Shown here: positions 1 to 64,000 of the stretch, piece by piece
Position numbering within the stretch: position 1 is the stretch's first letter
How the letters are laid out: each line of letters opens with the position of its first letter
DNA from: Fibrobacter sp.
GTDB lineage: Bacteria > Fibrobacterota > Fibrobacteria > Fibrobacterales > Fibrobacteraceae
Length of the DNA stretch: 64,000 nucleotides
Direction: 5' to 3'
Assembly (NCBI GenBank): GCA_024398845.1
Contig: JAKSIM010000010.1
Location: 1-64,000, forward strand
Made by a program: the position numbers and the translations under genes
Notes under the pieces: model-generated
What the model saw: only the letters and a program-made list of their open reading frames with translations
The model's database searches: none
What the model was told of the DNA's origin: nothing

Positions 1-3000
1 GATGTCATCAGCGGAATCATCGCTGTCGATGGTGACGTCGAGAACGTCTTCTGCAGCGTCGCCATACTTCACGGTCACCTTCTGCGTATACAGAGCGTAG
101 AACGCCTTGTCGCCGATGGATTCCGCAGCGATTTCCGTCACGGCAGTTCCCGAGAAATCGGCGGCAGCGAACCAACCACCGAAAGTCCAATTTGTGTACG
201 GGACATCGGTTGCGATAGGCAGCGGGAACGCATCAGTTTTACTGTAGGTATACTTCTGGAACGATTCTGCAGGAGCCGTACCGCCATTCATGTTGTACGT
301 GATGGTGTATTCCTTCGGAATCGACTTGAACGAAGGTTCATAGTTTCCAGTTTCAGGATTTTTCACGAACTTATCGAACTCGTAACGATACGGGTCGCTG
401 TCCGTGGTTCCCTTCTCCGGCAACTTGCCGTCGAGAGCTTCCTTCACGGCTGTTTCAATCTTCGTTTCAATGTCATCAGCGGAATCATCGCTGTCGATGG
501 TGACGTCGAGAACGTCTTCTGCACTAGTCCCATAAACGACGGTGATAGCTTTCTCGAATTTTGGATAGAGGCTTAATGCATCATCACGGTCAGCAGCAAT
601 AGATTCGACTGCCGCATTCTCAAATTTTGCATTATCATACCAACCCACGAACGTCCAGCCAGACTTTACCGCGTCCGGAAGTTCCGCCGTAGCACTTCCA
701 TACACATGAACAATATTGTCCTGGGTCTCATTACAGGCTGCAGCACCCTTGGCACCCGCCGAGCACTCTAGCGTTTCACCATCGCCCAGATTCATTGTAA
801 TCACCGGGCTCACCGTAAATGTCGCCGTCGCAGTTCCATTGTAGTTGCCCGTTCCAGAAATGGTCACTTCATACGAGCCAACACCAATAACATTATCCAA
901 CCCACTGACAGTGTAATCCGTGCCGAAGGTCAAAGCATTGTCGCCATCCTTCACGGTAACAACCGGAGTCAGCGCCGATCCAGTATAAACAAAGTTCGGC
1001 GGAGTGACTGTTACAACAATGTCGCTTACACTCTTCGCAGCCACCGTGAATTCAGCGGTCTTCGTACCGGAGTAATCTCCGATGTACGTCACCGTCGCTG
1101 TGTATGTACCGGCAGCATTCGGAGTAGCGTTCCATGCAACCATGTAATCCTTGTCAAGAGTCAAAGTGTTGTCACCATCCTTCACGACAACAGTCGGAGT
1201 CTGATCGTTGCCGGTGTAGGTCGCCGATTCAGGAGAGAACGTCACCACAAGCCCTGCAGAGCTCTTCGTGTCAATCTTAAATTCGGCCGTAGCACTGCCG
1301 CCATCATAATTGTCTGTTTCGGCAACAATAGCTTTCACATAGTAATCCCCGGCATTCGACGGAACATCCGAACTCCAGTTCGCAACCACCATCGTGTCTG
1401 CATCCGTCTTCGCATAAACATAGGTCACACTCTCGGCGGAAATGTATTCCGGAGTAACGCTCGGAGTCGAGGGTTCCCCGGCACAAGTCCAATCATCAAG
1501 AGACACGACAACCGTCGGACTTGCCTTCTCAATAGAGAACGAACCCGTTGTCCTACCATCTGTAAAGACGCTATAATAATTGTCCGTCACATCGGTGCCA
1601 TTGCCATCGACAATCTTATCGCATGTGATGGTCTTTAACCCCTCCGAAACATTCGTAAGGGACGCATCGCAAACCACGCTATAGCCATCCGGAAGGCCCG
1701 TCCATGTGACAGTGATTGTCTGTGCTTCGCCATTATACGGCTTGGATTCGTTTGCAGCAACCGTAATTGTTACAATCGGTTTCCAAATTGCGTAGAAAGT
1801 CACATCTTCAACATTCGCCACACCAAAACTTGTCACAGGTTCCATCGATTCGGCGCTTGAAGCCCAGCCCATAAACTGGGAGCCAGCCTTACTAATCATA
1901 GGTACACCTTCATCAGTGATTACCACTGACTTCGTCACGTACTTTGAATACGGCGTAGTTTGATCATCGCCAAAAACACCACCATTTGCGTCAAAGGTAA
2001 CTGTTACACGTGATTTCAAAAAGCCTTCGGCAACTACATTATATTCCGGCATCTCAGTCGGCTGGGGAATGGAATCTATCGTATTATCTACATATCGATA
2101 CCAAACATTCCACCCGCTGAAAGTAAAGCCCGCCTCCGTCGGCATAGAAGGTTCAACAGCGGCACCAGGCAACAACCAAACATCGGAAGGAGCACCATCA
2201 AGGAAATAGGTTATCTTGTACGCCCTAGTGTACTTTGCATACAAAACGACATTTTCATGCGACCCCGCAGGAATCATTTCCACCTTGGTCTCAAATTCCG
2301 GTTCAGAATACCATCCTTCAAAAATGTATCCACTTTCTTCTGCGCCGTCCTCAATCTTTGTCTTGGCATCCACAAGAGCAATATCACTTGATTCAACCGT
2401 GAACGTTGCAGGTGTATTTTCATTCAGGAGGTCTGCAGAAATAACGTCATTTTCATCCATATAGGTGATGGTATAGGAAGTAAGCTCCCATACCGGATAA
2501 AGGTCCAAGCCTGAACCCATTCCCACATCAACGTTATAAGTCGCACCAAGGTCCAACGCCTTCGCGCCACCGTCAGTTCTAGCCCAACCCACCTGCGTAT
2601 AGTTATCACGCGTAAACAAACCAGCACCCTCAAGGGTGTAATCCTCACCATAGGTCTTTTTGCGAACAACATCATCACCCGTAGCACCCGTGCCAGCATG
2701 GTACGTAATCTTGTAGCCATCGACTAAGCCGTACAATTCAACGGCTGCACTAAAACCGCTATTATTTGAAATTTTTTCATATAAAGCCATATTTTCACAA
2801 TTGCGAGTCCTATACCAGACTACATAACCATAACCATCAACATAAATGCGGTCTTCTGGAATAACCGTATTTTCGTTTATGTTATAATACAAGAATTTAC
2901 CATCATAAAGATCGTCTATAGTATATTCCTTTTTAAATGAAGGAACAGCATCGCTACCACCGGCTTCATTTAACAAATGGTAAGTCACCGTAAGGGTGCG

Positions 3001-6000
3001 TTTCACAACATGTCCATAAAGGGTAATCATTTCATCCTGGCTTCCAACAAGTTTATCTTCATCAAAATTCCATGCGGTGCAACCCGTGCCCGCAGGGTTC
3101 GCAGCGCATGCTGAAGTCGTATACCAATCCACATCGTACCCGAACTTGGACACAGTCGGCTTATCCAGTTGCGTATCGTAACTATACGAACCCACAGGGA
3201 ATTCACCATACGAAATATCATCCGCACTCCAGCCTTCGGGCAAGGTAAAGTTCCATGCAAGATTCAGCGTTACTGCCTCCCACACCGGATAAAGAGTCAA
3301 GTTGTCATTTCCGGTATACGTTGCGCCAAATGCATACTCGACAGCCGATCCGCCTTCGACTGTTGTCCAACCCTTATGTTCGTAACCCGTACGCGAGAAA
3401 ACCTTGTCCGAAGAGCCTTTAATGGTGTAACTAGCACCATATTCCTTTATAATTTGTATATCGTCGCCTGTACATGTTGAGCACTCCCCCTTGGTATACA
3501 GGATAACCGGTTTTTGCACAAATTTTGCAATGATACGCACGTCATAATTGGGCATCGTAAACGTATTCGAACTGGAAATTTCGATATCGCTATAATTTTC
3601 TTCCCAGCCCAAAAAATGGTACAGCGCACCCATAGCGCGCGGTGTAAAATCAGGAACCGTCAAAGTAACGGATGTACCTCCCTGCACGCCATCCGGATAA
3701 CTAGGTACATTGGCTGGAGCACCCACAACTTGAATAGTCAATTTATACGGACCATTCGCCATCCACTTAGCGTAGAATTTGGTATTCGTGCTAGGCATTT
3801 CACGCGGGAAATCGACAAGATGTTCGCCATCAAGCGTCCAACCTTCAAAAGTATAACCATCACGCCTAAGAATAGGTGCATAAATCGTTTCGCCAAAATT
3901 ATACTGGCCAGCCGGAGAATATTCGCCATCATAACTAGCATATTCGCCGCCCTTTAAATCCCAAGTCAAAGTGTAAACACCTGTAGACCTAAAGCAATAG
4001 AGTTCAACGTCATTATCGGGCATGACAAAGCTGCCATCGTCTGCAAAAATAACGTTATCGGATTCCGACTGCCAAGCCGTATAGTTGAAGCCGGGCACAA
4101 TCTTCGTTGTAACAGAAACTTTCGTGCCATAAGGAACAGTTTCCGAGTCCGGTTTGTCTTCGAGTTCTTCTCCCGAGGCCTTGTCATAAATTCTGTAATT
4201 AATAGTGTGGGAATTCACTGTCCACTTGGCGTAAAGTGTCATATTGGCAGTTACTTCAGTATCAAAGTCAAAGGTGTTCATACAAGAACGAGCATCTTTG
4301 CACCACCCTTCAAAAATCGCACCCGTAGCTGTCAAATCAGCCGGTTGCGAAACTTTTCCATGACTTGTCTGCACAACATGTTGTCCCTCAGGAACGGAAC
4401 CGTAGCCATTGGCATCAAAAGTCACATCATAAACTTTCTCTGTAGCCCAAACCGCATAGAATGTTTTATTTTCACTGGCCGTTCCCAAGTCTTTCAATAC
4501 GGTTGAAGAACTTGAAGTTTCTGCCCAGCCAAGGAAATAATAATTAGTAGTTTTACCCTTATTTGTAGTACTAGCCTTCATCACAGGAGGATTGGTAGTA
4601 CTGATTCCATTGGAATTGATTTTTTCTCCATCGATAAAGGTTTTAGTCTTGGGAGTCTTACCAGTCGAGTTATTCTGATTGTCAAAATACCCGCCATTAG
4701 GGTCGAACGTAATGGTCCACTTTTTCACACTCCACACGGCATAGACCGTTATTTCGGAAACGTTCATTGTACCAATAACAGCACTCGACGAAGAAATAGC
4801 CTCACTTGCATCGGCATTCTGGTCCAAAGACCAACCTGCAAACGTATAGACGCTAGAAGGCGGATTCGGTTGCGTAATGCCTTCCGCCGTAAAATCTGCA
4901 CCAACAGATACCGTTTTTTCTCTTGTTGCACCGTTCGGGAAGGAGCCACCATTGGAGTTGAAAGACACCTTATAGCTTCCAGAATACACCGCATAGAAAG
5001 TTACCGGATCCGAAGAGGAGCCCAAGGTTTCATCAGCGACCGTGGCGTTCTTGTTTCTGGACCAGCCCAGGAATGTTGCACCACGCGTGCTCGGCACGCT
5101 AATTCCAACAGTATCAATAGCATGGTTCTTGGCCACACGCTTGTTGGTAACCGGGTTGTTCGGGAACTCGCCACCATTAGCATCAAACGTAATAACCACC
5201 GAATTCTTCCAAACCGCATAGAAGGTCATGGCACCCACTGCATTTCCAAACGCGGTCGGAGTAGTCGCATTATATTCCTTTGCCCAACCAAGAAACTCGT
5301 CACCTACACGAGAAGGCACCGCTTCTGGCGCAGAAATAGGCTCATCCGCATTTACTCGAACCGTATCCGGAGTCGTGCGTCCCCCGTCAAAAGTACCGCC
5401 ATTGGGGTCGAACAGAATGGCATAGGAGGTTCCCTCACCCGAAGAATTCACACCGCTTTGGTTGGTGAGTTGCTCTTCATCGGACCAAATTTCAGTTCCA
5501 TTATAACATTCCCCACCAATAAAATTGCCCTTATTCAACTTGCAAATAAGTTCTGGATCCCGTAAATTTTCTGTTCCCTTACCGCAAGCCGAAATAAGCC
5601 AATCTCCGCCCTTAGATTCACAATTGGTTTTGTTCCCAAAAACATCAACACCACCTATCGTACATTTAGGGGCTATTGTATTCTTGGAACTAGCGGTCCA
5701 AGTTCCCTGGCAAGAATTTTCATCGTAACCTAAGCTGCAACTACCCGCTTCATTATTGTTATTTCCGCATGAACGCGCTTCGCCAGAAATGTTTACCCCA
5801 TCAAAATAACATTCATCCAACGTCACGGGGCCACCCGCAATGGGGAATACGTTTGATGCATTTTCCGGTTGTCCAGATTCGTCGGTTTCAATTCGTGTGA
5901 TAGTATTGCCCGAATATACACACGAGAACACACGCGTGCCATGTTCGCCTCTACCCACAATACCGCCTACATAAGTCGCACTCTTGCTACTTTGGTCATA

Positions 6001-6624
6001 GTCGGCAGATCCCATCGCATTGATTTTAGCAGTACAGAGGCTATTTTCTATAAGGGCGGTCTTAGTCGCATAACCCGTTATACCACCCACCATTCGACGG
6101 CCTTCAATGGTCGCGTCACCTGTAACCGTACAGGTTTTAATTGTTCCTGCAGTCTTTCCGGCAATACCACCGACATAGTCATCAGCGCCTGATTTCGTTG
6201 ATGCCTTGACCGACAAATTATAAAGCACAACGTTCTGAACCAAGCCGTCGGCACCCAAATAGCCAATCAGGCCCGCATATTGGTCGGAACCCTCACCCAT
6301 TTGCACGATTACTTTATTAATTGTATAGCCCGCACCATCAAACGTTCCCTGATAAATTTTGGAAGCATCCTGACCAATAGGAATTAACGGAGCACTCGTC
6401 GTTGTAATACCGTTACAGTCAATATTTTGCGTAAGAATAGCATTGGCGCTAAGCGAACCGCCATTTACTAATCCCGAGAAGTCCTTCAAATCCGTACAGG
6501 ACTGAATCTTATAATACGTTTTCCCATCTATCTTCGTAGTCGTCAAACCAAACGCCTGACCTACAGCAAAAACGCAGGCGAAAGCAAGAATTATCTTTCT
6601 AAACGAAAAAGTGCAATGTTTCAT
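1..6624 (-). CDS. Giant secreted InlB-repeat / GLUG-motif surface protein (3' end outside window)
   Basis: An open frame of 2208 codons runs without a stop from an ATG at 6624 to the window edge, so the protein is C-terminally incomplete here. It starts MKHCTFSFRK and has a hydrophobic signal peptide ending near AVGQAFG. Residues about 100-260 carry GLUG-type motifs (VGGIAGKTAGTIKTC, VGGITGY, VGGIVGRGEHG). From about residue 390 it is a long array of Listeria-Bacteroides (InlB B, Flg_new-type) repeats of roughly 70 residues with the pattern FDxNGG...GW...TxFYAxW. After about residue 1600 come Ig-like units (YTGNDQTPTVVVKDGDN) and then InlB repeats again. Such proteins are secreted adhesins or cell-surface stalks; a T9SS signal would be expected at the missing C-terminus. 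Function is inferred from repeats only; no catalytic domain is visible. Confidence 0.85.
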   Translation of the reverse strand, partial: MKHCTFSFRKIILAFACVFAVGQAFGLTTTKIDGKTYYKIQSCTDLKDFSGLVNGGSLSANAILTQNIDCNGITTTSAPLIPIGQDASKIYQGTFDGAGYTINKVIVQMGEGSDQYAGLIGYLGADGLVQNVVLYNLSVKASTKSGADDYVGGIAGKTAGTIKTCTVTGDATIEGRRMVGGITGYATKTALIENSLCTAKINAMGSADYDQSSKSATYVGGIVGRGEHGTRVFSCVYSGNTITRIETDESGQPENASNVFPIAGGPVTLDECYFDGVNISGEARSCGNNNNEAGSCSLGYDENSCQGTWTASSKNTIAPKCTIGGVDVFGNKTNCESKGGDWLISACGKGTENLRDPELICKLNKGNFIGGECYNGTEIWSDEEQLTNQSGVNSSGEGTSYAILFDPNGGTFDGGRTTPDTVRVNADEPISAPEAVPSRVGDEFLGWAKEYNATTPTAFGNAVGAMTFYAVWKNSVVITFDANGGEFPNNPVTNKRVAKNHAIDTVGISVPSTRGATFLGWSRNKNATVADETLGSSSDPVTFYAVYSGSYKVSFNSNGGSFPNGATREKTVSVGADFTAEGITQPNPPSSVYTFAGWSLDQNADASEAISSSSAVIGTMNVSEITVYAVWSVKKWTITFDPNGGYFDNQNNSTGKTPKTKTFIDGEKINSNGISTTNPPVMKASTTNKGKTTNYYFLGWAETSSSSTVLKDLGTASENKTFYAVWATEKVYDVTFDANGYGSVPEGQHVVQTSHGKVSQPADLTATGAIFEGWCKDARSCMNTFDFDTEVTANMTLYAKWTVNSHTINYRIYDKASGEELEDKPDSETVPYGTKVSVTTKIVPGFNYTAWQSESDNVIFADDGSFVMPDNDVELYCFRSTGVYTLTWDLKGGEYASYDGEYSPAGQYNFGETIYAPILRRDGYTFEGWTLDGEHLVDFPREMPSTNTKFYAKWMANGPYKLTIQVVGAPANVPSYPDGVQGGTSVTLTVPDFTPRAMGALYHFLGWEENYSDIEISSSNTFTMPNYDVRIIAKFVQKPVILYTKGECSTCTGDDIQIIKEYGASYTIKGSSDKVFSRTGYEHKGWTTVEGGSAVEYAFGATYTGNDNLTLYPVWEAVTLNLAWNFTLPEGWSADDISYGEFPVGSYSYDTQLDKPTVSKFGYDVDWYTTSACAANPAGTGCTAWNFDEDKLVGSQDEMITLYGHVVKRTLTVTYHLLNEAGGSDAVPSFKKEYTIDDLYDGKFLYYNINENTVIPEDRIYVDGYGYVVWYRTRNCENMALYEKISNNSGFSAAVELYGLVDGYKITYHAGTGATGDDVVRKKTYGEDYTLEGAGLFTRDNYTQVGWARTDGGAKALDLGATYNVDVGMGSGLDLYPVWELTSYTITYMDENDVISADLLNENTPATFTVESSDIALVDAKTKIEDGAEESGYIFEGWYSEPEFETKVEMIPAGSHENVVLYAKYTRAYKITYFLDGAPSDVWLLPGAAVEPSMPTEAGFTFSGWNVWYRYVDNTIDSIPQPTEMPEYNVVAEGFLKSRVTVTFDANGGVFGDDQTTPYSKYVTKSVVITDEGVPMISKAGSQFMGWASSAESMEPVTSFGVANVEDVTFYAIWKPIVTITVAANESKPYNGEAQTITVTWTGLPDGYSVVCDASLTNVSEGLKTITCDKIVDGNGTDVTDNYYSVFTDGRTTGSFSIEKASPTVVVSLDDWTCAGEPSTPSVTPEYISAESVTYVYAKTDADTMVVANWSSDVPSNAGDYYVKAIVAETDNYDGGSATAEFKIDTKSSAGLVVTFSPESATYTGNDQTPTVVVKDGDNTLTLDKDYMVAWNATPNAAGTYTATVTYIGDYSGTKTAEFTVAAKSVSDIVVTVTPPNFVYTGSALTPVVTVKDGDNALTFGTDYTVSGLDNVIGVGSYEVTISGTGNYNGTATATFTVSPVITMNLGDGETLECSAGAKGAAACNETQDNIVHVYGSATAELPDAVKSGWTFVGWYDNAKFENAAVESIAADRDDALSLYPKFEKAITVVYGTSAEDVLDVTIDSDDSADDIETKIETAVKEALDGKLPEKGTTDSDPYRYEFDKFVKNPETGNYEPSFKSIPKEYTITYNMNGGTAPAESFQKYTYSKTDAFPLPIATDVPYTNWTFGGWFAAADFSGTAVTEIAAESIGDKAFYALYTQKVTVKYGDAAEDVLDVTIDSDDSADDI
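2..523 (-). repeat. Exact 54-bp direct repeat within the giant repeat protein, 468 bp apart
   Basis: Bases 2-55 and 470-523 are identical over 54 bp. The offset of 468 bp is 156 codons, so the repeat is in frame and encodes the same peptide start (AEDVLDVTIDSDDSADD) in two successive InlB-type units. Most other repeats in this gene have diverged at the DNA level, so this pair looks recently duplicated or gene-converted. Confidence 0.85.
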
Positions 6625-6791
6625 ATTTTCCATCCTTCCATTCCTCGTTTCTTCAAAAGAACAAAACGAGAAAAACGAATTTTTTCTCTTTTACTCAATC
6701 AAGATAAACAAATTTTTACCAAAGGGGGGGATTTTTTGTTAAAAATTTCTTATATAGTGTTTAATTTTTGAAGAAATTCACAAGTTTTTTT
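6625..6791 (-). promoter_or_regulatory. AT-rich leader of the giant repeat gene
   Basis: This spacer between the giant gene's ATG and the terminator of the SUMF1 gene is very AT-rich and contains a run of seven G (C on the gene strand) near 6724. It must hold the promoter of the minus-strand gene. I see no well-spaced -35/-10 pair that I would commit to. Confidence 0.3.
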
Positions 6792-6792
6792 C

Positions 6793-6830
6793 AAAAAAGA
6801 ACAATCTACGCAAAATATGCGTAGATTGTT
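6793..6830 (-). terminator. Intrinsic terminator after the SUMF1-domain lipoprotein gene
   Basis: A perfect 13-bp stem (6800-6812 with 6818-6830) closes a 5-base loop. On the minus strand it is followed by CTTTTTTG. It lies 50 bp past the stop codon of the 6881-7780 gene. Confidence 0.85.
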
Positions 6831-6880
6831 ATACAGGCAATTCTTTTTTTACGCATAAAGGCGATCGTCGCGCCCTTATT

Positions 6881-7780
6881 TTAAAGTCCAGCCGAGTAGA
6901 CCATACGGAACCCGAGCATCGCGGTTGCGGTCATCGGTTCCTGCTTATTGCGCACATCCGGGGCGATATTCTTAACGACGTCGCTCCAGCTGCCACCGCG
7001 AACGCAACGGTACGTTCCTGTTTCGGGGCCGGCGTAATTCTTCACGGACTTGCTCGGGAATGCGTCATACCAATCGTTGATCCATTCTTCAACGTTCCCA
7101 GCCATGTCATAAAGACCATACTGATTCGGCAAAAGACTCGCCACGGGAATTACACCTTTATTGTTCTGGGCGTAGTTCGCATAATCACTGGCCTTGGCAG
7201 CGCCCCAATAGTAGGAGGTCGAAGTATCACCACGGGCGGCAATCTCCCATTCCATTTCGGTCGGGAGCCTGAACCCGTCTGCAGCCAAGTTCACCTTGAG
7301 ACCCTTCAAATAATTTTTTTCACCTATGGATTCATAACTATATATAGTATCATACCCCACATATTTCGAGAAGGCGTTGCAAAACAGTACTGCATCGTAC
7401 CAAGAGACGTTCGCCACCGGCAAATCGTCCCCCATCCTAGCCTGGTCAGGAATATCGCCCATCACGGCCATATAAATTTTCTGGGTGACTTCGGTCGTCA
7501 TTATCTTAAAGGTGTTCACCGAATACTTTACCGATCCACGAACCAGACTTCCGCTTGGCACAGATGCCCAAATAATATTTTTGAGAATTTCCTCAGAGGA
7601 ATCTTCCGCGGCAGAGGACATTTCGTCAGGGTCGTCCTTCGAATCAGAGGATCTCGTCGGTTGAGATTGATGGTTGTCGCGACTTGGTTCAATAACCGTC
7701 GAATCTCCAGTAGCGGTACACCCGGCCATGAACAAGGCCGCAAACACAAGCAGAGCAAGCAACGGTTTTGCAATATTCAT
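6881..7780 (-). CDS. Formylglycine-generating-enzyme-like (SUMF1 domain) lipoprotein
   Basis: The 299-residue protein has a lipoprotein signal (LFMAGC, acylated Cys21), a Ser/Asp/Glu-rich linker to about residue 66, and then a SUMF1/FGE-sulfatase domain to the end. Visible family motifs are TTEVTQKIY, LPVANVSWYDAVLFCNAFS, GFRLPTEMEWEIAARG, NQYGLYDMAGNVEEWINDWY, VRGGSW and a terminal LGFRMV. The family includes true sulfatase-activating enzymes but in these bacteria mostly secreted proteins of unknown substrate. No sulfatase gene is in the window. The start codon overlaps the stop of the upstream gene as TAATG, which implies translational coupling with the large M6-like/FG-GAP protein, so the two probably act together at the outer membrane. 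Confidence 0.85.
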   Translation of the reverse strand: MNIAKPLLALLVFAALFMAGCTATGDSTVIEPSRDNHQSQPTRSSDSKDDPDEMSSAAEDSSEEILKNIIWASVPSGSLVRGSVKYSVNTFKIMTTEVTQKIYMAVMGDIPDQARMGDDLPVANVSWYDAVLFCNAFSKYVGYDTIYSYESIGEKNYLKGLKVNLAADGFRLPTEMEWEIAARGDTSTSYYWGAAKASDYANYAQNNKGVIPVASLLPNQYGLYDMAGNVEEWINDWYDAFPSKSVKNYAGPETGTYRCVRGGSWSDVVKNIAPDVRNKQEPMTATAMLGFRMVYSAGL

Positions 7781-10700
7781 TAGCGAACCACCCCTACGCG
7801 GTAGAGTTTCTGTTTTGTTTTGCCATCGACGAACTTGACCTTAAGGCGAGCAGTATAAACGTCACTGCCCAGCTGCTTCAAATCCAACGTTCCAAATTCA
7901 TTGCGTCCAGCGCCAACGCCAGTCAATTTCTTTTTGAACACGCAAAGGCCCGTGATGTCGTAGAATTCGAGAGTCGCCCACTCGGCTGCAGCGCCAATTT
8001 CAAAACGGGACTTAGCGATACCGCCACGAACCGGATTCGGGTAAACAAAGAATTCGGTAATCTCGTCCCTGGCCTCCAACTTTTTGATTTTGCCAAGAAC
8101 AGTCGCATCAAAGAAACCCGTACGTTCGTTACCCGCCGCAGGGAGCGCCCATGCAGCAGCGGCACTTTCGGCCCCATTCGCAGCCTTGTTCAAGCGGAAT
8201 GCATTTACGCTATTGCGATGGAAGGCGTACAGCTCCGGTCCCTTGGATTTTTTATCGGGCACGGCATCGACCGCAAAAATGCTCATAGGGCTGTAGGATT
8301 CTCCATATTCAAAACTTCCGGCAGAAAGCGGGAACCCGTTTTTCACCTGCGCGCCCTTGCCCGTGTAAGCATAAACCAAGCCGTCGCTGCTCGGAACCAA
8401 AATCTCGGGAGCCTCATCGCCGGTCACGTCTATCAGCAGCGGGTCACTAAAGAAGCCGACCACAGGAGTTCCGCGACTCAGAGTCACCGGGAAGTTCGGA
8501 AGCGGAAGGCCAAAGCGGTCCAGCGCATACACCAGGTTGTTACCAAGCAAAATAATCTCCGGATAATTATCGCCATTCACATCGCCAATGGCGATGCCGG
8601 AGGTTTCATGTTTTATATCGCCCACGCCATTAGAACCGCGCTTGTATTTTTGCGTGGTCACAATGCGACCATTTTCCTTGACCAAGGCAAACGTACCGCG
8701 GCTACCGATAACGGCGAGTTCCAAAGTGTCATCGCGATCCACATCGGCACAAGCCACACGGAGAACCTCACCTGCGGCTCCATTCAAATTAAAAGACTCT
8801 TGCTTTTTGGTCAGGTCGTCAACACGCTTAACCGCAAGTCGACCACCCTCGCCCACAACGCCAATAAAGTCACTCCCGATATTCGACTTGCAGTAGGCCA
8901 TATCGTGAATGGCGAAATCCATTCCCGCAGACGCAGTCCATGCGAAATCACTTTTTTTGCCTTCACCCGCAGCAAGCAAGGAATCCTTGGTAGCAACCCA
9001 TACCTTACCGTTTGCAACAACCGGACCCGCGACCGCTTTATCTAAAGCAAGTTCATCTACAGAGGTGAACATGCCTGGCGTAAACGAAGTCTTGACCAAG
9101 CGCTTTTGGTGCAGGCTAAAAACGTCCTTGCCATCACTTGCAATACCGACCAGCGGGCCATAGCCATTGCCAACGCGGTAAAGCGGGACATCCGTAAAAT
9201 CCTTGGCCTTTGACACATTTGAAACGCGTACCGAGGTATCAGAAGCAAACAGGGAATCGCCAAAAGCATTCATCACCTGTAAAGAACCATCTTCAGCGGC
9301 AAATACAATAGCCTTTTCGGCATCGGCTTCATCGGGATTATCAATAAATACGGCGCCGCGTACAGCATTCGCCAAGCCAACATTCTTTGGGAACTTGCTA
9401 CCTTCAATACTGCCGTCATCAATGCTGATGGTTACCGTGATTTCGAGCGCCCCGTAGTTTATTACGCTATCACCCATAAAGGCATTTGCAGTTTTTTCTT
9501 TGCGAGCTTTGTCCGGTACATCAACCTTAATCTTAATTCCGGTATAGCCCCCCTGCGTCGTTGCGGTATTCGCATAACCCGTAGGAGCAATAGTCGTTAC
9601 CGTCTCGAACTTTTTCTTGGACGATTCATTGGGAACACGCAAGTGCGGCAGCAAATCTGTTCCGCTGCCATAGTCATAAGTATCTTGACCCAGAGCATTC
9701 TTAAAAGTTTTACCAATGCTCAAAACGCCATCGGATTCAACCAAGCTAATACCGAACTGGTGATCCCGCAAAGTGTCTCCGCCCCAAAAATTCGCAGCAC
9801 CATACTGCAAAGTTTCGCGCAAATGCCAGTCATTAACCTTCCACACGGCAATGCCGCTCGCCGGGATGCCAGCATCGTAGCTGCTCATTCCAACAATCAG
9901 GCCTTTCGCCTTGCGGTTATTCACTTTGCACTTACCATTTACGCACGTGCTATCTTCAAAGACGGTTCCCAAACTATCAACCGATACCGTACGCATTGTC
10001 GTATCGGAATCTTCATCTGTCGAACCAAGAACAAAACTTACGGTACCATCCTTGTTCCATGAACGTTGCCTATTTTCAATCAGCAAATATTCATTAGCAT
10101 TCAAAGGCACTTTTACAATTTCCGTTCCAAGTCCACTGCCAGCGGCCGCAACTTTCACCTGCACGGGTTTACCGGCAGTCGGGCGAACTTCCTGAACCTT
10201 AGACCAGCCCATGTAGGCACGTTCCCATGCCGCAGGCAACGCCGGCAAAAAGCCGTTGCCCGCACTGTAGCCCGCAAAGTCCATCACATCAAAATAACCC
10301 AAGCGCGAAATACCTTTCACCACGTCGTAGGTATTGGGGAGGCCAAGTTCGCAACCAATCTGATTTACAATAATTCCATTAACACCCCAATTCAAGCCAT
10401 CTTGCGAAGCGGTTTCGCTAACCACCATCACCGAACGCAAAGTATCAATTGAAGAACCCGGCAATAAAAGGCCGTTCACCACCGTATCGCCCTTGTCATC
10501 CACACCAAAAGCGGGTCTCACCAATTCGCTCTTGGCGGAATCGGGCATCAAATACATCCAATCCCCACGAGAGATATAAACATCCATAAAGTCACCCGGC
10601 GTATCGGCACCATCGGTACCCATGCTACCGCCGTCAACCAAACGGTTTGCACCAGCATGAACAATCATATAAGCGCGCTTTACACGGCTCGTATCCTTAG

Positions 10701-11178
10701 AAAGCGGAATACGGAACGGAGACTCGGCCGATGTATCCTTGGCAGACTCGGCAATGGCATCATAAATAAACGTCAAGTAATCTCTACTACGGGCTTCATC
10801 AAACTCCGCAGTCTTTTCGCCTTCCATTTTGGTAGTTCTGTTATAATCAATAATATGCTTTTTGAGTTTGCTAATCGAGAACACCTTAGTCTTTATAGAA
10901 AGCTTGCCACCACTCGCCGCATTATAATAGGCGTTCGCAAATTCCAAATGCTTTTGCCAAAAGGGAGCCTTGCCGCTTGACTTGGTCGGATCCAGACTAT
11001 AATTTTTTTCGGGAACAGAGCCAAAAACACCCGTACCAGACGTAAGTGAATTATCCGGTTTTTCTTCGGCAAACTGTACGCGCAAAATAAAAACTTCAAG
11101 CGTATCGAGCGCAAAAACTTGCGATGCAAAGAACATCGCAAAAACCAAGCACAAAAAGCGAGCATTTATACGTTTCAT
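7780..11178 (-). CDS. M6-peptidase-like surface protein with degenerate zinc motif, FG-GAP repeats and T9SS-type C-terminus
   Basis: I place the start at the ATG at 11178 (MKRINARF, signal peptide cut after about SQVFA), giving 1132 residues; a GTG 33 bp upstream would add residues that spoil the signal peptide. The first 400 residues match the layout of M6 (immune inhibitor A) metallopeptidases, including GLPNTYD and the following FDVMDFAGYSAGNGFLPALP region. The zinc-binding HExxH is replaced by N-Q-I-G-C (residues 272-276), so it should not be an active peptidase. The central part has FG-GAP/VCBS-like repeats (DVNGDNYPEIILLG, DVTGDEAPEILVPSSDG). The last 90 residues (FFVYPNPVRGG ... LGSDVYTARLKV) form a T9SS-type sorting domain. 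It is probably cell-surface exposed. It is coupled by TAATG to the downstream SUMF1 lipoprotein. Confidence 0.8.
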   Translation of the reverse strand: MKRINARFLCLVFAMFFASQVFALDTLEVFILRVQFAEEKPDNSLTSGTGVFGSVPEKNYSLDPTKSSGKAPFWQKHLEFANAYYNAASGGKLSIKTKVFSISKLKKHIIDYNRTTKMEGEKTAEFDEARSRDYLTFIYDAIAESAKDTSAESPFRIPLSKDTSRVKRAYMIVHAGANRLVDGGSMGTDGADTPGDFMDVYISRGDWMYLMPDSAKSELVRPAFGVDDKGDTVVNGLLLPGSSIDTLRSVMVVSETASQDGLNWGVNGIIVNQIGCELGLPNTYDVVKGISRLGYFDVMDFAGYSAGNGFLPALPAAWERAYMGWSKVQEVRPTAGKPVQVKVAAAGSGLGTEIVKVPLNANEYLLIENRQRSWNKDGTVSFVLGSTDEDSDTTMRTVSVDSLGTVFEDSTCVNGKCKVNNRKAKGLIVGMSSYDAGIPASGIAVWKVNDWHLRETLQYGAANFWGGDTLRDHQFGISLVESDGVLSIGKTFKNALGQDTYDYGSGTDLLPHLRVPNESSKKKFETVTTIAPTGYANTATTQGGYTGIKIKVDVPDKARKEKTANAFMGDSVINYGALEITVTISIDDGSIEGSKFPKNVGLANAVRGAVFIDNPDEADAEKAIVFAAEDGSLQVMNAFGDSLFASDTSVRVSNVSKAKDFTDVPLYRVGNGYGPLVGIASDGKDVFSLHQKRLVKTSFTPGMFTSVDELALDKAVAGPVVANGKVWVATKDSLLAAGEGKKSDFAWTASAGMDFAIHDMAYCKSNIGSDFIGVVGEGGRLAVKRVDDLTKKQESFNLNGAAGEVLRVACADVDRDDTLELAVIGSRGTFALVKENGRIVTTQKYKRGSNGVGDIKHETSGIAIGDVNGDNYPEIILLGNNLVYALDRFGLPLPNFPVTLSRGTPVVGFFSDPLLIDVTGDEAPEILVPSSDGLVYAYTGKGAQVKNGFPLSAGSFEYGESYSPMSIFAVDAVPDKKSKGPELYAFHRNSVNAFRLNKAANGAESAAAAWALPAAGNERTGFFDATVLGKIKKLEARDEITEFFVYPNPVRGGIAKSRFEIGAAAEWATLEFYDITGLCVFKKKLTGVGAGRNEFGTLDLKQLGSDVYTARLKVKFVDGKTKQKLYRVGVVR

Positions 11179-11217
11179 ACAATACCAATGTACAAAATCG
11201 GGAGGAACCACGAATGG

Positions 11218-11964
11218 CTACCCTTCAATAGATTTATAGGATTTTGGGATATTCAAGCGCCAAGTTCCAGGGCTAAAAGGCTTTTTACGGGCAACTTTGC
11301 GAATTTTTATCTTCAAAAACATTTTTCCATCTTGTTCAAAGATAATTGTTTCGGGAGTAAGCACTCCCTCGAACGTGCGGAAACTCTCGAACTTCAAGAC
11401 TTCCGTACCGCCATTGCGGCCCTTACTCGAGAGCCAAGATATTTGCCCATCCTTTTTTCCGTACGAAAAATTCAACCCATTCGGGGCCTTAGCCTTAACC
11501 ACATGGAATCCCGCGGAATCCTGCTCCGAAAGAGTTTGCGAACCTTCAGGAACCAAGATACCATCAAAAAAATCCGCCACCTGGTGAATCGGCACTAACG
11601 GGAATGTTTTATCATTCATCATCCCCACCATATACCCGTTTCCATGCAAATACATTTTTTCGGTCGGGAACACCATGTTCCAGCCGTCCTTGGTCCACAA
11701 TAGCGAAGCAACGCCAATGCCCATAGGGCCCGTAAGTTCCATACGGTAACGCGCCCCGGGAACCGAGAACATTACCGCATCCAATTCCTGCGGTTTGCCG
11801 GTACTGTCAATCATAGTCAAAATAAACTTGGCTCGCAAACTATCGCGAACGGTCGCCGCAGAGGCGCCATCGGCCGGTAAACGATTCGCCCCAGACGGAG
11901 TACCGGCGCACCCGTAAAAGAGGAGCAGCAAGCAGGCAACACCAACAATCTGGAGAAGCTTCAT
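11218..11964 (-). CDS. LolB/DUF4292-like outer-membrane lipoprotein
   Basis: The 248-residue protein has a lipoprotein signal with lipobox FYGC (Cys19). The mature part has the beta-rich pattern of LolA/LolB-fold proteins of the DUF4292 type: RAKFILTMIDSTGKP, MFSVPGARYRMELTGPMGIGVASLLWTKDGWNMVFP and YLHGNG. DUF4292 proteins are common in Bacteroidetes-type bacteria and resemble the lipoprotein receptor LolB, but their role is not established. The gene lies 6 bp after the TPR lipoprotein gene and about 40 bp before the M6-like gene, so it is in the same transcription unit. Lipoprotein placement or envelope assembly is a reasonable guess. The family assignment is by pattern only. Confidence 0.65.
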   Translation of the reverse strand: MKLLQIVGVACLLLLFYGCAGTPSGANRLPADGASAATVRDSLRAKFILTMIDSTGKPQELDAVMFSVPGARYRMELTGPMGIGVASLLWTKDGWNMVFPTEKMYLHGNGYMVGMMNDKTFPLVPIHQVADFFDGILVPEGSQTLSEQDSAGFHVVKAKAPNGLNFSYGKKDGQISWLSSKGRNGGTEVLKFESFRTFEGVLTPETIIFEQDGKMFLKIKIRKVARKKPFSPGTWRLNIPKSYKSIEG

Positions 11965-11970
11965 GGGAAC

Positions 11971-13887
11971 CTACTTTTTATTTTTTCCCAAGAACTCACG
12001 AGCCGCCTTATGACGCGGGCGAAGTTTGAGCAGATTCTTGTAGGACTTTGTGGCCTCGGCCTTTTTACCCAAGGCGGCTTGAATCGCACCTAAATGTTCC
12101 CAATACACGTAATCCTTGGTTACGTTCTTACTCTTAATCAAAAGCATCGTCGCCAAGGCTTCTTCATATTGCCCTTTGCGGTAGAGCCCCCAAGCCTTAG
12201 AATCCAAAAAAGCATCCGAGACTACGTCTTTGTCCAATTCCAGAGCTTTTAAAACAAGCTTATACCCTTTTTCCACTTCTTCGGGAGTGCGGTTCAAGTC
12301 AATCAATGAATAGCCGTAGTAATTCATGACCTCCGGCCAATCCAATTGCAACTGTCCATAGCGGGCGAGCAACTTTTCGAACATTCTAAAGGAGTCGTCG
12401 TAACGTCCCAGGCGCTCAAGGTTCATGGCCATGGTAAAGCGCACAAACATATCCGTAGAATCGGCCATCAACATGCTTTCCCAAAAGAGTTCAGCCTTGG
12501 TGCGCAATTCCACAGCATAAGAGAGCTTCAAGGTATCGGCCTTACCATCATCTTCAATGCCGCGAGCTTCGGTCACAAGCACTCGCGCATACGTATTTTG
12601 AAGTCTTCTGTGCGCCCGGTCTGCCTTGAGTTTAATCAACTCCAAAGTCGTAGAATCGGCAATCCCGTCCATTGGCCTCCAATGGCTCCAAACGCCAAGC
12701 ATAGAATCGAGCAAAACATAGGCCTTTTGATAATTTTCTGCATAACCATAGGCCATTGCCAAAAATTCCTTGTCTCCACCCGGCTGCAAGGAATCCGTCA
12801 ACACCGCGTAGCGAACGGCTTCCTTCTTTTTATCATTCGAGAAGGCGATTCCCGACAGTGCCCGGCAAGCCTGGGCCGCATACGCAGGATTTTTGCCGAG
12901 TTTGGTATACACCTTTTCGAGATGGACCCAGGCACTATCCTTTTCGCCCGACGAATACTCGTAGCTACCCAAGTAGTACATAATGACCGGCGACACCGAC
13001 ATTCCGTCATCATAGACTTTTTTCTTCAAGAACTTCAAAGCCGCCTGCTGTTCTTGCTCACCGTACGTAAGCAAAGCGACATTGATAATCGCTTCATCAT
13101 CTTCGGTGGTTCCCGTAATAGTATCGGCAATGGCACGTACTTCCGCAACGCGCTTTTGCATCGAGAGTCCCTGCACCATTTTGGCAAGCAAGGACTTATC
13201 GCCAGTCGCATAGTGAGCCTTGCCAAAAAGTTCCACCACCGCAGAATCCTTATTTTGTTCCAAAAGCAAGTTCACTTGGCGAGCAAACAGCGACTGGATG
13301 TAATTCACCTGCGGAAGCAAAATATCGTAGACGCGAACAAGTTCCTTTGTATCCTGGACAGCTTCCAAGAACAGGCTATAATCATATAGCAAGGTCATGT
13401 CTTGACCATGTGCGGAATCCAAAGCCAGCTTAAAATACTTGCGGGCAGAATCGGCAACACTTTTACGCACGTAAAGCTTGGCCAAAAGTTCGTACTGTTT
13501 AGAGGTCACCTTACCCTTGAATTTGGCAGCTTCATTCGCCAAAGCCAGGGCCGCCGAATCATTGCCATGCACAAACAAACGCTCGGCGACGTTAAAAGCG
13601 AGGTAACGGTTCCTGGGGTCAGCTTCATACGCACGCTGCCAAAAGACTTCGGCGAGTTGTTTTTCGCCTCGCAGCTCCATCTCTTGTGCGCGAATAAACG
13701 ATTCATGGGCAACATCAATATCGCGAGTCACCTTTTTGGATTCTACAACCGCTTTAATAGCCGCAGAATCGGTCGCAGTAAACTGCGTATTATTTGCAGG
13801 TTCTTGCTTGTGAGGAGCCGAGCTACAGGCACACAAGCAGAGCGCCAAACTAAGCACTGCAATAGAACATCCCAAACTACGGAACAT
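11971..13887 (-). CDS. TPR-repeat lipoprotein
   Basis: I use the ATG at 13887, which has TTAGG six bases upstream; a TTG at 13905 would overlap the PASTA gene and add MSIRFF. The 638-residue protein has a lipobox (LCAC), then helical tetratricopeptide-like repeats through most of its length, clearest at the N-terminus (AEVFWQRAYEADPRNRYLAF) and at the end (YEEALATMLLIKSKN, HLGAIQAALGKKAEATKSYK, LLKLRPRHKAAREF). TPR lipoproteins scaffold envelope complexes. It sits 7 bp after the PASTA gene and 6 bp before the LolB-like gene, in an operon of envelope proteins. Partners cannot be named from sequence. Confidence 0.8.
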   Translation of the reverse strand: MFRSLGCSIAVLSLALCLCACSSAPHKQEPANNTQFTATDSAAIKAVVESKKVTRDIDVAHESFIRAQEMELRGEKQLAEVFWQRAYEADPRNRYLAFNVAERLFVHGNDSAALALANEAAKFKGKVTSKQYELLAKLYVRKSVADSARKYFKLALDSAHGQDMTLLYDYSLFLEAVQDTKELVRVYDILLPQVNYIQSLFARQVNLLLEQNKDSAVVELFGKAHYATGDKSLLAKMVQGLSMQKRVAEVRAIADTITGTTEDDEAIINVALLTYGEQEQQAALKFLKKKVYDDGMSVSPVIMYYLGSYEYSSGEKDSAWVHLEKVYTKLGKNPAYAAQACRALSGIAFSNDKKKEAVRYAVLTDSLQPGGDKEFLAMAYGYAENYQKAYVLLDSMLGVWSHWRPMDGIADSTTLELIKLKADRAHRRLQNTYARVLVTEARGIEDDGKADTLKLSYAVELRTKAELFWESMLMADSTDMFVRFTMAMNLERLGRYDDSFRMFEKLLARYGQLQLDWPEVMNYYGYSLIDLNRTPEEVEKGYKLVLKALELDKDVVSDAFLDSKAWGLYRKGQYEEALATMLLIKSKNVTKDYVYWEHLGAIQAALGKKAEATKSYKNLLKLRPRHKAAREFLGKNKK

Positions 13888-13894
13888 AAAAAAC

Positions 13895-14656
13895 CTAATC
13901 GACAATCACAAAGTCAATCTTGGTATCGGGCGGCAAATAATCACCATACTTGGGAGCAGTTTCAAGAATCGTTCCCGGAACTTCACCGTTTTCACCCTTC
14001 ACGCGTTTGATATCGCCAACTTTAAATCCAAGCTTTTCGAGTTTGGTATAAACATTATCGATAACTTCACCCGAAAAGTCCGGAAGAAGAACCTTACCCG
14101 TGGTAACGCCTGCAGAAATAACCACCTTCACAGTATCGCCAACACGAGCCATTTTTCCAGACATAGGAATCGTACGAATTACAACGCCACGTGGAATGCT
14201 CTGGTGAGCGCCCTTCACAATTTCGCCACGCACAAGACCCGCGCGGGTAAGCGATATTTCCGCTTGCTTTTGGCTTTTACCGCGCAAGTCAGGAATTTTC
14301 ACTTCACGAAGTCCAAGGCTCTTGGTGAGCTTAACGGTACGGCCAAGTTTTGCAGTGCGGCCGGCAGCAGGCATTTGCACAAGCACCATACCCGCCGGAA
14401 TCTGGGCGCTATAGCGGCCTTCAGAAACCCATTCCCATTTAAAGCCTGCTTCATCCAAAGCAGCTTCAGCCGCCTCAGCGGTCATTCCTTCCAAATTGGG
14501 AACCGAACCCGTCGCAGCAAATTTACCTGCAAAAAGCGGCAACAGTAATTTGTCCACAAAAAAGGCGAGCACAATCAGTGCTACAACCCAAATAACTACA
14601 GCCTTGACAACAGCACTTTTTTTAAGCCAAGCCAAGACAGACTTTAATTTATTCAT
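13895..14656 (-). CDS. Membrane-anchored protein with three PASTA domains, no kinase
   Basis: The 253-residue protein has a short basic N-terminus, one transmembrane helix (about residues 16-40, VVKAVVIWVVALIVLAFFVD) and three PASTA domains of about 68 residues, starting near VPNLEGMTAEAAEAAL, IPDLRGKSQKQAEISL and LPDFSGEVIDNVYTKL. PASTA domains bind peptidoglycan fragments or beta-lactams in PknB kinases and PBP2x. Here they are free of any kinase or transpeptidase, as in several Gram-negative phyla. The domains should face the periplasm. AAGGA lies 7 bases before the ATG. It is between the Crp-type regulator and the TPR lipoprotein. A cell-wall-sensing or spacing role is inferred. Confidence 0.85.
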   Translation of the reverse strand: MNKLKSVLAWLKKSAVVKAVVIWVVALIVLAFFVDKLLLPLFAGKFAATGSVPNLEGMTAEAAEAALDEAGFKWEWVSEGRYSAQIPAGMVLVQMPAAGRTAKLGRTVKLTKSLGLREVKIPDLRGKSQKQAEISLTRAGLVRGEIVKGAHQSIPRGVVIRTIPMSGKMARVGDTVKVVISAGVTTGKVLLPDFSGEVIDNVYTKLEKLGFKVGDIKRVKGENGEVPGTILETAPKYGDYLPPDTKIDFVIVD

Positions 14657-14679
14657 AGCAAATCCTTAAACGGCAAGAA

Positions 14680-15390
14680 TTAGCCCTTGGAGGCTCTTTC
14701 TTGCAGAGCGCCTTCGTCAAAGATGACGATATCTTTGCCCGTCATGGCAATTGCGCCCGTACGAACCAAGAGCGAGCAAATACGGCTCACGGTTTCGCGA
14801 GTGGTACCCGACATATCGGCCAACTGCTGCTGCGTGGGGCGGTTGTGAATCACCGTCACCATCTTGCCATTTTCCGTATGGATGCGAACACCGCGTTCTT
14901 CCATCAAATTCAACAAAGTGCCAGCGACACGGCCACTCACGGACATCGTCGACAAAGAACCAATCTGCTTGTTAGCCTTGCGCAAACGCTTGCTCATTTC
15001 GCTCAAAAGTCCCATGGCGATTTCCGGAGACTGGCGGATAAGCTGCAAGAAGGATTCGCGGTGAATGATCAGCAACTGAGCGTCCGTAACAGTTCGCACA
15101 GAAGCCGACCTCGGTTCACCGTCAATCAAAGACATTTCGCCAAAGAAGTCGCCTCTTTCAAGGAACGAGAGAATCGTTTCTCGACCATCGACGCCAGTCA
15201 TATAAACCTGCACCGATCCAGAGGCTATGAGATACAACGCCTGGACGGAATCATCTCCTTCCAGCACCACCGTTTCATCACGGTTGAAACTCTGGGAAAC
15301 GACCAAGTTGGCAAGCATGCCCAGCTGTTCTTCGTTCAACTCCGAGAAGAGTTCAACTCCTTTAAGTAACCCAACGATAGAAGCGTCCAT
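14680..15390 (-). CDS. Crp/Fnr-family transcriptional regulator
   Basis: The 236-residue protein has an N-terminal cyclic-nucleotide-binding domain (about 10-125) with the phosphate-binding cassette region GEMSLIDGEPRSASVRT, a dimerisation helix, and a C-terminal winged helix-turn-helix (about 160-225) with RPTQQQLADMSGTTRETVSRICSLL. The cassette keeps the GE...R(S/T)A pattern of cNMP-binding Crp proteins, and there are no Fnr-type cysteine clusters near the N-terminus. A strong AAGGA is 7 bases before the ATG. The gene lies 17 bp after purA and just before the PASTA gene. It may control carbon use or its own envelope operon; the ligand is unknown. Confidence 0.88.
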   Translation of the reverse strand: MDASIVGLLKGVELFSELNEEQLGMLANLVVSQSFNRDETVVLEGDDSVQALYLIASGSVQVYMTGVDGRETILSFLERGDFFGEMSLIDGEPRSASVRTVTDAQLLIIHRESFLQLIRQSPEIAMGLLSEMSKRLRKANKQIGSLSTMSVSGRVAGTLLNLMEERGVRIHTENGKMVTVIHNRPTQQQLADMSGTTRETVSRICSLLVRTGAIAMTGKDIVIFDEGALQERASKG

Positions 15391-15407
15391 ATCTCATTCC
15401 TTCTTAT

Positions 15408-16833
<1,426 letters not shown>

Positions 16834-16874
16834 TTGACGCTTTTTTCACCCCCAAAAAGGCAGCCCCCAAAAAA

Positions 16875-17924
16875 TTACAGGTAAACAGAGGCGTATTTTT
16901 TTATGTATAGGGGATCTTCGTACAGCCAATGTTTTTCTTCAATAGAACGGTACTGCCAACTAAGGGCTTTCATATAATTTGCGGAATCGCAGAGGTTGTT
17001 GAACTTGGCGTCCAATTCTTCTGCAGACGCATTCCATTGCACCAACTGTTCGGGAGGAGCATAACCGTAAGGGGAATCCGAAAAATCACTTCCTAAAAAA
17101 ACAGCGCCAAGTACGGCTGCTTCTTTGAGCTTCAAATCACTTTTGGCCTTGTTAAAACTAATGTTACTCAACGGGGCCAAATAAAAATCCGGCTTATAGC
17201 TCGCCGCTACCGACGGGAACTGCAAAAAAGTCGTAAAGGGAATACTGGTATACTTGCCTTCCAACCCCTTTAAAAAGGCGGGCGCACCAAAGACATAAAA
17301 GTCAATTGACCCCTCTTCAATACGCTTGCGAAGCCAAGGCACCCAGGGCCCCTCAAAATCGCCAAGAACCGTTTCGGAACAATGCCCAAGGCCACCCGCA
17401 TACATTACGCGAGGCACTCCGCTAAAAGCATTCTGTTTTTGAGAGAAACCAAACAAAATCTTTGAAACGGCATTGGGCATAACTTCGGCATTTACGCCAA
17501 TATCCTGCTTTAAACGTCTAGACAGGTAGCGAGTCGAGCAAACGACCTTGTCGAACAGCGGCAACACATGACGCAAACAATTCTTAATCATTTCGTCGTA
17601 ATCCACACCATTCGTGAAACTCTTTAAAACTGGGGAAACTTCCCACAAAAGGTCGTCAATATCAGTCACCAATTTGAAGCCGCATTCCTGCTTCAATTTG
17701 GCATACATAGCAGCAATATCGCCCATTACTTTATTTGCAGGGCGCTGAATAATTACCGTGCGAACCGTCTTCAACCATTCCTTGTTGAAGTTCGGCATAT
17801 TCATGATGGACGGTACAACTCGATATTCGTTTGGGCCCATGAATTGCATTAACGGAGAAATACAGCGCACCCAACCGGACTGCGCCATATCACTCGGATG
17901 TAATACTACATTCATAGCCGCCAT
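16875..17924 (-). CDS. GT-B-like glycosyltransferase, copy 1 of 2
   Basis: The 349-residue protein resembles GT-B (group 1-like) glycosyltransferases that carry the motifs VTDIDDLLWE (residues 88-97) and VCSTRYLSRRLKQD followed by MPNAV, with a C-terminal half EGPWVPWLRKRIEEGS, DFYLAPL, SDLKLKEAAVLGAVFLGSDF. It lacks a signal peptide or membrane helix and should be cytoplasmic. The acceptor sugar is unknown. A paralogue of almost the same length lies at 25393-26445 and shares long identical stretches. The start at 17924 gives the same N-terminal length as the paralogue. It begins 4 bp after the moxR stop, so it is probably co-transcribed with moxR. Confidence 0.7.
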   Translation of the reverse strand: MAAMNVVLHPSDMAQSGWVRCISPLMQFMGPNEYRVVPSIMNMPNFNKEWLKTVRTVIIQRPANKVMGDIAAMYAKLKQECGFKLVTDIDDLLWEVSPVLKSFTNGVDYDEMIKNCLRHVLPLFDKVVCSTRYLSRRLKQDIGVNAEVMPNAVSKILFGFSQKQNAFSGVPRVMYAGGLGHCSETVLGDFEGPWVPWLRKRIEEGSIDFYVFGAPAFLKGLEGKYTSIPFTTFLQFPSVAASYKPDFYLAPLSNISFNKAKSDLKLKEAAVLGAVFLGSDFSDSPYGYAPPEQLVQWNASAEELDAKFNNLCDSANYMKALSWQYRSIEEKHWLYEDPLYIKKYASVYL

Positions 17925-17928
17925 AAAA

Positions 17929-18912
17929 TTACGGCACTTCCACAGAATCGAGGATTTTCTGGACTACGGTTTCGGCGGAGATTTCTTCCGCTTCCGCTTC
18001 GTAACTCAAGATGACGCGGTGGCGGAGGACTTCCATGGCGACAGCCTTCACGTCTTCCGGTGTCACGTAGGCGCGTCCCTGGATGAATGCGTGAGCCTTT
18101 GCCGCCTGGGCAAGGCCGATGGATGCACGCGGAGAAGCACCGACTTCCACGAAGCCGACCAAATCGCTACGCTTGATGCTACCCGGGTCGCGGGTCGCAA
18201 GCACTAAGTTCACGATGTATTCGCGGACGCGTTCGTCCACGTACACCTGCTTCACGAGCTGGCGTGCGTTCAGAATATCCTGCTTTGTGGCCACAGCGTT
18301 CGGCTGACGGAGACCTGCACCGGCGACGGCATCGAGAATCTTCATTTCGTCGGCCTTGTTCGGGTAGCTCACCTTCACCTTCAAGAGGAAGCGGTCCACC
18401 TGGGCTTCAGGGAGCGGGTACGTACCTTCCTGTTCAATCGGGTTCTGCGTCGCGAGCACGAGGAACGGTTCGTCAAGCTTGAAGGTTTCGTCGCCGATCG
18501 TGATGTGGCGTTCCTGCATGGCTTCGAGAAGTGCGCTCTGCACCTTGGAAGGTGCACGGTTGATTTCGTCGGCCAGCACAAGATTCGTGAAGAGAGGGCC
18601 CTTGCGGGTTTCGAACTTCGCCTCGCGGGCGTTGTAAATCGTGGTACCCAGAAGGTCCGCCGGCAAAAGGTCCGGAGTGAACTGGATGCGCTTGAAGTCG
18701 AGCGAAACGGCGTCGGCGAATGCTTTCACGGCAGTCGTCTTGGCAAGGCCCGGAAGGCCTTCCAAAAGAACGTGGCCGTCGGCCAGAATACCCGTCAAAA
18801 TGCTTTCCACCATGGCCTTCTGGCCAATGACGGTATCTTCAACTTCACGCAGCACGTTCATGCAGAAAGCGCTCTGCTGCTTCACCTTTTCCGAAAGTTC
18901 CTGAATATCCAT
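17929..18912 (-). CDS. MoxR-family AAA+ ATPase
   Basis: The 327-residue protein has Walker A GLPGLAKT (residues 52-59), the MoxR insert FTPDLLPADLLGTTIY, Walker B LVLADEINRAPSKVQSALLEAMQE, sensor 1 VLATQNPIEQEGTYPLPEAQVDRF and a C-terminal lid domain. MoxR ATPases act as chaperones, usually with a DUF58 protein and von Willebrand A-domain proteins of the Bat (aerotolerance) set. Here only a BatD-like gene lies upstream on the same strand; no DUF58 or VWA gene is in the window, and a glycosyltransferase-like gene follows instead. Role in envelope stress or protein maturation is inferred from the family. Confidence 0.93.
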   Translation of the reverse strand: MDIQELSEKVKQQSAFCMNVLREVEDTVIGQKAMVESILTGILADGHVLLEGLPGLAKTTAVKAFADAVSLDFKRIQFTPDLLPADLLGTTIYNAREAKFETRKGPLFTNLVLADEINRAPSKVQSALLEAMQERHITIGDETFKLDEPFLVLATQNPIEQEGTYPLPEAQVDRFLLKVKVSYPNKADEMKILDAVAGAGLRQPNAVATKQDILNARQLVKQVYVDERVREYIVNLVLATRDPGSIKRSDLVGFVEVGASPRASIGLAQAAKAHAFIQGRAYVTPEDVKAVAMEVLRHRVILSYEAEAEEISAETVVQKILDSVEVP

Positions 18913-18980
18913 TTGTGGGTTACCTCTTTTTTAAATCCGTGATTGAATTTAACAAATTTATTTTCTAAAAACCAATTTAA

Positions 18981-19019
18981 TAGTGATTAGTGGGCGGCTG
19001 CGTCGCCCACCAACCACTA
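18981..19019. repeat. Hairpin in the BatD-like/moxR spacer with TTAGTGG arms
   Basis: A 7-bp stem GTGGGCG (18990-18996) with CGCCCAC (19004-19010) is extended outwards by imperfect arms TAGTGATTA and CCAACCACTA. It sits between two same-strand genes and has only a weak T-rich tail, so attenuation is possible but unproven. The TTAGTGG/CCACTAA arms recur in the spacer upstream of eno. Confidence 0.5.
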
Positions 19020-19025
19020 AAAAAA

Positions 19026-20006
19026 TCATTCCTCTTCCACGCCCATGAGCTTCATGGCGCCCTTCCAGGTTTCCTTGTTCTCGAAGGCGTCGCGCTTGCC
19101 GCCGCCATAGCGGGCATGAGCGAATTCCTCGAGCAGCGATTCCCAGCCTTCGAGCTTGCCGGATTTCTGCAGTTCTTCCAAATTGACAGAGGCGCTCGAC
19201 ACGTCGGCAGCATCGGCGAGGCCGCATCCCGCGGCGCCAAAGCGGTCCAAGGCATACTCCTTGCACACGCCTTCCAGTTCCAAAAGCCATTCGCGGCTGT
19301 CCGCCGTATTCACGCGCTGCTTCAGCACGAGCATCTTTTCGCGGAGAGCATCCTGGGCCGCATTCCTTGCGGCGACACTGGCGCGGGCGGCAGCGCGGCG
19401 ATGCGCCCTCCAGATTCCAGCGCCCACAACGCAAAGGGCAACAACGGCGCCCACGATCATCGGCAGCGGATTGAACGGTGCATCCACGCGCACGGGAACT
19501 ATATCGCTACGCATCTCCAGCGGTTGTCCCATCGGGGTCGGCATTTCAAAACGCATCGCCGGGATGTTCAAATTTCCCGTATCCTGCGCCACAAGCTTGT
19601 AAGTAAACGTAATGCTCGCGACTTCCTTGCCGTCCTTCACCGAGCGGGCCGATTCCTGCGAAAGACCGACCTGCGTAATGCCCTTGGCGTTCGCAGAACT
19701 CGTCGGCACAACCAAAAGAGCACTTCCGTTCACGCTCCAGCTCACCGTCACCGGGAAGTCGAACGTATCGCCGACCGTCACGGCCATCGGCTGCGCGGCA
19801 CCGTTTTCACTCGCAAACCCAGTCGTCACGGAAATTCCCAACTGCTCGGCAGTCGGCATCGCCGGCACGGAATTTGCGGCAGTCCCGTCAACGGCAGCAC
19901 CATCAACGCCCGCCATTCCAGCGCCTAAACTATCAACAGCCGCACTACCGATGCCTGCGCTATCGGGCACGACATTCCCTTGAGCAATCAAAGTATCGTT
20001 TTCCAT
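19026..20006 (-). CDS. BatD-like single-pass membrane protein
   Basis: The 326-residue protein has an Ala/Gly/Asp-rich N-terminus (1-50), a beta-rich domain (about 55-178) that resembles BatD/oxygen-tolerance domains (FDFPVTVSWSVNGSALLVVP, ASITFTYKLVAQDTGNLNIPAMRFEM), one transmembrane helix (about 181-199) and a helical cytoplasmic tail rich in Ala, Arg and Glu. BatD partners with MoxR and VWA proteins in envelope stress tolerance. Odd features are the lack of a recognisable signal peptide, so export of the beta domain is unexplained, and the position before rather than after moxR. A start further upstream with a signal is not visible. Assignment is by pattern and context. Confidence 0.6.
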   Translation of the reverse strand: MENDTLIAQGNVVPDSAGIGSAAVDSLGAGMAGVDGAAVDGTAANSVPAMPTAEQLGISVTTGFASENGAAQPMAVTVGDTFDFPVTVSWSVNGSALLVVPTSSANAKGITQVGLSQESARSVKDGKEVASITFTYKLVAQDTGNLNIPAMRFEMPTPMGQPLEMRSDIVPVRVDAPFNPLPMIVGAVVALCVVGAGIWRAHRRAAARASVAARNAAQDALREKMLVLKQRVNTADSREWLLELEGVCKEYALDRFGAAGCGLADAADVSSASVNLEELQKSGKLEGWESLLEEFAHARYGGGKRDAFENKETWKGAMKLMGVEEE

Positions 20007-20103
20007 ACGGCTTGAATATATAAAATCAGCCCTACCAGAATTGTAACGCTTTTGTCAAATCTTTAAAAAAAAGTAACCCGCCAAGCCGGTAGTTTTCGGT
20101 TCA

Positions 20104-20137
20104 TACAAAAAAATCCGCGGCCCAAAGACCACGGATT
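20104..20137 (-). terminator. Intrinsic terminator after the GH8 gene
   Basis: A 9-bp stem (20112-20120 with 20129-20137, one G-U pair) is followed on the minus strand by TTTTTTTG. It lies 23 bp past the GH8 stop codon. Confidence 0.8.
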
Positions 20138-20159
20138 CAAAACATGCCTAAACGCTATA

Positions 20160-21563
20160 CTAGAACGGTCTTACAAACAGGCCGTTGAGGAGCTCACTGT
20201 AGAGCATCAACAAAATGTCACTAAAATAGCTAGTAGTACTATTCGACAGAGTTTTCTGATTGACAAGGCTCGTGCAAGCTTCAAGCCAAGCAGAATTGGT
20301 TCCAACGCCCGTCGCGCACCATGCGGCAAGCCACTGCGTAGGAACAGCCGTATTCCTGGTCACATCGGCACCTTCGGCCAAATTCCAGGAATAGTTGACA
20401 GCCAAAGCCTTGCTAGACGGATCCCCGCCAGACTTACCCACAATGAAGTTGTTCAAAATGGTGAGGACGCTTAACGCACGTTCATCCTTATACCAGTAGT
20501 AATCCCAAGCAATACGCCATGGAATACGCACAGATTCCTTGTTAAAGGAGTGATACGTAAAACCAGATTTCTCTGTGCCAGCAGCTCCATTAGGCGGGTT
20601 CACAGAAGTCAAATTGGCAAGGCTCCAGTCCGGGAACACACCTGTACCGGCGGCTTGCATTTGTTGCATGTAAGAATACATGTTATTCAGCACGCCAGTC
20701 CAATTATGAGATGCGTCCGTATCATATGCAGCAAACAAACGTATTGCCACAGGAGAGAAATAACTCAAGTTATAGGTAATGGCTCCATTCCTGCCATTCC
20801 ACATGGATGTATTACCCGACATAATGGTAAGCGTCGTGGGGTCGATTTCTTCGTCCCAAATGGCCTTGGCTATCACCAATGCATCGGCGAGATACTCCTG
20901 ATTACCCGTTTTCAAAGACATAATAATGAGAGACGCGGCAATGTCAAGGTCAGCATCCGTCGCACTGGAATTATCAAGAACATCGAACGAGAACGACTTA
21001 GTAATCCACGGCATCAAGTTCTGCTTATTATTGACTCTGAATCCACGAGAATAATTCCACAAGCGGTTAAATGTTTCCACATCATTTTGGAAACACGCAA
21101 TCAACATGCCATAACCAATGCCCTCAGAAACAGTGCAAGCACGGGCCTTCATAACGCCGGAGACATCTGTTTTGCACTGGTTATTTGAGGACTGTGCAGA
21201 CCAAATGACTCGGCCTGCTAAGGGGAAAGCAGAAAACACATAAGTAAAATCACTTGCCATATCCGCATAATAAACGCTTTCATCTTCAATTGTCACATAA
21301 TGGAACTGCTTCCAAGCCGGGTACAGCGCAACAGGAGCATTAGGATTCGCTACAGAGGCAAGAGGAACATCCGCTGCGGGAACCACAGGAGTGGACGCCG
21401 ATGTCGCAGGGTCAGGAGTCACCACTGGTTCGGTAGATGCCGAAGACAACACAGGATCTGGTGTTGGAGGGGTCACCGGGTCAGCAGCCGAGTCGCCTCC
21501 ACAAGCGGAAAGGCCAAATGCTAAGCCACAGAAAAGAGGAAGCAAAAACTTTTTATTATCCAT
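20160..21563 (-). CDS. Glycoside hydrolase family 8 lipoprotein (endoglucanase/xylanase type)
   Basis: The 467-residue protein is a lipoprotein (lipobox LSAC, Cys21) with a Pro/Thr/Ser-rich linker to about residue 75 and then a GH8 (alpha/alpha)6-barrel domain. The catalytic acid is in TVSEGIGYGMLIA (Glu147) and the GH8 signature ATDADLDIAASLIIM is at 201-215 with Asp203. GH8 enzymes are inverting endo-hydrolases acting on cellulose, xylan, chitosan or lichenan; which one applies cannot be read here. The lipid anchor places it on the cell envelope, probably the outer membrane. It has its own terminator and a separate spacer upstream, so it looks monocistronic. Confidence 0.92.
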   Translation of the reverse strand: MDNKKFLLPLFCGLAFGLSACGGDSAADPVTPPTPDPVLSSASTEPVVTPDPATSASTPVVPAADVPLASVANPNAPVALYPAWKQFHYVTIEDESVYYADMASDFTYVFSAFPLAGRVIWSAQSSNNQCKTDVSGVMKARACTVSEGIGYGMLIACFQNDVETFNRLWNYSRGFRVNNKQNLMPWITKSFSFDVLDNSSATDADLDIAASLIIMSLKTGNQEYLADALVIAKAIWDEEIDPTTLTIMSGNTSMWNGRNGAITYNLSYFSPVAIRLFAAYDTDASHNWTGVLNNMYSYMQQMQAAGTGVFPDWSLANLTSVNPPNGAAGTEKSGFTYHSFNKESVRIPWRIAWDYYWYKDERALSVLTILNNFIVGKSGGDPSSKALAVNYSWNLAEGADVTRNTAVPTQWLAAWCATGVGTNSAWLEACTSLVNQKTLSNSTTSYFSDILLMLYSELLNGLFVRPF

Positions 21564-21672
21564 AAAAACCTCAATAAAATTATCTTGCTCTAATATATAT
21601 TCATATTTCTGTTCATGCTAAAATGACGATAAAAAATAACCATCCGCTCATCCATATTTTGCACTAAATCAC

Positions 21673-21711
21673 ACAAAAAAACAAAGAGGCCGCAATCGCG
21701 ACCTCTTTGTT
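21673..21711 (-). terminator. Intrinsic terminator after the T9SS-type secreted protein
   Basis: A 14-bp stem (21680-21693 with 21698-21711, G-U pair included) closes a 4-base loop. On the minus strand it is followed by TTTTTTTG. The stem starts 18 bp after the stop codon at 21729. Confidence 0.9.
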
Positions 21712-21728
21712 AAAAAGCATTGCTTTTA

Positions 21729-22679
21729 TTACTTGACAATGATCTTCTGGCTGAAGTCAACAGACTTACCAGCAACGCGGACCATGTAGACACCGGCGTC
21801 GATGTAAGTGAGGTCGAGAGCAGCGGTAGAGCTCACGTCACCCTTAGCAACAACCTGACCCTGGAGGTTCATCACTTCAGCAGAAGCGACAGACTTGATT
21901 CCAGAGAAGGAGAGCATACGGCCAGCAAGCACAGCCTTCACAGCGGAAGCGGCGCGAACCTGCGGGATAGCCGATCCACCATCGCAAGGAGCACCATCGT
22001 TGCTAGACACACCGACGATGTTGAATGAACCACTGGTACCATCCTTGGCCTGAATCTTGAACTTCACGCTAGCAAGAGCAGCAGCGGCTTCGGGACCGGT
22101 AACCTTGCCCTTGCCCCAGCCAGCCTGCTTAAACATAGCCCAATCCTTACAAACCTGAGCGGGAGAATCTTGTGCAGGAAGGCTTACGAACGGGTTGTCG
22201 TAACCGATTTCGCCATCTCTGGTATCGCCGAGGCCAAGTTCCAAAGTTGCCTTAGAGCTTGACGTATAGGTAATGCAAATACCACCCCAGCTAGTGACAT
22301 CAGCCGGCTGAGCTTCGCCGCCAGTTTCGGTTTCTGTACCAGCAACGTTAAAGCCAATACCAATGAACGGATCATAGGTAATCGTGCCAGCATTCAAGGA
22401 AAAATCACCACAAACGCCACCGCACTGGTCGATAACCGGGTCGAGAGCGTCTTCGGAGTACTCGTTACCCAAATCTGTCGGCCATGTCACCGTAGACTGA
22501 CCACCATCAGCATCATCCCCATAGTTATACCAGTAACCAGAAGTATTGGTGCCATTATCGAGTTCGGTGTTTACGAAGTAATCACCGGATTCGGTAGACA
22601 TAGCGCCAGTCCAGCACATTGCAGAAGCAAGGCCGGCAGCAGCAAGAATCGCCGAAGCAGTAAGAATTTTCTTAGTCAT
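21729..22679 (-). CDS. Secreted protein with T9SS-type C-terminal domain, possibly carbohydrate-binding
   Basis: The 316-residue protein has a signal peptide (cut after about GLASA), a Cys-containing beta-rich middle (about 22-225) and a C-terminal sorting domain (about 232-316: LSFSGIKSVASAEVMNLQGQ ... LDLTYIDAGVYMVRVAGKS). The middle part, with SGYWYNYGDDADGGQSTVTWP near its start and SWGGICITYTSSSKATLELGL further in, is like family-11/CIA30-type carbohydrate-binding modules found in Fibrobacter surface proteins. It lies between GH8 and the divergent GH5 gene, which suggests a role in plant polysaccharide binding. It lacks any hydrolase motif. Binding is inferred. Confidence 0.75.
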   Translation of the reverse strand: MTKKILTASAILAAAGLASAMCWTGAMSTESGDYFVNTELDNGTNTSGYWYNYGDDADGGQSTVTWPTDLGNEYSEDALDPVIDQCGGVCGDFSLNAGTITYDPFIGIGFNVAGTETETGGEAQPADVTSWGGICITYTSSSKATLELGLGDTRDGEIGYDNPFVSLPAQDSPAQVCKDWAMFKQAGWGKGKVTGPEAAAALASVKFKIQAKDGTSGSFNIVGVSSNDGAPCDGGSAIPQVRAASAVKAVLAGRMLSFSGIKSVASAEVMNLQGQVVAKGDVSSTAALDLTYIDAGVYMVRVAGKSVDFSQKIIVK

Positions 22680-23111
22680 AAGTCTCTCTCTTTTTTAATT
22701 GTTTTTAGCCCTTTTTGGCTGTTCAACAGCTAATATATCTTTTTTTTTCACGTTTTTGCAATATTTTTTTCAAAAATGTCAAAAAAACGTAATTTTCATC
22801 TCATTCTTTTATCAAGAGCGCTTTTTTTCCCTCATTTTCGCAACAAAGTTCCTTTTTTTTTACAACCTTGTTTTTTATTACAAAATTCTGCCATCACAAT
22901 TCTTGTGCGTAGAGTCACAAGTCCTTGGTACGCAACTTTTTATTTACCTTTTACAAGATAATTTCAACATCTTAAAAATTATTTTTAAGTTGCGTGTATA
23001 GTGTATTCATACAAAAGCAAGCCGCGTATTCAACGGTAAACACAAAAAGCAAACCAACCCAAGCCCCTTTTGAAAGAATAAACTATCTTGTTAAAAAATT
23101 TAGGAGTTTAT
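22680..23111. promoter_or_regulatory. 432-bp AT-rich divergent promoter region between secreted protein and GH5
   Basis: This gene-free spacer serves two divergent secreted-protein genes. It is dominated by T and A runs and holds no credible ORF. A TATAGT at 22997-23002 is a possible -10 box for the GH5 gene, about 110 bp before its ATG, but no good -35 is seen at the right spacing. TAGGAG lies 6-11 bases before the GH5 ATG and fixes its start. Confidence 0.35.
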
Positions 23112-25340
23112 ATGAATTTTAAAAAGCTACTCCCCTGCCTTCTTGCCTTTGCAGTGATTTCTGCATTTGCCAGCGGAACTACCGCGGTTCCTAAAAAAAT
23201 AGGCCCGGTCAGCTACTACGGAGCCCTCCACACCAGTGGCGGGAAAATTATTGGTGCCAAAAACAACCAAGAGGTAATGCTTCGCGGCATGAGTTTATTC
23301 TGGTCCGACGCAACAGGTCTGCCGTATTACAAAAAAGACGTTATCAGTTGGGCCGTCGACAACCTGAAAATGGACGTTTTCCGTTTTGCCATGGGTATTA
23401 CCTGCTACTCTAGTACTAAGCAGCAGTCCAATGGTTGCGTAGACAGCGCAGATTCACTCTTTAACGGATACTCTTACGTCTCGGATCCCAGTGGCTATAA
23501 AGGCGTTGTTGACCGAATGGTCGAAGCCGCTGTCGAAAACGACGTGTATATTATTATTGACTGGCACAGCCATCGTGCGGAACACGAAAAAACGCAGGCA
23601 AACAGCTTCTTTAAAGAAATTTCTGCAAAGTACGCCAATATTCCTAACGTCATTTACGAAATCTATAACGAACCCGTCAATACCGACTGGGGAACTATCA
23701 CTAGTTATGCAAATTCCATAACTTCCGCCATTCGCGCCAACACCGAAAATTTGGTTCTCGTAGGCACGCCCAGCTGGTCTCAGTTGACCCAATACGGTGG
23801 AGTTAACGGAACAAATGTCGGCTACGTATTCCACTTCTATGCAGGCACTCACACTGTCGGTACCTTTGGCAGCCGCATTACTGCCGCCAAGAACAGTGGT
23901 AACCCGGTGTTCATTACCGAATGGGGTACCGTCAATGCCGATGGCGCAGGCTCCGCGAACGCAGGCAACACAAACGATTGGATTCAGTTCATGGAATCCA
24001 ACAAGATTAGCAACTGTAACTGGAGCCTTCGTCAAACCAACGGCAAGGAAACTTCCGGCATGTTCGACGGTAGCACAGAACTCACTTCTCAAGGACTACT
24101 TTCAAGTGCAACCTACAGTGCCTCTGGCAACATTGTCAAAAAATACTTGACCGAACACGGCCAATCCTGGGCAGATTCCCTCCTCAAGGGTAAAAACTCT
24201 GGCAGCTGCGCATTCAAGGCAGCCAAGGCTAAAGAAACAGATGGAACTCTTTCTGGCGTCCTGAAATCAGGATGCACCTACACCTCCAGCAACGAAAATG
24301 TCGTAACTATTTCTGGAACAGACCTCGCCATTCATAGCGCTGGCTACGCCATATTGACCGGCAACGACGGATCCGAAAGCGCCGTAATCATTAGTGAAGT
24401 CGCTAAGCAGAGCATTTCTAACTTTGCCGACATGTACTGCCGTTATGGCGAAGTAGATCCTCATACTTGCTCTATTAACCGAGGCGCAAACTTCTCCGGC
24501 TCGAATTCTTCGAGTGCGACCTTCGAATGGATTCTAGGCATGGAGAAAAAGACCCTTGAAGGAGCCACGTACACCATCAAGTCTTTAAATCCAGATATTG
24601 TTGACATAAAAACAGCCAAATGCACAAACAAGACCTATTGCTCAACGACTCAAAAAGAAGCAAATTCCGTTATTATGTACGTATTCAAACAATTCGGAGA
24701 GGCAAAGATTGTTGCAACGGCACCGGCTGTTACCGGCTATACGGCTATGAATGACACAATTACCGTCACCTACCGTAAAGCCGAAAATAAGTTCCCTCGA
24801 ACTTTCAAAGGCAGGACCATAGCTTTGGGAGCGACCGCTTCCGAAGCAGCTCCAAATAAGAATACCTCGGGAAATCCGATAACCTACTCATTCAACGGCA
24901 AAGAAACCTCCCCTTACTTGTCCATCTCAGGTAGCGACCTTGTTGCAGGGAACCAAAACGCGATAATTCAACTTGACGCACGTATCGCAGAAACCGACAC
25001 CCACGAAGAAGGTTCCATGACTGTAACCATCATTGTCGGCGACTCCGCAAGCGCCGTAAACAAGGACGAATACTACAAAACCTCTATTCCAGCCCTTTCT
25101 ACCGCAAAATCCGGTGTACAGGCCCAGTTCAACAACAAGGGAATGTTACTCACCTCCAATTCCAGGAGTCCGCTCGAAGTATCGATCTTTAGCGTAAATG
25201 GAGAAAGGGTGTTCCACAAGACCGTGAACTTAAGCCTTGGCACGCGCTTTATTTCACTGGGCGAACTTAAGGCAGGCAACTACATTGCAAACGTCAAGCA
25301 AGACGGGACCTTGAGCGTGTTCAATTGGTCTAAGCAGTAG
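23112..25340 (+). CDS. Secreted GH5 endoglucanase with C-terminal beta domains and T9SS-type sorting end
   Basis: The start is the ATG at 23112 with AGGAG just upstream; a TTG 24 bp earlier gives no signal peptide. The 742-residue protein has a signal peptide ending near SAFASG, then a GH5 TIM barrel (about 25-320). The acid/base Glu is in IYEIYNEPV (Glu187), the nucleophile in VFITEWGTV (Glu270), and the substrate-site IIDWHSH is present. GH5 enzymes of this layout (subfamily 2-like) are retaining endo-beta-1,4-glucanases. Two or three beta-rich domains of unknown type follow, the last resembling a cadherin-like fold (YSFNGKETSPYLSISGSDL), and the end (LEVSIFSVNGERVFHK ... GELKAGNYIANVKQDG) is a T9SS-type domain. 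It is probably surface-bound or secreted. Confidence 0.93.
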   Translation: MNFKKLLPCLLAFAVISAFASGTTAVPKKIGPVSYYGALHTSGGKIIGAKNNQEVMLRGMSLFWSDATGLPYYKKDVISWAVDNLKMDVFRFAMGITCYSSTKQQSNGCVDSADSLFNGYSYVSDPSGYKGVVDRMVEAAVENDVYIIIDWHSHRAEHEKTQANSFFKEISAKYANIPNVIYEIYNEPVNTDWGTITSYANSITSAIRANTENLVLVGTPSWSQLTQYGGVNGTNVGYVFHFYAGTHTVGTFGSRITAAKNSGNPVFITEWGTVNADGAGSANAGNTNDWIQFMESNKISNCNWSLRQTNGKETSGMFDGSTELTSQGLLSSATYSASGNIVKKYLTEHGQSWADSLLKGKNSGSCAFKAAKAKETDGTLSGVLKSGCTYTSSNENVVTISGTDLAIHSAGYAILTGNDGSESAVIISEVAKQSISNFADMYCRYGEVDPHTCSINRGANFSGSNSSSATFEWILGMEKKTLEGATYTIKSLNPDIVDIKTAKCTNKTYCSTTQKEANSVIMYVFKQFGEAKIVATAPAVTGYTAMNDTITVTYRKAENKFPRTFKGRTIALGATASEAAPNKNTSGNPITYSFNGKETSPYLSISGSDLVAGNQNAIIQLDARIAETDTHEEGSMTVTIIVGDSASAVNKDEYYKTSIPALSTAKSGVQAQFNNKGMLLTSNSRSPLEVSIFSVNGERVFHKTVNLSLGTRFISLGELKAGNYIANVKQDGTLSVFNWSKQ

Positions 25341-25353
25341 TCTTTCTATCGTT

Positions 25354-25388
25354 CAAAAAAGCCCCGAGCCTTTAGGCACGGGGCTTTT
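25354..25388. terminator. Bidirectional terminator between GH5 and glycosyltransferase copy 2
   Basis: The stem AAAAGCCCCG / CGGGGCTTTT flanks a 12-base segment that itself can pair (AGCC/GGCA). It has A and T runs on both sides, so it can stop both converging genes, which end at 25340 (plus) and 25393 (minus). Confidence 0.9.
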
Positions 25389-25392
25389 TCTA

Positions 25393-26445
25393 TTACAAGT
25401 AGGTATTCACGAAGCGTTTTATAAACTCAGAATCTTCACACAGCCAGTGTTTTTCTTCCATAGACTGATATTGCCAGGAAATGGCCCTCATATAATTATC
25501 AGGGTCACACAGAGCATTGAATTTAGCATCTAGTTCTTCGGGACTGCCGGCCTGGTTCACAAGCTGTTCCTTGGGGATATAGCTATATGGGCTACCGGCA
25601 AAATCACTACCTAAGAATACGGCGCCCAATGCGGCAGCTTCTTTTACCTTCAAATCACTCTTTGCCTTGTTGAAATCAATATTGCACAAGGGAGCCAAGT
25701 AAAAGTCCGGTCGATAGCTCGCCGCTGTTGATGGGAATTGCATCATACTCGTATACGGAATCGTTGTATACTTTCCTTCGAGGCCATTCAAAAAAGTGGG
25801 ATTGCCAAACACGTAAAAATCAATAGAACCCTCTTCGATGCGCTTACGCAGCCAAGGCACCCACGGGCCCTCAAAATCACCCAAATCATCCGGAGTACAG
25901 TGTCCTAACGCCCCTGCATACATAACCTTGGGAACCCCCGTAAACGGAGCGGTAGTCTTATGGCTACCAAACAGGGAACCCGACACTCCATTGGGCACAA
26001 CCACGGCATTGGCTCCAAGATCACTCTTGATGCGGTTCGCCAAATACCTGGTAGAGCAAGCAACCACATCGAAAAGCGGCAAAATCTGCTTATAGCGATT
26101 AGCGACAATAGCTTCAACATCGCCGAGTCCCTGGGCGCGGGCTTTAATAATTGGAGAAAGGTCCCACTGAAGGTCGTCGATATCAGTCACCAGCTTAAAG
26201 CCGCATTCCTTTTTTAGCTTGGCGTACATCATTACCACTTCCATTTTGCCCGATGCCGTAGGACGTGGAATAATGATTGAACGAACTTTTTTTAGAGTCT
26301 CCTTGCTAGTACATGTCAAATGCGTAATAGACGGATATACCTGGTATTCATTAGCACGCATAAGTTGCATCAAAGGTAAAATGCACCTCACCCAATCGGA
26401 CTGCGCCATGTCGCTCGGATGCATAATCGCATGTAGTTTCGTCAT
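25393..26445 (-). CDS. GT-B-like glycosyltransferase, copy 2 of 2
   Basis: The 350-residue protein is a close paralogue of the gene at 16875-17924. Shared stretches include EGPWVPWLRKRIEEGSIDFY, LHPSDMAQS/MHPSDMAQS, KLVTDIDDLxW, CSTRYL and NKAKSDLKxKEAA. Both have an Asp-rich VTDIDDL segment and a Pro-Asn-x-Val near the middle, as in group-1 (GT-B) glycosyltransferases. It has no signal or membrane helix. The two copies differ mainly between residues 98 and 170, perhaps the acceptor side. It is separated from the next operon by a terminator and probably has its own promoter. Substrate unknown; a role in LPS or surface glycan is a guess. Confidence 0.7.
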   Translation of the reverse strand: MTKLHAIMHPSDMAQSDWVRCILPLMQLMRANEYQVYPSITHLTCTSKETLKKVRSIIIPRPTASGKMEVVMMYAKLKKECGFKLVTDIDDLQWDLSPIIKARAQGLGDVEAIVANRYKQILPLFDVVACSTRYLANRIKSDLGANAVVVPNGVSGSLFGSHKTTAPFTGVPKVMYAGALGHCTPDDLGDFEGPWVPWLRKRIEEGSIDFYVFGNPTFLNGLEGKYTTIPYTSMMQFPSTAASYRPDFYLAPLCNIDFNKAKSDLKVKEAAALGAVFLGSDFAGSPYSYIPKEQLVNQAGSPEELDAKFNALCDPDNYMRAISWQYQSMEEKHWLCEDSEFIKRFVNTYL

Positions 26446-26462
26446 ATAATTCCTCGATTTTC

Positions 26463-26494
26463 AAAAAAACCTTCCCCATTTTTGAGGAAGGTTT
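26463..26494 (-). terminator. Terminator of the six-gene outer-membrane operon
   Basis: A 9-bp perfect stem (26467-26475 with 26486-26494) is followed on the minus strand by TTTTTTTGA. It lies 25 bp past the last gene of the operon. Confidence 0.9.
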
Positions 26495-26518
26495 CAAAAA
26501 TTCCTTGCTAAGGCAAAA

Positions 26519-27577
26519 TTACTTTTTCTTCTTCGGCTTGTAATCCATATCAGGGCGAATCTGCAAGCCAATCGTCACCAACAAGGAGATAATCGGTTCG
26601 TGATGATCCTGAGAGAGGTCATAAACGGCAACGCCACCCATGCCATCGGCCTTCACCTGTTCAGCAACAGCTTTCACAGACGGGATGCCCATGAACACGA
26701 TAGCTTCAGATGAGCTAACGGCAAGTTCCGACTTGCTGGATTCATCAAAAGTAACCTTGTAATCGGGAGTATTGAACTTGCCCATCAATTCGGCATAGGA
26801 GAGGTAACCTTCGTTACCGCTACCCGTACCTTGGTGAGCAGAACCATAACCAGTAGCTCCGAGGAAAGATTTGCCATAGAGGTAAACAACCGGCACCAAG
26901 AGGCTTTTTTCTACGCCCTTTTCGGCAACGGCGTTCAAGCCCTGTTGAATGGATTCAGCACCCTGGTTCGGCTCAAGAGCAGACGTTTCTTCGGTCATCT
27001 TATCGGCCATGAATACATCCACATAGGCTAGGCGATTCAAAGCTTCGGCAGAGTAACCGTCCATGCCAGCATCCGGATAAACAGTACTGGTTACAATGGA
27101 GCCAGACATGCCATCGACAAAAGCATTGAGCATTGCGGCATAAGCTTCGGCGTCTTCACCGGTCAAGTTCTGCCAGTCAAGTTCAACACCGTCACCACCG
27201 TTTGTAGAAATCCATTCCTTCACGTTGGAAACGAACGTCGGGAGAACTTCTTCGGAAGTAGCGATGGTCTTCAGGGCGCCCTCGGCTTCGGCACCACCCA
27301 CAGAAACCACGAGCTTTACGCCGTTTTCCTTGGAAAGTCTAACAAGTTCCTTGAAATTTTCGGCATCATTTTCATCGGCAAAAGCCACGGAACCATCTTC
27401 ACTGGGAACCAAGTTGGCATAGTGAATGTTGGTCACCAGATTGTAGCGAATATCCTTAGGGTAGAACTGGGAATATTGGCTCCAATAAGGATAGAAGCCA
27501 ACAATCTTGTCTGCAGCAGCCTGAGCCGTTACAGCAAAGCCTAAAGTCAAAGCTAGAGCAAGTACTTTAATATTCAT
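26519..27577 (-). CDS. GH18-fold secreted protein with catalytic Glu replaced by Gln (pseudo-chitinase)
   Basis: The 352-residue protein has a signal peptide (cut after about TAQA) and a GH18 TIM-barrel layout: KIVGFYPYWSQY at the first strand, TNIHYANLVP, KLVVSVGGA at strand 3, and the catalytic strand GGDGVELDWQN at 128-137. The family motif is DGxDxDxE; here it reads D129-G-V-E132-L-D134-W-Q136, so the proton-donor Glu is Gln and the second Asp is Glu. Such proteins are typically lectin-like glycan binders rather than hydrolases. The C-terminus ends in a Lys run. It is the last gene of the operon 26519-35932, 12 bp after the lipoprotein gene. I infer a non-catalytic glycan-binding or complex-forming role. 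Confidence 0.85.
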   Translation of the reverse strand: MNIKVLALALTLGFAVTAQAAADKIVGFYPYWSQYSQFYPKDIRYNLVTNIHYANLVPSEDGSVAFADENDAENFKELVRLSKENGVKLVVSVGGAEAEGALKTIATSEEVLPTFVSNVKEWISTNGGDGVELDWQNLTGEDAEAYAAMLNAFVDGMSGSIVTSTVYPDAGMDGYSAEALNRLAYVDVFMADKMTEETSALEPNQGAESIQQGLNAVAEKGVEKSLLVPVVYLYGKSFLGATGYGSAHQGTGSGNEGYLSYAELMGKFNTPDYKVTFDESSKSELAVSSSEAIVFMGIPSVKAVAEQVKADGMGGVAVYDLSQDHHEPIISLLVTIGLQIRPDMDYKPKKKK

Positions 27578-27589
27578 AACAACCTCGCC

Positions 27590-28489
27590 TTACTTGATTT
27601 CGCGAACCACGCCGCTATCATCAACGCAATATAGTTTCGTAACAGGATAAACTTCTGTAATAGCAGGATTACCCGCTTCCGCTTCGGTGCACTTGCGATA
27701 AGCCCATCCATTATCACGACCAAACATCGAATATTGCAGGCTGATGGCCAGAGTGTCTATTTTGATTTCACGCAAAGCAGCCAAATCATCTTCGGTATCC
27801 GTAAAATTGAAATTCTTCAGGAATGTGATGTCATTTTTTTGAGGACCGGTTCCCGGCACAGAATCCGGAACAGTCACACACGCAGAAGAATCAACTACAG
27901 AAGAGCCCATTTTTGAGCCCTTCATTACCCAAACGGAATCTCCAATATCAAATTCTTGAAGAACGCTATCGACCATGCCAGAAACATGAACCATTTTATC
28001 TGATTCCATAACACCAGCCGGTTCAACAGTAATAGGCTCTTGCAGTTTGATATCAATCGTATCAACTCCAGATTCCGCTTCGGCAGAAGCTACAAGCTTT
28101 TGCACGTTAAGCGTGACAAACTTTTTCCCGCAAGTTGTTTTTTCAGAAACAACCGGCAGCCAAAGATTTTCCCAATACGTTTCCGAATAGCCCGCATAAA
28201 TCGGATTCACCATGATTTCGTGCAGCAAATCCATGTTGGCCTCAAAAGCAGCCTGGTCCGCAGCAATTTGTTCGTTAGTCTGGGCATTCTTAACAGCAGC
28301 ATTGTGACTTTTCACATAGTCACGAATTTGCAAACTAACCAACTCGGGGTGCAGTTGCGCATACTCGGCGTTATTAAAATCGCTCGGAAAATTCTCCGAC
28401 ACAGCCTCGGAATCGGAAACATCCATAGACGAGCATGCAACCATAGATATTGCCGCAACAGAAATCAAATATTTATTAAGAAGTTTCAT
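27590..28489 (-). CDS. Lipoprotein of the outer-membrane operon, family unknown
   Basis: I prefer the ATG at 28489 (MKLLNKYLISVAAISMVAC), which has AGAGG seven bases upstream; the ATG two codons earlier lies only one base from that site. The 299-residue protein has a lipobox MVAC, then a helical segment (about 30-105, FNNAEYAQLHPELVSLQIRD) and a mixed C-terminal part with several Cys residues (TTCGKK, SSACVT, YRKCTEAE, LYCVDD). I do not recognise the family. It lies 11 bp after the 713-aa barrel gene and 12 bp before the GH18-like gene, so a tight association with these is likely. It may tie the barrels to the soluble glycan binder. Confidence 0.8.
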   Translation of the reverse strand: MKLLNKYLISVAAISMVACSSMDVSDSEAVSENFPSDFNNAEYAQLHPELVSLQIRDYVKSHNAAVKNAQTNEQIAADQAAFEANMDLLHEIMVNPIYAGYSETYWENLWLPVVSEKTTCGKKFVTLNVQKLVASAEAESGVDTIDIKLQEPITVEPAGVMESDKMVHVSGMVDSVLQEFDIGDSVWVMKGSKMGSSVVDSSACVTVPDSVPGTGPQKNDITFLKNFNFTDTEDDLAALREIKIDTLAISLQYSMFGRDNGWAYRKCTEAEAGNPAITEVYPVTKLYCVDDSGVVREIK

Positions 28490-28500
28490 TTGCATACCTC

Positions 28501-30642
28501 TTAGAAATTCACCGTGATATCGGCAATGATTACGTTCTTATCAATGGCGAGCTCATTTGTCGAAGGAGTCAACATTGCGTTACCCTCGGCATCAACCGTA
28601 GGCAACATGGCATTAAGCAAAAGTTTGTCCTTAAGCAAGCCGTACTGTACAGACAGGTAAGAATTCGGAGCAATCTTAACGCGCGGTCCAACCAAGAGCA
28701 TGAGTTCTTCGGCCTTGCTGAGGCTCACGAGTTCGTTAATCGGAAGTGCCACATCAAACTTCTTATTGAACATCTGCAAACCGGCGAGGAAGCTGACCGG
28801 ACCGTAAATGTCAGCGGCGAGACCAGCCATAATACGGTCACTAGAGCGCATATAACCAGCATCTTCCTTAGCATGGTCATAGGACCCCTGAATAATGATA
28901 TCGTTATCACCGAGCAAAAGCTTACCGATATTTGCAGAAATGCCTGCTGCATATTCCGTATAGGTGTTGCTTGCGGCATCCTGCTTAACCTGAGCAAAGT
29001 AACCATTGAGCGTGATGGCATCATTCCAGGTTGCATTCAACTCAACATTGAAACCCTTGCGATCCGGAGTGGCCAAACCAAACGGCATAGCCATATTCAC
29101 GGTCGGATCAAGAACGAACAGAGCCTGGTCCATTTCAAGAGCCTTGATAGTTCCGGCATCGTATCCGTTGCGGTAAAAATGAGCACTCTTGTAGTTGTTG
29201 TACACTTTGGAGAACAGATACTGAGATTCATCGGTATTCGACATGGCATTAGTCAAAGAAGCCGAAGTCATGAGATTCGTCAAGTTGAGCGGGTTAGTAT
29301 TGTACACAGCCATATACATATTTTCGAGGCTGGACATACCATAGCTCGCAATGGCGCTCCTATAAATATCATTTGAGTAAATGGCGTTTGCATTCAGCAC
29401 AACGCTGTTACCGCGATAGTTAGGAGCAGAAGCCATTTCAGACCAGAATTTTTCATCGGTCTGCAAGTAGGTTGCCTTCAACTCGCCTTCAATACCAGCT
29501 ATATCAGCCTTCACATACGGAGTCACGTAAAAACTCTTGCCATCGTTGCTAGCAACATCCTCATTTATGTAAGTATCATAATTTGTGGGAACAGTACTTA
29601 CGTAAATAATCGACATTCTACTATCATCTATAACTACGGATGCTTCAGAAACTCTGTATTCGGATTTAGAAGCGTTAGTAAAATAGTCCATGTCGGCGTC
29701 CCACTTGGACATGGCGAATTCACCGTTCAAACCAAAAGAAACCGGCAAAGACGAAAGCATCTTCTTGGAATCAAAGCCAGCCTCAATAGAGAAAATGGCA
29801 TTGTTTTCGTAGTAGACGGAGTCATCGGATTCGAGTTTTTCGGAACGGCGGGTCTTTTTACGATCAAACACATCTGTGTAGTTGACGCCAAGGTTGGCAC
29901 CAAAAGCACTTGCGCCAAGACGAGCGCCGTAGAAATAACGATCAGACCAATCGAAATCGAAAAACACCTGGTCATTTTTCTTAGCAACGTTACGAAGACG
30001 GGCTCCAGTCAACTGGGCATGAATGTCATCGACAGGGCCAAGAGCTCTGCTGTGGTAATCGACATTCAAACCTTGCAGCAAACGACGGGAGGTCGTATCC
30101 AAATTACGCTGAGCCAAGGCATCGATGCGCTTTTCGGTAAAGATTAGCGGTTCTTGCACAAGGAACGTCTGCGGGACATTAAGGGTAAGCGGAGTATAAC
30201 CAACACGCATATAACCCAAATTAAAGTCCAAATGCTTGTTCAAAATAGAACCATCATAACTGAACCAATGGCCAATTACAGGGTTGTTGTTTTCATCAAA
30301 GCCACTCTGCCAATCCTTATGGAGGCGAAGTTGAACATTGACCATAGTCTCGCTACTGGGACGAGCCGTCAACACGAGATTCACATCGGAATACGCTTGA
30401 GTTTCGCTCGTCGGAGAATTTTCACTAAACTGATCCGAAGAAGCCATAGAAGCAAGAGCGCCGGCTTTTGCGGTACCGTTTAACTTAAGGCCAAGTACGG
30501 ATTCCTGAAGAGAATCCAACTTTTCTAAGAGAGATTTCTGCTCTTTGACAACTTCCTGATCGCCAGCAGCGAAAGCCGCGGCTGCAGAAAGCAAAATTGC
30601 AGAAGTGAGAGCGATTGTACGATTTTTCATATTGAAATTCAT
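28501..30642 (-). CDS. Outer-membrane beta-barrel protein 3 of the operon (713 aa)
   Basis: GGGAGG lies 8 bases before the ATG. The protein has a signal peptide (cut near AAAAFA), a short helical heptad-like segment (EQKSLLEKLDSLQESVLGLK) and then alternating amphipathic strands to a C-terminal Phe (IIADITVNF), the usual BAM recognition end. It shares with the 747-aa neighbour the block GYMRVGYTPLTLNVPQTFL and, further on, RRLLQGLNVDYHSR, which match GDFRQQYSPLTLFLPGF and RNLQGVNLQFRA there. There is no TonB box, plug domain or OmpA domain. It is probably a large barrel for transport or adhesion. No named family is recognised. Confidence 0.8.
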   Translation of the reverse strand: MNFNMKNRTIALTSAILLSAAAAFAAGDQEVVKEQKSLLEKLDSLQESVLGLKLNGTAKAGALASMASSDQFSENSPTSETQAYSDVNLVLTARPSSETMVNVQLRLHKDWQSGFDENNNPVIGHWFSYDGSILNKHLDFNLGYMRVGYTPLTLNVPQTFLVQEPLIFTEKRIDALAQRNLDTTSRRLLQGLNVDYHSRALGPVDDIHAQLTGARLRNVAKKNDQVFFDFDWSDRYFYGARLGASAFGANLGVNYTDVFDRKKTRRSEKLESDDSVYYENNAIFSIEAGFDSKKMLSSLPVSFGLNGEFAMSKWDADMDYFTNASKSEYRVSEASVVIDDSRMSIIYVSTVPTNYDTYINEDVASNDGKSFYVTPYVKADIAGIEGELKATYLQTDEKFWSEMASAPNYRGNSVVLNANAIYSNDIYRSAIASYGMSSLENMYMAVYNTNPLNLTNLMTSASLTNAMSNTDESQYLFSKVYNNYKSAHFYRNGYDAGTIKALEMDQALFVLDPTVNMAMPFGLATPDRKGFNVELNATWNDAITLNGYFAQVKQDAASNTYTEYAAGISANIGKLLLGDNDIIIQGSYDHAKEDAGYMRSSDRIMAGLAADIYGPVSFLAGLQMFNKKFDVALPINELVSLSKAEELMLLVGPRVKIAPNSYLSVQYGLLKDKLLLNAMLPTVDAEGNAMLTPSTNELAIDKNVIIADITVNF

Positions 30643-30657
30643 GCTAACATCCTCCCT

Positions 30658-32901
30658 TTAAAATTCCACATTAAGGGAAGCTTCAATGATAAACTGGCTA
30701 AACTCATGCTTGTATGCACCGTTATCCTGATTCACATCGTAATAGACCGGAAGATTGTAGACTGGCACTTCATTTGCTTTTTCTACCGTTACAACACCCG
30801 GTTTAATCGTAGAGCCAGAAGCAGCAAGAGTCTTAACTTCAGAAGTATTGTACTCGTTGCTAACCGAGATTTGGCCAAGATTCAAAGAAAGCCAAGCATT
30901 CTTTTCGATGGAGTAATCAAGTCCCACCATCCATTGCATTTGCTTACCCTTCATCAACGGAGCTACAAGTCCAGACATTCCAGCTTCAACATCGTTATAT
31001 TCGGTGTTGATCATCTGGAGACCCGCCGTAAAGCCAAGACGCGGGAGGTATTGAGCATAGAAACCAACGTTAATGAAGTCGCTCTTGAGCTCGCCAGAAG
31101 CGCCCGATTCCAAATCGGCCTTGCGTTCGGAATGCTTGTAAGAACCAGAAATTTCAAGCGGTTTGGAGAAGCCCAAAGCCTTGAAGATATCGACCTTGGC
31201 ACCACCACCGTATTCCATGAAGTTCACACCAGAGAAGCCCACCATCGGAGAAACCATGTTCATAAACGTGAACAAGCCCTGAACTTCGGCAAAGTCATTG
31301 AAGGACGCCTTAATATTCGTCTGGGCGCCCACGCGGTTTGACGTAGCGAAACCATTCGGGAGGGCCATCTGAATAGCCGGATCAGCAAGAGCAGCAAGAA
31401 GAGCCAACTGGTTGCGATTGTAGACGTTCGTGGTGTAAGAGTTCTTATTGTAGTTTGCAATGTTATAGCTATTGGTTTGACCACCATCAAAAGCAGCATC
31501 ATCTGTGCCCATAGTCTTAGACACCGGAGAGAACTTCGGTGCAAAGTTATAAAGAGCGTCAAAGGTGCTGTAAAGCGGAGAAGTCACAGCAAACTTTACC
31601 GTTTCGCCATCAATGTCGGAATTGAGAATGCGCTGGGCAAAGAAGTTCGAAGACTGGGCGGCGTTATTGAACCAGTTACTGTCGTTGTAAACGACATTCA
31701 CATCCATCTGGATACCCCAGGCGTCAGTTTTGTAACCAGCATCAATGGTTGCCAAAACAGCAATGCCATTTTCAGTTTCAGAAGTCGCAACATCCTTAAG
31801 CACCGGATTACCATCGGCATCAAGAACAGGAACCTGAGCCTCGTCAACAACCGGAGCAAGGGAATGAGCATAAACCTTATCCATGGAAACGGCAACTTCA
31901 GCAGTAGCGTCCAAAGTCAAGTTCTTGTTCCCCATAAATCCGGCAACATCACCACCTATACGGCCACTAAAGACCATTGTCTTTTGGGCATCCTTTTCAA
32001 GCGGATTAATATCCTCATAAACATAAGGATTTGAAATTAAGCGCTCACCTTCTTCATTGAAGTCATGACGTTGCGTATAAGAGTAAGACCCTTCAACATC
32101 AAAGATGTACATGCCTGTAGCACCGACGTAAAGGTTCCTATTCATCGGGAACAATTCAAAGTTACCAGCGGCAAGCCACTTGTCCATATTAGTAGCAAGT
32201 GAAGCGCCGGCAATGTTCTCGTTCGGCAAAATATTGCCTTCGGCACCGGAAAAGTCCAAAACAGCATTGCGATTCAAGCGAGCCATCAAACCTTCGGCAC
32301 GGACTTCACCAAGCATCGGGTCAAGCATTGCACGGAACTGAAGGTTGACACCCTGCAAATTGCGCTGGTTGCCTTCAATCAGCTGGGACTTTTCGGCCAT
32401 GTGGCGCTGGCGTGCAAAAATCGTCGGTTCGTACATAATGTCAAAGCCCGGCAAGAAAAGGGTCAGCGGAGAATATTGCTGGCGGAAGTCACCCGCAACC
32501 CAGTAAAAGTTCTTGCCCACATTGCCTTCGACATTAATCCATTCCACAGAAATGCTCTTAGCAGCGGAAGCGAAGTATTCTTGCATACCGCCTTCCAAGC
32601 GCATCATCAAGTTCGCTCGAACATTTTCGTACGGACGGAAATGGAAATCGAGATCGGCTGTGACAAATTCATCTTTTTCAACATCCGGCATTTTATTCAA
32701 GCCAGTCGGATCTTGGTCTGTATTAAAATAGGAGGCTTCGGCAACGCCACGAATGGAACCTCCGAATTCCACGCCACGCTTCGCGTTAATGGAGTCAACC
32801 TTGCTTTCCAGCGAATTCTGGTTTTCATAAACCTGTGATGCGGAGGCCGCCACAGTTGTTGCAAGGAGGGCAATCAAAGATTTTTTCATGTTCATATTCA
32901 T
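30658..32901 (-). CDS. Outer-membrane beta-barrel protein 2 of the operon (747 aa)
   Basis: GAGGGG lies 9 bases before the ATG of MNMNMKK. The protein has a signal peptide (cut near ASAS), a helical stretch NQNSLESKVDSINAKRG and then strand-rich sequence to a C-terminal Phe (FIIEASLNVEF). The middle third has long loops rich in Asn, Asp and aromatic residues, as in surface-exposed barrel loops. It is homologous to the 713-aa protein by the FRQQYSPLTLFLPGF and LQGVNLQFRA blocks and more weakly to the 749-aa protein (SPLTMWERETMPRFAW). There is no TonB-dependent receptor plug. The gene is 15 bp from each neighbour, so the three barrels are made together. Confidence 0.8.
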   Translation of the reverse strand: MNMNMKKSLIALLATTVAASASQVYENQNSLESKVDSINAKRGVEFGGSIRGVAEASYFNTDQDPTGLNKMPDVEKDEFVTADLDFHFRPYENVRANLMMRLEGGMQEYFASAAKSISVEWINVEGNVGKNFYWVAGDFRQQYSPLTLFLPGFDIMYEPTIFARQRHMAEKSQLIEGNQRNLQGVNLQFRAMLDPMLGEVRAEGLMARLNRNAVLDFSGAEGNILPNENIAGASLATNMDKWLAAGNFELFPMNRNLYVGATGMYIFDVEGSYSYTQRHDFNEEGERLISNPYVYEDINPLEKDAQKTMVFSGRIGGDVAGFMGNKNLTLDATAEVAVSMDKVYAHSLAPVVDEAQVPVLDADGNPVLKDVATSETENGIAVLATIDAGYKTDAWGIQMDVNVVYNDSNWFNNAAQSSNFFAQRILNSDIDGETVKFAVTSPLYSTFDALYNFAPKFSPVSKTMGTDDAAFDGGQTNSYNIANYNKNSYTTNVYNRNQLALLAALADPAIQMALPNGFATSNRVGAQTNIKASFNDFAEVQGLFTFMNMVSPMVGFSGVNFMEYGGGAKVDIFKALGFSKPLEISGSYKHSERKADLESGASGELKSDFINVGFYAQYLPRLGFTAGLQMINTEYNDVEAGMSGLVAPLMKGKQMQWMVGLDYSIEKNAWLSLNLGQISVSNEYNTSEVKTLAASGSTIKPGVVTVEKANEVPVYNLPVYYDVNQDNGAYKHEFSQFIIEASLNVEF

Positions 32902-32916
32902 TTTCAGCTACCCCTC

Positions 32917-35166
32917 TTAGAACCAGACCTTGGTTTCTGCAGCAATGTAATGAGAATGCCAATTGTTATCAGAAATCAACTCGTCAGAATGGGTCATAAA
33001 CTTATAGCGGAAATGCAAACCGGCTCGGTCAGCAAAGTCCCAATCGAAGCCAAGGCCAAAAGCCGTTTCCAAATAATTGATTGGAGCTTTCTTGTAGTAA
33101 GCTCCCATATATGTTCCCAGCAAATCAGACTGCTTTGACACAGTAGATGCAGCAGAAACCGCAGTATAGGCATTTTCAGAGCGGAAGGTTTCCATACCAA
33201 AGATACCTACCATGTGGAACTTCGGAGTCACCGCCACAGACGGTTCAAACTGCGTGTAGAAACTCCAAAGCAGCATATCCTTTTGGGATTCGCTATAGGC
33301 AATCGGAGCAAAAGAAGTTGAAATACCAGAAAGAGCAGCATACAAAGTCATCATGATAGTGCGATCTGTACCGAACCAGCCACCAATGTCATAGCCACCC
33401 ATAAAGGACATATAGCTAGACCACTTGGTATGTTCAGGAACTTCGCCTTCCTTGATTTGCTCCGCATTTTCGTAAGCAACAAAGCCTTCCCAAAGTTCCC
33501 AGGTTCCACCATAGAGACCACCCTGTTGACGATACTGTTTGATACCATCACCAGAAGACTGCTGAACACCGGCACGGGCAACATAGGCGGTATTGCTGGC
33601 GTTACCCGAGTCCGCAATAAACAACGGTTTGTGCTTGGTCCAGGAGTTGGTACCTTCCCACATGTTACGACCGTTCAAACGATAGTTGAAGAAAATCATG
33701 TCCTGACCATCTTCGATTTGACGATGCTGACCATACTGGAAATCAAAGTAACCGCGATTGAAAGTCGGTTCCAACTTGAAGTTGAGGCCTGCCATATTCG
33801 GGGTATAACGGAGAGAACCACCATTCAGGTAGGCTTCGTTCTTACGCCAGCTCGGGAAACGGGACGGGTTCCCCAAGGAATAAGGAGAGTAGAAATCTTT
33901 CGGAAGGTAGATGGCTTCAACAGTCATTGGCCACCCCTCTACATACTTGCTCTGGGCCTTCAAGTAGAAGCCCACCTGCGGCGTATTGGTTTTAGATTCG
34001 TAAGCGTCGGCCATATAGCCCGATGCGATATTAGATTCGGCATAATCAGCAGCCAGCGGAGAACGATAGTATCTCAGAGAATCGGTAATATTCAAGGCGA
34101 GGTCAGCCATCAAATACAACTTCGGAGTAACGTTACCCTTAACGTCAATTGAAGCTACATGCGTATTTAAAAGGGTCGGTCCCACATCAGAGAAGTTAAT
34201 CCACTGTAAACGATATTCACGTTCATAAATGGAAGCTTCATCATACATAACGCCCATGTAGTTCAAACCGAGGGTCAAATTATCCAGAATCTTTTCTTTA
34301 GCAATGCGTCCATGATAAACGGAACCTCGCAAATCATAGGTACCAGACATTTCGAGTTCACCCGGCTGACCACCATACATACGGAGACCATCACGAGTAG
34401 CCACGTCGGCATCAGCCGGCTGGGAAACCATGAACTGAGCCTTCAAGTTAAACGGCAACTGGTACACGTTCATGAACACGCCACCAAAGGAACGGTTGGT
34501 CCAGAAAGCACGACCACCTTCCTTCACCGGCTTAAAGACCTTCTCTTTATAATAGGTACTGACCGTCTTTTCGTCTTCGAACAATTCGTACTGCCAAGCG
34601 AAGCGCGGCATGGTTTCACGTTCCCACATGGTCAAAGGAGAAGCGTTTGCCCAAATCACGCCACCAGCGGTAACGTATGCACCGAACACGCCAGCGCGGA
34701 TATCCACACCGAAGTTCATTTCTTCGTTGATGGTCGAACTGAAGTAGTCGGTCGAGTGGTCATAAAGAACACGGTCGTCGTACGTTTCAGCACCCGTCGG
34801 CTGAGAACCAAGGTAGTTGGAATACAGACCACTCAGGTCGAACGGGAAAGACATAGATGACCAAAGGGTCATATAGGAGTTCGGCATGGCGACCACGTTG
34901 ACATTCAACACGGCGTCAACCGGCGTACGAGCCCTATCGTTCTGGACCCACGGGCTTTCTTCGGAATAATGGAAATTCTTGACACGGAACGCCATGTAAC
35001 CGGAGACCGCCAACGGCAGATCGTCCTTACCCATGAGGGTAGATTCCATGTTTCCAGAAAGCGTGTCCAAAGATGCGTTAATAGAATCAAGCTGCACCTG
35101 AGGAGGCATTGCCCAAGCAGCACCAAGGCAAGAAGCAAGAAGAATCGATGTAATCGTTTTTTGCAT
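32917..35166 (-). CDS. Outer-membrane beta-barrel protein 1 of the operon (749 aa)
   Basis: AGAGG lies 5-6 bases before the ATG. The signal peptide ends near AAWAM. The mature N-terminus has a short coil (VQLDSINASLDTLSGNME), then amphipathic beta strands and many aromatic residues to a C-terminal Phe (HYIAAETKVWF). Its block VIWANASPLTMWERETMPRF corresponds in place to the SPLTL block of the two neighbours, but overall it is the most diverged of the three. Trp, Tyr and Phe abound in predicted loops (TNSWTKHKPLF, YGGTWELWEGFVAYE), which suits sugar binding. It is 19 bp after the carbohydrate-binding-like gene. No named family is recognised. Confidence 0.78.
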   Translation of the reverse strand: MQKTITSILLASCLGAAWAMPPQVQLDSINASLDTLSGNMESTLMGKDDLPLAVSGYMAFRVKNFHYSEESPWVQNDRARTPVDAVLNVNVVAMPNSYMTLWSSMSFPFDLSGLYSNYLGSQPTGAETYDDRVLYDHSTDYFSSTINEEMNFGVDIRAGVFGAYVTAGGVIWANASPLTMWERETMPRFAWQYELFEDEKTVSTYYKEKVFKPVKEGGRAFWTNRSFGGVFMNVYQLPFNLKAQFMVSQPADADVATRDGLRMYGGQPGELEMSGTYDLRGSVYHGRIAKEKILDNLTLGLNYMGVMYDEASIYEREYRLQWINFSDVGPTLLNTHVASIDVKGNVTPKLYLMADLALNITDSLRYYRSPLAADYAESNIASGYMADAYESKTNTPQVGFYLKAQSKYVEGWPMTVEAIYLPKDFYSPYSLGNPSRFPSWRKNEAYLNGGSLRYTPNMAGLNFKLEPTFNRGYFDFQYGQHRQIEDGQDMIFFNYRLNGRNMWEGTNSWTKHKPLFIADSGNASNTAYVARAGVQQSSGDGIKQYRQQGGLYGGTWELWEGFVAYENAEQIKEGEVPEHTKWSSYMSFMGGYDIGGWFGTDRTIMMTLYAALSGISTSFAPIAYSESQKDMLLWSFYTQFEPSVAVTPKFHMVGIFGMETFRSENAYTAVSAASTVSKQSDLLGTYMGAYYKKAPINYLETAFGLGFDWDFADRAGLHFRYKFMTHSDELISDNNWHSHYIAAETKVWF

Positions 35167-35185
35167 AAAAACCTCTTAAACCCTC

Positions 35186-35932
35186 TTAAATCTCGTTGCG
35201 GAACGGATAGTTGGCCGGGCCTTCATAAGGCTTGCCATGTTTCTTGATGACAATATCATCTATCCAAACCTTGAAGGATTCATTTTCATCCTTGCGGACT
35301 TCAAGACGGAAACCCTTGAAGTTTGACCAGGAGAACGGGAGCATCACTTCACGAGTGTTCTTTGCATCCCAGTACACACCGGTCATGCCGAACAACTTCA
35401 GAGGAATACTAAAATGTGTCCATTCTGTGGTAATTTCGCCAAGGCTCTTGGAACGGAGCTTCACCTGGAGGGATTCGCCACCGCTCTTCACGCCGTCATC
35501 AACAAGCACGAACAAGGCGTTTTCACCGCCCTTGGCACCCTTGATCCAAAATTCCAGAACACCCTCTTCCAAGTACGGAGTTAAATCCACAGAACCTGCG
35601 ATACAAATGGCGACACCGGAATAGTCACTAGCAATAAGTTCAATTTCCATGGCCAAGGCACCTTCCATAGCGCCAGCCTTTTCTGTAAGAACCGGTTCCG
35701 GGTTTTCACGAGGGTATTGGTAGGTATAGCCACCTCCACGCGGAATAGCCTCACGCATAACAACGCTGACAACATCCTTATCAGGGCGGAACGGCTTTCC
35801 TTCCTTAGTGATAAAACGAGCTTGGTCACGGTCGCGATAATCGCTAAAACCATAGCCAGCAAAAGACGATGAAGCAAGAAGTAGGCCCGCTAAAGCACAC
35901 TTCCAAAGGGCTTTTTTAAAGTTTCCATTCAT
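35186..35932 (-). CDS. Secreted CBM11/CIA30-like carbohydrate-binding protein
   Basis: The 248-residue protein has a signal peptide (cut near SSSFA) and one jelly-roll-like domain: ALAMEIELIASDYSGVAICI, LEFWIKGAKGGENALFVLV, TEWTHFSIPLKLFGM, FKGFRLEVRKDENES and a final VWIDDIVI. This is the pattern of family-11 and CIA30-type carbohydrate-binding modules: two sheets, Trp near the ligand face, and a terminal IDDI strand. It is the first gene of the six-gene operon and lies divergent from the GH5 lipoprotein gene. It should be periplasmic or exported to the surface. It probably binds glucans, but the ligand is inferred. Confidence 0.75.
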   Translation of the reverse strand: MNGNFKKALWKCALAGLLLASSSFAGYGFSDYRDRDQARFITKEGKPFRPDKDVVSVVMREAIPRGGGYTYQYPRENPEPVLTEKAGAMEGALAMEIELIASDYSGVAICIAGSVDLTPYLEEGVLEFWIKGAKGGENALFVLVDDGVKSGGESLQVKLRSKSLGEITTEWTHFSIPLKLFGMTGVYWDAKNTREVMLPFSWSNFKGFRLEVRKDENESFKVWIDDIVIKKHGKPYEGPANYPFRNEI

Positions 35933-36176
35933 AATTGGTAAAAGTCTCCAAATTCGAATAGCCTATAATATAGTTTGTTTTTTGGAAACCCGATTTTAAG
36001 TTTTGACAAAAAAAGTACACAAACCAAACATTTTACGAAAAAAAACACCAATTTTTCACTTTTTTTACTTGTTTTTTGAGTTTTCGCTTGTAAACACTTT
36101 ATTTTTTTTACGAAGTATGTTCATTCAAAAAAATAATTACTTTTGTTTACAGAGAAATTTCCCTTTTGAGGTTTAT
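35933..36176. promoter_or_regulatory. Divergent promoter region between the outer-membrane operon and the GH5 lipoprotein
   Basis: This 244-bp AT-rich spacer has to drive both the six-gene operon (minus) and GH5 (plus). CTATATTATAGG near 35964 is a candidate -10 area on the minus strand. On the plus strand TTGAGG precedes the GH5 ATG by 6 bases. No operator palindrome stands out. Shared control of the operon and the enzyme is likely from the layout. Confidence 0.4.
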
Positions 36177-37313
36177 ATGGGTATCAAGTTTTTTTTATCT
36201 ATCGCTCTAGGATTTAGTCTTATCGCCTGTACAAGCGATAGCAAGCCCCCTGCCGCCCCAGAAACATCTAGCAATTCTAACGAAGAAGTTTCCGTAAAGC
36301 CCGTAGATTATTCCAAAGGTCGAGCCATGAACAAGCGCCTTGGCAAGGGAATAAATTTGGGAAACTCTTGGGATTCCCAGGGTTATGATGATGGCGGGTG
36401 GAGCAACCCCATTGAAGATAATTTCTTTAAAATTATCAGTAACGCAGGCTTCAACTCTATAAGACTCCCCGTACGGTGGCAATTTGATTCCGATTACGGG
36501 AGCCATACCGTAAGTCCGGACCGTCTCGCAGGTGTCAAGGAAGATATTCAACTTGCCATTGATAACGGCCTCGCCGTCATTGTGGATTTTCACCACTATG
36601 TAGAGCTATTCGATCTCGGCAATGCAGCCAACCGAGGCAACGCCGATAGCGTAGCATTATTTGCTAAAGAAAAAGAACATTTCCTCGCCATGTGGAAACA
36701 AGTGGCCACAGAACTTGACGTATTCCCGGACTCGCTCCTCGTTTACGACGTAATGAATGAACCTACAATTGCAAACGCCGATATTGTGAACGACTTGACC
36801 ATGAGCGCCTACGAAGTCATTCGCGCCGCGGCTCCAGGCAAAACCATCATGTTTGAGGCTTACCATGCGGCAAAATTCGCTGACCTGGAGGTTCTCAAGC
36901 TTCCAGAAGACGGAAACATTATTTATAGCGGTCACTACTACGAACCCTACACCTTCTCGCACCAAGGCAACGGCTACGCATGCAAAGGTGACGAAGCATA
37001 CTCGAACACAGCAAAAGCGGACATAAAGAACTACGCCGCCCTCGCCACAAAACTCTACCCCGACGTGAACGGTGGACACATCCCCATGAACATGGGAGAA
37101 TTTGGCATTTCGGGGCAAAGCAACTGGCAGTGCGACAAAGACGGTCCTAGCGACAAGTACAAATCCATGTGGACTAAGCTCACTATAGAAGCTGCCGAAA
37201 CATACGACATCTCTTGGCATTATTGGGGATTTGTCGGCGTGGGCGGTTTTGAAGCTTACGACAAATACGAAAACAAATGGCTCCCGGGATTCCCGACGGC
37301 GTTTGGCCTGTAA
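36177..37313 (+). CDS. GH5 cellulase-type lipoprotein
   Basis: The true start is the ATG at 36177 (MGIKFFLSIALGFSLIAC) with GAGG six bases upstream; the reading frame is open further upstream but that part is low-complexity AT-rich sequence. The 378-residue protein has a lipobox LIAC (Cys18), a short Pro/Ser/Asn linker and a GH5 barrel (about 47-378). Catalytic residues are Glu195 in YDVMNEPT (acid/base) and Glu308 in NMGEFGIS (nucleophile); INLGNSWD, SIRLPVRW and VIVDFHH are also typical. It should hydrolyse beta-1,4-glucans or related polymers at the cell surface. It is divergent from the outer-membrane operon, and its stop codon is only 2 bp from the stop of lpxA. Confidence 0.92.
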   Translation: MGIKFFLSIALGFSLIACTSDSKPPAAPETSSNSNEEVSVKPVDYSKGRAMNKRLGKGINLGNSWDSQGYDDGGWSNPIEDNFFKIISNAGFNSIRLPVRWQFDSDYGSHTVSPDRLAGVKEDIQLAIDNGLAVIVDFHHYVELFDLGNAANRGNADSVALFAKEKEHFLAMWKQVATELDVFPDSLLVYDVMNEPTIANADIVNDLTMSAYEVIRAAAPGKTIMFEAYHAAKFADLEVLKLPEDGNIIYSGHYYEPYTFSHQGNGYACKGDEAYSNTAKADIKNYAALATKLYPDVNGGHIPMNMGEFGISGQSNWQCDKDGPSDKYKSMWTKLTIEAAETYDISWHYWGFVGVGGFEAYDKYENKWLPGFPTAFGL

Positions 37314-37315
37314 AA

Positions 37316-38080
37316 TTACGGGCGGATAAGGGTTCCGCCCCAATGCTCATCAAAGAAGGCTTGGAACAAAGGTTCTGGGCCTTTTTTTAATTCTTCGATG
37401 ACTTCGGAAGTAGGGCGACCGCTGCGGTACAGGGCACGGTAGGCGCGCGAAAGGGCGTCAATGCGTTCCTGCGGAAAATCGGCTTCGTGCAGGCGCAGCG
37501 CGTGCAGATTCAAGGCGCCCCACTTGAGCGGGTTCCCGAAGGCTTTGCTCGCCGGAGGGACGTCTCTATCTACCTTGAGGGTACCGCCCACGAACGCGTA
37601 GGCGCCCACTTGATTCCGCTGCTGGATGGCGGTAGTTCCACCGATGGTCGCGTAGGCGCCTATGCGCACATGGCCGCCAAGTTGGCAGCCATTGGCGAGA
37701 ACGGCGCCCTCACCGATCTCGCAATCGTGGGCGACGTGGCTGTAGGCCATCACCAAAACTTTATCTGCAATTTTTGTAATTCCACCACCCTGAACAGTAC
37801 CGCGATTCAACGTACAATATTCACGAATAATGCAATCGGCTCCCACTTCCAGGCGCGTCGGTTCCCCGGCGTACTTCAAGTCCTGCGGAGGAGCCCCCAA
37901 AACGGCGCCATCGTACACATGCGTATTCGCCCCGATGGAAACGCCTCCATAAACATGCACTCGAGTTTCAAGCACAACGTTTTCACCAATCGTTGCCCCC
38001 TCATCGACAACGCACCACGGGCCGATTATGGCAGTTTCGTGAACTTGGGCGGAAGGATGGACAAAAGCGGATGGATGCAT
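37316..38080 (-). CDS. lpxA: UDP-N-acetylglucosamine acyltransferase
   Basis: This cytoplasmic enzyme puts the first 3-hydroxyacyl chain on UDP-GlcNAc, the first step of lipid A synthesis. The 254-residue protein has the left-handed beta-helix hexapeptide repeats (IGPWCVVDEGATIGENVVLE, VSIGANTHVYDGAVLG), the LpxA mark IREYCTLNRGT, the catalytic His in MAYSHVAHDC, and the C-terminal helical domain from about residue 190 (NLHALRLHEADFP). The length matches the family (about 260). It is isolated from other lpx genes in this window. Its 3' coding region contains, on the other strand, the terminator for the GH5 gene. Confidence 0.95.
   Translation of the reverse strand: MHPSAFVHPSAQVHETAIIGPWCVVDEGATIGENVVLETRVHVYGGVSIGANTHVYDGAVLGAPPQDLKYAGEPTRLEVGADCIIREYCTLNRGTVQGGGITKIADKVLVMAYSHVAHDCEIGEGAVLANGCQLGGHVRIGAYATIGGTTAIQQRNQVGAYAFVGGTLKVDRDVPPASKAFGNPLKWGALNLHALRLHEADFPQERIDALSRAYRALYRSGRPTSEVIEELKKGPEPLFQAFFDEHWGGTLIRP
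37358..37388 (+). terminator. GH5 transcript terminator embedded in the 3' coding end of lpxA
   Basis: On the plus strand GGCTTGGAAC (37358-37367) pairs fully, with G-U wobbles, with GTTCTGGGCC (37372-37381) around a 4-base loop, followed by seven T (37382-37388). It is 45 bp past the GH5 stop and lies antisense within lpxA codons for KKGPEPLFQ. Confidence 0.75.
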
Positions 38081-38084
38081 ATTA

Positions 38085-38250
38085 GGTAATAGAACGCTCG
38101 CACGGCTCGCTTTAGACGAGAGACGAGAGAGGTTGGGGTTCGTGGTCTAAGGTTTATGTCAAACGCGCTTGCGCATGGCAAATATATAAAATAGTGGAAT
38201 ATCTGGTAATAGAACGCTTTCCCCTTTCCCCCACTAACCTCTCGTCTAAA
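38085..38250. repeat. Repeat-rich spacer upstream of lpxA: direct and inverted copies
   Basis: GGTAATAGAACGCT occurs twice as a direct repeat (38085-38098 and 38205-38218). TTTAGACGAGAG (38111-38122) and its exact reverse complement (38239-38250) form an inverted pair 116 bp apart. The ACGAGAG core recurs at 16811. The region separates divergent lpxA and GT2 genes and must hold both promoters. Confidence 0.75.
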
Positions 38251-38282
38251 CTACACACCAACATTTTTCTACATTTCCCCCT

Positions 38283-39386
38283 ATGAGCGCTTTCATTATT
38301 GCGGGACTCACGGGGCTATACGCACTGCTGTTCCTGTTCTTTATCTTGGGTGTTATCAAGACGCACCGTTACCGAGGGCCAAAGGCGACCCCCAGCGTAT
38401 CGGTCGTCGTGCCCATGCGTAACGAAGAAGAATTCGCCCAACGTACTTTGGAAGCCCTCGCCGAACAGGATTACATTGGCGAATGGGAAGTCATTTGCGT
38501 TGACGACCGCTCTACCGACTCGACCCGCGAAATTCTGGAACGCTTTGCGGCAACCCACCCACGTTTCCGCGTGCTCTCGCTCCCGCAAGATTTGCCAACC
38601 ATTGCAAGCCCCAAAAAACGCGCTCTCGAAAGCGCCTTCAAGATTGCAAAGAACGAAGTGCTCCTGACGATGGACGCCGACTGCATTCCGCGCAAGAGCT
38701 GGATTACCGCCATGGCCGGCCGCTTTATTGATGGTATTTGCATTGTGCAAGGCCCAAAACAAAACAATGGCAACCGCACCATGCCGCACCTCTACCAGAA
38801 ACTCGAGACCCTCGGCTACACAGCCATGGAAGCAGCGGGCTTTAGCTGGGGCCACCCTCTAGTTGCAAGCGCCGCATGCCTCGCCTACAAAAAAGACCTG
38901 TTCTTTGAAGTCGGCGGTTTCGGCGACCTCGTGAATCTCTCGAGCGGTGATGACGACATGCTCATCCACAAGATGATGAAAATTCCAGGCACAAAGGTCT
39001 GCTACAACCTCGACAAGGATGCCGTCATTGAAACGGCCCCAGTCCACACATGGAAGCAGCTCTTTAACCAGCGTGCCCGCTGGTCAAGCAACGGCACGAG
39101 CTACGAAAGCAAAGCCTACATTTTGCTTCTCACGCTCATTTACACCTATTACATTTGGATGTTCATCAGTCCGTGGTGCGTTGCCTTCTTGGATTGCCCA
39201 TGGCAGTGGTGCGTTTTCAGCATCCTTCCCAAAATCGTCGTCGACTTTGTATTCCTCTCCATCGCTGCATGGAAGCTTCACGCAAAGCGCAAGATGTTCG
39301 CGTTCCTCCCCACGGAGTTGATTCAAATCCCGATGATTGTATTTGCCGTACCCGCGGGCATTACAGGCTTGTTCCGCTGGAAATAA
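38283..39386 (+). CDS. Membrane-associated family 2 glycosyltransferase
   Basis: The 367-residue protein has an N-terminal membrane helix (about 3-24), a GT2 GT-A domain (about 38-265) with SVVVPMRNEEE, VDDRSTDSTREIL, MDADCIP (DxD), SGDDDMLIH and QRARWSSNG (Q/RxxRW-type acceptor site), and three C-terminal membrane helices. This is the layout of processive or lipid-linked glycosyltransferases in the inner membrane. The sugar and acceptor are unknown; surface glycan or LPS modification is likely given the neighbouring lpxA. It is convergent with cca, with stop codons 12 bp apart. Confidence 0.88.
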   Translation: MSAFIIAGLTGLYALLFLFFILGVIKTHRYRGPKATPSVSVVVPMRNEEEFAQRTLEALAEQDYIGEWEVICVDDRSTDSTREILERFAATHPRFRVLSLPQDLPTIASPKKRALESAFKIAKNEVLLTMDADCIPRKSWITAMAGRFIDGICIVQGPKQNNGNRTMPHLYQKLETLGYTAMEAAGFSWGHPLVASAACLAYKKDLFFEVGGFGDLVNLSSGDDDMLIHKMMKIPGTKVCYNLDKDAVIETAPVHTWKQLFNQRARWSSNGTSYESKAYILLLTLIYTYYIWMFISPWCVAFLDCPWQWCVFSILPKIVVDFVFLSIAAWKLHAKRKMFAFLPTELIQIPMIVFAVPAGITGLFRWK

Positions 39387-39397
39387 ATTTTACGGCG

Positions 39398-40696
39398 CTA
39401 CGCCAAACGTGCGCGCGCCCATACGAGGGCTTCATCCTCATTCCTGATTTCACCATCAAGCTGCAATTCAAAACTTTGCTTGATGATTTCACCCATTTGC
39501 TTGCCGGGAGTCGCCCCCATCGCAAGGAGCATCTTTCCGGTAAGAAACGGCTCAGGCGCCTTGTCCATAAGGCTTAAGCGCACGGCCGCTTCACGGAATT
39601 CACCAGCGAAGTTTTTGTTCTTGGCATGTTCCGCGGAAACTGCATCGACAAGGATGCAAAGCAAGTTGAGGCCGCCCAAGAACTTTTGGGAGCACACGCC
39701 GAGCCTGCGCATTTCGCTATCCGTCGGGACCGTTTCAAAATTAAGCGACCAAAGGCAACGCAATAATTCTGGAGCCCCTTTTAGAATTTTGGACTCATTC
39801 GTAATGCGCTCCAAAAAACGCAGACAACGATTTTCCACATTATCTGGTTCGCCACACAATAGAGTTGCAAAACCCAAAATCATTTTTTGATCGTCGCTCA
39901 ACAAAGGAAGTTTCGCAGAAACGGAATCCAAAACCACACCAAGCGATTCCCAGGAACCCATAAAGGGGACCACCTCCGGGAAAAACTCGTTGAGTTTAAT
40001 ATCCAAGAACGCGCGAAGACCAAGCGAAGGCTTGCCGGGCTTCAAGAGCCACTTCTTGAATTCCTCGAATAGGCGTTCTATGCTCAAGTCCGAAAGCGAA
40101 AGCGTGCGGCAAAGTTCAACAGTCTCTGGCGCAAGCGTGAGTGCGAAACGACTAGCAAACTGCACTCCGCGCAAAATGCGCAGGGAATCCTCGACAAAGG
40201 CAGGCCCTACATGGCGAAGCACGCTAGCCTTCAAATCTTCAATGCCACCATACGGGTCGCACAGCGCGAGTTCCGGCAGTTCCATGCCCATCGCGTTGAT
40301 TGTGAAATCGCGGCGGAGGGCGGCCTCCTTAAAGCTCAACTTCTCGTCGGTATGCACCACAAAACCGCGATGGCCATAACCGACCTTACTCTCGGTACGC
40401 GGGAACGAAAAGTCAAGCGACAAGCCTTTCATTGCCACATGAATAACGCCGAACGCCTTGCCTACCAAATTCGTTTTGCCGTAACGTTTAAGAATGGGCA
40501 CCAGTTCGTCTTGCGTAAGGTCATAAACTTCAACATCGTAATCTCGGCAGCTCTTGCCCAAAAGCGCATCGCGCACCCAGCCGCCAACGAGAAACGCGCG
40601 ACCGCCGGCATTGCGAATTTCACCCGCAATTTGCAGCAAGCGGTCCGGCAAGTCAGGCGAAAAATCTGCGCCAGCTAAAGTTTTGACGGTCGGCAT
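39398..40696 (-). CDS. cca: CCA tRNA nucleotidyltransferase / poly(A) polymerase family
   Basis: The 432-residue protein is a class II nucleotidyltransferase that adds or repairs the 3' CCA of tRNAs. Visible are the head motif FLVGGWVRDALLGKSCRDYDVEVY (Gly-Gly and the DxD metal site), the second carboxylate region SLDFSFPRTE, RRDFTINAMG, the RRxD-type segment EDSLRILRGVQFASRF and a helical body with LSIERLFEEF. The length is close to E. coli Cca (412). An HD phosphohydrolase domain as in E. coli is not obvious, so poly(A) polymerase or an A-adding role cannot be excluded. It lies 18 bp past a small lipoprotein gene on the same strand. Confidence 0.9.
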   Translation of the reverse strand: MPTVKTLAGADFSPDLPDRLLQIAGEIRNAGGRAFLVGGWVRDALLGKSCRDYDVEVYDLTQDELVPILKRYGKTNLVGKAFGVIHVAMKGLSLDFSFPRTESKVGYGHRGFVVHTDEKLSFKEAALRRDFTINAMGMELPELALCDPYGGIEDLKASVLRHVGPAFVEDSLRILRGVQFASRFALTLAPETVELCRTLSLSDLSIERLFEEFKKWLLKPGKPSLGLRAFLDIKLNEFFPEVVPFMGSWESLGVVLDSVSAKLPLLSDDQKMILGFATLLCGEPDNVENRCLRFLERITNESKILKGAPELLRCLWSLNFETVPTDSEMRRLGVCSQKFLGGLNLLCILVDAVSAEHAKNKNFAGEFREAAVRLSLMDKAPEPFLTGKMLLAMGATPGKQMGEIIKQSFELQLDGEIRNEDEALVWARARLA

Positions 40697-40714
40697 ACTT
40701 ACCTTGCACTTAAA

Positions 40715-41263
40715 CTATTTGACAATCGCCGCAGACGAATCCGCAGGAGCCACAGACGATGTATCTGCAGACTTTGCAGTAGAAACAGTATCAACCACAG
40801 ACTTTGCAGTAGAATCCACAGCAACCGCAGAATCCTTAACCGGGGCGACAGTCTTAGAGGTATCGCCACCCATGGCGCCATAACGGTCGTAAATACTGGT
40901 CGTCTTTTCGCCAGAAGAATCCTTCATCAGTTCAGATACCGAGAGGTCATCTTTACCAGGTGTTGAACTATCTGATTTCTTGTCTGTTGAGGATTTTTTT
41001 GTACTATCACTTGCTGCAAAGCGATCGTATATGCTTTGGCGTTGAGCGGCGCCTTCACTCTTCTTTTGAGCTTCTTCTTCTCGGCAAGCTCGAAGTTCAT
41101 CTTCGGCAAAAGCACGCTGGTCCGGAGAATACGTCATGGTATTCAAGCGGTATTCAATTTCATCGCAAACAACGCCCTGACGTTCTCCCGCACAAGACAA
41201 AAGAACAATAGAAAGAACACTCACAAAAAAAATCGTTAACGCACACCACGTACACTTTTTCAT
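40715..41263 (-). CDS. Small low-complexity lipoprotein with duplicated IYDR motif
   Basis: The ATG at 41263 starts MKKCTWCALTIFF with lipobox LLSC; a TTG nine bases upstream sits nearer to GAGG and is possible. The roughly 182-residue protein has a short helical part (RAFAEDELRACREEEAQKK), two copies of IYDR(F/Y)(A/G)A (QSIYDRFAAS and TSIYDRYGAM), and a Ser/Thr/Val/Asp-rich tail with a DNA repeat of period 30 (17 bp at 40768 and 40798). No family is recognised. It lies between the propeller protein gene and cca on one strand, 18 bp from each. It is probably an envelope linker protein. Confidence 0.75.
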   Translation of the reverse strand: MKKCTWCALTIFFVSVLSIVLLSCAGERQGVVCDEIEYRLNTMTYSPDQRAFAEDELRACREEEAQKKSEGAAQRQSIYDRFAASDSTKKSSTDKKSDSSTPGKDDLSVSELMKDSSGEKTTSIYDRYGAMGGDTSKTVAPVKDSAVAVDSTAKSVVDTVSTAKSADTSSVAPADSSAAIVK

Positions 41264-41281
41264 ATAAATCAAGCACCTCGG

Positions 41282-43411
41282 TTAATGAATGACAATGATT
41301 TTGCCTTTTTTCTTTTTCTTAGAAGATTTCACAACATACTGGTACACACCGGGAGCAACGTACTTGCCATCGGCACCTTTGCCATCCCATTCCGCTTTAC
41401 CCCCAAGGAGCTGTTCATTGCGGAAGAATCTCACCAGTGACCCACCCCTGTTAAAAATACTCACGGTCGCATTCTCATCAATATTATCAATGGTCACATA
41501 TACATGCTGAAAAACGCGGAACGGATTTGGATATGCCTTGACATCCGCCTTCGCAGAATCCGTCATAAAGGAGGAATTGCCGCGCAGGTCATTGCGCTTG
41601 TATGACGTAATGCCATTGGCGTGGGCAAACCAAGCAATACCATAAACGGGGTCAATGGCAAGATCAGCGACATCATCTTCAAGCATACCATTTTTCGTTG
41701 TATAGCGAGCTGCCGTCAATGAATCAAAAGAATTTCCTGTTCTTGATAAACGATAAGCGCCCTGGCTCGTGGTACCAATCCACAGATTTCCACGAACATC
41801 CAAATCCAATGAAGTGATTTCCGGGCTTTGCAAACCCTTTATAGAATGCGGAGACTCAAGAGAATCCTGGTCGTAATCCAAATATCCAATTTTTGCCGTT
41901 GTCACAAACCAAAGCATTTCATGTTTTTCGTCCAAAACCATATCAACAGGTGTTTTATTATCGCTCGTTTTCATCCTCTTTATAAGTTCACAAGCAAGGC
42001 GTCCTCCGTTTCGAGAAGGAGGAGTACACTTGTACATATCAACACCACCACTGGCGTAAGCATTACCATTAACACGAGACCCTACATAGACAATCCAATT
42101 TCCGTCTTCATCAATTCTAGCTTGCATTGGTCCACCCGACGAGTACTCACCCATTTGCTTAGCACAACTAATATCACCCTCTGGCGAAAAATAAACTAGG
42201 CTATACCCTTTTTTTGAAGCCGTCGTCGAAAGGAATCCCGAAGAGTCCGGGGCAACCGTTGTAGCAGCTGTCGTAATGTAATTATTCACAATTGTATCCA
42301 TACAAGAGCCCATACCCGGAGAATGGTAGTAATGCCTCCACGTTCCAAGTTCGCGCGTAATAAAAAATCCCTGGCCCCAAAGATGGTAGAACACGTAGTG
42401 GTTTGGCAGAACGGACAAAGTCTTTAAACGGTTTCCATAAGCTTCATCTTTATTCGAAATAGGCAAATCCCACACCGTAAAATTCGCAGACCAGTCTACG
42501 CCAGCACTAAAGGCGAACGGACCATCTACAGAAGCCGCTAAAACACCTCCATCTGGCACCTTGGTTATTTCGTACACTTCACCTAGTTTGTAATCCTTCA
42601 TTTCGGAAACTTCTTTGAGTTTACCCTTGGTATAAAGCCAAAGATTCTCGGAGGAGGCCAAATAAACTTCATCGCCGGACACAGGCAATATCCACTTAAC
42701 AATACTCTTGCCATCATGGTACAAATCCGAATTTTTCAACTCCGTACCATTAACTACCGGAGGAATCGTTGGATCCAGCACCATATTCGAAGCGGGAGCC
42801 TCTGTCCAGGCTTCAGGATCAATCAAATGCTTATCTTTCGTCAATTCACTCCAATTCAAAACACGTACATAAGCCTTTCCATTTAGCGCCACGTACAACG
42901 AATCCCCGTGAATTTCAATTTTCTCGGGAGGAAATACAGAAAGGGAAATATTGCTAATACGGTCAATGGTCAAAACAGACAAGCTATCACGCATGTTAAA
43001 GAAGGCTAGTCTTTTTTCAAAAGCAATTACCAGAATATCACCTTTGCGGGCCCAACCATCAGGAACAGCCTTGTCGCCATTCTCAACATAGGAGCGATTC
43101 AAAATCTTCCATCCGCTAAAATCAAGCTTCATCTTGGCTATCAAACCATATTCCGAAATAGCCACCACATCGGAATCCGTAGACATAATGGAATAAAAGC
43201 TGGACGTTTCTAGCCCATCTTTAGCCGTAAACACATCATCAAAAACAAGACCCTTAAAACGAATTCCACCATCCGTCGCTAGGATAACACCATTCTTATA
43301 GGTTGTTGCCGAGCGAATTGGAAACGGCGAGGAATAAGTATTCCAAACATCCCTAGCTAAACTCGGGATATTCAACAGTAGAATCAAAACAAATATTTTT
43401 AATATATGCAC
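41282..43411 (-). CDS. Beta-propeller surface protein with FlgD/T9SS-type C-terminal domain
   Basis: The 709-residue protein has a signal peptide (cut near IPSLA), repeated propeller-like blades such as IRSATTYKNGVILATDGGIRF, VRGNLWIGTTSQGAYRLS and IAWFAHANGITSYKR, typical of two-component-regulator propeller proteins, and a C-terminal sorting domain (about 625-709) with VKAYPNPFRVF, VSIFNRGGSLVR and WDGKGADGKYVAPGVYQYVV. The layout recalls the T9SS-linked PorZ-like proteins, but this is only an architectural likeness. It should be exported to the cell surface. It is 17 bp downstream of a sigma factor gene and so probably under that regulator's operon. Confidence 0.8.
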   Translation of the reverse strand: MHILKIFVLILLLNIPSLARDVWNTYSSPFPIRSATTYKNGVILATDGGIRFKGLVFDDVFTAKDGLETSSFYSIMSTDSDVVAISEYGLIAKMKLDFSGWKILNRSYVENGDKAVPDGWARKGDILVIAFEKRLAFFNMRDSLSVLTIDRISNISLSVFPPEKIEIHGDSLYVALNGKAYVRVLNWSELTKDKHLIDPEAWTEAPASNMVLDPTIPPVVNGTELKNSDLYHDGKSIVKWILPVSGDEVYLASSENLWLYTKGKLKEVSEMKDYKLGEVYEITKVPDGGVLAASVDGPFAFSAGVDWSANFTVWDLPISNKDEAYGNRLKTLSVLPNHYVFYHLWGQGFFITRELGTWRHYYHSPGMGSCMDTIVNNYITTAATTVAPDSSGFLSTTASKKGYSLVYFSPEGDISCAKQMGEYSSGGPMQARIDEDGNWIVYVGSRVNGNAYASGGVDMYKCTPPSRNGGRLACELIKRMKTSDNKTPVDMVLDEKHEMLWFVTTAKIGYLDYDQDSLESPHSIKGLQSPEITSLDLDVRGNLWIGTTSQGAYRLSRTGNSFDSLTAARYTTKNGMLEDDVADLAIDPVYGIAWFAHANGITSYKRNDLRGNSSFMTDSAKADVKAYPNPFRVFQHVYVTIDNIDENATVSIFNRGGSLVRFFRNEQLLGGKAEWDGKGADGKYVAPGVYQYVVKSSKKKKKGKIIVIH

Positions 43412-43428
43412 AGAATAAAATTACGAAA

Positions 43429-43950
43429 TTATTTGTACTTGGACAATTTTTCACGAAGCTTTGACACGGCAAAACACCTTCGTTTGCGAATAGACAATGC
43501 GGAAAGCCCTATTACGGAGCTTAATTCCTCCGAAGAAAAGCCACCAACGTAAGTCATTTCCACAATCATCCTCTCTAGGGGAGTCAAAATAGAAAGCAAC
43601 TTATCGTAATCATTCAAATTCGATTCCCGGGGATTGTAAAAAACGGAGCGTTCCTCAGCTAGGCAATCCAATGATTCGGGTAAACATTTCAGCCTCGATT
43701 CCATAAAAACTTGCGAATCTTTTTCTATCATATCGCAGTGCGTATTGTGAACCACACGAAGAAGCCAGGGATAAACCGAGTTCCTTTCGCGCAAAAATCG
43801 CGCGTTCTGGCAAAATTTTAAAGCAACCGTCTGAAAAAGATCCTTTGCATCCTCTACAGAGCTACACTTTTTTTCGCATAATTTGTAAATTTTTGACGAG
43901 TTCAACAACCAAACAGATTCAATCCAGTTTGACGAGGCGTCTTTTATCAT
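43429..43950 (-). CDS. ECF-like RNA polymerase sigma factor
   Basis: The 173-residue protein has region 2 (about 25-95: SSVEDAKDLFQTVALKFCQN and YPWLLRVVHNTHCDMIEKD) and region 4 (about 115-170: LLSILTPLERMIVEMTYVGGFSSEELSSVIGLSALSIRKRRCFAVSKL) of sigma-70 family members, and no region 3, as in ECF factors. It would direct RNA polymerase to a small regulon. No anti-sigma gene is adjacent; the next gene on the strand is a propeller surface protein, which suggests that the sigma factor controls envelope genes. It is divergent from the dsbD-like gene with a 48-bp spacer. Confidence 0.88.
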   Translation of the reverse strand: MIKDASSNWIESVWLLNSSKIYKLCEKKCSSVEDAKDLFQTVALKFCQNARFLRERNSVYPWLLRVVHNTHCDMIEKDSQVFMESRLKCLPESLDCLAEERSVFYNPRESNLNDYDKLLSILTPLERMIVEMTYVGGFSSEELSSVIGLSALSIRKRRCFAVSKLREKLSKYK

Positions 43951-43998
43951 TTTTGTTCATCCATTCCCTAACTATTTCTCCCAAACGCGACTAAATTT

Positions 43999-45918
43999 AT
44001 GATTTTTTTCAATAAAACTCTAAAATCCATTTATTTTGCAAACAAACGTAGTCATTTTGCAAACAATAGTTGTCTTTCCGCATCGCTCATAGTCATTTTG
44101 CTTTCTTTTGTTTGCAATACGCAAGCCGAAGAATTCAACATGAACGGGATGCAACCGCCAAAGATTTGGATGGAGTATAGCGCGGGTTCCCTTTCGGAAT
44201 CCTCGCATGTCATTGTAGACGTGACCATTCCCGATAATTGGCACGTGAACGCGAACGAAGTCACCGATGAATTCTTGAAGCCCTCTTCAGTAGACATCAA
44301 GGCCAAGGGCATTGAGTTTGGCGCGCCCGTGTGGCCCGCCTACATCAAGGAATACAACGAAGCCCTGGATTTGGAAATCTTTGTTTTTAAAGGTGAATTC
44401 CAAATCAGGATTCCGGTGAAGTCCGTTGCCAAGGATTACGACAGTTTGACGACAAAGGCCGTATTCCATTACCAAGCTTGCGATAACTCCATTTGCCTCG
44501 CGCCCGCCGAAGTGAGCGTGGGCATTGAAGAAGGCGCAGGGCTTCGTGCCAAAAGCCGTTCCGAGAGCTTAGGGAGCACAGTAAACAATGGTGCAGGGAA
44601 AGACGCCGAACTAAAAAAAAAAGATGGTGAAGTAAGTGAAAGCGTCGCGGGCGCTTCAAGTACGGAAGGCGTCGCAGTCACTCTCTCGCTATTATTTTTC
44701 GCGTTCCTCGGGGGCATCATCCTGAACTTGATGCCGTGCGTTCTGCCGGTGCTTTCCTTGAAGCTGTTCAGCCTCATCAAGCAGGCGGGCGAATCGCGCG
44801 CAAGGCTTTTGGCGCTCGGACTCTCGACTACGGCAGGCATCCTCGTGAGTTTCTGGATTCTCGCCACCATCATCAGCGTCATCAAGGCTGGCGGTGGCGC
44901 CGCGGGCTGGGGAATGCAGTTCCAGAGTGCAGGTTTTATCGCATTCATGGTGGTGATTCTTGCGGCGTTCGCCATGAGTTTCTTCGGCGTATTCGAAGTC
45001 TGGCTCCCCGGAAGCGCCACTACGCGCATGGACGAGGCGGGGCGCAAGGCGGGCCTTGGCGGTGCATTCTTCACGGGGGCGCTGCTCGTGCTCCTGAGTA
45101 CGCCGTGTTCAGCGCCATTGCTCGGCACCGCCATGGGCTTCGCGTTCACCGCGACGACGCCCGTATTGTTCCTGTTCTTTACCGCGGCGGGCGTCGGCCT
45201 TGCCGCCCCCTACCTGCTCGTAAGCGCCTTCCCTGCCATTTTGAACATCCTCCCGAAACCGGGCGCCTGGATGGTCACGCTCCAAAAAGTCATGGGCGTC
45301 CTGCTTTTGGCAACTGTTGCATGGCTCCTGTGGGTCGTAAACGAGCAAGCCGGCACGACGGGCGTATTGCTGTTCGCGGCCGTCGCCGCCATCGCCATCG
45401 CCTGCAGTTTCGCCATCGGGAAAATCGCCCCGCCGGGAGCGGCCTTTGCCCGCGAAATCGGCGCATTCGCCGTTTCTGCAGTCGTTCTTGCGGCACTCTG
45501 GTTCGCCCTGCTTGGCCCGAAGTACGAAGCCGTCGTCACGGAACGTTTTGAAGCCCGCGCGAGCGAGCAGATGCTCGAAGGCGGCTGGTACCGCTACAGC
45601 GAAAAACTCGTCGCGGACTTCGCCAAGTCCGGACGCACCGTGTTCATCGACGTCACCGCCGACTGGTGCCTCACCTGCAAGGCGAACGAAGCCGCCGTAC
45701 TCTCCGGTTCCGAATTCCTCCGCAAAATGGACAGCGCGGGAGTCGCCCGAGTCAAGGCCGACTGGACCCGCGAAACACCCGAAGTGAACGCGCTCCTCAA
45801 GAGCCTCGGCAAGTCGGGCGTGCCCGCCTACGCCATCTACCCGCACGGCGACGCAGGCAAGCAATTCGTATTGCCGGAACTTTTGACCACCGACGCGATT
45901 CTCGAAAAATTGCCATAA
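43999..45918 (+). CDS. DsbD-type thiol:disulfide interchange protein
   Basis: The 639-residue protein carries electrons from cytoplasmic thioredoxin to the periplasm. It has an unusually long N-terminus before a signal helix (about 25-43), a periplasmic nDsbD domain with its cysteine pair in HYQACDNSICLAP, an eight-helix membrane domain (about 225-505) with NLMPCVLPVLSLKL and LLSTPCSAPLLG (the transmembrane cysteines), and a C-terminal thioredoxin domain with DVTADWCLTCKANE. All three CxxC-type pairs are present. The first 90 bases are AT-rich with repeats of ATTTTGCAAACAA, while the rest is G+C-rich. The true start may be different, but no better codon is seen. It is followed by two hairpins. 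Confidence 0.92.
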   Translation: MIFFNKTLKSIYFANKRSHFANNSCLSASLIVILLSFVCNTQAEEFNMNGMQPPKIWMEYSAGSLSESSHVIVDVTIPDNWHVNANEVTDEFLKPSSVDIKAKGIEFGAPVWPAYIKEYNEALDLEIFVFKGEFQIRIPVKSVAKDYDSLTTKAVFHYQACDNSICLAPAEVSVGIEEGAGLRAKSRSESLGSTVNNGAGKDAELKKKDGEVSESVAGASSTEGVAVTLSLLFFAFLGGIILNLMPCVLPVLSLKLFSLIKQAGESRARLLALGLSTTAGILVSFWILATIISVIKAGGGAAGWGMQFQSAGFIAFMVVILAAFAMSFFGVFEVWLPGSATTRMDEAGRKAGLGGAFFTGALLVLLSTPCSAPLLGTAMGFAFTATTPVLFLFFTAAGVGLAAPYLLVSAFPAILNILPKPGAWMVTLQKVMGVLLLATVAWLLWVVNEQAGTTGVLLFAAVAAIAIACSFAIGKIAPPGAAFAREIGAFAVSAVVLAALWFALLGPKYEAVVTERFEARASEQMLEGGWYRYSEKLVADFAKSGRTVFIDVTADWCLTCKANEAAVLSGSEFLRKMDSAGVARVKADWTRETPEVNALLKSLGKSGVPAYAIYPHGDAGKQFVLPELLTTDAILEKLP

Positions 45919-45923
45919 ACGCA

Positions 45924-45980
45924 AAAGTTAGCCTAGGCTAACTTTACGTCTGTAAAAAGTTAGACGTGTCTAACTTTTTT
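45924..45980 (+). terminator. Tandem palindromes forming the dsbD-like terminator
   Basis: A 22-bp perfect palindrome (45924-45945, centre CCTAGG) is followed 8 bp later by a 26-bp inverted repeat (45954-45979) ending in TTTTTT. Both share AAAGTTAG arms. The second is a good rho-independent terminator 35 bp past the stop; the first may be a copy of it. Confidence 0.85.
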
Positions 45981-46009
45981 GTTTTCACTTTACCTTATTC
46001 AAGGTATTT

Positions 46010-46171
46010 TCATTGGCAGAACACGGCGCTGCTTCGCTTTAATCCAGTCGCATCGCCCCAAAATATCGAATCTTCATAAGAAGAAAGATATTCCCCATTT
46101 TCGGACACGCCCTTATCCGTGCCATATGCACCATGGACCATAAGAACATTGTAATTTTCAATAGATTCCAT
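46010..46171 (-). pseudogene. Remnant of an alpha/beta-hydrolase-like gene
   Basis: A 53-codon open frame (MESIENYNVLMVHGAYGTDK at its start) contains VLMVHGAYG, the oxyanion-loop HG pattern of lipases and other alpha/beta hydrolases, but it stops soon after FWGDATGLKRSSAVFCQ. There is no signal peptide, nucleophile elbow or remaining fold. Upstream the frame continues into repeat-derived sequence (RGRRPWQSIATPKP). I read it as an N-terminal fragment of a decayed gene beside a repeat, not as a functional small protein. The alternative is a chance match. Confidence 0.45.
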
Positions 46172-46196
46172 GGGTTTGGGTGTAGCAATGGACTGC

Positions 46197-46256
46197 CACG
46201 GCCTTCGGCCTCGCAGTGACAATGCGAGAAAGAACAGCCGAGCAGTGACAATGCGA
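46197..46256. repeat. Short dispersed repeat next to the hydrolase remnant
   Basis: GCAGTGACAATGCGA occurs twice (46213-46227 and 46242-46256), preceded by the palindrome GGCCTTCGGCC at 46200-46210. The high G+C and repeat structure differ from the AT-rich spacers around it and look like a small mobile or rep-like element. The whole spacer 45981-46313 has no intact gene. Confidence 0.6.
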
Positions 46257-46313
46257 CCACCCACCGAAACTACGCCACTTCTTCCTGGTAGTTAAAGTTC
46301 ATCAGCTATAACA

Positions 46314-48137
46314 TTACTTCGATTTTAGCAAGCTGCCGTTCACGCGGAAGATCCTGTCGCCACGCCCGTCGCGGGTTCCATCACGAAGGGCCCGAGAATC
46401 GCGAATCTGGATTTTCTGGTCGGCACGTTCCACGCGAATTGCGGGTTTATTCTGCTTCAAGGCACGACCGCTAGGAATCGCGTCGCTATTTTTCTTCGAC
46501 GTCAAGAAGAACGAGCCCAGAGGAACCGCATTCGGCGAAACAGGATGGACAAGGGAGCCCATTTCATTGGCAAAATAAACATCGTCCACAAGCAAGTACA
46601 AGGAGAACGAACCCGGCTTTTGAGGCACCTCAACTTCAAAGTCAATTTCGTTTGTACCATCAAAAGTCATTGTGGTATCGCCATCTTCCACCTTGATTGT
46701 GCGGCTATGGACATTTCTAAAATCAACGTCTTTTAAAGTATCCGCATACAGAATAGGAGCAGAAATTGTATCCAGAGCGAAGCAAGCAATTTCACCTTCT
46801 TCAGACAACGTTTCCGACTTGCATTCATCTGTAACGAAATAAAGCTTCGCGTTTCTTTTCTGGGTCAAGTTCCCAAATCCCTCGTTCTGGATTTTCAACT
46901 TGCCCTTCAATTTTTCGCCCGCAAACACCGTATCGGGCAGCCACGATTCACGCAGTACAAAGCGGTACCCAAGATGGTCGTCAATGAACTTGAAGCCCGT
47001 CAGGGTATCGATTTTCGTGCCGTCGTATTCGTAGTCCTTGCCGCTAAAGTGGGCGGCCTTCCAGCGGTCAATCACGTTGTTGTTCCAGTGCAAATTCAAA
47101 TAGCTCGTATGCGTGCGGAAGCCTTCGTGCGCCAAGAATTCCGGCGTGTTGATGACCTCATAACCATTTGCCGTTTCGACCGCCTCGCCGCCGTATGGCG
47201 TGTTGATGCTGTACTTCTCGAGCCAGGCGACGCCCTCCTCGCGGCAGATGGAAGTCTTGCAATCGGCGCCCCAGGTGCCGTAATCGTACTGCGTTCCAAG
47301 GTAGCCGTCGTTGAACATTCCCACGCGGTACATGGTGTCGCCCTTCGCTTCGGCAATCTGCTTGAACACGTCGCCATCGATATGGAAATCCACTCCCCAG
47401 TTTTCAAAGCCTAATACCGCCGCGGAATAATTCCCGGTGCGCGTCAAAATCTTAAGTTCCGGCGGAGTCAATTGCAGCATTTTGTTCACGGCCTCGGCCA
47501 CACGCGGGTACGTAATCGCCGTATCGCTGTGCATCTCGCCAAAGGCTCCGTGCATACCCATTTCGAGCGCCACGATGATATCCACGTTCTTCGAAAGCAC
47601 TGGCGCCAACTGCTCGATATGCCGCATCACCCACTTGTGTTCCGGCGTAGTGTTCGAATGCCCGTCAAACCACGGGTCGTAACAGATGCGAACAATCACC
47701 TTCCCGCCAAAATTGCGAACATTGTCAAGCGTTGTCTGCAAAACATTCAGCGCATCTTCCGTCAAGTCCTGCGACTTGCCCCGAACAGTATCGCGCTTGC
47801 CGCCCGTCGTATCGACGGTCAGCCACGCCTGGCTACTGAATTCCGCGATATCCGCGCGCAGGTGCAGCAACTTACCATAAGGCTTTTCAATCGGCTTCGT
47901 GCCGCTCACCTTGATGTGGAGCGCCTGCGAATAGTAAAACCCGCGGTCGTAATTCGGGAGCGTCTGCAAGTGGTCCGTGTAGTCCAAGTTTTGCAACACA
48001 AGATTCGAAGCGCCAGGCAACGTTTCCGACAACGATTCCGCCAAAGCTTGTCCGGGAAACAGCACAAGACCGGTAAAAACACCAAAAACCGCGGCAATCA
48101 TGCCGTGTTTAAAAAACGACTTGTAATTCATACGCAT
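46314..48137 (-). CDS. Secreted DUF4874/DUF4832-type protein (TIM-barrel-like, glycan-related)
   Basis: The 607-residue protein starts MRMNYKSFFKHG (an ATG two codons later is equally possible) and has a signal peptide cut near GQALA. Residues about 55-235 fit DUF4874 (NYDRGFYYSQALHIKVSG, LLHLRADIAEFSS, VIVRICYDPWFDG, IIVALEMGMHGAFGEMH) and about 240-540 fit DUF4832 (YRVGMFNDGYLGT, YGGEAVE, TSYLNLHWNN, LGYRFVLRES) with a final beta domain. The pair looks like a glycoside-hydrolase-type TIM barrel with conserved Asp/Glu/His, but activity has not been established for the family. It lies upstream of a spacer and GH9, in a region of plant-cell-wall genes. The end (IQIRDSRALRDGTRDG) is basic. Confidence 0.78.
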   Translation of the reverse strand: MRMNYKSFFKHGMIAAVFGVFTGLVLFPGQALAESLSETLPGASNLVLQNLDYTDHLQTLPNYDRGFYYSQALHIKVSGTKPIEKPYGKLLHLRADIAEFSSQAWLTVDTTGGKRDTVRGKSQDLTEDALNVLQTTLDNVRNFGGKVIVRICYDPWFDGHSNTTPEHKWVMRHIEQLAPVLSKNVDIIVALEMGMHGAFGEMHSDTAITYPRVAEAVNKMLQLTPPELKILTRTGNYSAAVLGFENWGVDFHIDGDVFKQIAEAKGDTMYRVGMFNDGYLGTQYDYGTWGADCKTSICREEGVAWLEKYSINTPYGGEAVETANGYEVINTPEFLAHEGFRTHTSYLNLHWNNNVIDRWKAAHFSGKDYEYDGTKIDTLTGFKFIDDHLGYRFVLRESWLPDTVFAGEKLKGKLKIQNEGFGNLTQKRNAKLYFVTDECKSETLSEEGEIACFALDTISAPILYADTLKDVDFRNVHSRTIKVEDGDTTMTFDGTNEIDFEVEVPQKPGSFSLYLLVDDVYFANEMGSLVHPVSPNAVPLGSFFLTSKKNSDAIPSGRALKQNKPAIRVERADQKIQIRDSRALRDGTRDGRGDRIFRVNGSLLKSK

Positions 48138-48266
48138 ATTCTATAAATATAATGCGCCATCACAAGTCGTCAAGCCCTACGGGCATCCAATCTGTACTAA
48201 AAGGCGGCGCTTTGGATTTATGCGCCCCCAAGTTTCAAATTGCGAGTTTCGCCAATTTCTTTTCGT

Positions 48267-50075
48267 CTACTTCTTTGCAGGCATGGAATTGTAAATCGCC
48301 TGCAGGGCGCTTGCTAGGTACGCAAACGGAGCGTTCCAGTTGATGGCCACTTCGTTTGTCGCATAGCTGCAGCGGTCATCGAGATAAGCGAGGGCAACCA
48401 TTCCGGAACTTGCGTAATTCGGGCACTTCCAAGATTCCTTGCCGTCCAGGTTAATGTCCTGCTTGCCGAGGTGCGGGCCACCGACGAGCATTCCGGGCAC
48501 AGGGTCGTTCACTTCATCGCCTTCACTCGGGCGGTGATGCGGATGGCGCGGGCTCCTGTAACCAAAACCTGTCACGTAGGTGATTTCCATCGGATTCTTG
48601 CCGAGGAGGTAGTCAAGGCACTGCTGCGCACCATCCAGGTAGCTCTTATCCCCTGTCACCTGATAAGCGTAAAGCAAGGCGATACCGTTATTGGCCATGG
48701 CGCTGTTGCTCCCCCAGTTCCAGCTCCATGGATGGGCAGGCATTCTGTAGCCGCTCGTATCACCAATGGCGCGGAGAGAATTCGCCTCGTCCAGCAAAAT
48801 CTTCTTAGCGGCTGCGTTCAGGGAATCGCCAAAAAGTTCCGCAGAGGTCGCCACGCGGAACACCGCAAGCATATTCAAATCGCCCCACCAGGCGCCATTC
48901 CCCGTGAACGGATTCGCCTTGAGGTCGGCAAGATAGGCCGCAGCGTCTTTTGACTGTTTGGCGGCATCTTTTGCCGGAGTGAGAGTCTTTGCGCGGAACA
49001 GTTCCGTCGAGGCAAAGCGCCATTCATCCTGACCGTTTTCGTCGCCGGGAGCATAGCTTCCCGTCTGCACGTCACTCGGCTGCTTGTAAAACGCCGTCGG
49101 GTTTTTCTTCGCCCAGGCGTATGCCTTTTCGGCTGCAGCAAGCATCTTGTCGGCGTAGGCAGCGTCAAACTTGCGATACACAAGACTCGCCTGCGCCATC
49201 ACACCAGCAAAATCAAGTGTCGCGGTCAAATTCTTGATAATCGCATAACGAGTATCCTTGTCCACTTCGGGGAGCACGCTTCCGCAAAAACGGAGCGAAG
49301 ACACCTTATGGTAAACACCACCGTCCTTGTCTTGCATGGTAAGCATCCAATCCAGGTTGTAGCGCACCTCTTCGAGCAGGGCGGGCATCTTGGGGAATTC
49401 CCGCGGGATGTTCCAAGAAAGCGTATCCATGTATGCCGGGAAATTTTCGTACAAATTCAAAAGCGTCCAGACCGTGATGCCGGAGTTCACAATGTACTTG
49501 CCATAGTCGCCGGCATCATACCAGCCGCGAGGGCTCTTGATGTACTGAGGTTTTGCGTTCTTGGGAGCAGGCTTACCTGCGGCAGCGGCAACCGTTGCGG
49601 CGGTCGCCTTGTCGGTCCCGTAAACAACGACCTTGTCGTCCATGTGGCCTGCGGCACGAGCCCACTTGCCCGCATACTGCGGTTCCAGCGCCATACCGGC
49701 ACGTTGATAATAAAACCATTTGAGGCTCGCCTTCGCGACTTCCTCGTAAACGTTCGCTCCCACAACAATCGGGTTTCCCAGATAGCCGTTGCGGTAAATG
49801 CGGTAAGTTCCAGGCTTCTTCACCGCGCTAAAATCGTAAACCTGCAGTTCTTCGCCGCTATATTCCCACTCTTCCACAAGGGCTGCGGGGAGCTTCAACA
49901 CCGTCTTTCCGGCCATATCGCGGATTTCAACCGGAGTCGCATCATTCCCCGGGATAACAACCTGCTTTTCGGCTTCGGGAGCAAAGCCCAGCTGATTCAA
50001 AAGAGGCACAGCAAATGCGGAAACAAAGGCGCCCGCACCAAGAACACTCCAAATTACAGAATTAAACTTAATCAT
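48267..50075 (-). CDS. Secreted GH9 endoglucanase with N-terminal Ig-like domain
   Basis: I place the start at the ATG at 50075 (MIKFNSVIWSVLGAG), giving 602 residues with a signal peptide ending near SAFA; a frame opening further upstream (50198) runs through non-coding sequence and a terminator. Residues about 25-110 form the CelD-type N-terminal Ig-like domain (LLNQLGFAPEAEKQVVIPG, YRIYRNGYLGNPIVV), then the GH9 (alpha/alpha)6 barrel. Catalytic signs are GWYDAGDYGKYIVNSG (nucleophile base Asp), GFGYRSPRHPHHRPSEGD (His signature) and ATNEVAINWNAPFAYLAS (acid Glu). It is an inverting cellulase. The end has no T9SS-type domain. It lies next to the ABC importer on the same strand. Confidence 0.94.
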   Translation of the reverse strand: MIKFNSVIWSVLGAGAFVSAFAVPLLNQLGFAPEAEKQVVIPGNDATPVEIRDMAGKTVLKLPAALVEEWEYSGEELQVYDFSAVKKPGTYRIYRNGYLGNPIVVGANVYEEVAKASLKWFYYQRAGMALEPQYAGKWARAAGHMDDKVVVYGTDKATAATVAAAAGKPAPKNAKPQYIKSPRGWYDAGDYGKYIVNSGITVWTLLNLYENFPAYMDTLSWNIPREFPKMPALLEEVRYNLDWMLTMQDKDGGVYHKVSSLRFCGSVLPEVDKDTRYAIIKNLTATLDFAGVMAQASLVYRKFDAAYADKMLAAAEKAYAWAKKNPTAFYKQPSDVQTGSYAPGDENGQDEWRFASTELFRAKTLTPAKDAAKQSKDAAAYLADLKANPFTGNGAWWGDLNMLAVFRVATSAELFGDSLNAAAKKILLDEANSLRAIGDTSGYRMPAHPWSWNWGSNSAMANNGIALLYAYQVTGDKSYLDGAQQCLDYLLGKNPMEITYVTGFGYRSPRHPHHRPSEGDEVNDPVPGMLVGGPHLGKQDINLDGKESWKCPNYASSGMVALAYLDDRCSYATNEVAINWNAPFAYLASALQAIYNSMPAKK

Positions 50076-50144
50076 ATCTTGAATATACTTAATATCGGTA
50101 ACAAATAAAGCCCACACCCACGAATTTGCGTTTTCACAAGGAAA

Positions 50145-50173
50145 CAAAAAACCCGATTCCATTCGGAACCGGG
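50145..50173 (-). terminator. Terminator of the ABC importer operon
   Basis: The stem 50165-50173 with 50152-50160 (one mismatch) and a 4-base loop is followed on the minus strand by TTTTTTG. It lies 50 bp past the last ABC gene and separates the operon from GH9. Confidence 0.85.
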
Positions 50174-50224
50174 ATTTTAAATTTGCATTTCGATTCACGC
50201 GATAACGCGAGACTCGCCTTACAA

Positions 50225-51034
50225 TTACTTCTTAGAACGACGGCTGTTCTTGATCCATTCGGTCTTGTGGACTTCGGGAATGTCGTCGAGCAAGCGCAAG
50301 GTATGCGGCTCAGTGGTGTTGTCCAACACTTCGGCAGGCGTACCCTGGTTCACGATCTTACCGTCATGCATAATGAAGATACGGTCGGAAACATAGTTTG
50401 CAAGGCCGATGTCGTGAGTCACGAACACCACGGTCATCTTCAGTTCGTCTTTCAACTTGCGAAGGTAATCGAGGATGTTGGCGCGCACGCAGGCGTCCAC
50501 CATGGAGGTAGCTTCGTCAGCAATCAGGACCTTCGGACGAAGGGCAAAAATACGGGCGAGAAGCATACGCTGCATCTGGCCACCAGAGAGTTCAAACGGG
50601 TACTTGCCTTCGATATCGGCAGGTGTCACGTTCACAGCCATGAGGCCTTCGTCCACACGACGGCGGACTTCTTCCTTGGAGGGCTTTTCCTTCAAAATGT
50701 TGAGGGCGTCCTCGAGCTGGCTTCTGATGGTGAAGAACTGGTTGAAGCAACCAAACGGGTCCTGGAACACAGACTGAACTTCGTTCCAGTGAGCCTTCAA
50801 GTTCGTGATCTTATGGTCACGATAAAGGAACTGGCCACGAGTCGGTTGATACAAACCGAGCATAATCTTGGCGAGCACTGACTTGCCGCAACCCGAGCCA
50901 CCCACAATGGAGATGAATTCTTCATCATAGATGTCAAAGGAGACGTCTTTAACAGCAGTCTTCAAACTCTTGCCGGCACCAAAGTCCTTACTGATGCGCT
51001 TGGCAGAAAATACAACGGGCTTATCACTTAGCAT
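50225..51034 (-). CDS. Oligopeptide/oligosaccharide ABC importer ATPase 2 (OppF/DppF type)
   Basis: The 269-residue ATPase has Walker A SIVGGSGCGKSVLAKIM, the Q-loop region SVFQDPFGCFNQ, the signature LSGGQMQRMLLARI, Walker B KVLIADEATSMVD and the switch His in VTHDIGL. It is shorter than OppF and lacks the C-terminal oligopeptide extension seen in its partner. It drives import together with the 332-aa ATPase. Its start overlaps the stop of that gene by 11 bp, so the two are co-translated. It is the last gene of the operon 50225-56129. Confidence 0.93.
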   Translation of the reverse strand: MLSDKPVVFSAKRISKDFGAGKSLKTAVKDVSFDIYDEEFISIVGGSGCGKSVLAKIMLGLYQPTRGQFLYRDHKITNLKAHWNEVQSVFQDPFGCFNQFFTIRSQLEDALNILKEKPSKEEVRRRVDEGLMAVNVTPADIEGKYPFELSGGQMQRMLLARIFALRPKVLIADEATSMVDACVRANILDYLRKLKDELKMTVVFVTHDIGLANYVSDRIFIMHDGKIVNQGTPAEVLDNTTEPHTLRLLDDIPEVHKTEWIKNSRRSKK

Positions 51035-52022
51035 AATCGCACCTCACGTCACGATCGCCGACAATGCGGAGATTCTGGGTATTCTTCTTACAGTCAGGGC
51101 ATGCCTTCTTGCAACGCGGAGCGAAGCGGCAGCCCACAATCTTGTTCTTGAGGCTTGGAGGTGCGCCTTCGATAGCCACCGGATGGCGGGTACGCTGGCT
51201 GGCTTCCGTACTGAGCATAGCGCCCATAAGAGCCTGGGTGTACGGGTGACGCGGGTCCTTGACGACCTGTTCTGCGGTACCCTTTTCAACGATTTCGCCG
51301 GCGTACATGATGGCGATATTGTCGGCCACATGGTACAGGAGCGGAAGTTCGTGGGTAATGAAGATCATCGTGCTGAAGATGCCCTTGTCCAAAAGGTCGA
51401 AGATCATCTTGATCACTTCCTTCTGGGTGGACACGTCCAAAGCGGAGGTCGGTTCGTCGGCGATCACCATCTGCGGGTTAAGCAAGGTGGAAATACCGAT
51501 AACGGAACGCTGACGTTCACCGGCGGTAAGCTGGATCGGGAAGGAATCGAGCACGCGCTTCGTGTCCATTCCGAAAAGATCGAAACGTTCGCAGAGGCGG
51601 TCGTAGATTTCCTTGTGGTCGAGTTTCTTGCCAGGCTGCTGATGAGCGGCAATCACGTCGGCTGCGATATCCTTGATTTTACGGACCGGGTTGAGAGCGT
51701 TGAATGCGCCCTGCGGAATCATGGAAACCTTCTGAGCAAGGACGTTCGCGCGGATGTCTTCCACGGAACGGTGCATGAGGGATTCCATCTTGTTGCCGTT
51801 CTTGACGCGCACGTCGCCAGCTTCAGGATAAAGCGGCGGAATGCACATGCCCATAAGGCCAGAAACGAGAGTGGACTTACCGCAACCGGATTCACCAGCG
51901 ATACCGAGGATTTCGCCTTGCTTCATGGAGAAGGACACATCGGTAACAGCGTGGGTCTTGTCGCCAAAACGGCCAAGGTAATAGAGGCTGAGGTTTTCTA
52001 CTTCAAAAACATTATCAGACAT
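51024..52022 (-). CDS. Oligopeptide/oligosaccharide ABC importer ATPase 1 (OppD/DppD type)
   Basis: The 332-residue ATPase has Walker A GIAGESGCGKSTLVSGL, Q-loop SMIPQGAFNALNP, signature LTAGERQRSVIGIS, Walker B QMVIADEPTSALDV and the switch His in ITHELPL. The C-terminal extension keeps the cysteine-rich OppD/DppD motif (VGCRFAPRCKKACPDC), a likely 4Fe-4S site in related ATPases. The signature LSGG is LTAG here. It is 11 bp after the second permease gene. Confidence 0.93.
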   Translation of the reverse strand: MSDNVFEVENLSLYYLGRFGDKTHAVTDVSFSMKQGEILGIAGESGCGKSTLVSGLMGMCIPPLYPEAGDVRVKNGNKMESLMHRSVEDIRANVLAQKVSMIPQGAFNALNPVRKIKDIAADVIAAHQQPGKKLDHKEIYDRLCERFDLFGMDTKRVLDSFPIQLTAGERQRSVIGISTLLNPQMVIADEPTSALDVSTQKEVIKMIFDLLDKGIFSTMIFITHELPLLYHVADNIAIMYAGEIVEKGTAEQVVKDPRHPYTQALMGAMLSTEASQRTRHPVAIEGAPPSLKNKIVGCRFAPRCKKACPDCKKNTQNLRIVGDRDVRCDYAK

Positions 52023-52033
52023 TTTTTTACCTC

Positions 52034-52879
52034 TTACTTGCGGAGACGCGGGTTAAAGACGCCTTCCATGGAAGTATTGATCAGGTAAAGGGCAAACACC
52101 GTAAGGGTGATGATGATGGTCGCCGGGAGGAAGGCAATCCAAATGCCGTCCGAAAGGGCGCCCTGGTCCTTAGCCTGGTTCAGGATGATGCCGAGGGACG
52201 TGGAATCCAGAGGCCCCAGGCCGATCATGGAGATGGAGGCTTCGGAAAGAATACCGGAGGACACCTGCATGATGAACACCATGAACACGTAGGAAAGCAA
52301 ATACGGAAGCACATGCTTGATGACAATCGCGAACGTGCTAGCACCATTGATACGGGCAAGAGCGATGTGGTCGCGGCTACGGAGAGAGGAAGCCTGGGCA
52401 CGAACGGCACGGGCGGACCAGCTCCAAGCGGTGAGACCGATGATGAGACCAATCAGGGTGAGGGAACGGCCGTCCTTGACAGCGGAGCTGATAAGAACGA
52501 GAATCACGAACTGCGGGATAACGATAAAGATGTTGGTGAGCATGTTCAACACTTCATCAATCCAGCCGCCGCGGAAGCCGCCGAACAAACCGATAAGCAC
52601 ACCGATTGTCGTTGCAATGATACCAGCAACAAAGCCTACATAGAGGGAAGAACGGAGACCAGCGATAAGCAGCGACACGTAGTCACGGCCAAGGTGGTCG
52701 GTTCCCAGCAAGTGAGCGGAGCTGGAGCCTGCATACGGACCGGCAATAATATCACGAGCGTTGATATCGACATGGTAGACCAGAGGGCCAAGCAAAGCAA
52801 TCAACAACGTGAGAACGAAAATTGAAATACCGATAACGAACATCGGAGATTTGAGAAGATTCCTAAGAAGCTTACCCAT
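52034..52879 (-). CDS. ABC importer permease 2 (OppC/DppC type)
   Basis: The 281-residue inner-membrane permease has an N-terminal helix (FVIGISIFVLTLLIALLGPLVY), the family segment HLLGTDHLGRDYVSLLIAGLR before the second helix, and four or five more helices. The cytoplasmic coupling loop that contacts the ATPase is RSRDHIALARINGAS (the EAA-type loop). Length fits OppC (about 300). It pairs with the 461-aa permease encoded 3 bp upstream to form the membrane channel. Confidence 0.94.
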   Translation of the reverse strand: MGKLLRNLLKSPMFVIGISIFVLTLLIALLGPLVYHVDINARDIIAGPYAGSSSAHLLGTDHLGRDYVSLLIAGLRSSLYVGFVAGIIATTIGVLIGLFGGFRGGWIDEVLNMLTNIFIVIPQFVILVLISSAVKDGRSLTLIGLIIGLTAWSWSARAVRAQASSLRSRDHIALARINGASTFAIVIKHVLPYLLSYVFMVFIMQVSSGILSEASISMIGLGPLDSTSLGIILNQAKDQGALSDGIWIAFLPATIIITLTVFALYLINTSMEGVFNPRLRK

Positions 52880-52881
52880 GA

Positions 52882-54267
52882 TTACTTACCTCCCATCTGA
52901 AGACCGGCCTTGACACGCGGGTCAAAGGCAGCGATCAAAACGTCAACTGCAAAGTTTGCAACGAGCACGCAGGTAGAAATCATCAAGGTACAACCCTGAA
53001 TAGTAGCGTAGTCGTTCTGCTGAATAGCAGTAAGCATAGCCATACCGAGGCCCGGGTAAGAGAAGATCATTTCGGTAATGAGAGCGCCGCCCACCATGGT
53101 ACCGAGAGACTGGGCAAGACCAGTGAGCTGCGGGAGCATTGCGTTGCGGAACACGTAACCGATAATCTTGCCTTCGCGAAGGCCAAGCCACTTGGCGTAC
53201 TTCATGTAGTCGGTGCCAAGTTCATAAATGGACATAGAACGCATACCCGTCGCCTGACCAGAAAGCAGGATCGGGAACACAGAGAAGAACGGAAGAATGT
53301 AGTAGAAACCGACACTCTTGATGCAGTTCCAACTGAAGGTGAGTTCCGGGATATCGGGGCTATAGGCACCCATGGCCGGGAACCAGCCGAGAGTAATAGA
53401 GAAGAGAGCCACGAGAAGCATACCGAACACGAAGAACGGCACACCGTTAAGGAACATGGCGCACGGGAAGAACACCTTATCGAAGATGCCGCGCTTGTAA
53501 GCAGCGAATGCACCAAGGAGGTTACCCACAATCCAGCCAAGAATAATCGTCGGGGCCTGGATGGCGAGCGTCCAAGGAATGGATTCCTTGATGATTTCGG
53601 TAACCGGCTTCGGATACTGGCTGTAAGAGAGACCAAGGTCGCCCTCGAACACGTTCTTGATATAAACAATGAACTGGGAGAAACCGGAAGCGAGCTTCGG
53701 GTCAGCCTTCTTCACCACTTCGTCCACCATCACGGTATCCTGGCGTTCCACCTGGACTTCTTCCATAACGGCAACCTTTTCGACCTTTTCGACCTTCTTC
53801 TTGGTCTTCGGGTCCTTGATCATAATGGGCTTGCCATTGTCATCAAGAACAGGCTTTTCTTCGAACACCAGCTGGCCGTCTTCACCAACCTTCTGGCGTT
53901 TTTCAATGACCGGATTGCCATTGGCGTCGGTAACCTTAACCGTCTTGAGAACCGGAGCCTGATTTTCGTCGAGCTTCGGAACCTTGACAGTCTTCAGCTG
54001 ACCATTTTCGTCAACTTCAGGTTCATAGACAACGTTACCCTGATCATCAAGTTCGGCCATACCGAAAGCCTTGAGCAAGGTTTCCTTTTTCAACTTGGCT
54101 TCTTCAGGAGAGAGACCCTGGGCGGCCTTACCCATAATGATGTCCACGGGGTTATTTTCGCCCATACGCGGCAGAGTAAAGTTAATCGCAACAGCGATAA
54201 CAAACGTCAGGAGATACCAAAACGCCTTCTGCAGGACATAGCGCAACATAGGATATTGTTTAAGCAT
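52882..54267 (-). CDS. ABC importer permease 1 (OppB/DppB type) with large periplasmic insert
   Basis: The 461-residue permease is about 140 residues longer than usual. It has a first helix (about 16-33, FWYLLTFVIAVAINF), NFTLPRMGENNPVDIIMG typical of OppB, then an insert (about residues 74-190) and the normal permease core with five helices and the coupling loop RTYDxxx-like GTDYMKYAKWLGLREGK. The insert is highly charged, with 15-20-residue repeats of the type D(E/D)NGxxxxxxKV (VDENGQLKTVKVPKLDEN, TDANGNPVIEKRQKVGEDG, LDDNGKPIMIKD). After the first helix it should lie on the periplasmic side, where the binding protein docks. The insert is unusual for the family. Confidence 0.9.
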   Translation of the reverse strand: MLKQYPMLRYVLQKAFWYLLTFVIAVAINFTLPRMGENNPVDIIMGKAAQGLSPEEAKLKKETLLKAFGMAELDDQGNVVYEPEVDENGQLKTVKVPKLDENQAPVLKTVKVTDANGNPVIEKRQKVGEDGQLVFEEKPVLDDNGKPIMIKDPKTKKKVEKVEKVAVMEEVQVERQDTVMVDEVVKKADPKLASGFSQFIVYIKNVFEGDLGLSYSQYPKPVTEIIKESIPWTLAIQAPTIILGWIVGNLLGAFAAYKRGIFDKVFFPCAMFLNGVPFFVFGMLLVALFSITLGWFPAMGAYSPDIPELTFSWNCIKSVGFYYILPFFSVFPILLSGQATGMRSMSIYELGTDYMKYAKWLGLREGKIIGYVFRNAMLPQLTGLAQSLGTMVGGALITEMIFSYPGLGMAMLTAIQQNDYATIQGCTLMISTCVLVANFAVDVLIAAFDPRVKAGLQMGGK

Positions 54268-54278
54268 TTGTCGTCCTT

Positions 54279-56129
54279 TTATTTAGCAAGCTTTAATTGC
54301 CACAGAACCTTGGTAGCGGAGCCGACCCAGGGAAGCGTGGCTGGTGCATACGGATTTTCGGCTGTAGGCCAGTTGGTCCAAACGCGTTCGCTGAACTGAG
54401 CGAACTGTTCCGGCTGGTTCACGAGCGGAATGGAAGGCTGATCTTCCATGAAAATCTTGTTCAGTTCGCGATAAGCGGAAACCTTCTGTTCTTCGCTTGT
54501 AGCAAGCGGGATAATGTTGAGGAGGCTATCCACTTCCGGACGATATTCCGGAGAACCCGGCTGATTATAGCGGCCAATATTATAGCCAGCCCAAGAGCCA
54601 AGCGGCTGCCAATCACGAGAAGACATAACTTCATTGAAGCGGCCCCACGGGAGGGACGGAGAAACGTCGGCCTGCGGCTTGTGCATGATGAGGTCGAAGT
54701 TCCCGGTACCCATAGCCGGCCAGTATTGACCGCCATCCACGAAGCCTTCACGAATATCGATACCAGCCTTGCGCATACCTTCAACAGCGATAACGACCTG
54801 GGATTCCCAGTCAGTCCAACCGGCAGGAGATGTAATGAACAATGTCGGGAGCTTTTCGCCCTTGGCATTGTAGGTACCAAGAAGTTCACCATCATCGCTG
54901 AACTTGGAAGAGTAACCAGCTTCAGCAAGCATAGCCTTCACGGTATTGATACGCTGTTCTTCATCCTGGATGCCAACGTTCACACCAAAGTTTTTCTGAT
55001 CTTCGACATTGATATACTTGCCTTCAAGATCGGTCGGCATAATGAGACCCGGCTGAAGCGGAGTCGTGTAGTTGGAAAGAGCGAACATACGGATAGCCGT
55101 ATAGTCGATAGCAACAGCCATAGCACGGCGGAAGCGCTTGTCATTGAGCGGTTCCTTCGTCGTGTTGATCATCAACATGGTCATTGCCCCCGGAACAAAG
55201 TACGGAGGATCGTTATACCAGGTATGAACACCGGCGCCCTTCTTGTGCCAGATACGCGGAATAAAGCTCATGGAAGCATCAAGAGCGCCTTCGCGGAGAG
55301 CGATAGTGATATGGTCGTTACTCTTGTAGATCGGGTGAACGATATACTTCGGAGCAGGGAGTTTGCCTTCGTGGTAAACAGCATTGCCCCAGTAGTCGTC
55401 GCGACGTTCAAGAATAATCTTATTAGAAGAATAATCCTTGATAGTGTACGGACCGGAAACCACCGGATTCTTGTCCATCATGAGTTTCTTGGTTTCGTCG
55501 AAGCCCTTTTCTTCAATGAGCTTGTTGAACACGTGAGCCGGGGCAATACGAATTGCCTGGAGCAAGTCACGCACAGAAAGCGGATTGTTACGCTGAGCCT
55601 TGTTCACGATGAAAGACAAACGTTCGCCAATCATCTTGCCCTTGTGAGATGCATTTCCGGCGCTATCCTCGGCTGCCGGTTCGGCATAAAGAGTATCCAC
55701 ATGAATTGCAGAAATTTGTTCGGAAGTGCTAACGGCGCCCTTGGTGAACATGAACTTAACATCTTCAGAGTTCACAGGAACACCATCGCTCCACTTAGCT
55801 GCGGGCTGAATATCAACAACGATACTATCGTTATTAGAAAGCTCTTCTACAATAGTACCAAGAAGCGGATCGGTCTTTCCATTCAAGGTATTAAATGTAA
55901 CAAGCGGTTCATAAACCAGGTTGAAGCGTCCGCTGACCGGCCAACCAGCCATCCAGCTTTCTGCAAGCGGGTTAAATGTTGCAGGAGTGCCCCATTGCAT
56001 ACCAGACATGTAAAGAGTTTCCTGACGTGGCAGGGCCCCCTCTGTTTGATCACTGCTGCACCCTGAAAAAACTGCACCACTTGCCGAAAGCGCTATTGCG
56101 GTTTTGGCAATCGATTTCAATCCAATCAT
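54279..56129 (-). CDS. ABC importer substrate-binding lipoprotein, family 5 (SBP_bac_5)
   Basis: The 616-residue protein has a lipobox VFSGC (Cys23) and the large two-lobe fold of family-5 binding proteins: MQWGTPATFNPLAE, LVYEPLVTFNTLNGK, AKWSDGVPVNSEDVKFMFTK, VSGPYTIKDYSSNKIILERRDDYWG and RRAMAVAIDY. Family 5 includes oligopeptide and dipeptide binders and, in thermophiles and anaerobes, cello- and other oligosaccharide binders that also begin with a WG...NP pattern. Being next to a GH9 cellulase makes a cello-oligosaccharide ligand plausible. GAGG lies 6-7 bases before the ATG. It is the first gene of the importer operon. Confidence 0.93.
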   Translation of the reverse strand: MIGLKSIAKTAIALSASGAVFSGCSSDQTEGALPRQETLYMSGMQWGTPATFNPLAESWMAGWPVSGRFNLVYEPLVTFNTLNGKTDPLLGTIVEELSNNDSIVVDIQPAAKWSDGVPVNSEDVKFMFTKGAVSTSEQISAIHVDTLYAEPAAEDSAGNASHKGKMIGERLSFIVNKAQRNNPLSVRDLLQAIRIAPAHVFNKLIEEKGFDETKKLMMDKNPVVSGPYTIKDYSSNKIILERRDDYWGNAVYHEGKLPAPKYIVHPIYKSNDHITIALREGALDASMSFIPRIWHKKGAGVHTWYNDPPYFVPGAMTMLMINTTKEPLNDKRFRRAMAVAIDYTAIRMFALSNYTTPLQPGLIMPTDLEGKYINVEDQKNFGVNVGIQDEEQRINTVKAMLAEAGYSSKFSDDGELLGTYNAKGEKLPTLFITSPAGWTDWESQVVIAVEGMRKAGIDIREGFVDGGQYWPAMGTGNFDLIMHKPQADVSPSLPWGRFNEVMSSRDWQPLGSWAGYNIGRYNQPGSPEYRPEVDSLLNIIPLATSEEQKVSAYRELNKIFMEDQPSIPLVNQPEQFAQFSERVWTNWPTAENPYAPATLPWVGSATKVLWQLKLAK

Positions 56130-56823
56130 TGGTATCCTCTTATTATAAGCCCAAACAAGGCCATTTGATGAAAATTCATGCTGTAATATAGATTATTCCA
56201 TCTTAAGAACTTTACAATAGTTAAAAGATTATTGTTAAATAAAAAAAACCGTTTTTCGGGCCGTAACGTAACGCTTTGTTTACACAATTCGTTTATATAT
56301 ATTTACAAAGTGCCGTTTTTTACGCATAAACTGCATTTTATTCAAGAAGTCGAAATTTAAATCATTCCAATAAACAATCTTTTCAACAACAAATCCACTT
56401 AAATTTCAAGATTTTCAGGTTTCAAGCCCCCAAAAAACAATGGTTTCTTTCGTTAAATTTTATAAAAATTTCAGCAAATTTTCTTCAAAACAGGACATAC
56501 GGGTCAAAACGCCCCGCTTTTCGCGCAATTCCAAATTCCAATTTTTTAGGGGATTTTACAGCCATTTTCCCTTTACACCAAGTTTTACTCCATTTGTGAA
56601 GACAAACTCTTATTTTGTAATTTTCTATAAACGCATCACTTTGTTCTAAACTTTCACACAAACTTCATTTACAAATTTCCATCTTGCACAAACATACACC
56701 GTTCGCCCCTATCATCTAAATTTACCATCCCGTTGGTTTTTCTTTTTCCCATTATTCCTTTTTTTCGCATTCCGCTAAAAGTCCCGTTCACAAAGATTAA
56801 TTTATCTGTATTAACCAAGCCAT
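56130..56823. other. Gene-free AT-rich spacer upstream of the ABC importer
   Basis: About 700 bp of very AT-rich sequence lie between the eno terminator and the binding-protein gene. It must carry the importer promoter (TTGTAA with TAATCT at a 16-base spacing near 56200-56220 on the minus strand is a weak candidate). A 69-codon plus-strand frame at 56440 is rich in Phe and Lys, has no ribosome-binding site and is not supported. I see no RNA gene or repeat. Confidence 0.5.
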
Positions 56824-56851
56824 AAAAAAAAGACCGCGTTTTCACGCAGTC
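56824..56851 (-). terminator. Intrinsic terminator of eno
   Basis: GACTGCGT pairs with ACGCGGTC (one G-U) around a GAAA tetraloop (stem 56832-56839 with 56844-56851). On the minus strand it is followed by eight T. It lies 36 bp past the eno stop codon. Confidence 0.92.
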
Positions 56852-56887
56852 CTTTTTTAAAGTTTTTTCAACCTCGATTAGGTCAAA

Positions 56888-58294
56888 TTACTTTTTGCAA
56901 GCCTTTTTGCAAGCGGCCTTCTTGGCAGCCGGCTTTGCAGCCTTGCGCGGGTCGCCGGCATAAACGGCAGCCTTGCCAAGTTCTTCTTCGATGCGGAGAA
57001 GACGGTTGTACTTGCAGACGCGGTCGGTACGAGAGAGAGAACCGGTCTTGATCTGGCCAGCGGCAGTACCGACAGCGAGGTCAGCAATGAAGGTGTCTTC
57101 GGTTTCGCCAGAGCGGTGAGAAACGATCGGAGCGTAGCCTTCGTTCTGAGCGCGCTTGATGGCGGCGAGAGTTTCGGACACAGAACCCACCTGGTTCACC
57201 TTGATGAGGATAGCGTTGGCGATGCCAGCCTTGATGCCTTCGTCGAAGATGGTCGGGTTGGTAACGAACAGGTCGTCACCGACGAGGTTGATCTTGCCAC
57301 CGAGCTTGTCGGTCATGACCTTCCAGCCAGCCCAGTCAGCTTCATCGAGACCGTCTTCGATGGAGAAGATGGAATACTTGTCGATGATCTTTTCGTAGTA
57401 CTTCACCATGTCAGCAGACTTGAGGGTCTTGCCGGTGGACTTGAAGAACGTGTAGGTTTCCGGCTTGCCAGCCTTGGTGTTCTTGTCGCAGAATTCAGAG
57501 GAAGCAACGTCGAGAGCGATCTTGATGTCGGTACCGAACTTGTAACCGGCATTGGTGGTTGCAGTCTTCAAAGCGTCAAGAGCCTTTTCGAGAGTCATCA
57601 CGCCAGTGATTTCGTAACCGAACTTGTTCTTAGCCTTCTTGATGCTAACGCCCGGAGCGAAGCCGCCTTCGTCACCAACGGTGGTGTCGAAGCCGCCCTT
57701 CTTGAGGACAGCCTTAAGAGCGTGGAAGATTTCGGTCACCATCTGGAGACCCTTGGAGAAAGTCTTTGCGCCAACCGGAGCGATCATGAATTCCTGGAAG
57801 TCGATCGGAGCGGAAGAGTGGGCACCGCCGTTGATGACGTTGCACATCGGGCACGGGAGGGTGAGCTTCTTGGTGCCGTGCATCTTGGCGATGTACTGGT
57901 ACAGAGGCATCTTAGCGTCGTTAGCAGCAGCAACGCAAACAGCCATGGAAACGCCGAGGATAGCGTTTGCACCGAGCTTGTTCTTGAGCATGCGGTCGCC
58001 GTCGAGAGCGATCATAGCGTCATCAACTTCAACCTGCTTGGAAGGATCCATGCCGACGATCTTCTTAGCGATCTTGGTGTTGACGTTCTTAACAGCGGTA
58101 AGGGTGCCCTTGCCGAGGTAAGTCTTCTTGTCACCGTCGCGGAGTTCGCAAGCTTCGCGTTCACCGGTGGAAGCGCCGCTCGGAACAGCAGCGTGACCAA
58201 CGATACCGTTGTCAAGAGTAACGTCCACTTCGAGGGACGGATTGCCACGGGAGTCAAGGATCTGACGAGCCCAAACTTTAGCGATTTTAGCCAT
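56888..58294 (-). CDS. eno: Enolase with Lys/Ala/Cys-rich C-terminal tail
   Basis: Enolase converts 2-phosphoglycerate to phosphoenolpyruvate in glycolysis. Visible are [17 protein letters not shown] at the start, [27 protein letters not shown] (catalytic Glu), the metal ligands in FSIEDGLDE and [10 protein letters not shown], the catalytic Lys in [10 protein letters not shown] and [18 protein letters not shown]. At 468 residues it is about 35 longer than usual. The extra part is a C-terminal tail [19 protein letters not shown] not found in typical enolases. The tail may bind nucleic acid or membranes or be cosmetic. It lies alone, with a terminator after it. Confidence 0.97.
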
Positions 58295-58340
58295 TGTATT
58301 AACCTTTTGTTAGAGTGAAATAAAATTTGATGCGAAAAAT

Positions 58341-58608
58341 ATAGGAAAAGTGGTTAGTGGTTGGTGGTTGGTGGTTAGGAAAATGTTGGGAAAAGGCGAG
58401 AGATGCGGCAAAAGTGTTTTGCACTTTTGACATATCCGAGCCGCACTATATGCGTTCGAAGAACGCCATATAGGAAAAGTGGTTAGTGGTTGACGCCTGC
58501 GGCGGCCGCGGCTTCACTCGGTCATCCCCGTCAAGCGAGAACAGGTATCGGCAAGCAAGCTTGCCGCTGCGACGCTCGTTTTGCACGCTTTTGGTGGTTA
58601 GGAAAATG
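58341..58608. repeat. TGGTTAGTGG-type repeats in the spacer upstream of eno
   Basis: A 23-bp direct repeat (58341-58363 and 58470-58492, core AAGTGGTTAGTGG) and a second pair GGTGGTTAGGAAAATG (58370-58385 and 58593-58608) lie in a 372-bp gene-free region. The segment between, 58495-58590, is unusually G+C-rich. The same TTAGTGG core, inverted, flanks the hairpin at 18981. Confidence 0.8.
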
Positions 58609-58666
58609 CAGAACACACCAAGCTAGAATACAAACAAATTAAAAACCCAGTATCCGTACAATTTCA

Positions 58667-59272
58667 TCAATAGTTTTTACGGCTTTTGACTATACCAAGC
58701 AGGATTGTTTCAATGTCGGTACTCCTTTGCTTTTGGTCAACCTCAACGGTAAAGTAATTCGAGGCTTTCGTCTTGATTACACAATAAGCGACACTGTAGG
58801 AACCGTTGGTCGTCATCATCCAGGCATACAAGGCATCTTCATCCTGCTCAAGGACCGTTTCGCCATAAGTTATTTCCTTTTCGCCATTTTCTTTCCGGGT
58901 CATTGTCTTGTAGTGGTCAAACAAGCCCAAAAGAATCGTGGAATCCGGCTGTGAAAAATCAATGCCACTATCCTTTTCTAGACTTTCGAACAAGGCGCGA
59001 TCCTGCCCTTCAATCATCACCTTCACATAGGAATCCGCAGATCCCTCAGCAAGAGCGACAACACTTCCACGGCCTTCCGCCTGATTCACCTTGAGGACAG
59101 TCCAGTCTGCGTTCGGCAGTTCAAAGGACAACGGCTCCGGGAAGGGCAGGTTCAGCCTAAGAATCGGTTCTCCGGTCCAAAAGGACTTCATCTGCGAAAA
59201 AGTCACCGAATTATGGTTCGCACAACCCGCAAACAGCAAAGCCACAACAGCGAGCAGGAAAAATTTTCTCAT
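58667..59272 (-). CDS. Small lipoprotein of unknown function
   Basis: The ATG at 59272 (MRKFFLLAVVALLFAGC) has GGAGG seven bases upstream; a TTG six bases earlier is possible but less likely. The 201-residue protein has a lipobox LFAGC, then a mixed alpha/beta domain (WTVLKVNQAEGRGSVVALAE, YVKVMIEGQD, FDHYKTMTRKENGEK, YSVAYCVIKTKASNYFTVEV). I do not recognise a family. It follows rpsG after a good terminator, so it has its own promoter, and lies upstream of the repeat spacer. Confidence 0.8.
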   Translation of the reverse strand: MRKFFLLAVVALLFAGCANHNSVTFSQMKSFWTGEPILRLNLPFPEPLSFELPNADWTVLKVNQAEGRGSVVALAEGSADSYVKVMIEGQDRALFESLEKDSGIDFSQPDSTILLGLFDHYKTMTRKENGEKEITYGETVLEQDEDALYAWMMTTNGSYSVAYCVIKTKASNYFTVEVDQKQRSTDIETILLGIVKSRKNY

Positions 59273-59358
59273 ATTCAAACCTCCGCGTAAGCAACGGCCT
59301 ATACAAAGGTAGATTAAATCTATCCTTCATTTGAACAAAATGTAATCCGTTTCATCTA

Positions 59359-59400
59359 AAAAAACAAAAAAGGGCCCGCAGAAACTGCGGAGCCCTTTCT
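59359..59400 (-). terminator. Terminator of the rpsL-rpsG operon
   Basis: A long stem (AGGGC..CGCAG with CTGCG..GCCCT, small internal mismatch) and a 3-base loop is followed on the minus strand by TTTTTTG. It ends the ribosomal protein operon 30 bp past rpsG. Confidence 0.9.
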
Positions 59401-59430
59401 CTAGGATAATTCTGTGCTTGCGCGCAGGAA

Positions 59431-59907
59431 TTAGAAACGGAAGTGGGCGAAAGCCTTGTTGGCTTCGGCCATCTTGTGCGTATCGTTCTTCTTGCGGACA
59501 GCGTTGCCTTCACCAGCCTTGGCAGCAACGAGTTCTGCGGCGAGGCGGGTTGCCATGTTGGCTTCGTTGCGGTTACGAGCTGCATCGAGGAGCCAGCGGA
59601 GGGCGAGAGCCTTGGCGCGATCCGGAGCAACTTCCATCGGGACCTGGTAGTTTGCACCACCGATACGACGGGACTTGACTTCGAGACGCGGCTTGATGTT
59701 GTCGAGGCACATTTCGAACTTTTCGAGAGCGGTTTCAGAACCTTCGATCTTCTTGTCGAGAGTTTCGAGGGTGGTGTAAACGATCTGTTCAGCGATGGTC
59801 TTCTTGCCCTGCTTCAGCACGACACCGACCAGTTCGGTAACGAGAGTGGACTTGTAACGCGGATCCGGGAGGATGGAGCGATGGAGAGCCTTTCTTCTTC
59901 TAGACAT
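59431..59907 (-). CDS. rpsG: 30S ribosomal protein S7
   Basis: S7 binds the 3' domain of 16S rRNA and starts assembly of the small-subunit head. The 158-residue protein has the usual start SRRRKALHRSILPDPRYKS, the central VEVKSRRIGGANYQVPMEV segment (seen here as PRLEVKSRRIGGANYQVP) and the C-terminal NRNEANMATRLAAEL and KKNDTHKMAEANKAFAHFRF. The length is as expected (about 156). GGAAGG precedes the ATG. It follows rpsL by 17 bp. The canonical next genes fusA and tuf are not here. Confidence 0.98.
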   Translation of the reverse strand: MSRRRKALHRSILPDPRYKSTLVTELVGVVLKQGKKTIAEQIVYTTLETLDKKIEGSETALEKFEMCLDNIKPRLEVKSRRIGGANYQVPMEVAPDRAKALALRWLLDAARNRNEANMATRLAAELVAAKAGEGNAVRKKNDTHKMAEANKAFAHFRF

Positions 59908-59924
59908 ACTTTACCTTCCTTTCC

Positions 59925-60314
59925 TTACTTCTTTGCCGGAGCGGCACCTTTCTTCTTAACACCATACTTGGAACGACCGTTCTGACGGCCATTGACGGCC
60001 TGGGTATCCAAGGCGCCACGGATGATGTGGTAACGAACACCCGGAACATCCTTCACACGACCACCGCGAATGAGCACGATGGAGTGTTCCTGAAGGTTGT
60101 GGCCTTCGCCAGGGATGTAAGCGGTGACTTCCATCTTGTTGGAAAGGCGGACACGAGCGATCTTACGAAGAGCAGAGTTCGGCTTCTTCGGGGTGCTGGT
60201 GTACACACGGGTGCAAACGCCGCGCTTTTGCGGGCAGGACTTCAAGGCCACGGAAGCGGTCTTGTTGCTGATTTGTTCACGTCCGTTGCGGACGAGCTGT
60301 TGAATAGTAGGCAC
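59925..60314 (-). CDS. rpsL: 30S ribosomal protein S12
   Basis: S12 sits at the decoding centre. The 129 residues show [50 protein letters not shown] (the Lys at the streptomycin-sensitive position is kept), [12 protein letters not shown] and [17 protein letters not shown]. The usual length is 124; the extra residues are a Lys/Ala tail. It is the second gene of rpoC-rpsL-rpsG, 69 bp after rpoC. Confidence 0.98.
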
Positions 60315-60383
60315 TATTTAATCTCCTAGATTTTGGAGTGCAAATATAGTTCTTTTTCCAAATTTTTCAAGTACTTACGTAAA

Positions 60384-63300
60384 TTATTCCGCGTCTTCCT
60401 CATCGGAAACACCGATTTCGTTATCCAACATCTGGATGCCGCTATCGGCTTCGAAATGATCTGCGTGTACATTTTGCAAACGAGCGCGTTCCTCTGCCTC
60501 GGCATCGGCATCGAGCACCTGAACGTTCCTCAGGTGGCGGGCACCGGTACCGCACGGAATCAGTCGACCCATAATCACGTTTTCCTTAAGGCCCATGAGC
60601 GGGTCAACCTGCCCTTCAATAGAAGCGCGGGTAAGGATCTTGGTCGTTTCCTGGAACGAGCAGGCAGAGATGAAGCTGTCTGTCGCCAAGGAAGCCTTCG
60701 TGATACCAAGGAGCATCGGCGTAAAGGTCGCCGGCGTCTTGCCCTGAGCGACCAACTTGTCGTTCTCAGAACGGAGACGTGCCTTGGAGATTTCTTCGCC
60801 CGGAAGCAGTTCGGAATCGCCAGAATCCTTAACGCGAACCTTACGCATCATCTGACGAACGATACATTCGATGTGCTTATCAGCGATAGCCACACCTTGC
60901 AGACGGTAAACCGCCTGGATTTCGTTCACCAAGTGACGCTGGACCTCTTCAGGTCCGAGGATTGCGAGGATGTCGTGCGGATCTGCACTACCTTCGCTGA
61001 TCTTTTGACCAGCGCGGACACGGTCACCTTCATTGACCGCCAGATGAACGCCACGCGGAACCAGCACCTTCGCTTCTTGGTCGTCCATCTTAATGATAAC
61101 TTCTTGGTTACCGCGCACTTCGTTACCCATGACGACGAGGCCGTCCATCGGGGCGAGCACGGCAGTGTTCTTCGGCCTACGGGCTTCGAAGAGTTCTGCC
61201 ACACGCGGAAGACCACCGGTAATATCGCGGGTCTTACCGGCGGCACGCGGAAGCTTAGCAACCGTGGAACCGACGGAAACGACATCACCATCCTTAACGG
61301 TAAGGATTGCACCGTCCGGGAGCATAGAGTTACCGACCTTGTTGCCAGAGGCATCGAGAACCGTGATAGCCGGACGGAGCTGCTTGCCGCTGCTGCCGTG
61401 CTTTTCGCTAATCACAATCCACGTTTCGACTTCGGTATTTTCGTCCTTTTCGATGCGGAAAGTCTTGTTTTCAACGAGGTCGACAAGCTTAACCTTACCG
61501 GCCACGTTAGTGATAATCGGGCTGTTATACGGATCCCATTCGAACATCACGTCACCGGTCTTGACGGTAGCGTTGTTTTCGACGTGCAAGATTGCACCAT
61601 ACGGAATCTGGTAACGACCCTTGTTAATGCCTGTATTGTCGAAGATAACGAGTTCGCCCATACGGCTAGTCACAATCTTCTGACCTTCATGGAGCACGGT
61701 TTCGACCTGTTCGAGTTCCACGTGACCATCCACCAAAGCCTTCTTGTCGTTTTCGACAGTCAAACGAGAGGAAGCACCACCAATGTGGAACGTACGCAGA
61801 GTCAGCTGAGTACCCGGTTCACCGATGGACTGTGCAGCGAGCACACCCACGGCTTCGCCCAGGTCAACAGGGCGACCGGAAGCCAGCATACGACCGTAGC
61901 ACTTGGAGCAAACGCCATTGCGAGAATCGCAAGTCAGCACAGAACGCATCTTGATGTGTTCCAAACCGGTGGCGCTGATCTTCGGAAGGTCGCGTTCGGT
62001 AACGAGCTCGCCAGCCTTCACAATCACTTCGCCCGTAACCGGGTGCTTGATGTCTTCGACCGGAGCGCGGCCGAGGAGACGTTCTTCCAAAGGAATCACG
62101 GTATCGTCACCGTCCTTGAAAGCGGAAACTTCAATGCCGTTCGTGGTGCCGCAGTCGGGCTCGGTAATCACGAGGTCCTGGCCCACGTCCACAAGACGAC
62201 GGGTAAGGTAACCAGCGTCAGCCGTCTTAAGAGCGGTATCGGCAAGACCCTTACGAGCACCATGGGAAGAAATGAAGTATTCCATCACGTTCAAGCCTTC
62301 GCGGAAGCAAGACTTAATCGGGTTTTCAATAACTTCCTGACCACCGAGCTGCTTGATCGGCTTCTGCATCAAACCACGCATACCGGACAGCTGCTTAATC
62401 TGTTCACGGCTACCACGAGCGCCGGAATCGGCCATCATGTAAACCGGGTTGAAGCCATCGCGGTCGCGGCTGAGCAAATCCCACTGCTTTGCAGCGACGT
62501 CGGTAGTAGTACGAGACCAGATATCGATGATCTGGTTATAACGTTCACCGTCGGTAATCACGCCTTCTTCGTAAAGGTCGCGAACCTTTGCAACCTTTTC
62601 GTTGGCTTCTTCGAGCATGGCCTGCTTTTCTTCCGGAATCACCATTTCGGCGATAGCCACAGAAGAACCGGCGCGAGTTGCCCACTTGTAACCGTTGGCC
62701 TTGAGGTCGTCGAGGTATTCGACGGTCACGCGGTTGCCGGTACGGCGGTAAAGATCGTCAATGGACTTTGCGATAACCTTCTTGCCGAAGGTTTCGTTTG
62801 CGTAACCAAGGGCGTTCGGAACGAATTCGTTGAAGATGATACGACCGATAGTCGTCTTGATGACGTTCGGTTCCTTAAGGGTAAGGAACTTGATCTTTTC
62901 ACCAGCCTTCACGGACTGTTCGATATTGCCATTGTCGTCGGCGAGTTCGCGGACGCACACGCAATCCTTTTCGAGGGCGCCCATGTAGATCTTGCGACCG
63001 GCAGGGAGCTTCAGGTAAACGTTGGCATTCAATGCGACCGCACCGTTTTCGTAAGCGCGCAAGGCTTCGGCCGGGTCGTAGAAATGCATGCCCTCGCCCT
63101 TCTGGTTCGGACGCGGCTTGGTGAGGTAGTACAGACCGAGCACGATGTCCTGGCCCGGCACAGCAATCGGCTGACCGGAGGCGGGGTGAAGAATGTTGTT
63201 CGAAGACAGCATCAAGACGCGGCATTCGAGCTGAGTTTCGAAGCTGAGCGGAAGATGCACAGCCATCTGGTCACCGTCGAAGTCAGCGTTGAAAGCCGTA

Positions 63301-64000
63301 CAGACGAGCGGGTGGAGGCGGATAGCATTACCTTCGATGAGCTTCGGATAGAATGCCTGGATACCCAAACGGTGAAGCGTCGGGGCACGGTTCAGCATAA
63401 CCGGGTGGTCTTCGATGATCTGTTCGAGAATGTCCCAAACTTCGGGGCGTTCTGCGTCCACAAACTTCTTTGCGGACTTAAGCGTGAACACGAAACCGTC
63501 ATCTTCCAAGCGGCGGATAATGAACGGCTTGTAAAGTTCCAAGGCCATGCGCTTCGGGAGACCGCACTGGTGCATCTTGAGTTCCGGGCCCACCACAATG
63601 ACGGAACGGCCGGAGTAGTCAACACGCTTACCGAGGAGGTTCATACGGAAGCGGCCCTGCTTACCCTTCAGGAGTTCGGCGAGGCTCTTCTGCGGACGGG
63701 ACGTGCCAGCACGGGCCACGCGACGGCCACCATCGAACAATTGGTCGACGGCTTCCTGCAACATACGCTTTTCGTTGCAGAGAATCACGTTAGGGGCACG
63801 GATATCAATGAGCTTTTTCAAGCGGTTATTACGGTTAATAACGCGACGATAAAGTTCGTTCAAGTCAGACGTTGCAAAGCGGCCACCTTCCAGCGGAACG
63901 AGCGGGCGCAGGTCCGGCGGAATCACCGGAAGCACGTCGAGAATCATCCAGGACGGTTGGTTTGCAAGCAGGCGAACTTCGTTCGGATACATGCGGCGGA
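60384..64000 (-). CDS. rpoC: RNA polymerase beta-prime subunit (5' end outside window)
   Basis: The frame is open past the window edge (the Met at 63992 is internal), so roughly the first 230-250 residues of the subunit are missing. The visible 1202 residues begin in the region that in E. coli reads [20 protein letters not shown] and include the catalytic NADFDGDQM (about 63265-63290), [11 protein letters not shown], the bridge-helix/trigger-loop area and the second zinc cluster [15 protein letters not shown]. The C-terminus ends in acidic [11 protein letters not shown]. It leads into rpsL as in the standard rpoBC-str arrangement. Confidence 0.98.

Follow-up and report, generated by a model that had tools for sequence, protein, structure and literature searches.

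A conserved six-gene operon of Fibrobacter encoding predicted outer-membrane barrels and glycan-binding-type proteins, a candidate route for cellulose fragments

The SusCD-type PUL of Bacteroidota, in which surface glycan-binding proteins and outer-membrane barrels are encoded together with glycan enzymes and a degradation pathway, has the same role as we propose here for a six-gene operon (genes A to F) of Fibrobacter. Compared with the SusCD-type PUL, this operon has no SusD and no TonB plug in its barrels (B, C and D), the barrels are of another family, and the inner-membrane step is proposed to be performed by ABC importers. Glycoporins such as LamB, ScrY and chitoporin are sugar-uptake barrels of 16-18 strands with Pfam families of their own, whereas B, C and D match no family and 22-26 strands are predicted for the operon barrels. 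Chi-lectins such as YKL-40 have a GH18 fold in which the catalytic acid is replaced, as it is in F, and the matches of F include chitinase-3-like protein 1; unlike the chi-lectins, F is reported to bind cellulose and is kin to chitinases whose genes neighbour the chitin-type operon of this phylum. In Cytophaga hutchinsonii, the atypical Bacteroidota PUL chu_1276-chu_1280 is a cellulose outer-membrane cluster, and its non-catalytic CBM-like protein is essential for cellulose use (PMC12016534); the likeness to our operon is drawn from these descriptions. Finally, Fisuc_3111 of F. succinogenes (CBM30-CBM30-CBM11-GH51) resembles the protein of approximately 1050 aa that replaces A in other families of the phylum, whereas the operon of Fibrobacteraceae retains only the CBM30 protein.

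Organization and conservation of the operon

The window, which is the whole 64-kb stretch of Fibrobacter DNA analysed here, belongs to an assembly of 2.77 Mb in 88 contigs. The operon and its flanks contain the following features.

35186-35932, minus strand: gene A, secreted single-domain CBM30 protein (Pfam CBM30, 5e-17)
32917-35166, minus strand: gene B, 749-aa predicted outer-membrane beta-barrel without Pfam or NCBIfam match
30658-32901, minus strand: gene C, 747-aa predicted outer-membrane beta-barrel without Pfam or NCBIfam match
28501-30642, minus strand: gene D, 713-aa predicted beta-barrel, paralogue of C
27590-28495, minus strand: gene E, fast-evolving lipoprotein with the lipobox ...MVAC
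26519-27577, minus strand: gene F, GH18 pseudo-chitinase (Pfam GH18, PF00704, 5e-31)
26463-26495 (about), minus strand: intrinsic terminator of the operon, 13-bp stem and T-run
36003-37313, plus strand: divergent GH5 cellulase (Pfam Cellulase, 5.6e-38), like Fisuc_1523/FSU_2005
23088-25340: GH5 flanking gene, by family match
20160-21563: GH8 flanking gene, by family match

The initial annotation, made from the sequence alone, had described six tightly spaced genes on one strand, and all six ORFs were found at their expected coordinates on the minus strand, running from 35932 to 26519 with gaps of 19, 15, 15, 5 and 12 bp from A to F. The single strong terminator that it placed at the end was revealed by RNA folding as a hairpin with a T-run just past F (MFE -22.1 kcal/mol, z -2.7), having not been picked up by a simple consensus scan. 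The hydrophobic N-termini are compatible with the signal peptides assigned to the operon proteins, and E carries a lipobox cysteine. All three flanking cellulases (GH5, GH8 and GH5) were confirmed, and the position of the divergent GH5 neighbour is conserved in most Fibrobacteraceae loci. The claim that SusC/SusD and TonB-dependent receptors are missing stood for the operon, which contains no TonB plug and no SusD, and SusD (PF07980) had no match anywhere in this genome; it did not stand for receptors genome-wide, since two plug-domain (TonB-dependent) receptors are encoded elsewhere.

For the locus comparison, 78 loci were listed, all titled as Fibrobacter relatives and mostly from Fibrobacteraceae. 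Among these, the order A-B-C-D-E-F and the strand were kept in 67 of the 67 loci having A, B, C, D and F, so the organization is conserved far beyond chance. In the Fibrobacteraceae loci listed, the order was intact wherever the contig was long enough; the genes thus stay together, and the scattered homologues that the initial annotation had named as a refutation were not seen. Compared with the proteins of the window, homologues have a median identity of 87% for A, 71% for B, 68% for F, 55% for C, 52% for D and 37% for E, which indicates the tightest constraint on A and the least on the lipoprotein E. Of 168 Fibrobacterota genomes, 145 have B (by profile search) and 145 have C, and the barrels were absent from 9 of the 89 near-complete ones. 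D was found only where the B-C-D form occurs, namely in Fibrobacteraceae, in family f2 and in the chitin-type loci of family f4.

By gene order and family, the operon corresponds to Fisuc_1525-1530 of F. succinogenes S85, which has Fisuc_1525/FSU_2007 as its CBM30-only gene and Fisuc_1530/FSU_2012 as its GH18 gene at this place (PMC3079729). The order of the locus numbers fits Fisuc_1526-1528 being B, C and D, and Fisuc_1529 being E. The two end genes and their association with cellulose have already been published (PMC3079729, PMC4619616, PMC6851124); in the literature searched, only these end genes were named, and no mention of Fisuc_1526-1529 (FSU_2008-2011) was found.

Properties of the encoded proteins

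The CBM-like and GH18-like ends of the operon, as first annotated, were confirmed by Pfam. The CBM30 match of A scored 62.8 bits against a curated cut-off of 27, A also matched the CBM30 structure PDB 1wmx (2e-5), and it shares 44% identity with residues 59-222 of a CBM30-CBM11-GH51-like protein (1047 aa) from an outgroup operon. CBM30 proteins typically bind single cellulose chains (PMC3079729). The S85 literature (PMC3079729, PMC4619616, PMC6204037, PMC4668043) places Fisuc_1525 in the envelope and Fisuc_1531 in the periplasm, and lists the highly and constantly expressed Fisuc_1530 among cellulose-binding proteins. At the position of E, a strict-pattern lipobox was present in 66 of 70 homologous loci, and the other four had FGC or WSC variants; no family above cut-off was found for E in Pfam or NCBIfam. 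A similarity of E to the toxin BSAP-5b was discarded, since its 12.9 bits (E 0.05) do not reach the cut-off of 380.

The three large proteins had been read as beta-barrels ending in Phe. AlphaFold modelled B as a single large barrel of approximately 26 strands (pLDDT 74, pTM 0.77) and C as a single large barrel of approximately 22 long strands (pLDDT 83, pTM 0.83); both strand numbers come from manual counting of the DSSP output. In both models, a helix at the N-terminus is followed by the barrel, with no plug domain, and C has a helical insert of 117 residues (407-523) that might be positioned in or over the pore. The C-termini of B, C and D in the window are WF, EF and NF, and the last residue is Phe in 76 of 76 homologues of B, 71 of 71 of C and at least 68 of 71 of D. 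C and D are paralogues (profile comparison, E 5e-98 over 617 columns), and B is their remote relative (profile comparison, probability 94). None of the three had a Pfam or NCBIfam family above cut-off, including the glycoporin family profiles (LamB, ScrY, OprB and chitoporin), and the profiles of B and C had no match in a PDB sequence search up to E 10. Two weak Pfam matches, GDE_C for D (0.002) and DUF7019 for C, were under the curated cut-offs and were discarded.

In Foldseek and VIA searches, the barrels matched usher, TonB receptor, OccK, AlgE and S-layer porin structures with similar scores, and for C the barrel-generic Foldseek list includes chitoporin and LamB. Since these matches spread over many large barrels at similar scores, they establish the barrel class and not the family, and we dropped the assignment of a family by fold search. 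On the basis of the profile misses and the predicted fold, B, C and D appear to be a new family of outer-membrane barrels. Among aromatic residues at conserved columns, Trp was somewhat enriched in B and D (small counts) and not in C, and we gave this no weight.

F has a full-length match to PF00704 (GH18, 5.3e-31), but in the window its DxxDxDxE motif ends in Q instead of E. The catalytic Glu is missing from F in 70 of 70 Fibrobacteraceae loci, being replaced by Q, V, I, L, G or D, and it is kept in every one of the 24 GH18 proteins from the phylum background whose motif could be recognised (these include two identical pairs). In a GH18 tree built from reading frames picked by profile, F forms one clade with support 100. 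Its sister is a group of intact-motif chitinases (support 94, just under the 95 mark), two of which (genomes G158 and G159) adjoin a chitin-type operon. From this loss of Glu and this kinship with chitinases, the best reading of F is that of a former chitinase that became a binding protein, which is consistent with the listing of Fisuc_1530 (CBP-9) as a cellulose-binding protein (PMC3079729, PMC6851124). By its motif, a protein that is annotated as a chitinase cannot be a normal one. A 2019 study linked the lower abundance of FSU_2012 to lower chitinase activity (PMC6851124); this interpretation seems doubtful to us because F lacks the catalytic Glu.

Linkage to importers and enzymes for beta-1,4-linked glycans

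In the window, the operon's strand carries, 14-20 kb upstream, a solute-binding protein (SBP), an ABC importer and a GH9 cellulase.

54279-56129, minus strand: SBP_bac_5 solute-binding protein, the genome's best match (52%) to the SBP adjoining B-C in family f7
52882-54267, minus strand: dipeptide-type permease, ORF start and end like the outgroup permease
52034-52879, minus strand: dipeptide-type permease, ORF start and end like the outgroup permease
51048-52022, minus strand: ATPase of a dipeptide-type importer (ABC_tran and oligo_HPY)
50225-51034, minus strand: putative ATPase of a dipeptide-type importer, from its start sequence only
48267-50198, minus strand: GH9 cellulase, next after the ABC genes

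The SBP, the two permeases and the two ATPases are thus all present at 50225-56129, and we read this set, with the GH9, as orthologous to the genes linked to the operon in other genomes. The SBP5-Dpp class of importers carries peptides too. The distance between the ABC cluster and the operon varies among Fibrobacteraceae: it is similar in genome G102, the SBP is far away in several others, and in G145 the SBP is located downstream of F. In four other Fibrobacter genomes, F is directly followed by a homologue of the window GH9 (70-72%), an arrangement that matches S85, where Fisuc_1531 is a GH9. Fisuc_1531 was detected only in the periplasm fraction of S85 (PMC4668043), and the presence of a cellulase in the periplasm makes most sense if fragments of cellulose pass through the outer membrane. 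Elsewhere in S85, FSU_1687/1688 are annotated as related to cellobiose/cellodextrin import (PMC6851124), and the S85 counterpart of the linked SBP may be FSU_1691.

Outside Fibrobacteraceae, the B-C core adjoins a CBM30 protein in nearly every outgroup locus whose contig permits the test, and this protein is usually a CBM30-CBM11-GH51-like protein of approximately 1050 aa. In families f7 and f11, B-C is followed by this long protein, often with one or two GH94 genes, and is adjoined by an SBP5-Dpp ABC importer. In f8, an SBP5 protein adjoins B-C, mostly alone, and the CBM protein is without the GH51 part; in f5, a GH94 gene lies upstream in divergent orientation. In f4, the importer is of the CUT1 type (MalK-like ATPase, SBP_bac_1 and two permeases), which is unrelated to SBP5-Dpp, and the presence of two different importers at the same place argues for oligosaccharide import. 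ABC-importer genes were counted near B-C in approximately 26 of 38 outgroup loci and GH94 within 10 kb in 8 (f5, f7 and f11), both by hand and as lower bounds because some loci lie at contig ends. With about three GH94 per 5-Mb genome, the chance of a GH94 within 10 kb of B is approximately one percent.

A different set of enzymes is found with the same barrels in other genomes. For example, the f4 genomes G156, G158 and G159, with 16-20 GH18 genes each, have the arrangement B-C-D-GH20-GH18, preceded by CBM30 in those cases where the contig extends far enough. G158 carries the CBM30-CBM11-GH51-like version in addition to this chitin-type locus, G156 has a second, truncated locus with CUT1-type neighbours, and G155, which has no GH18 gene, has only the CBM30(-GH51) version. 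Genome G041 of family f2 has 17 GH18 genes and the arrangement A-B-C-D; the long B ORF at this locus (L056) reflects an over-extended start covering the CBM30 gene present there. By these gene contents, the enzyme cargo follows the polymer, cellulose or chitin, while the barrels stay. Among the hints that beta-1,4-linked oligosaccharides are handled by the barrels, this pattern is the strongest. Throughout, the B-C core was found beside CBM30, oligosaccharide-type ABC, GH94, GH51-like, GH20 and GH18 genes, and the unrelated contexts that would have weakened the original proposal were not seen.

Proposed function and its alternatives

We consider it probable that the operon encodes a machine that imports beta-1,4-linked oligosaccharides across the outer membrane, which would be cellodextrins in Fibrobacter. 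In this machine, A and F, both secreted, would keep chains or fragments of cellulose bound at the cell surface, and the lipoprotein E probably anchors or couples them. B, C and D would form one or more pores through which cellodextrins pass to the periplasm, where GH9- and GH51-type cellulases may shorten them. The solute-binding protein and the ABC importer would then carry cellodextrins over the inner membrane, and GH94 (cellobiose/cellodextrin phosphorylase) would consume them. Among these steps, the periplasmic GH9, the GH94 and the cellulose binding of F are supported by annotation or literature. The earlier proposal, in which a surface machine serves glycan adhesion or uptake without SusCD, is accordingly supported by the cohesion of the operon and its glycan-gene neighbours, with complex formation and transport as its inferred parts.

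Several observations stand against an import machine. F is not induced by cellulose: expression of Fisuc_1530 was high and constant in RNA-seq (PMC6204037), and FSU_2012 was 1.3-fold lower in the envelope (PMC6851124). In one study, the CBM30 and GH18 proteins (A and F) were partly or mainly in the medium and less in the outer membrane (PMC4668043). The use of peptides by the importer class, the barrel-generic fold matches and the variable distance of the ABC genes count on the same side. The constant expression of F fits a constitutive cellodextrin route in a specialist.

An adhesion complex, in which the barrels only anchor or scaffold the CBM30 and GH18-like proteins for display at the surface and pass no solute, seems unlikely to us. 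It agrees with the reported cellulose binding of F, with A as a CBM30 protein of the envelope, with neither protein being a working enzyme by its sequence, and with the crucial role of the grip on cellulose in cellulose use by F. succinogenes (PMC6851124). However, three barrels with 22-26 predicted strands exceed what anchoring needs, the core is adjoined by importer and phosphorylase genes in other families, and A and F are largely released to the medium. The gene neighbours, which are importers and not secretion genes, also make it very hard to credit that the barrels form an usher- or SprA-like platform that secretes or assembles the CBM proteins, the GH proteins or further enzymes. The ushers FimD/PapC were the top VIA matches (Z approximately 15), and the T9SS translocon (SprA) came lower in the list, but these Z values are near those of TonB receptors and OccK porins and so indicate only a large barrel; no usher domain was found in the Pfam search, and proteins bearing T9SS sorting tails are already encoded in this genome. 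We regard general-purpose porins of the phylum without glycan specificity, whose linkage to glycan genes would merely reflect sugars being the main nutrient, as very improbable. The wide distribution of B and C and the high, constant expression of the last gene would suit such porins, but the nine near-complete genomes without barrels, the tracking of cellulose or chitin enzymes by the locus versions and the nearly constant adjacency of the CBM30 protein argue against them. TonB-dependent uptake through the two plug-domain receptors of this genome is possible.

Beyond Fibrobacter, the import reading can be extended, tentatively and with somewhat less than even confidence, to a phylum-wide class of outer-membrane glycan importers that would stand apart from SusCD, from TonB receptors and from classical glycoporins. 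Such an importer may consist of a B-C(-D) hetero-oligomer of related giant barrels with a CBM30 cap and a lipoprotein, joined in Fibrobacteraceae by the chitinase-lectin, and may be swapped between cellulose and chitin through the attached enzymes.

In conclusion, the analysis names, by gene order, Fisuc_1526-1528 as pore candidates and Fisuc_1529 as a lipoprotein candidate, and connects the operon with an importer of the inner membrane and with a GH9 of the periplasm. The operon is a strong candidate for the route by which these gut bacteria draw cellulose fragments through the outer membrane. If this is true, a major fibre-degrading phylum would own a counterpart of the Sus system that is Sus-like in role and unrelated in its parts.

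Neighbouring genes in the window

Two glycosyltransferase-like genes, which are related to each other and share the start ...HPSDMAQS.WVRCI.PLMQ, lie on one strand about 8 kb apart, and one of them is found immediately past the operon terminator.

16875-17924, same strand as the next: glycosyltransferase-like gene 1
25393-26445, same strand as the previous: glycosyltransferase-like gene 2
46314-48137: DUF4832/DUF4874 protein whose N-terminus resembles a signal peptide, immediately after the GH9 cellulase-ABC importer cluster

The second of the pair, 25393-26445, has only a weak match to Glyco_transf_4 (Pfam). The secreted neighbours at 21729-22679, 23088-25340 and 41282-43411 end in weak matches to T9SS sorting tails (PF18962, CHU_C); the whole genome contains 21 PF18962 matches, the majority under the curated cut-off.

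Homologous loci

Some genera of f7, a family outside Fibrobacteraceae, have a carbohydrate phosphorylase (PF00343) rather than GH94 behind the B-C-CBM30 locus, and L058 has a PTS enzyme-I-like gene there as well.

PF00343-type f7 loci
L058:168-4387
L210:16764-19163
L172

In two assemblies, single in-frame stops interrupt an otherwise intact C homologue (TGA; G127:C242) and GH94 homologue (TAG; G044:C2), and both could be assembly errors.

N-terminal helices of the barrels

All three predicted barrels (B, C and D) carry a short N-terminal helix (residues ~20-45) ahead of the first strand, with heptad-like spacing of Leu/Ile/Val, a feature that recalls porins which trimerise through a coiled coil. 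These heptad-like helices could suggest a hetero-oligomer.
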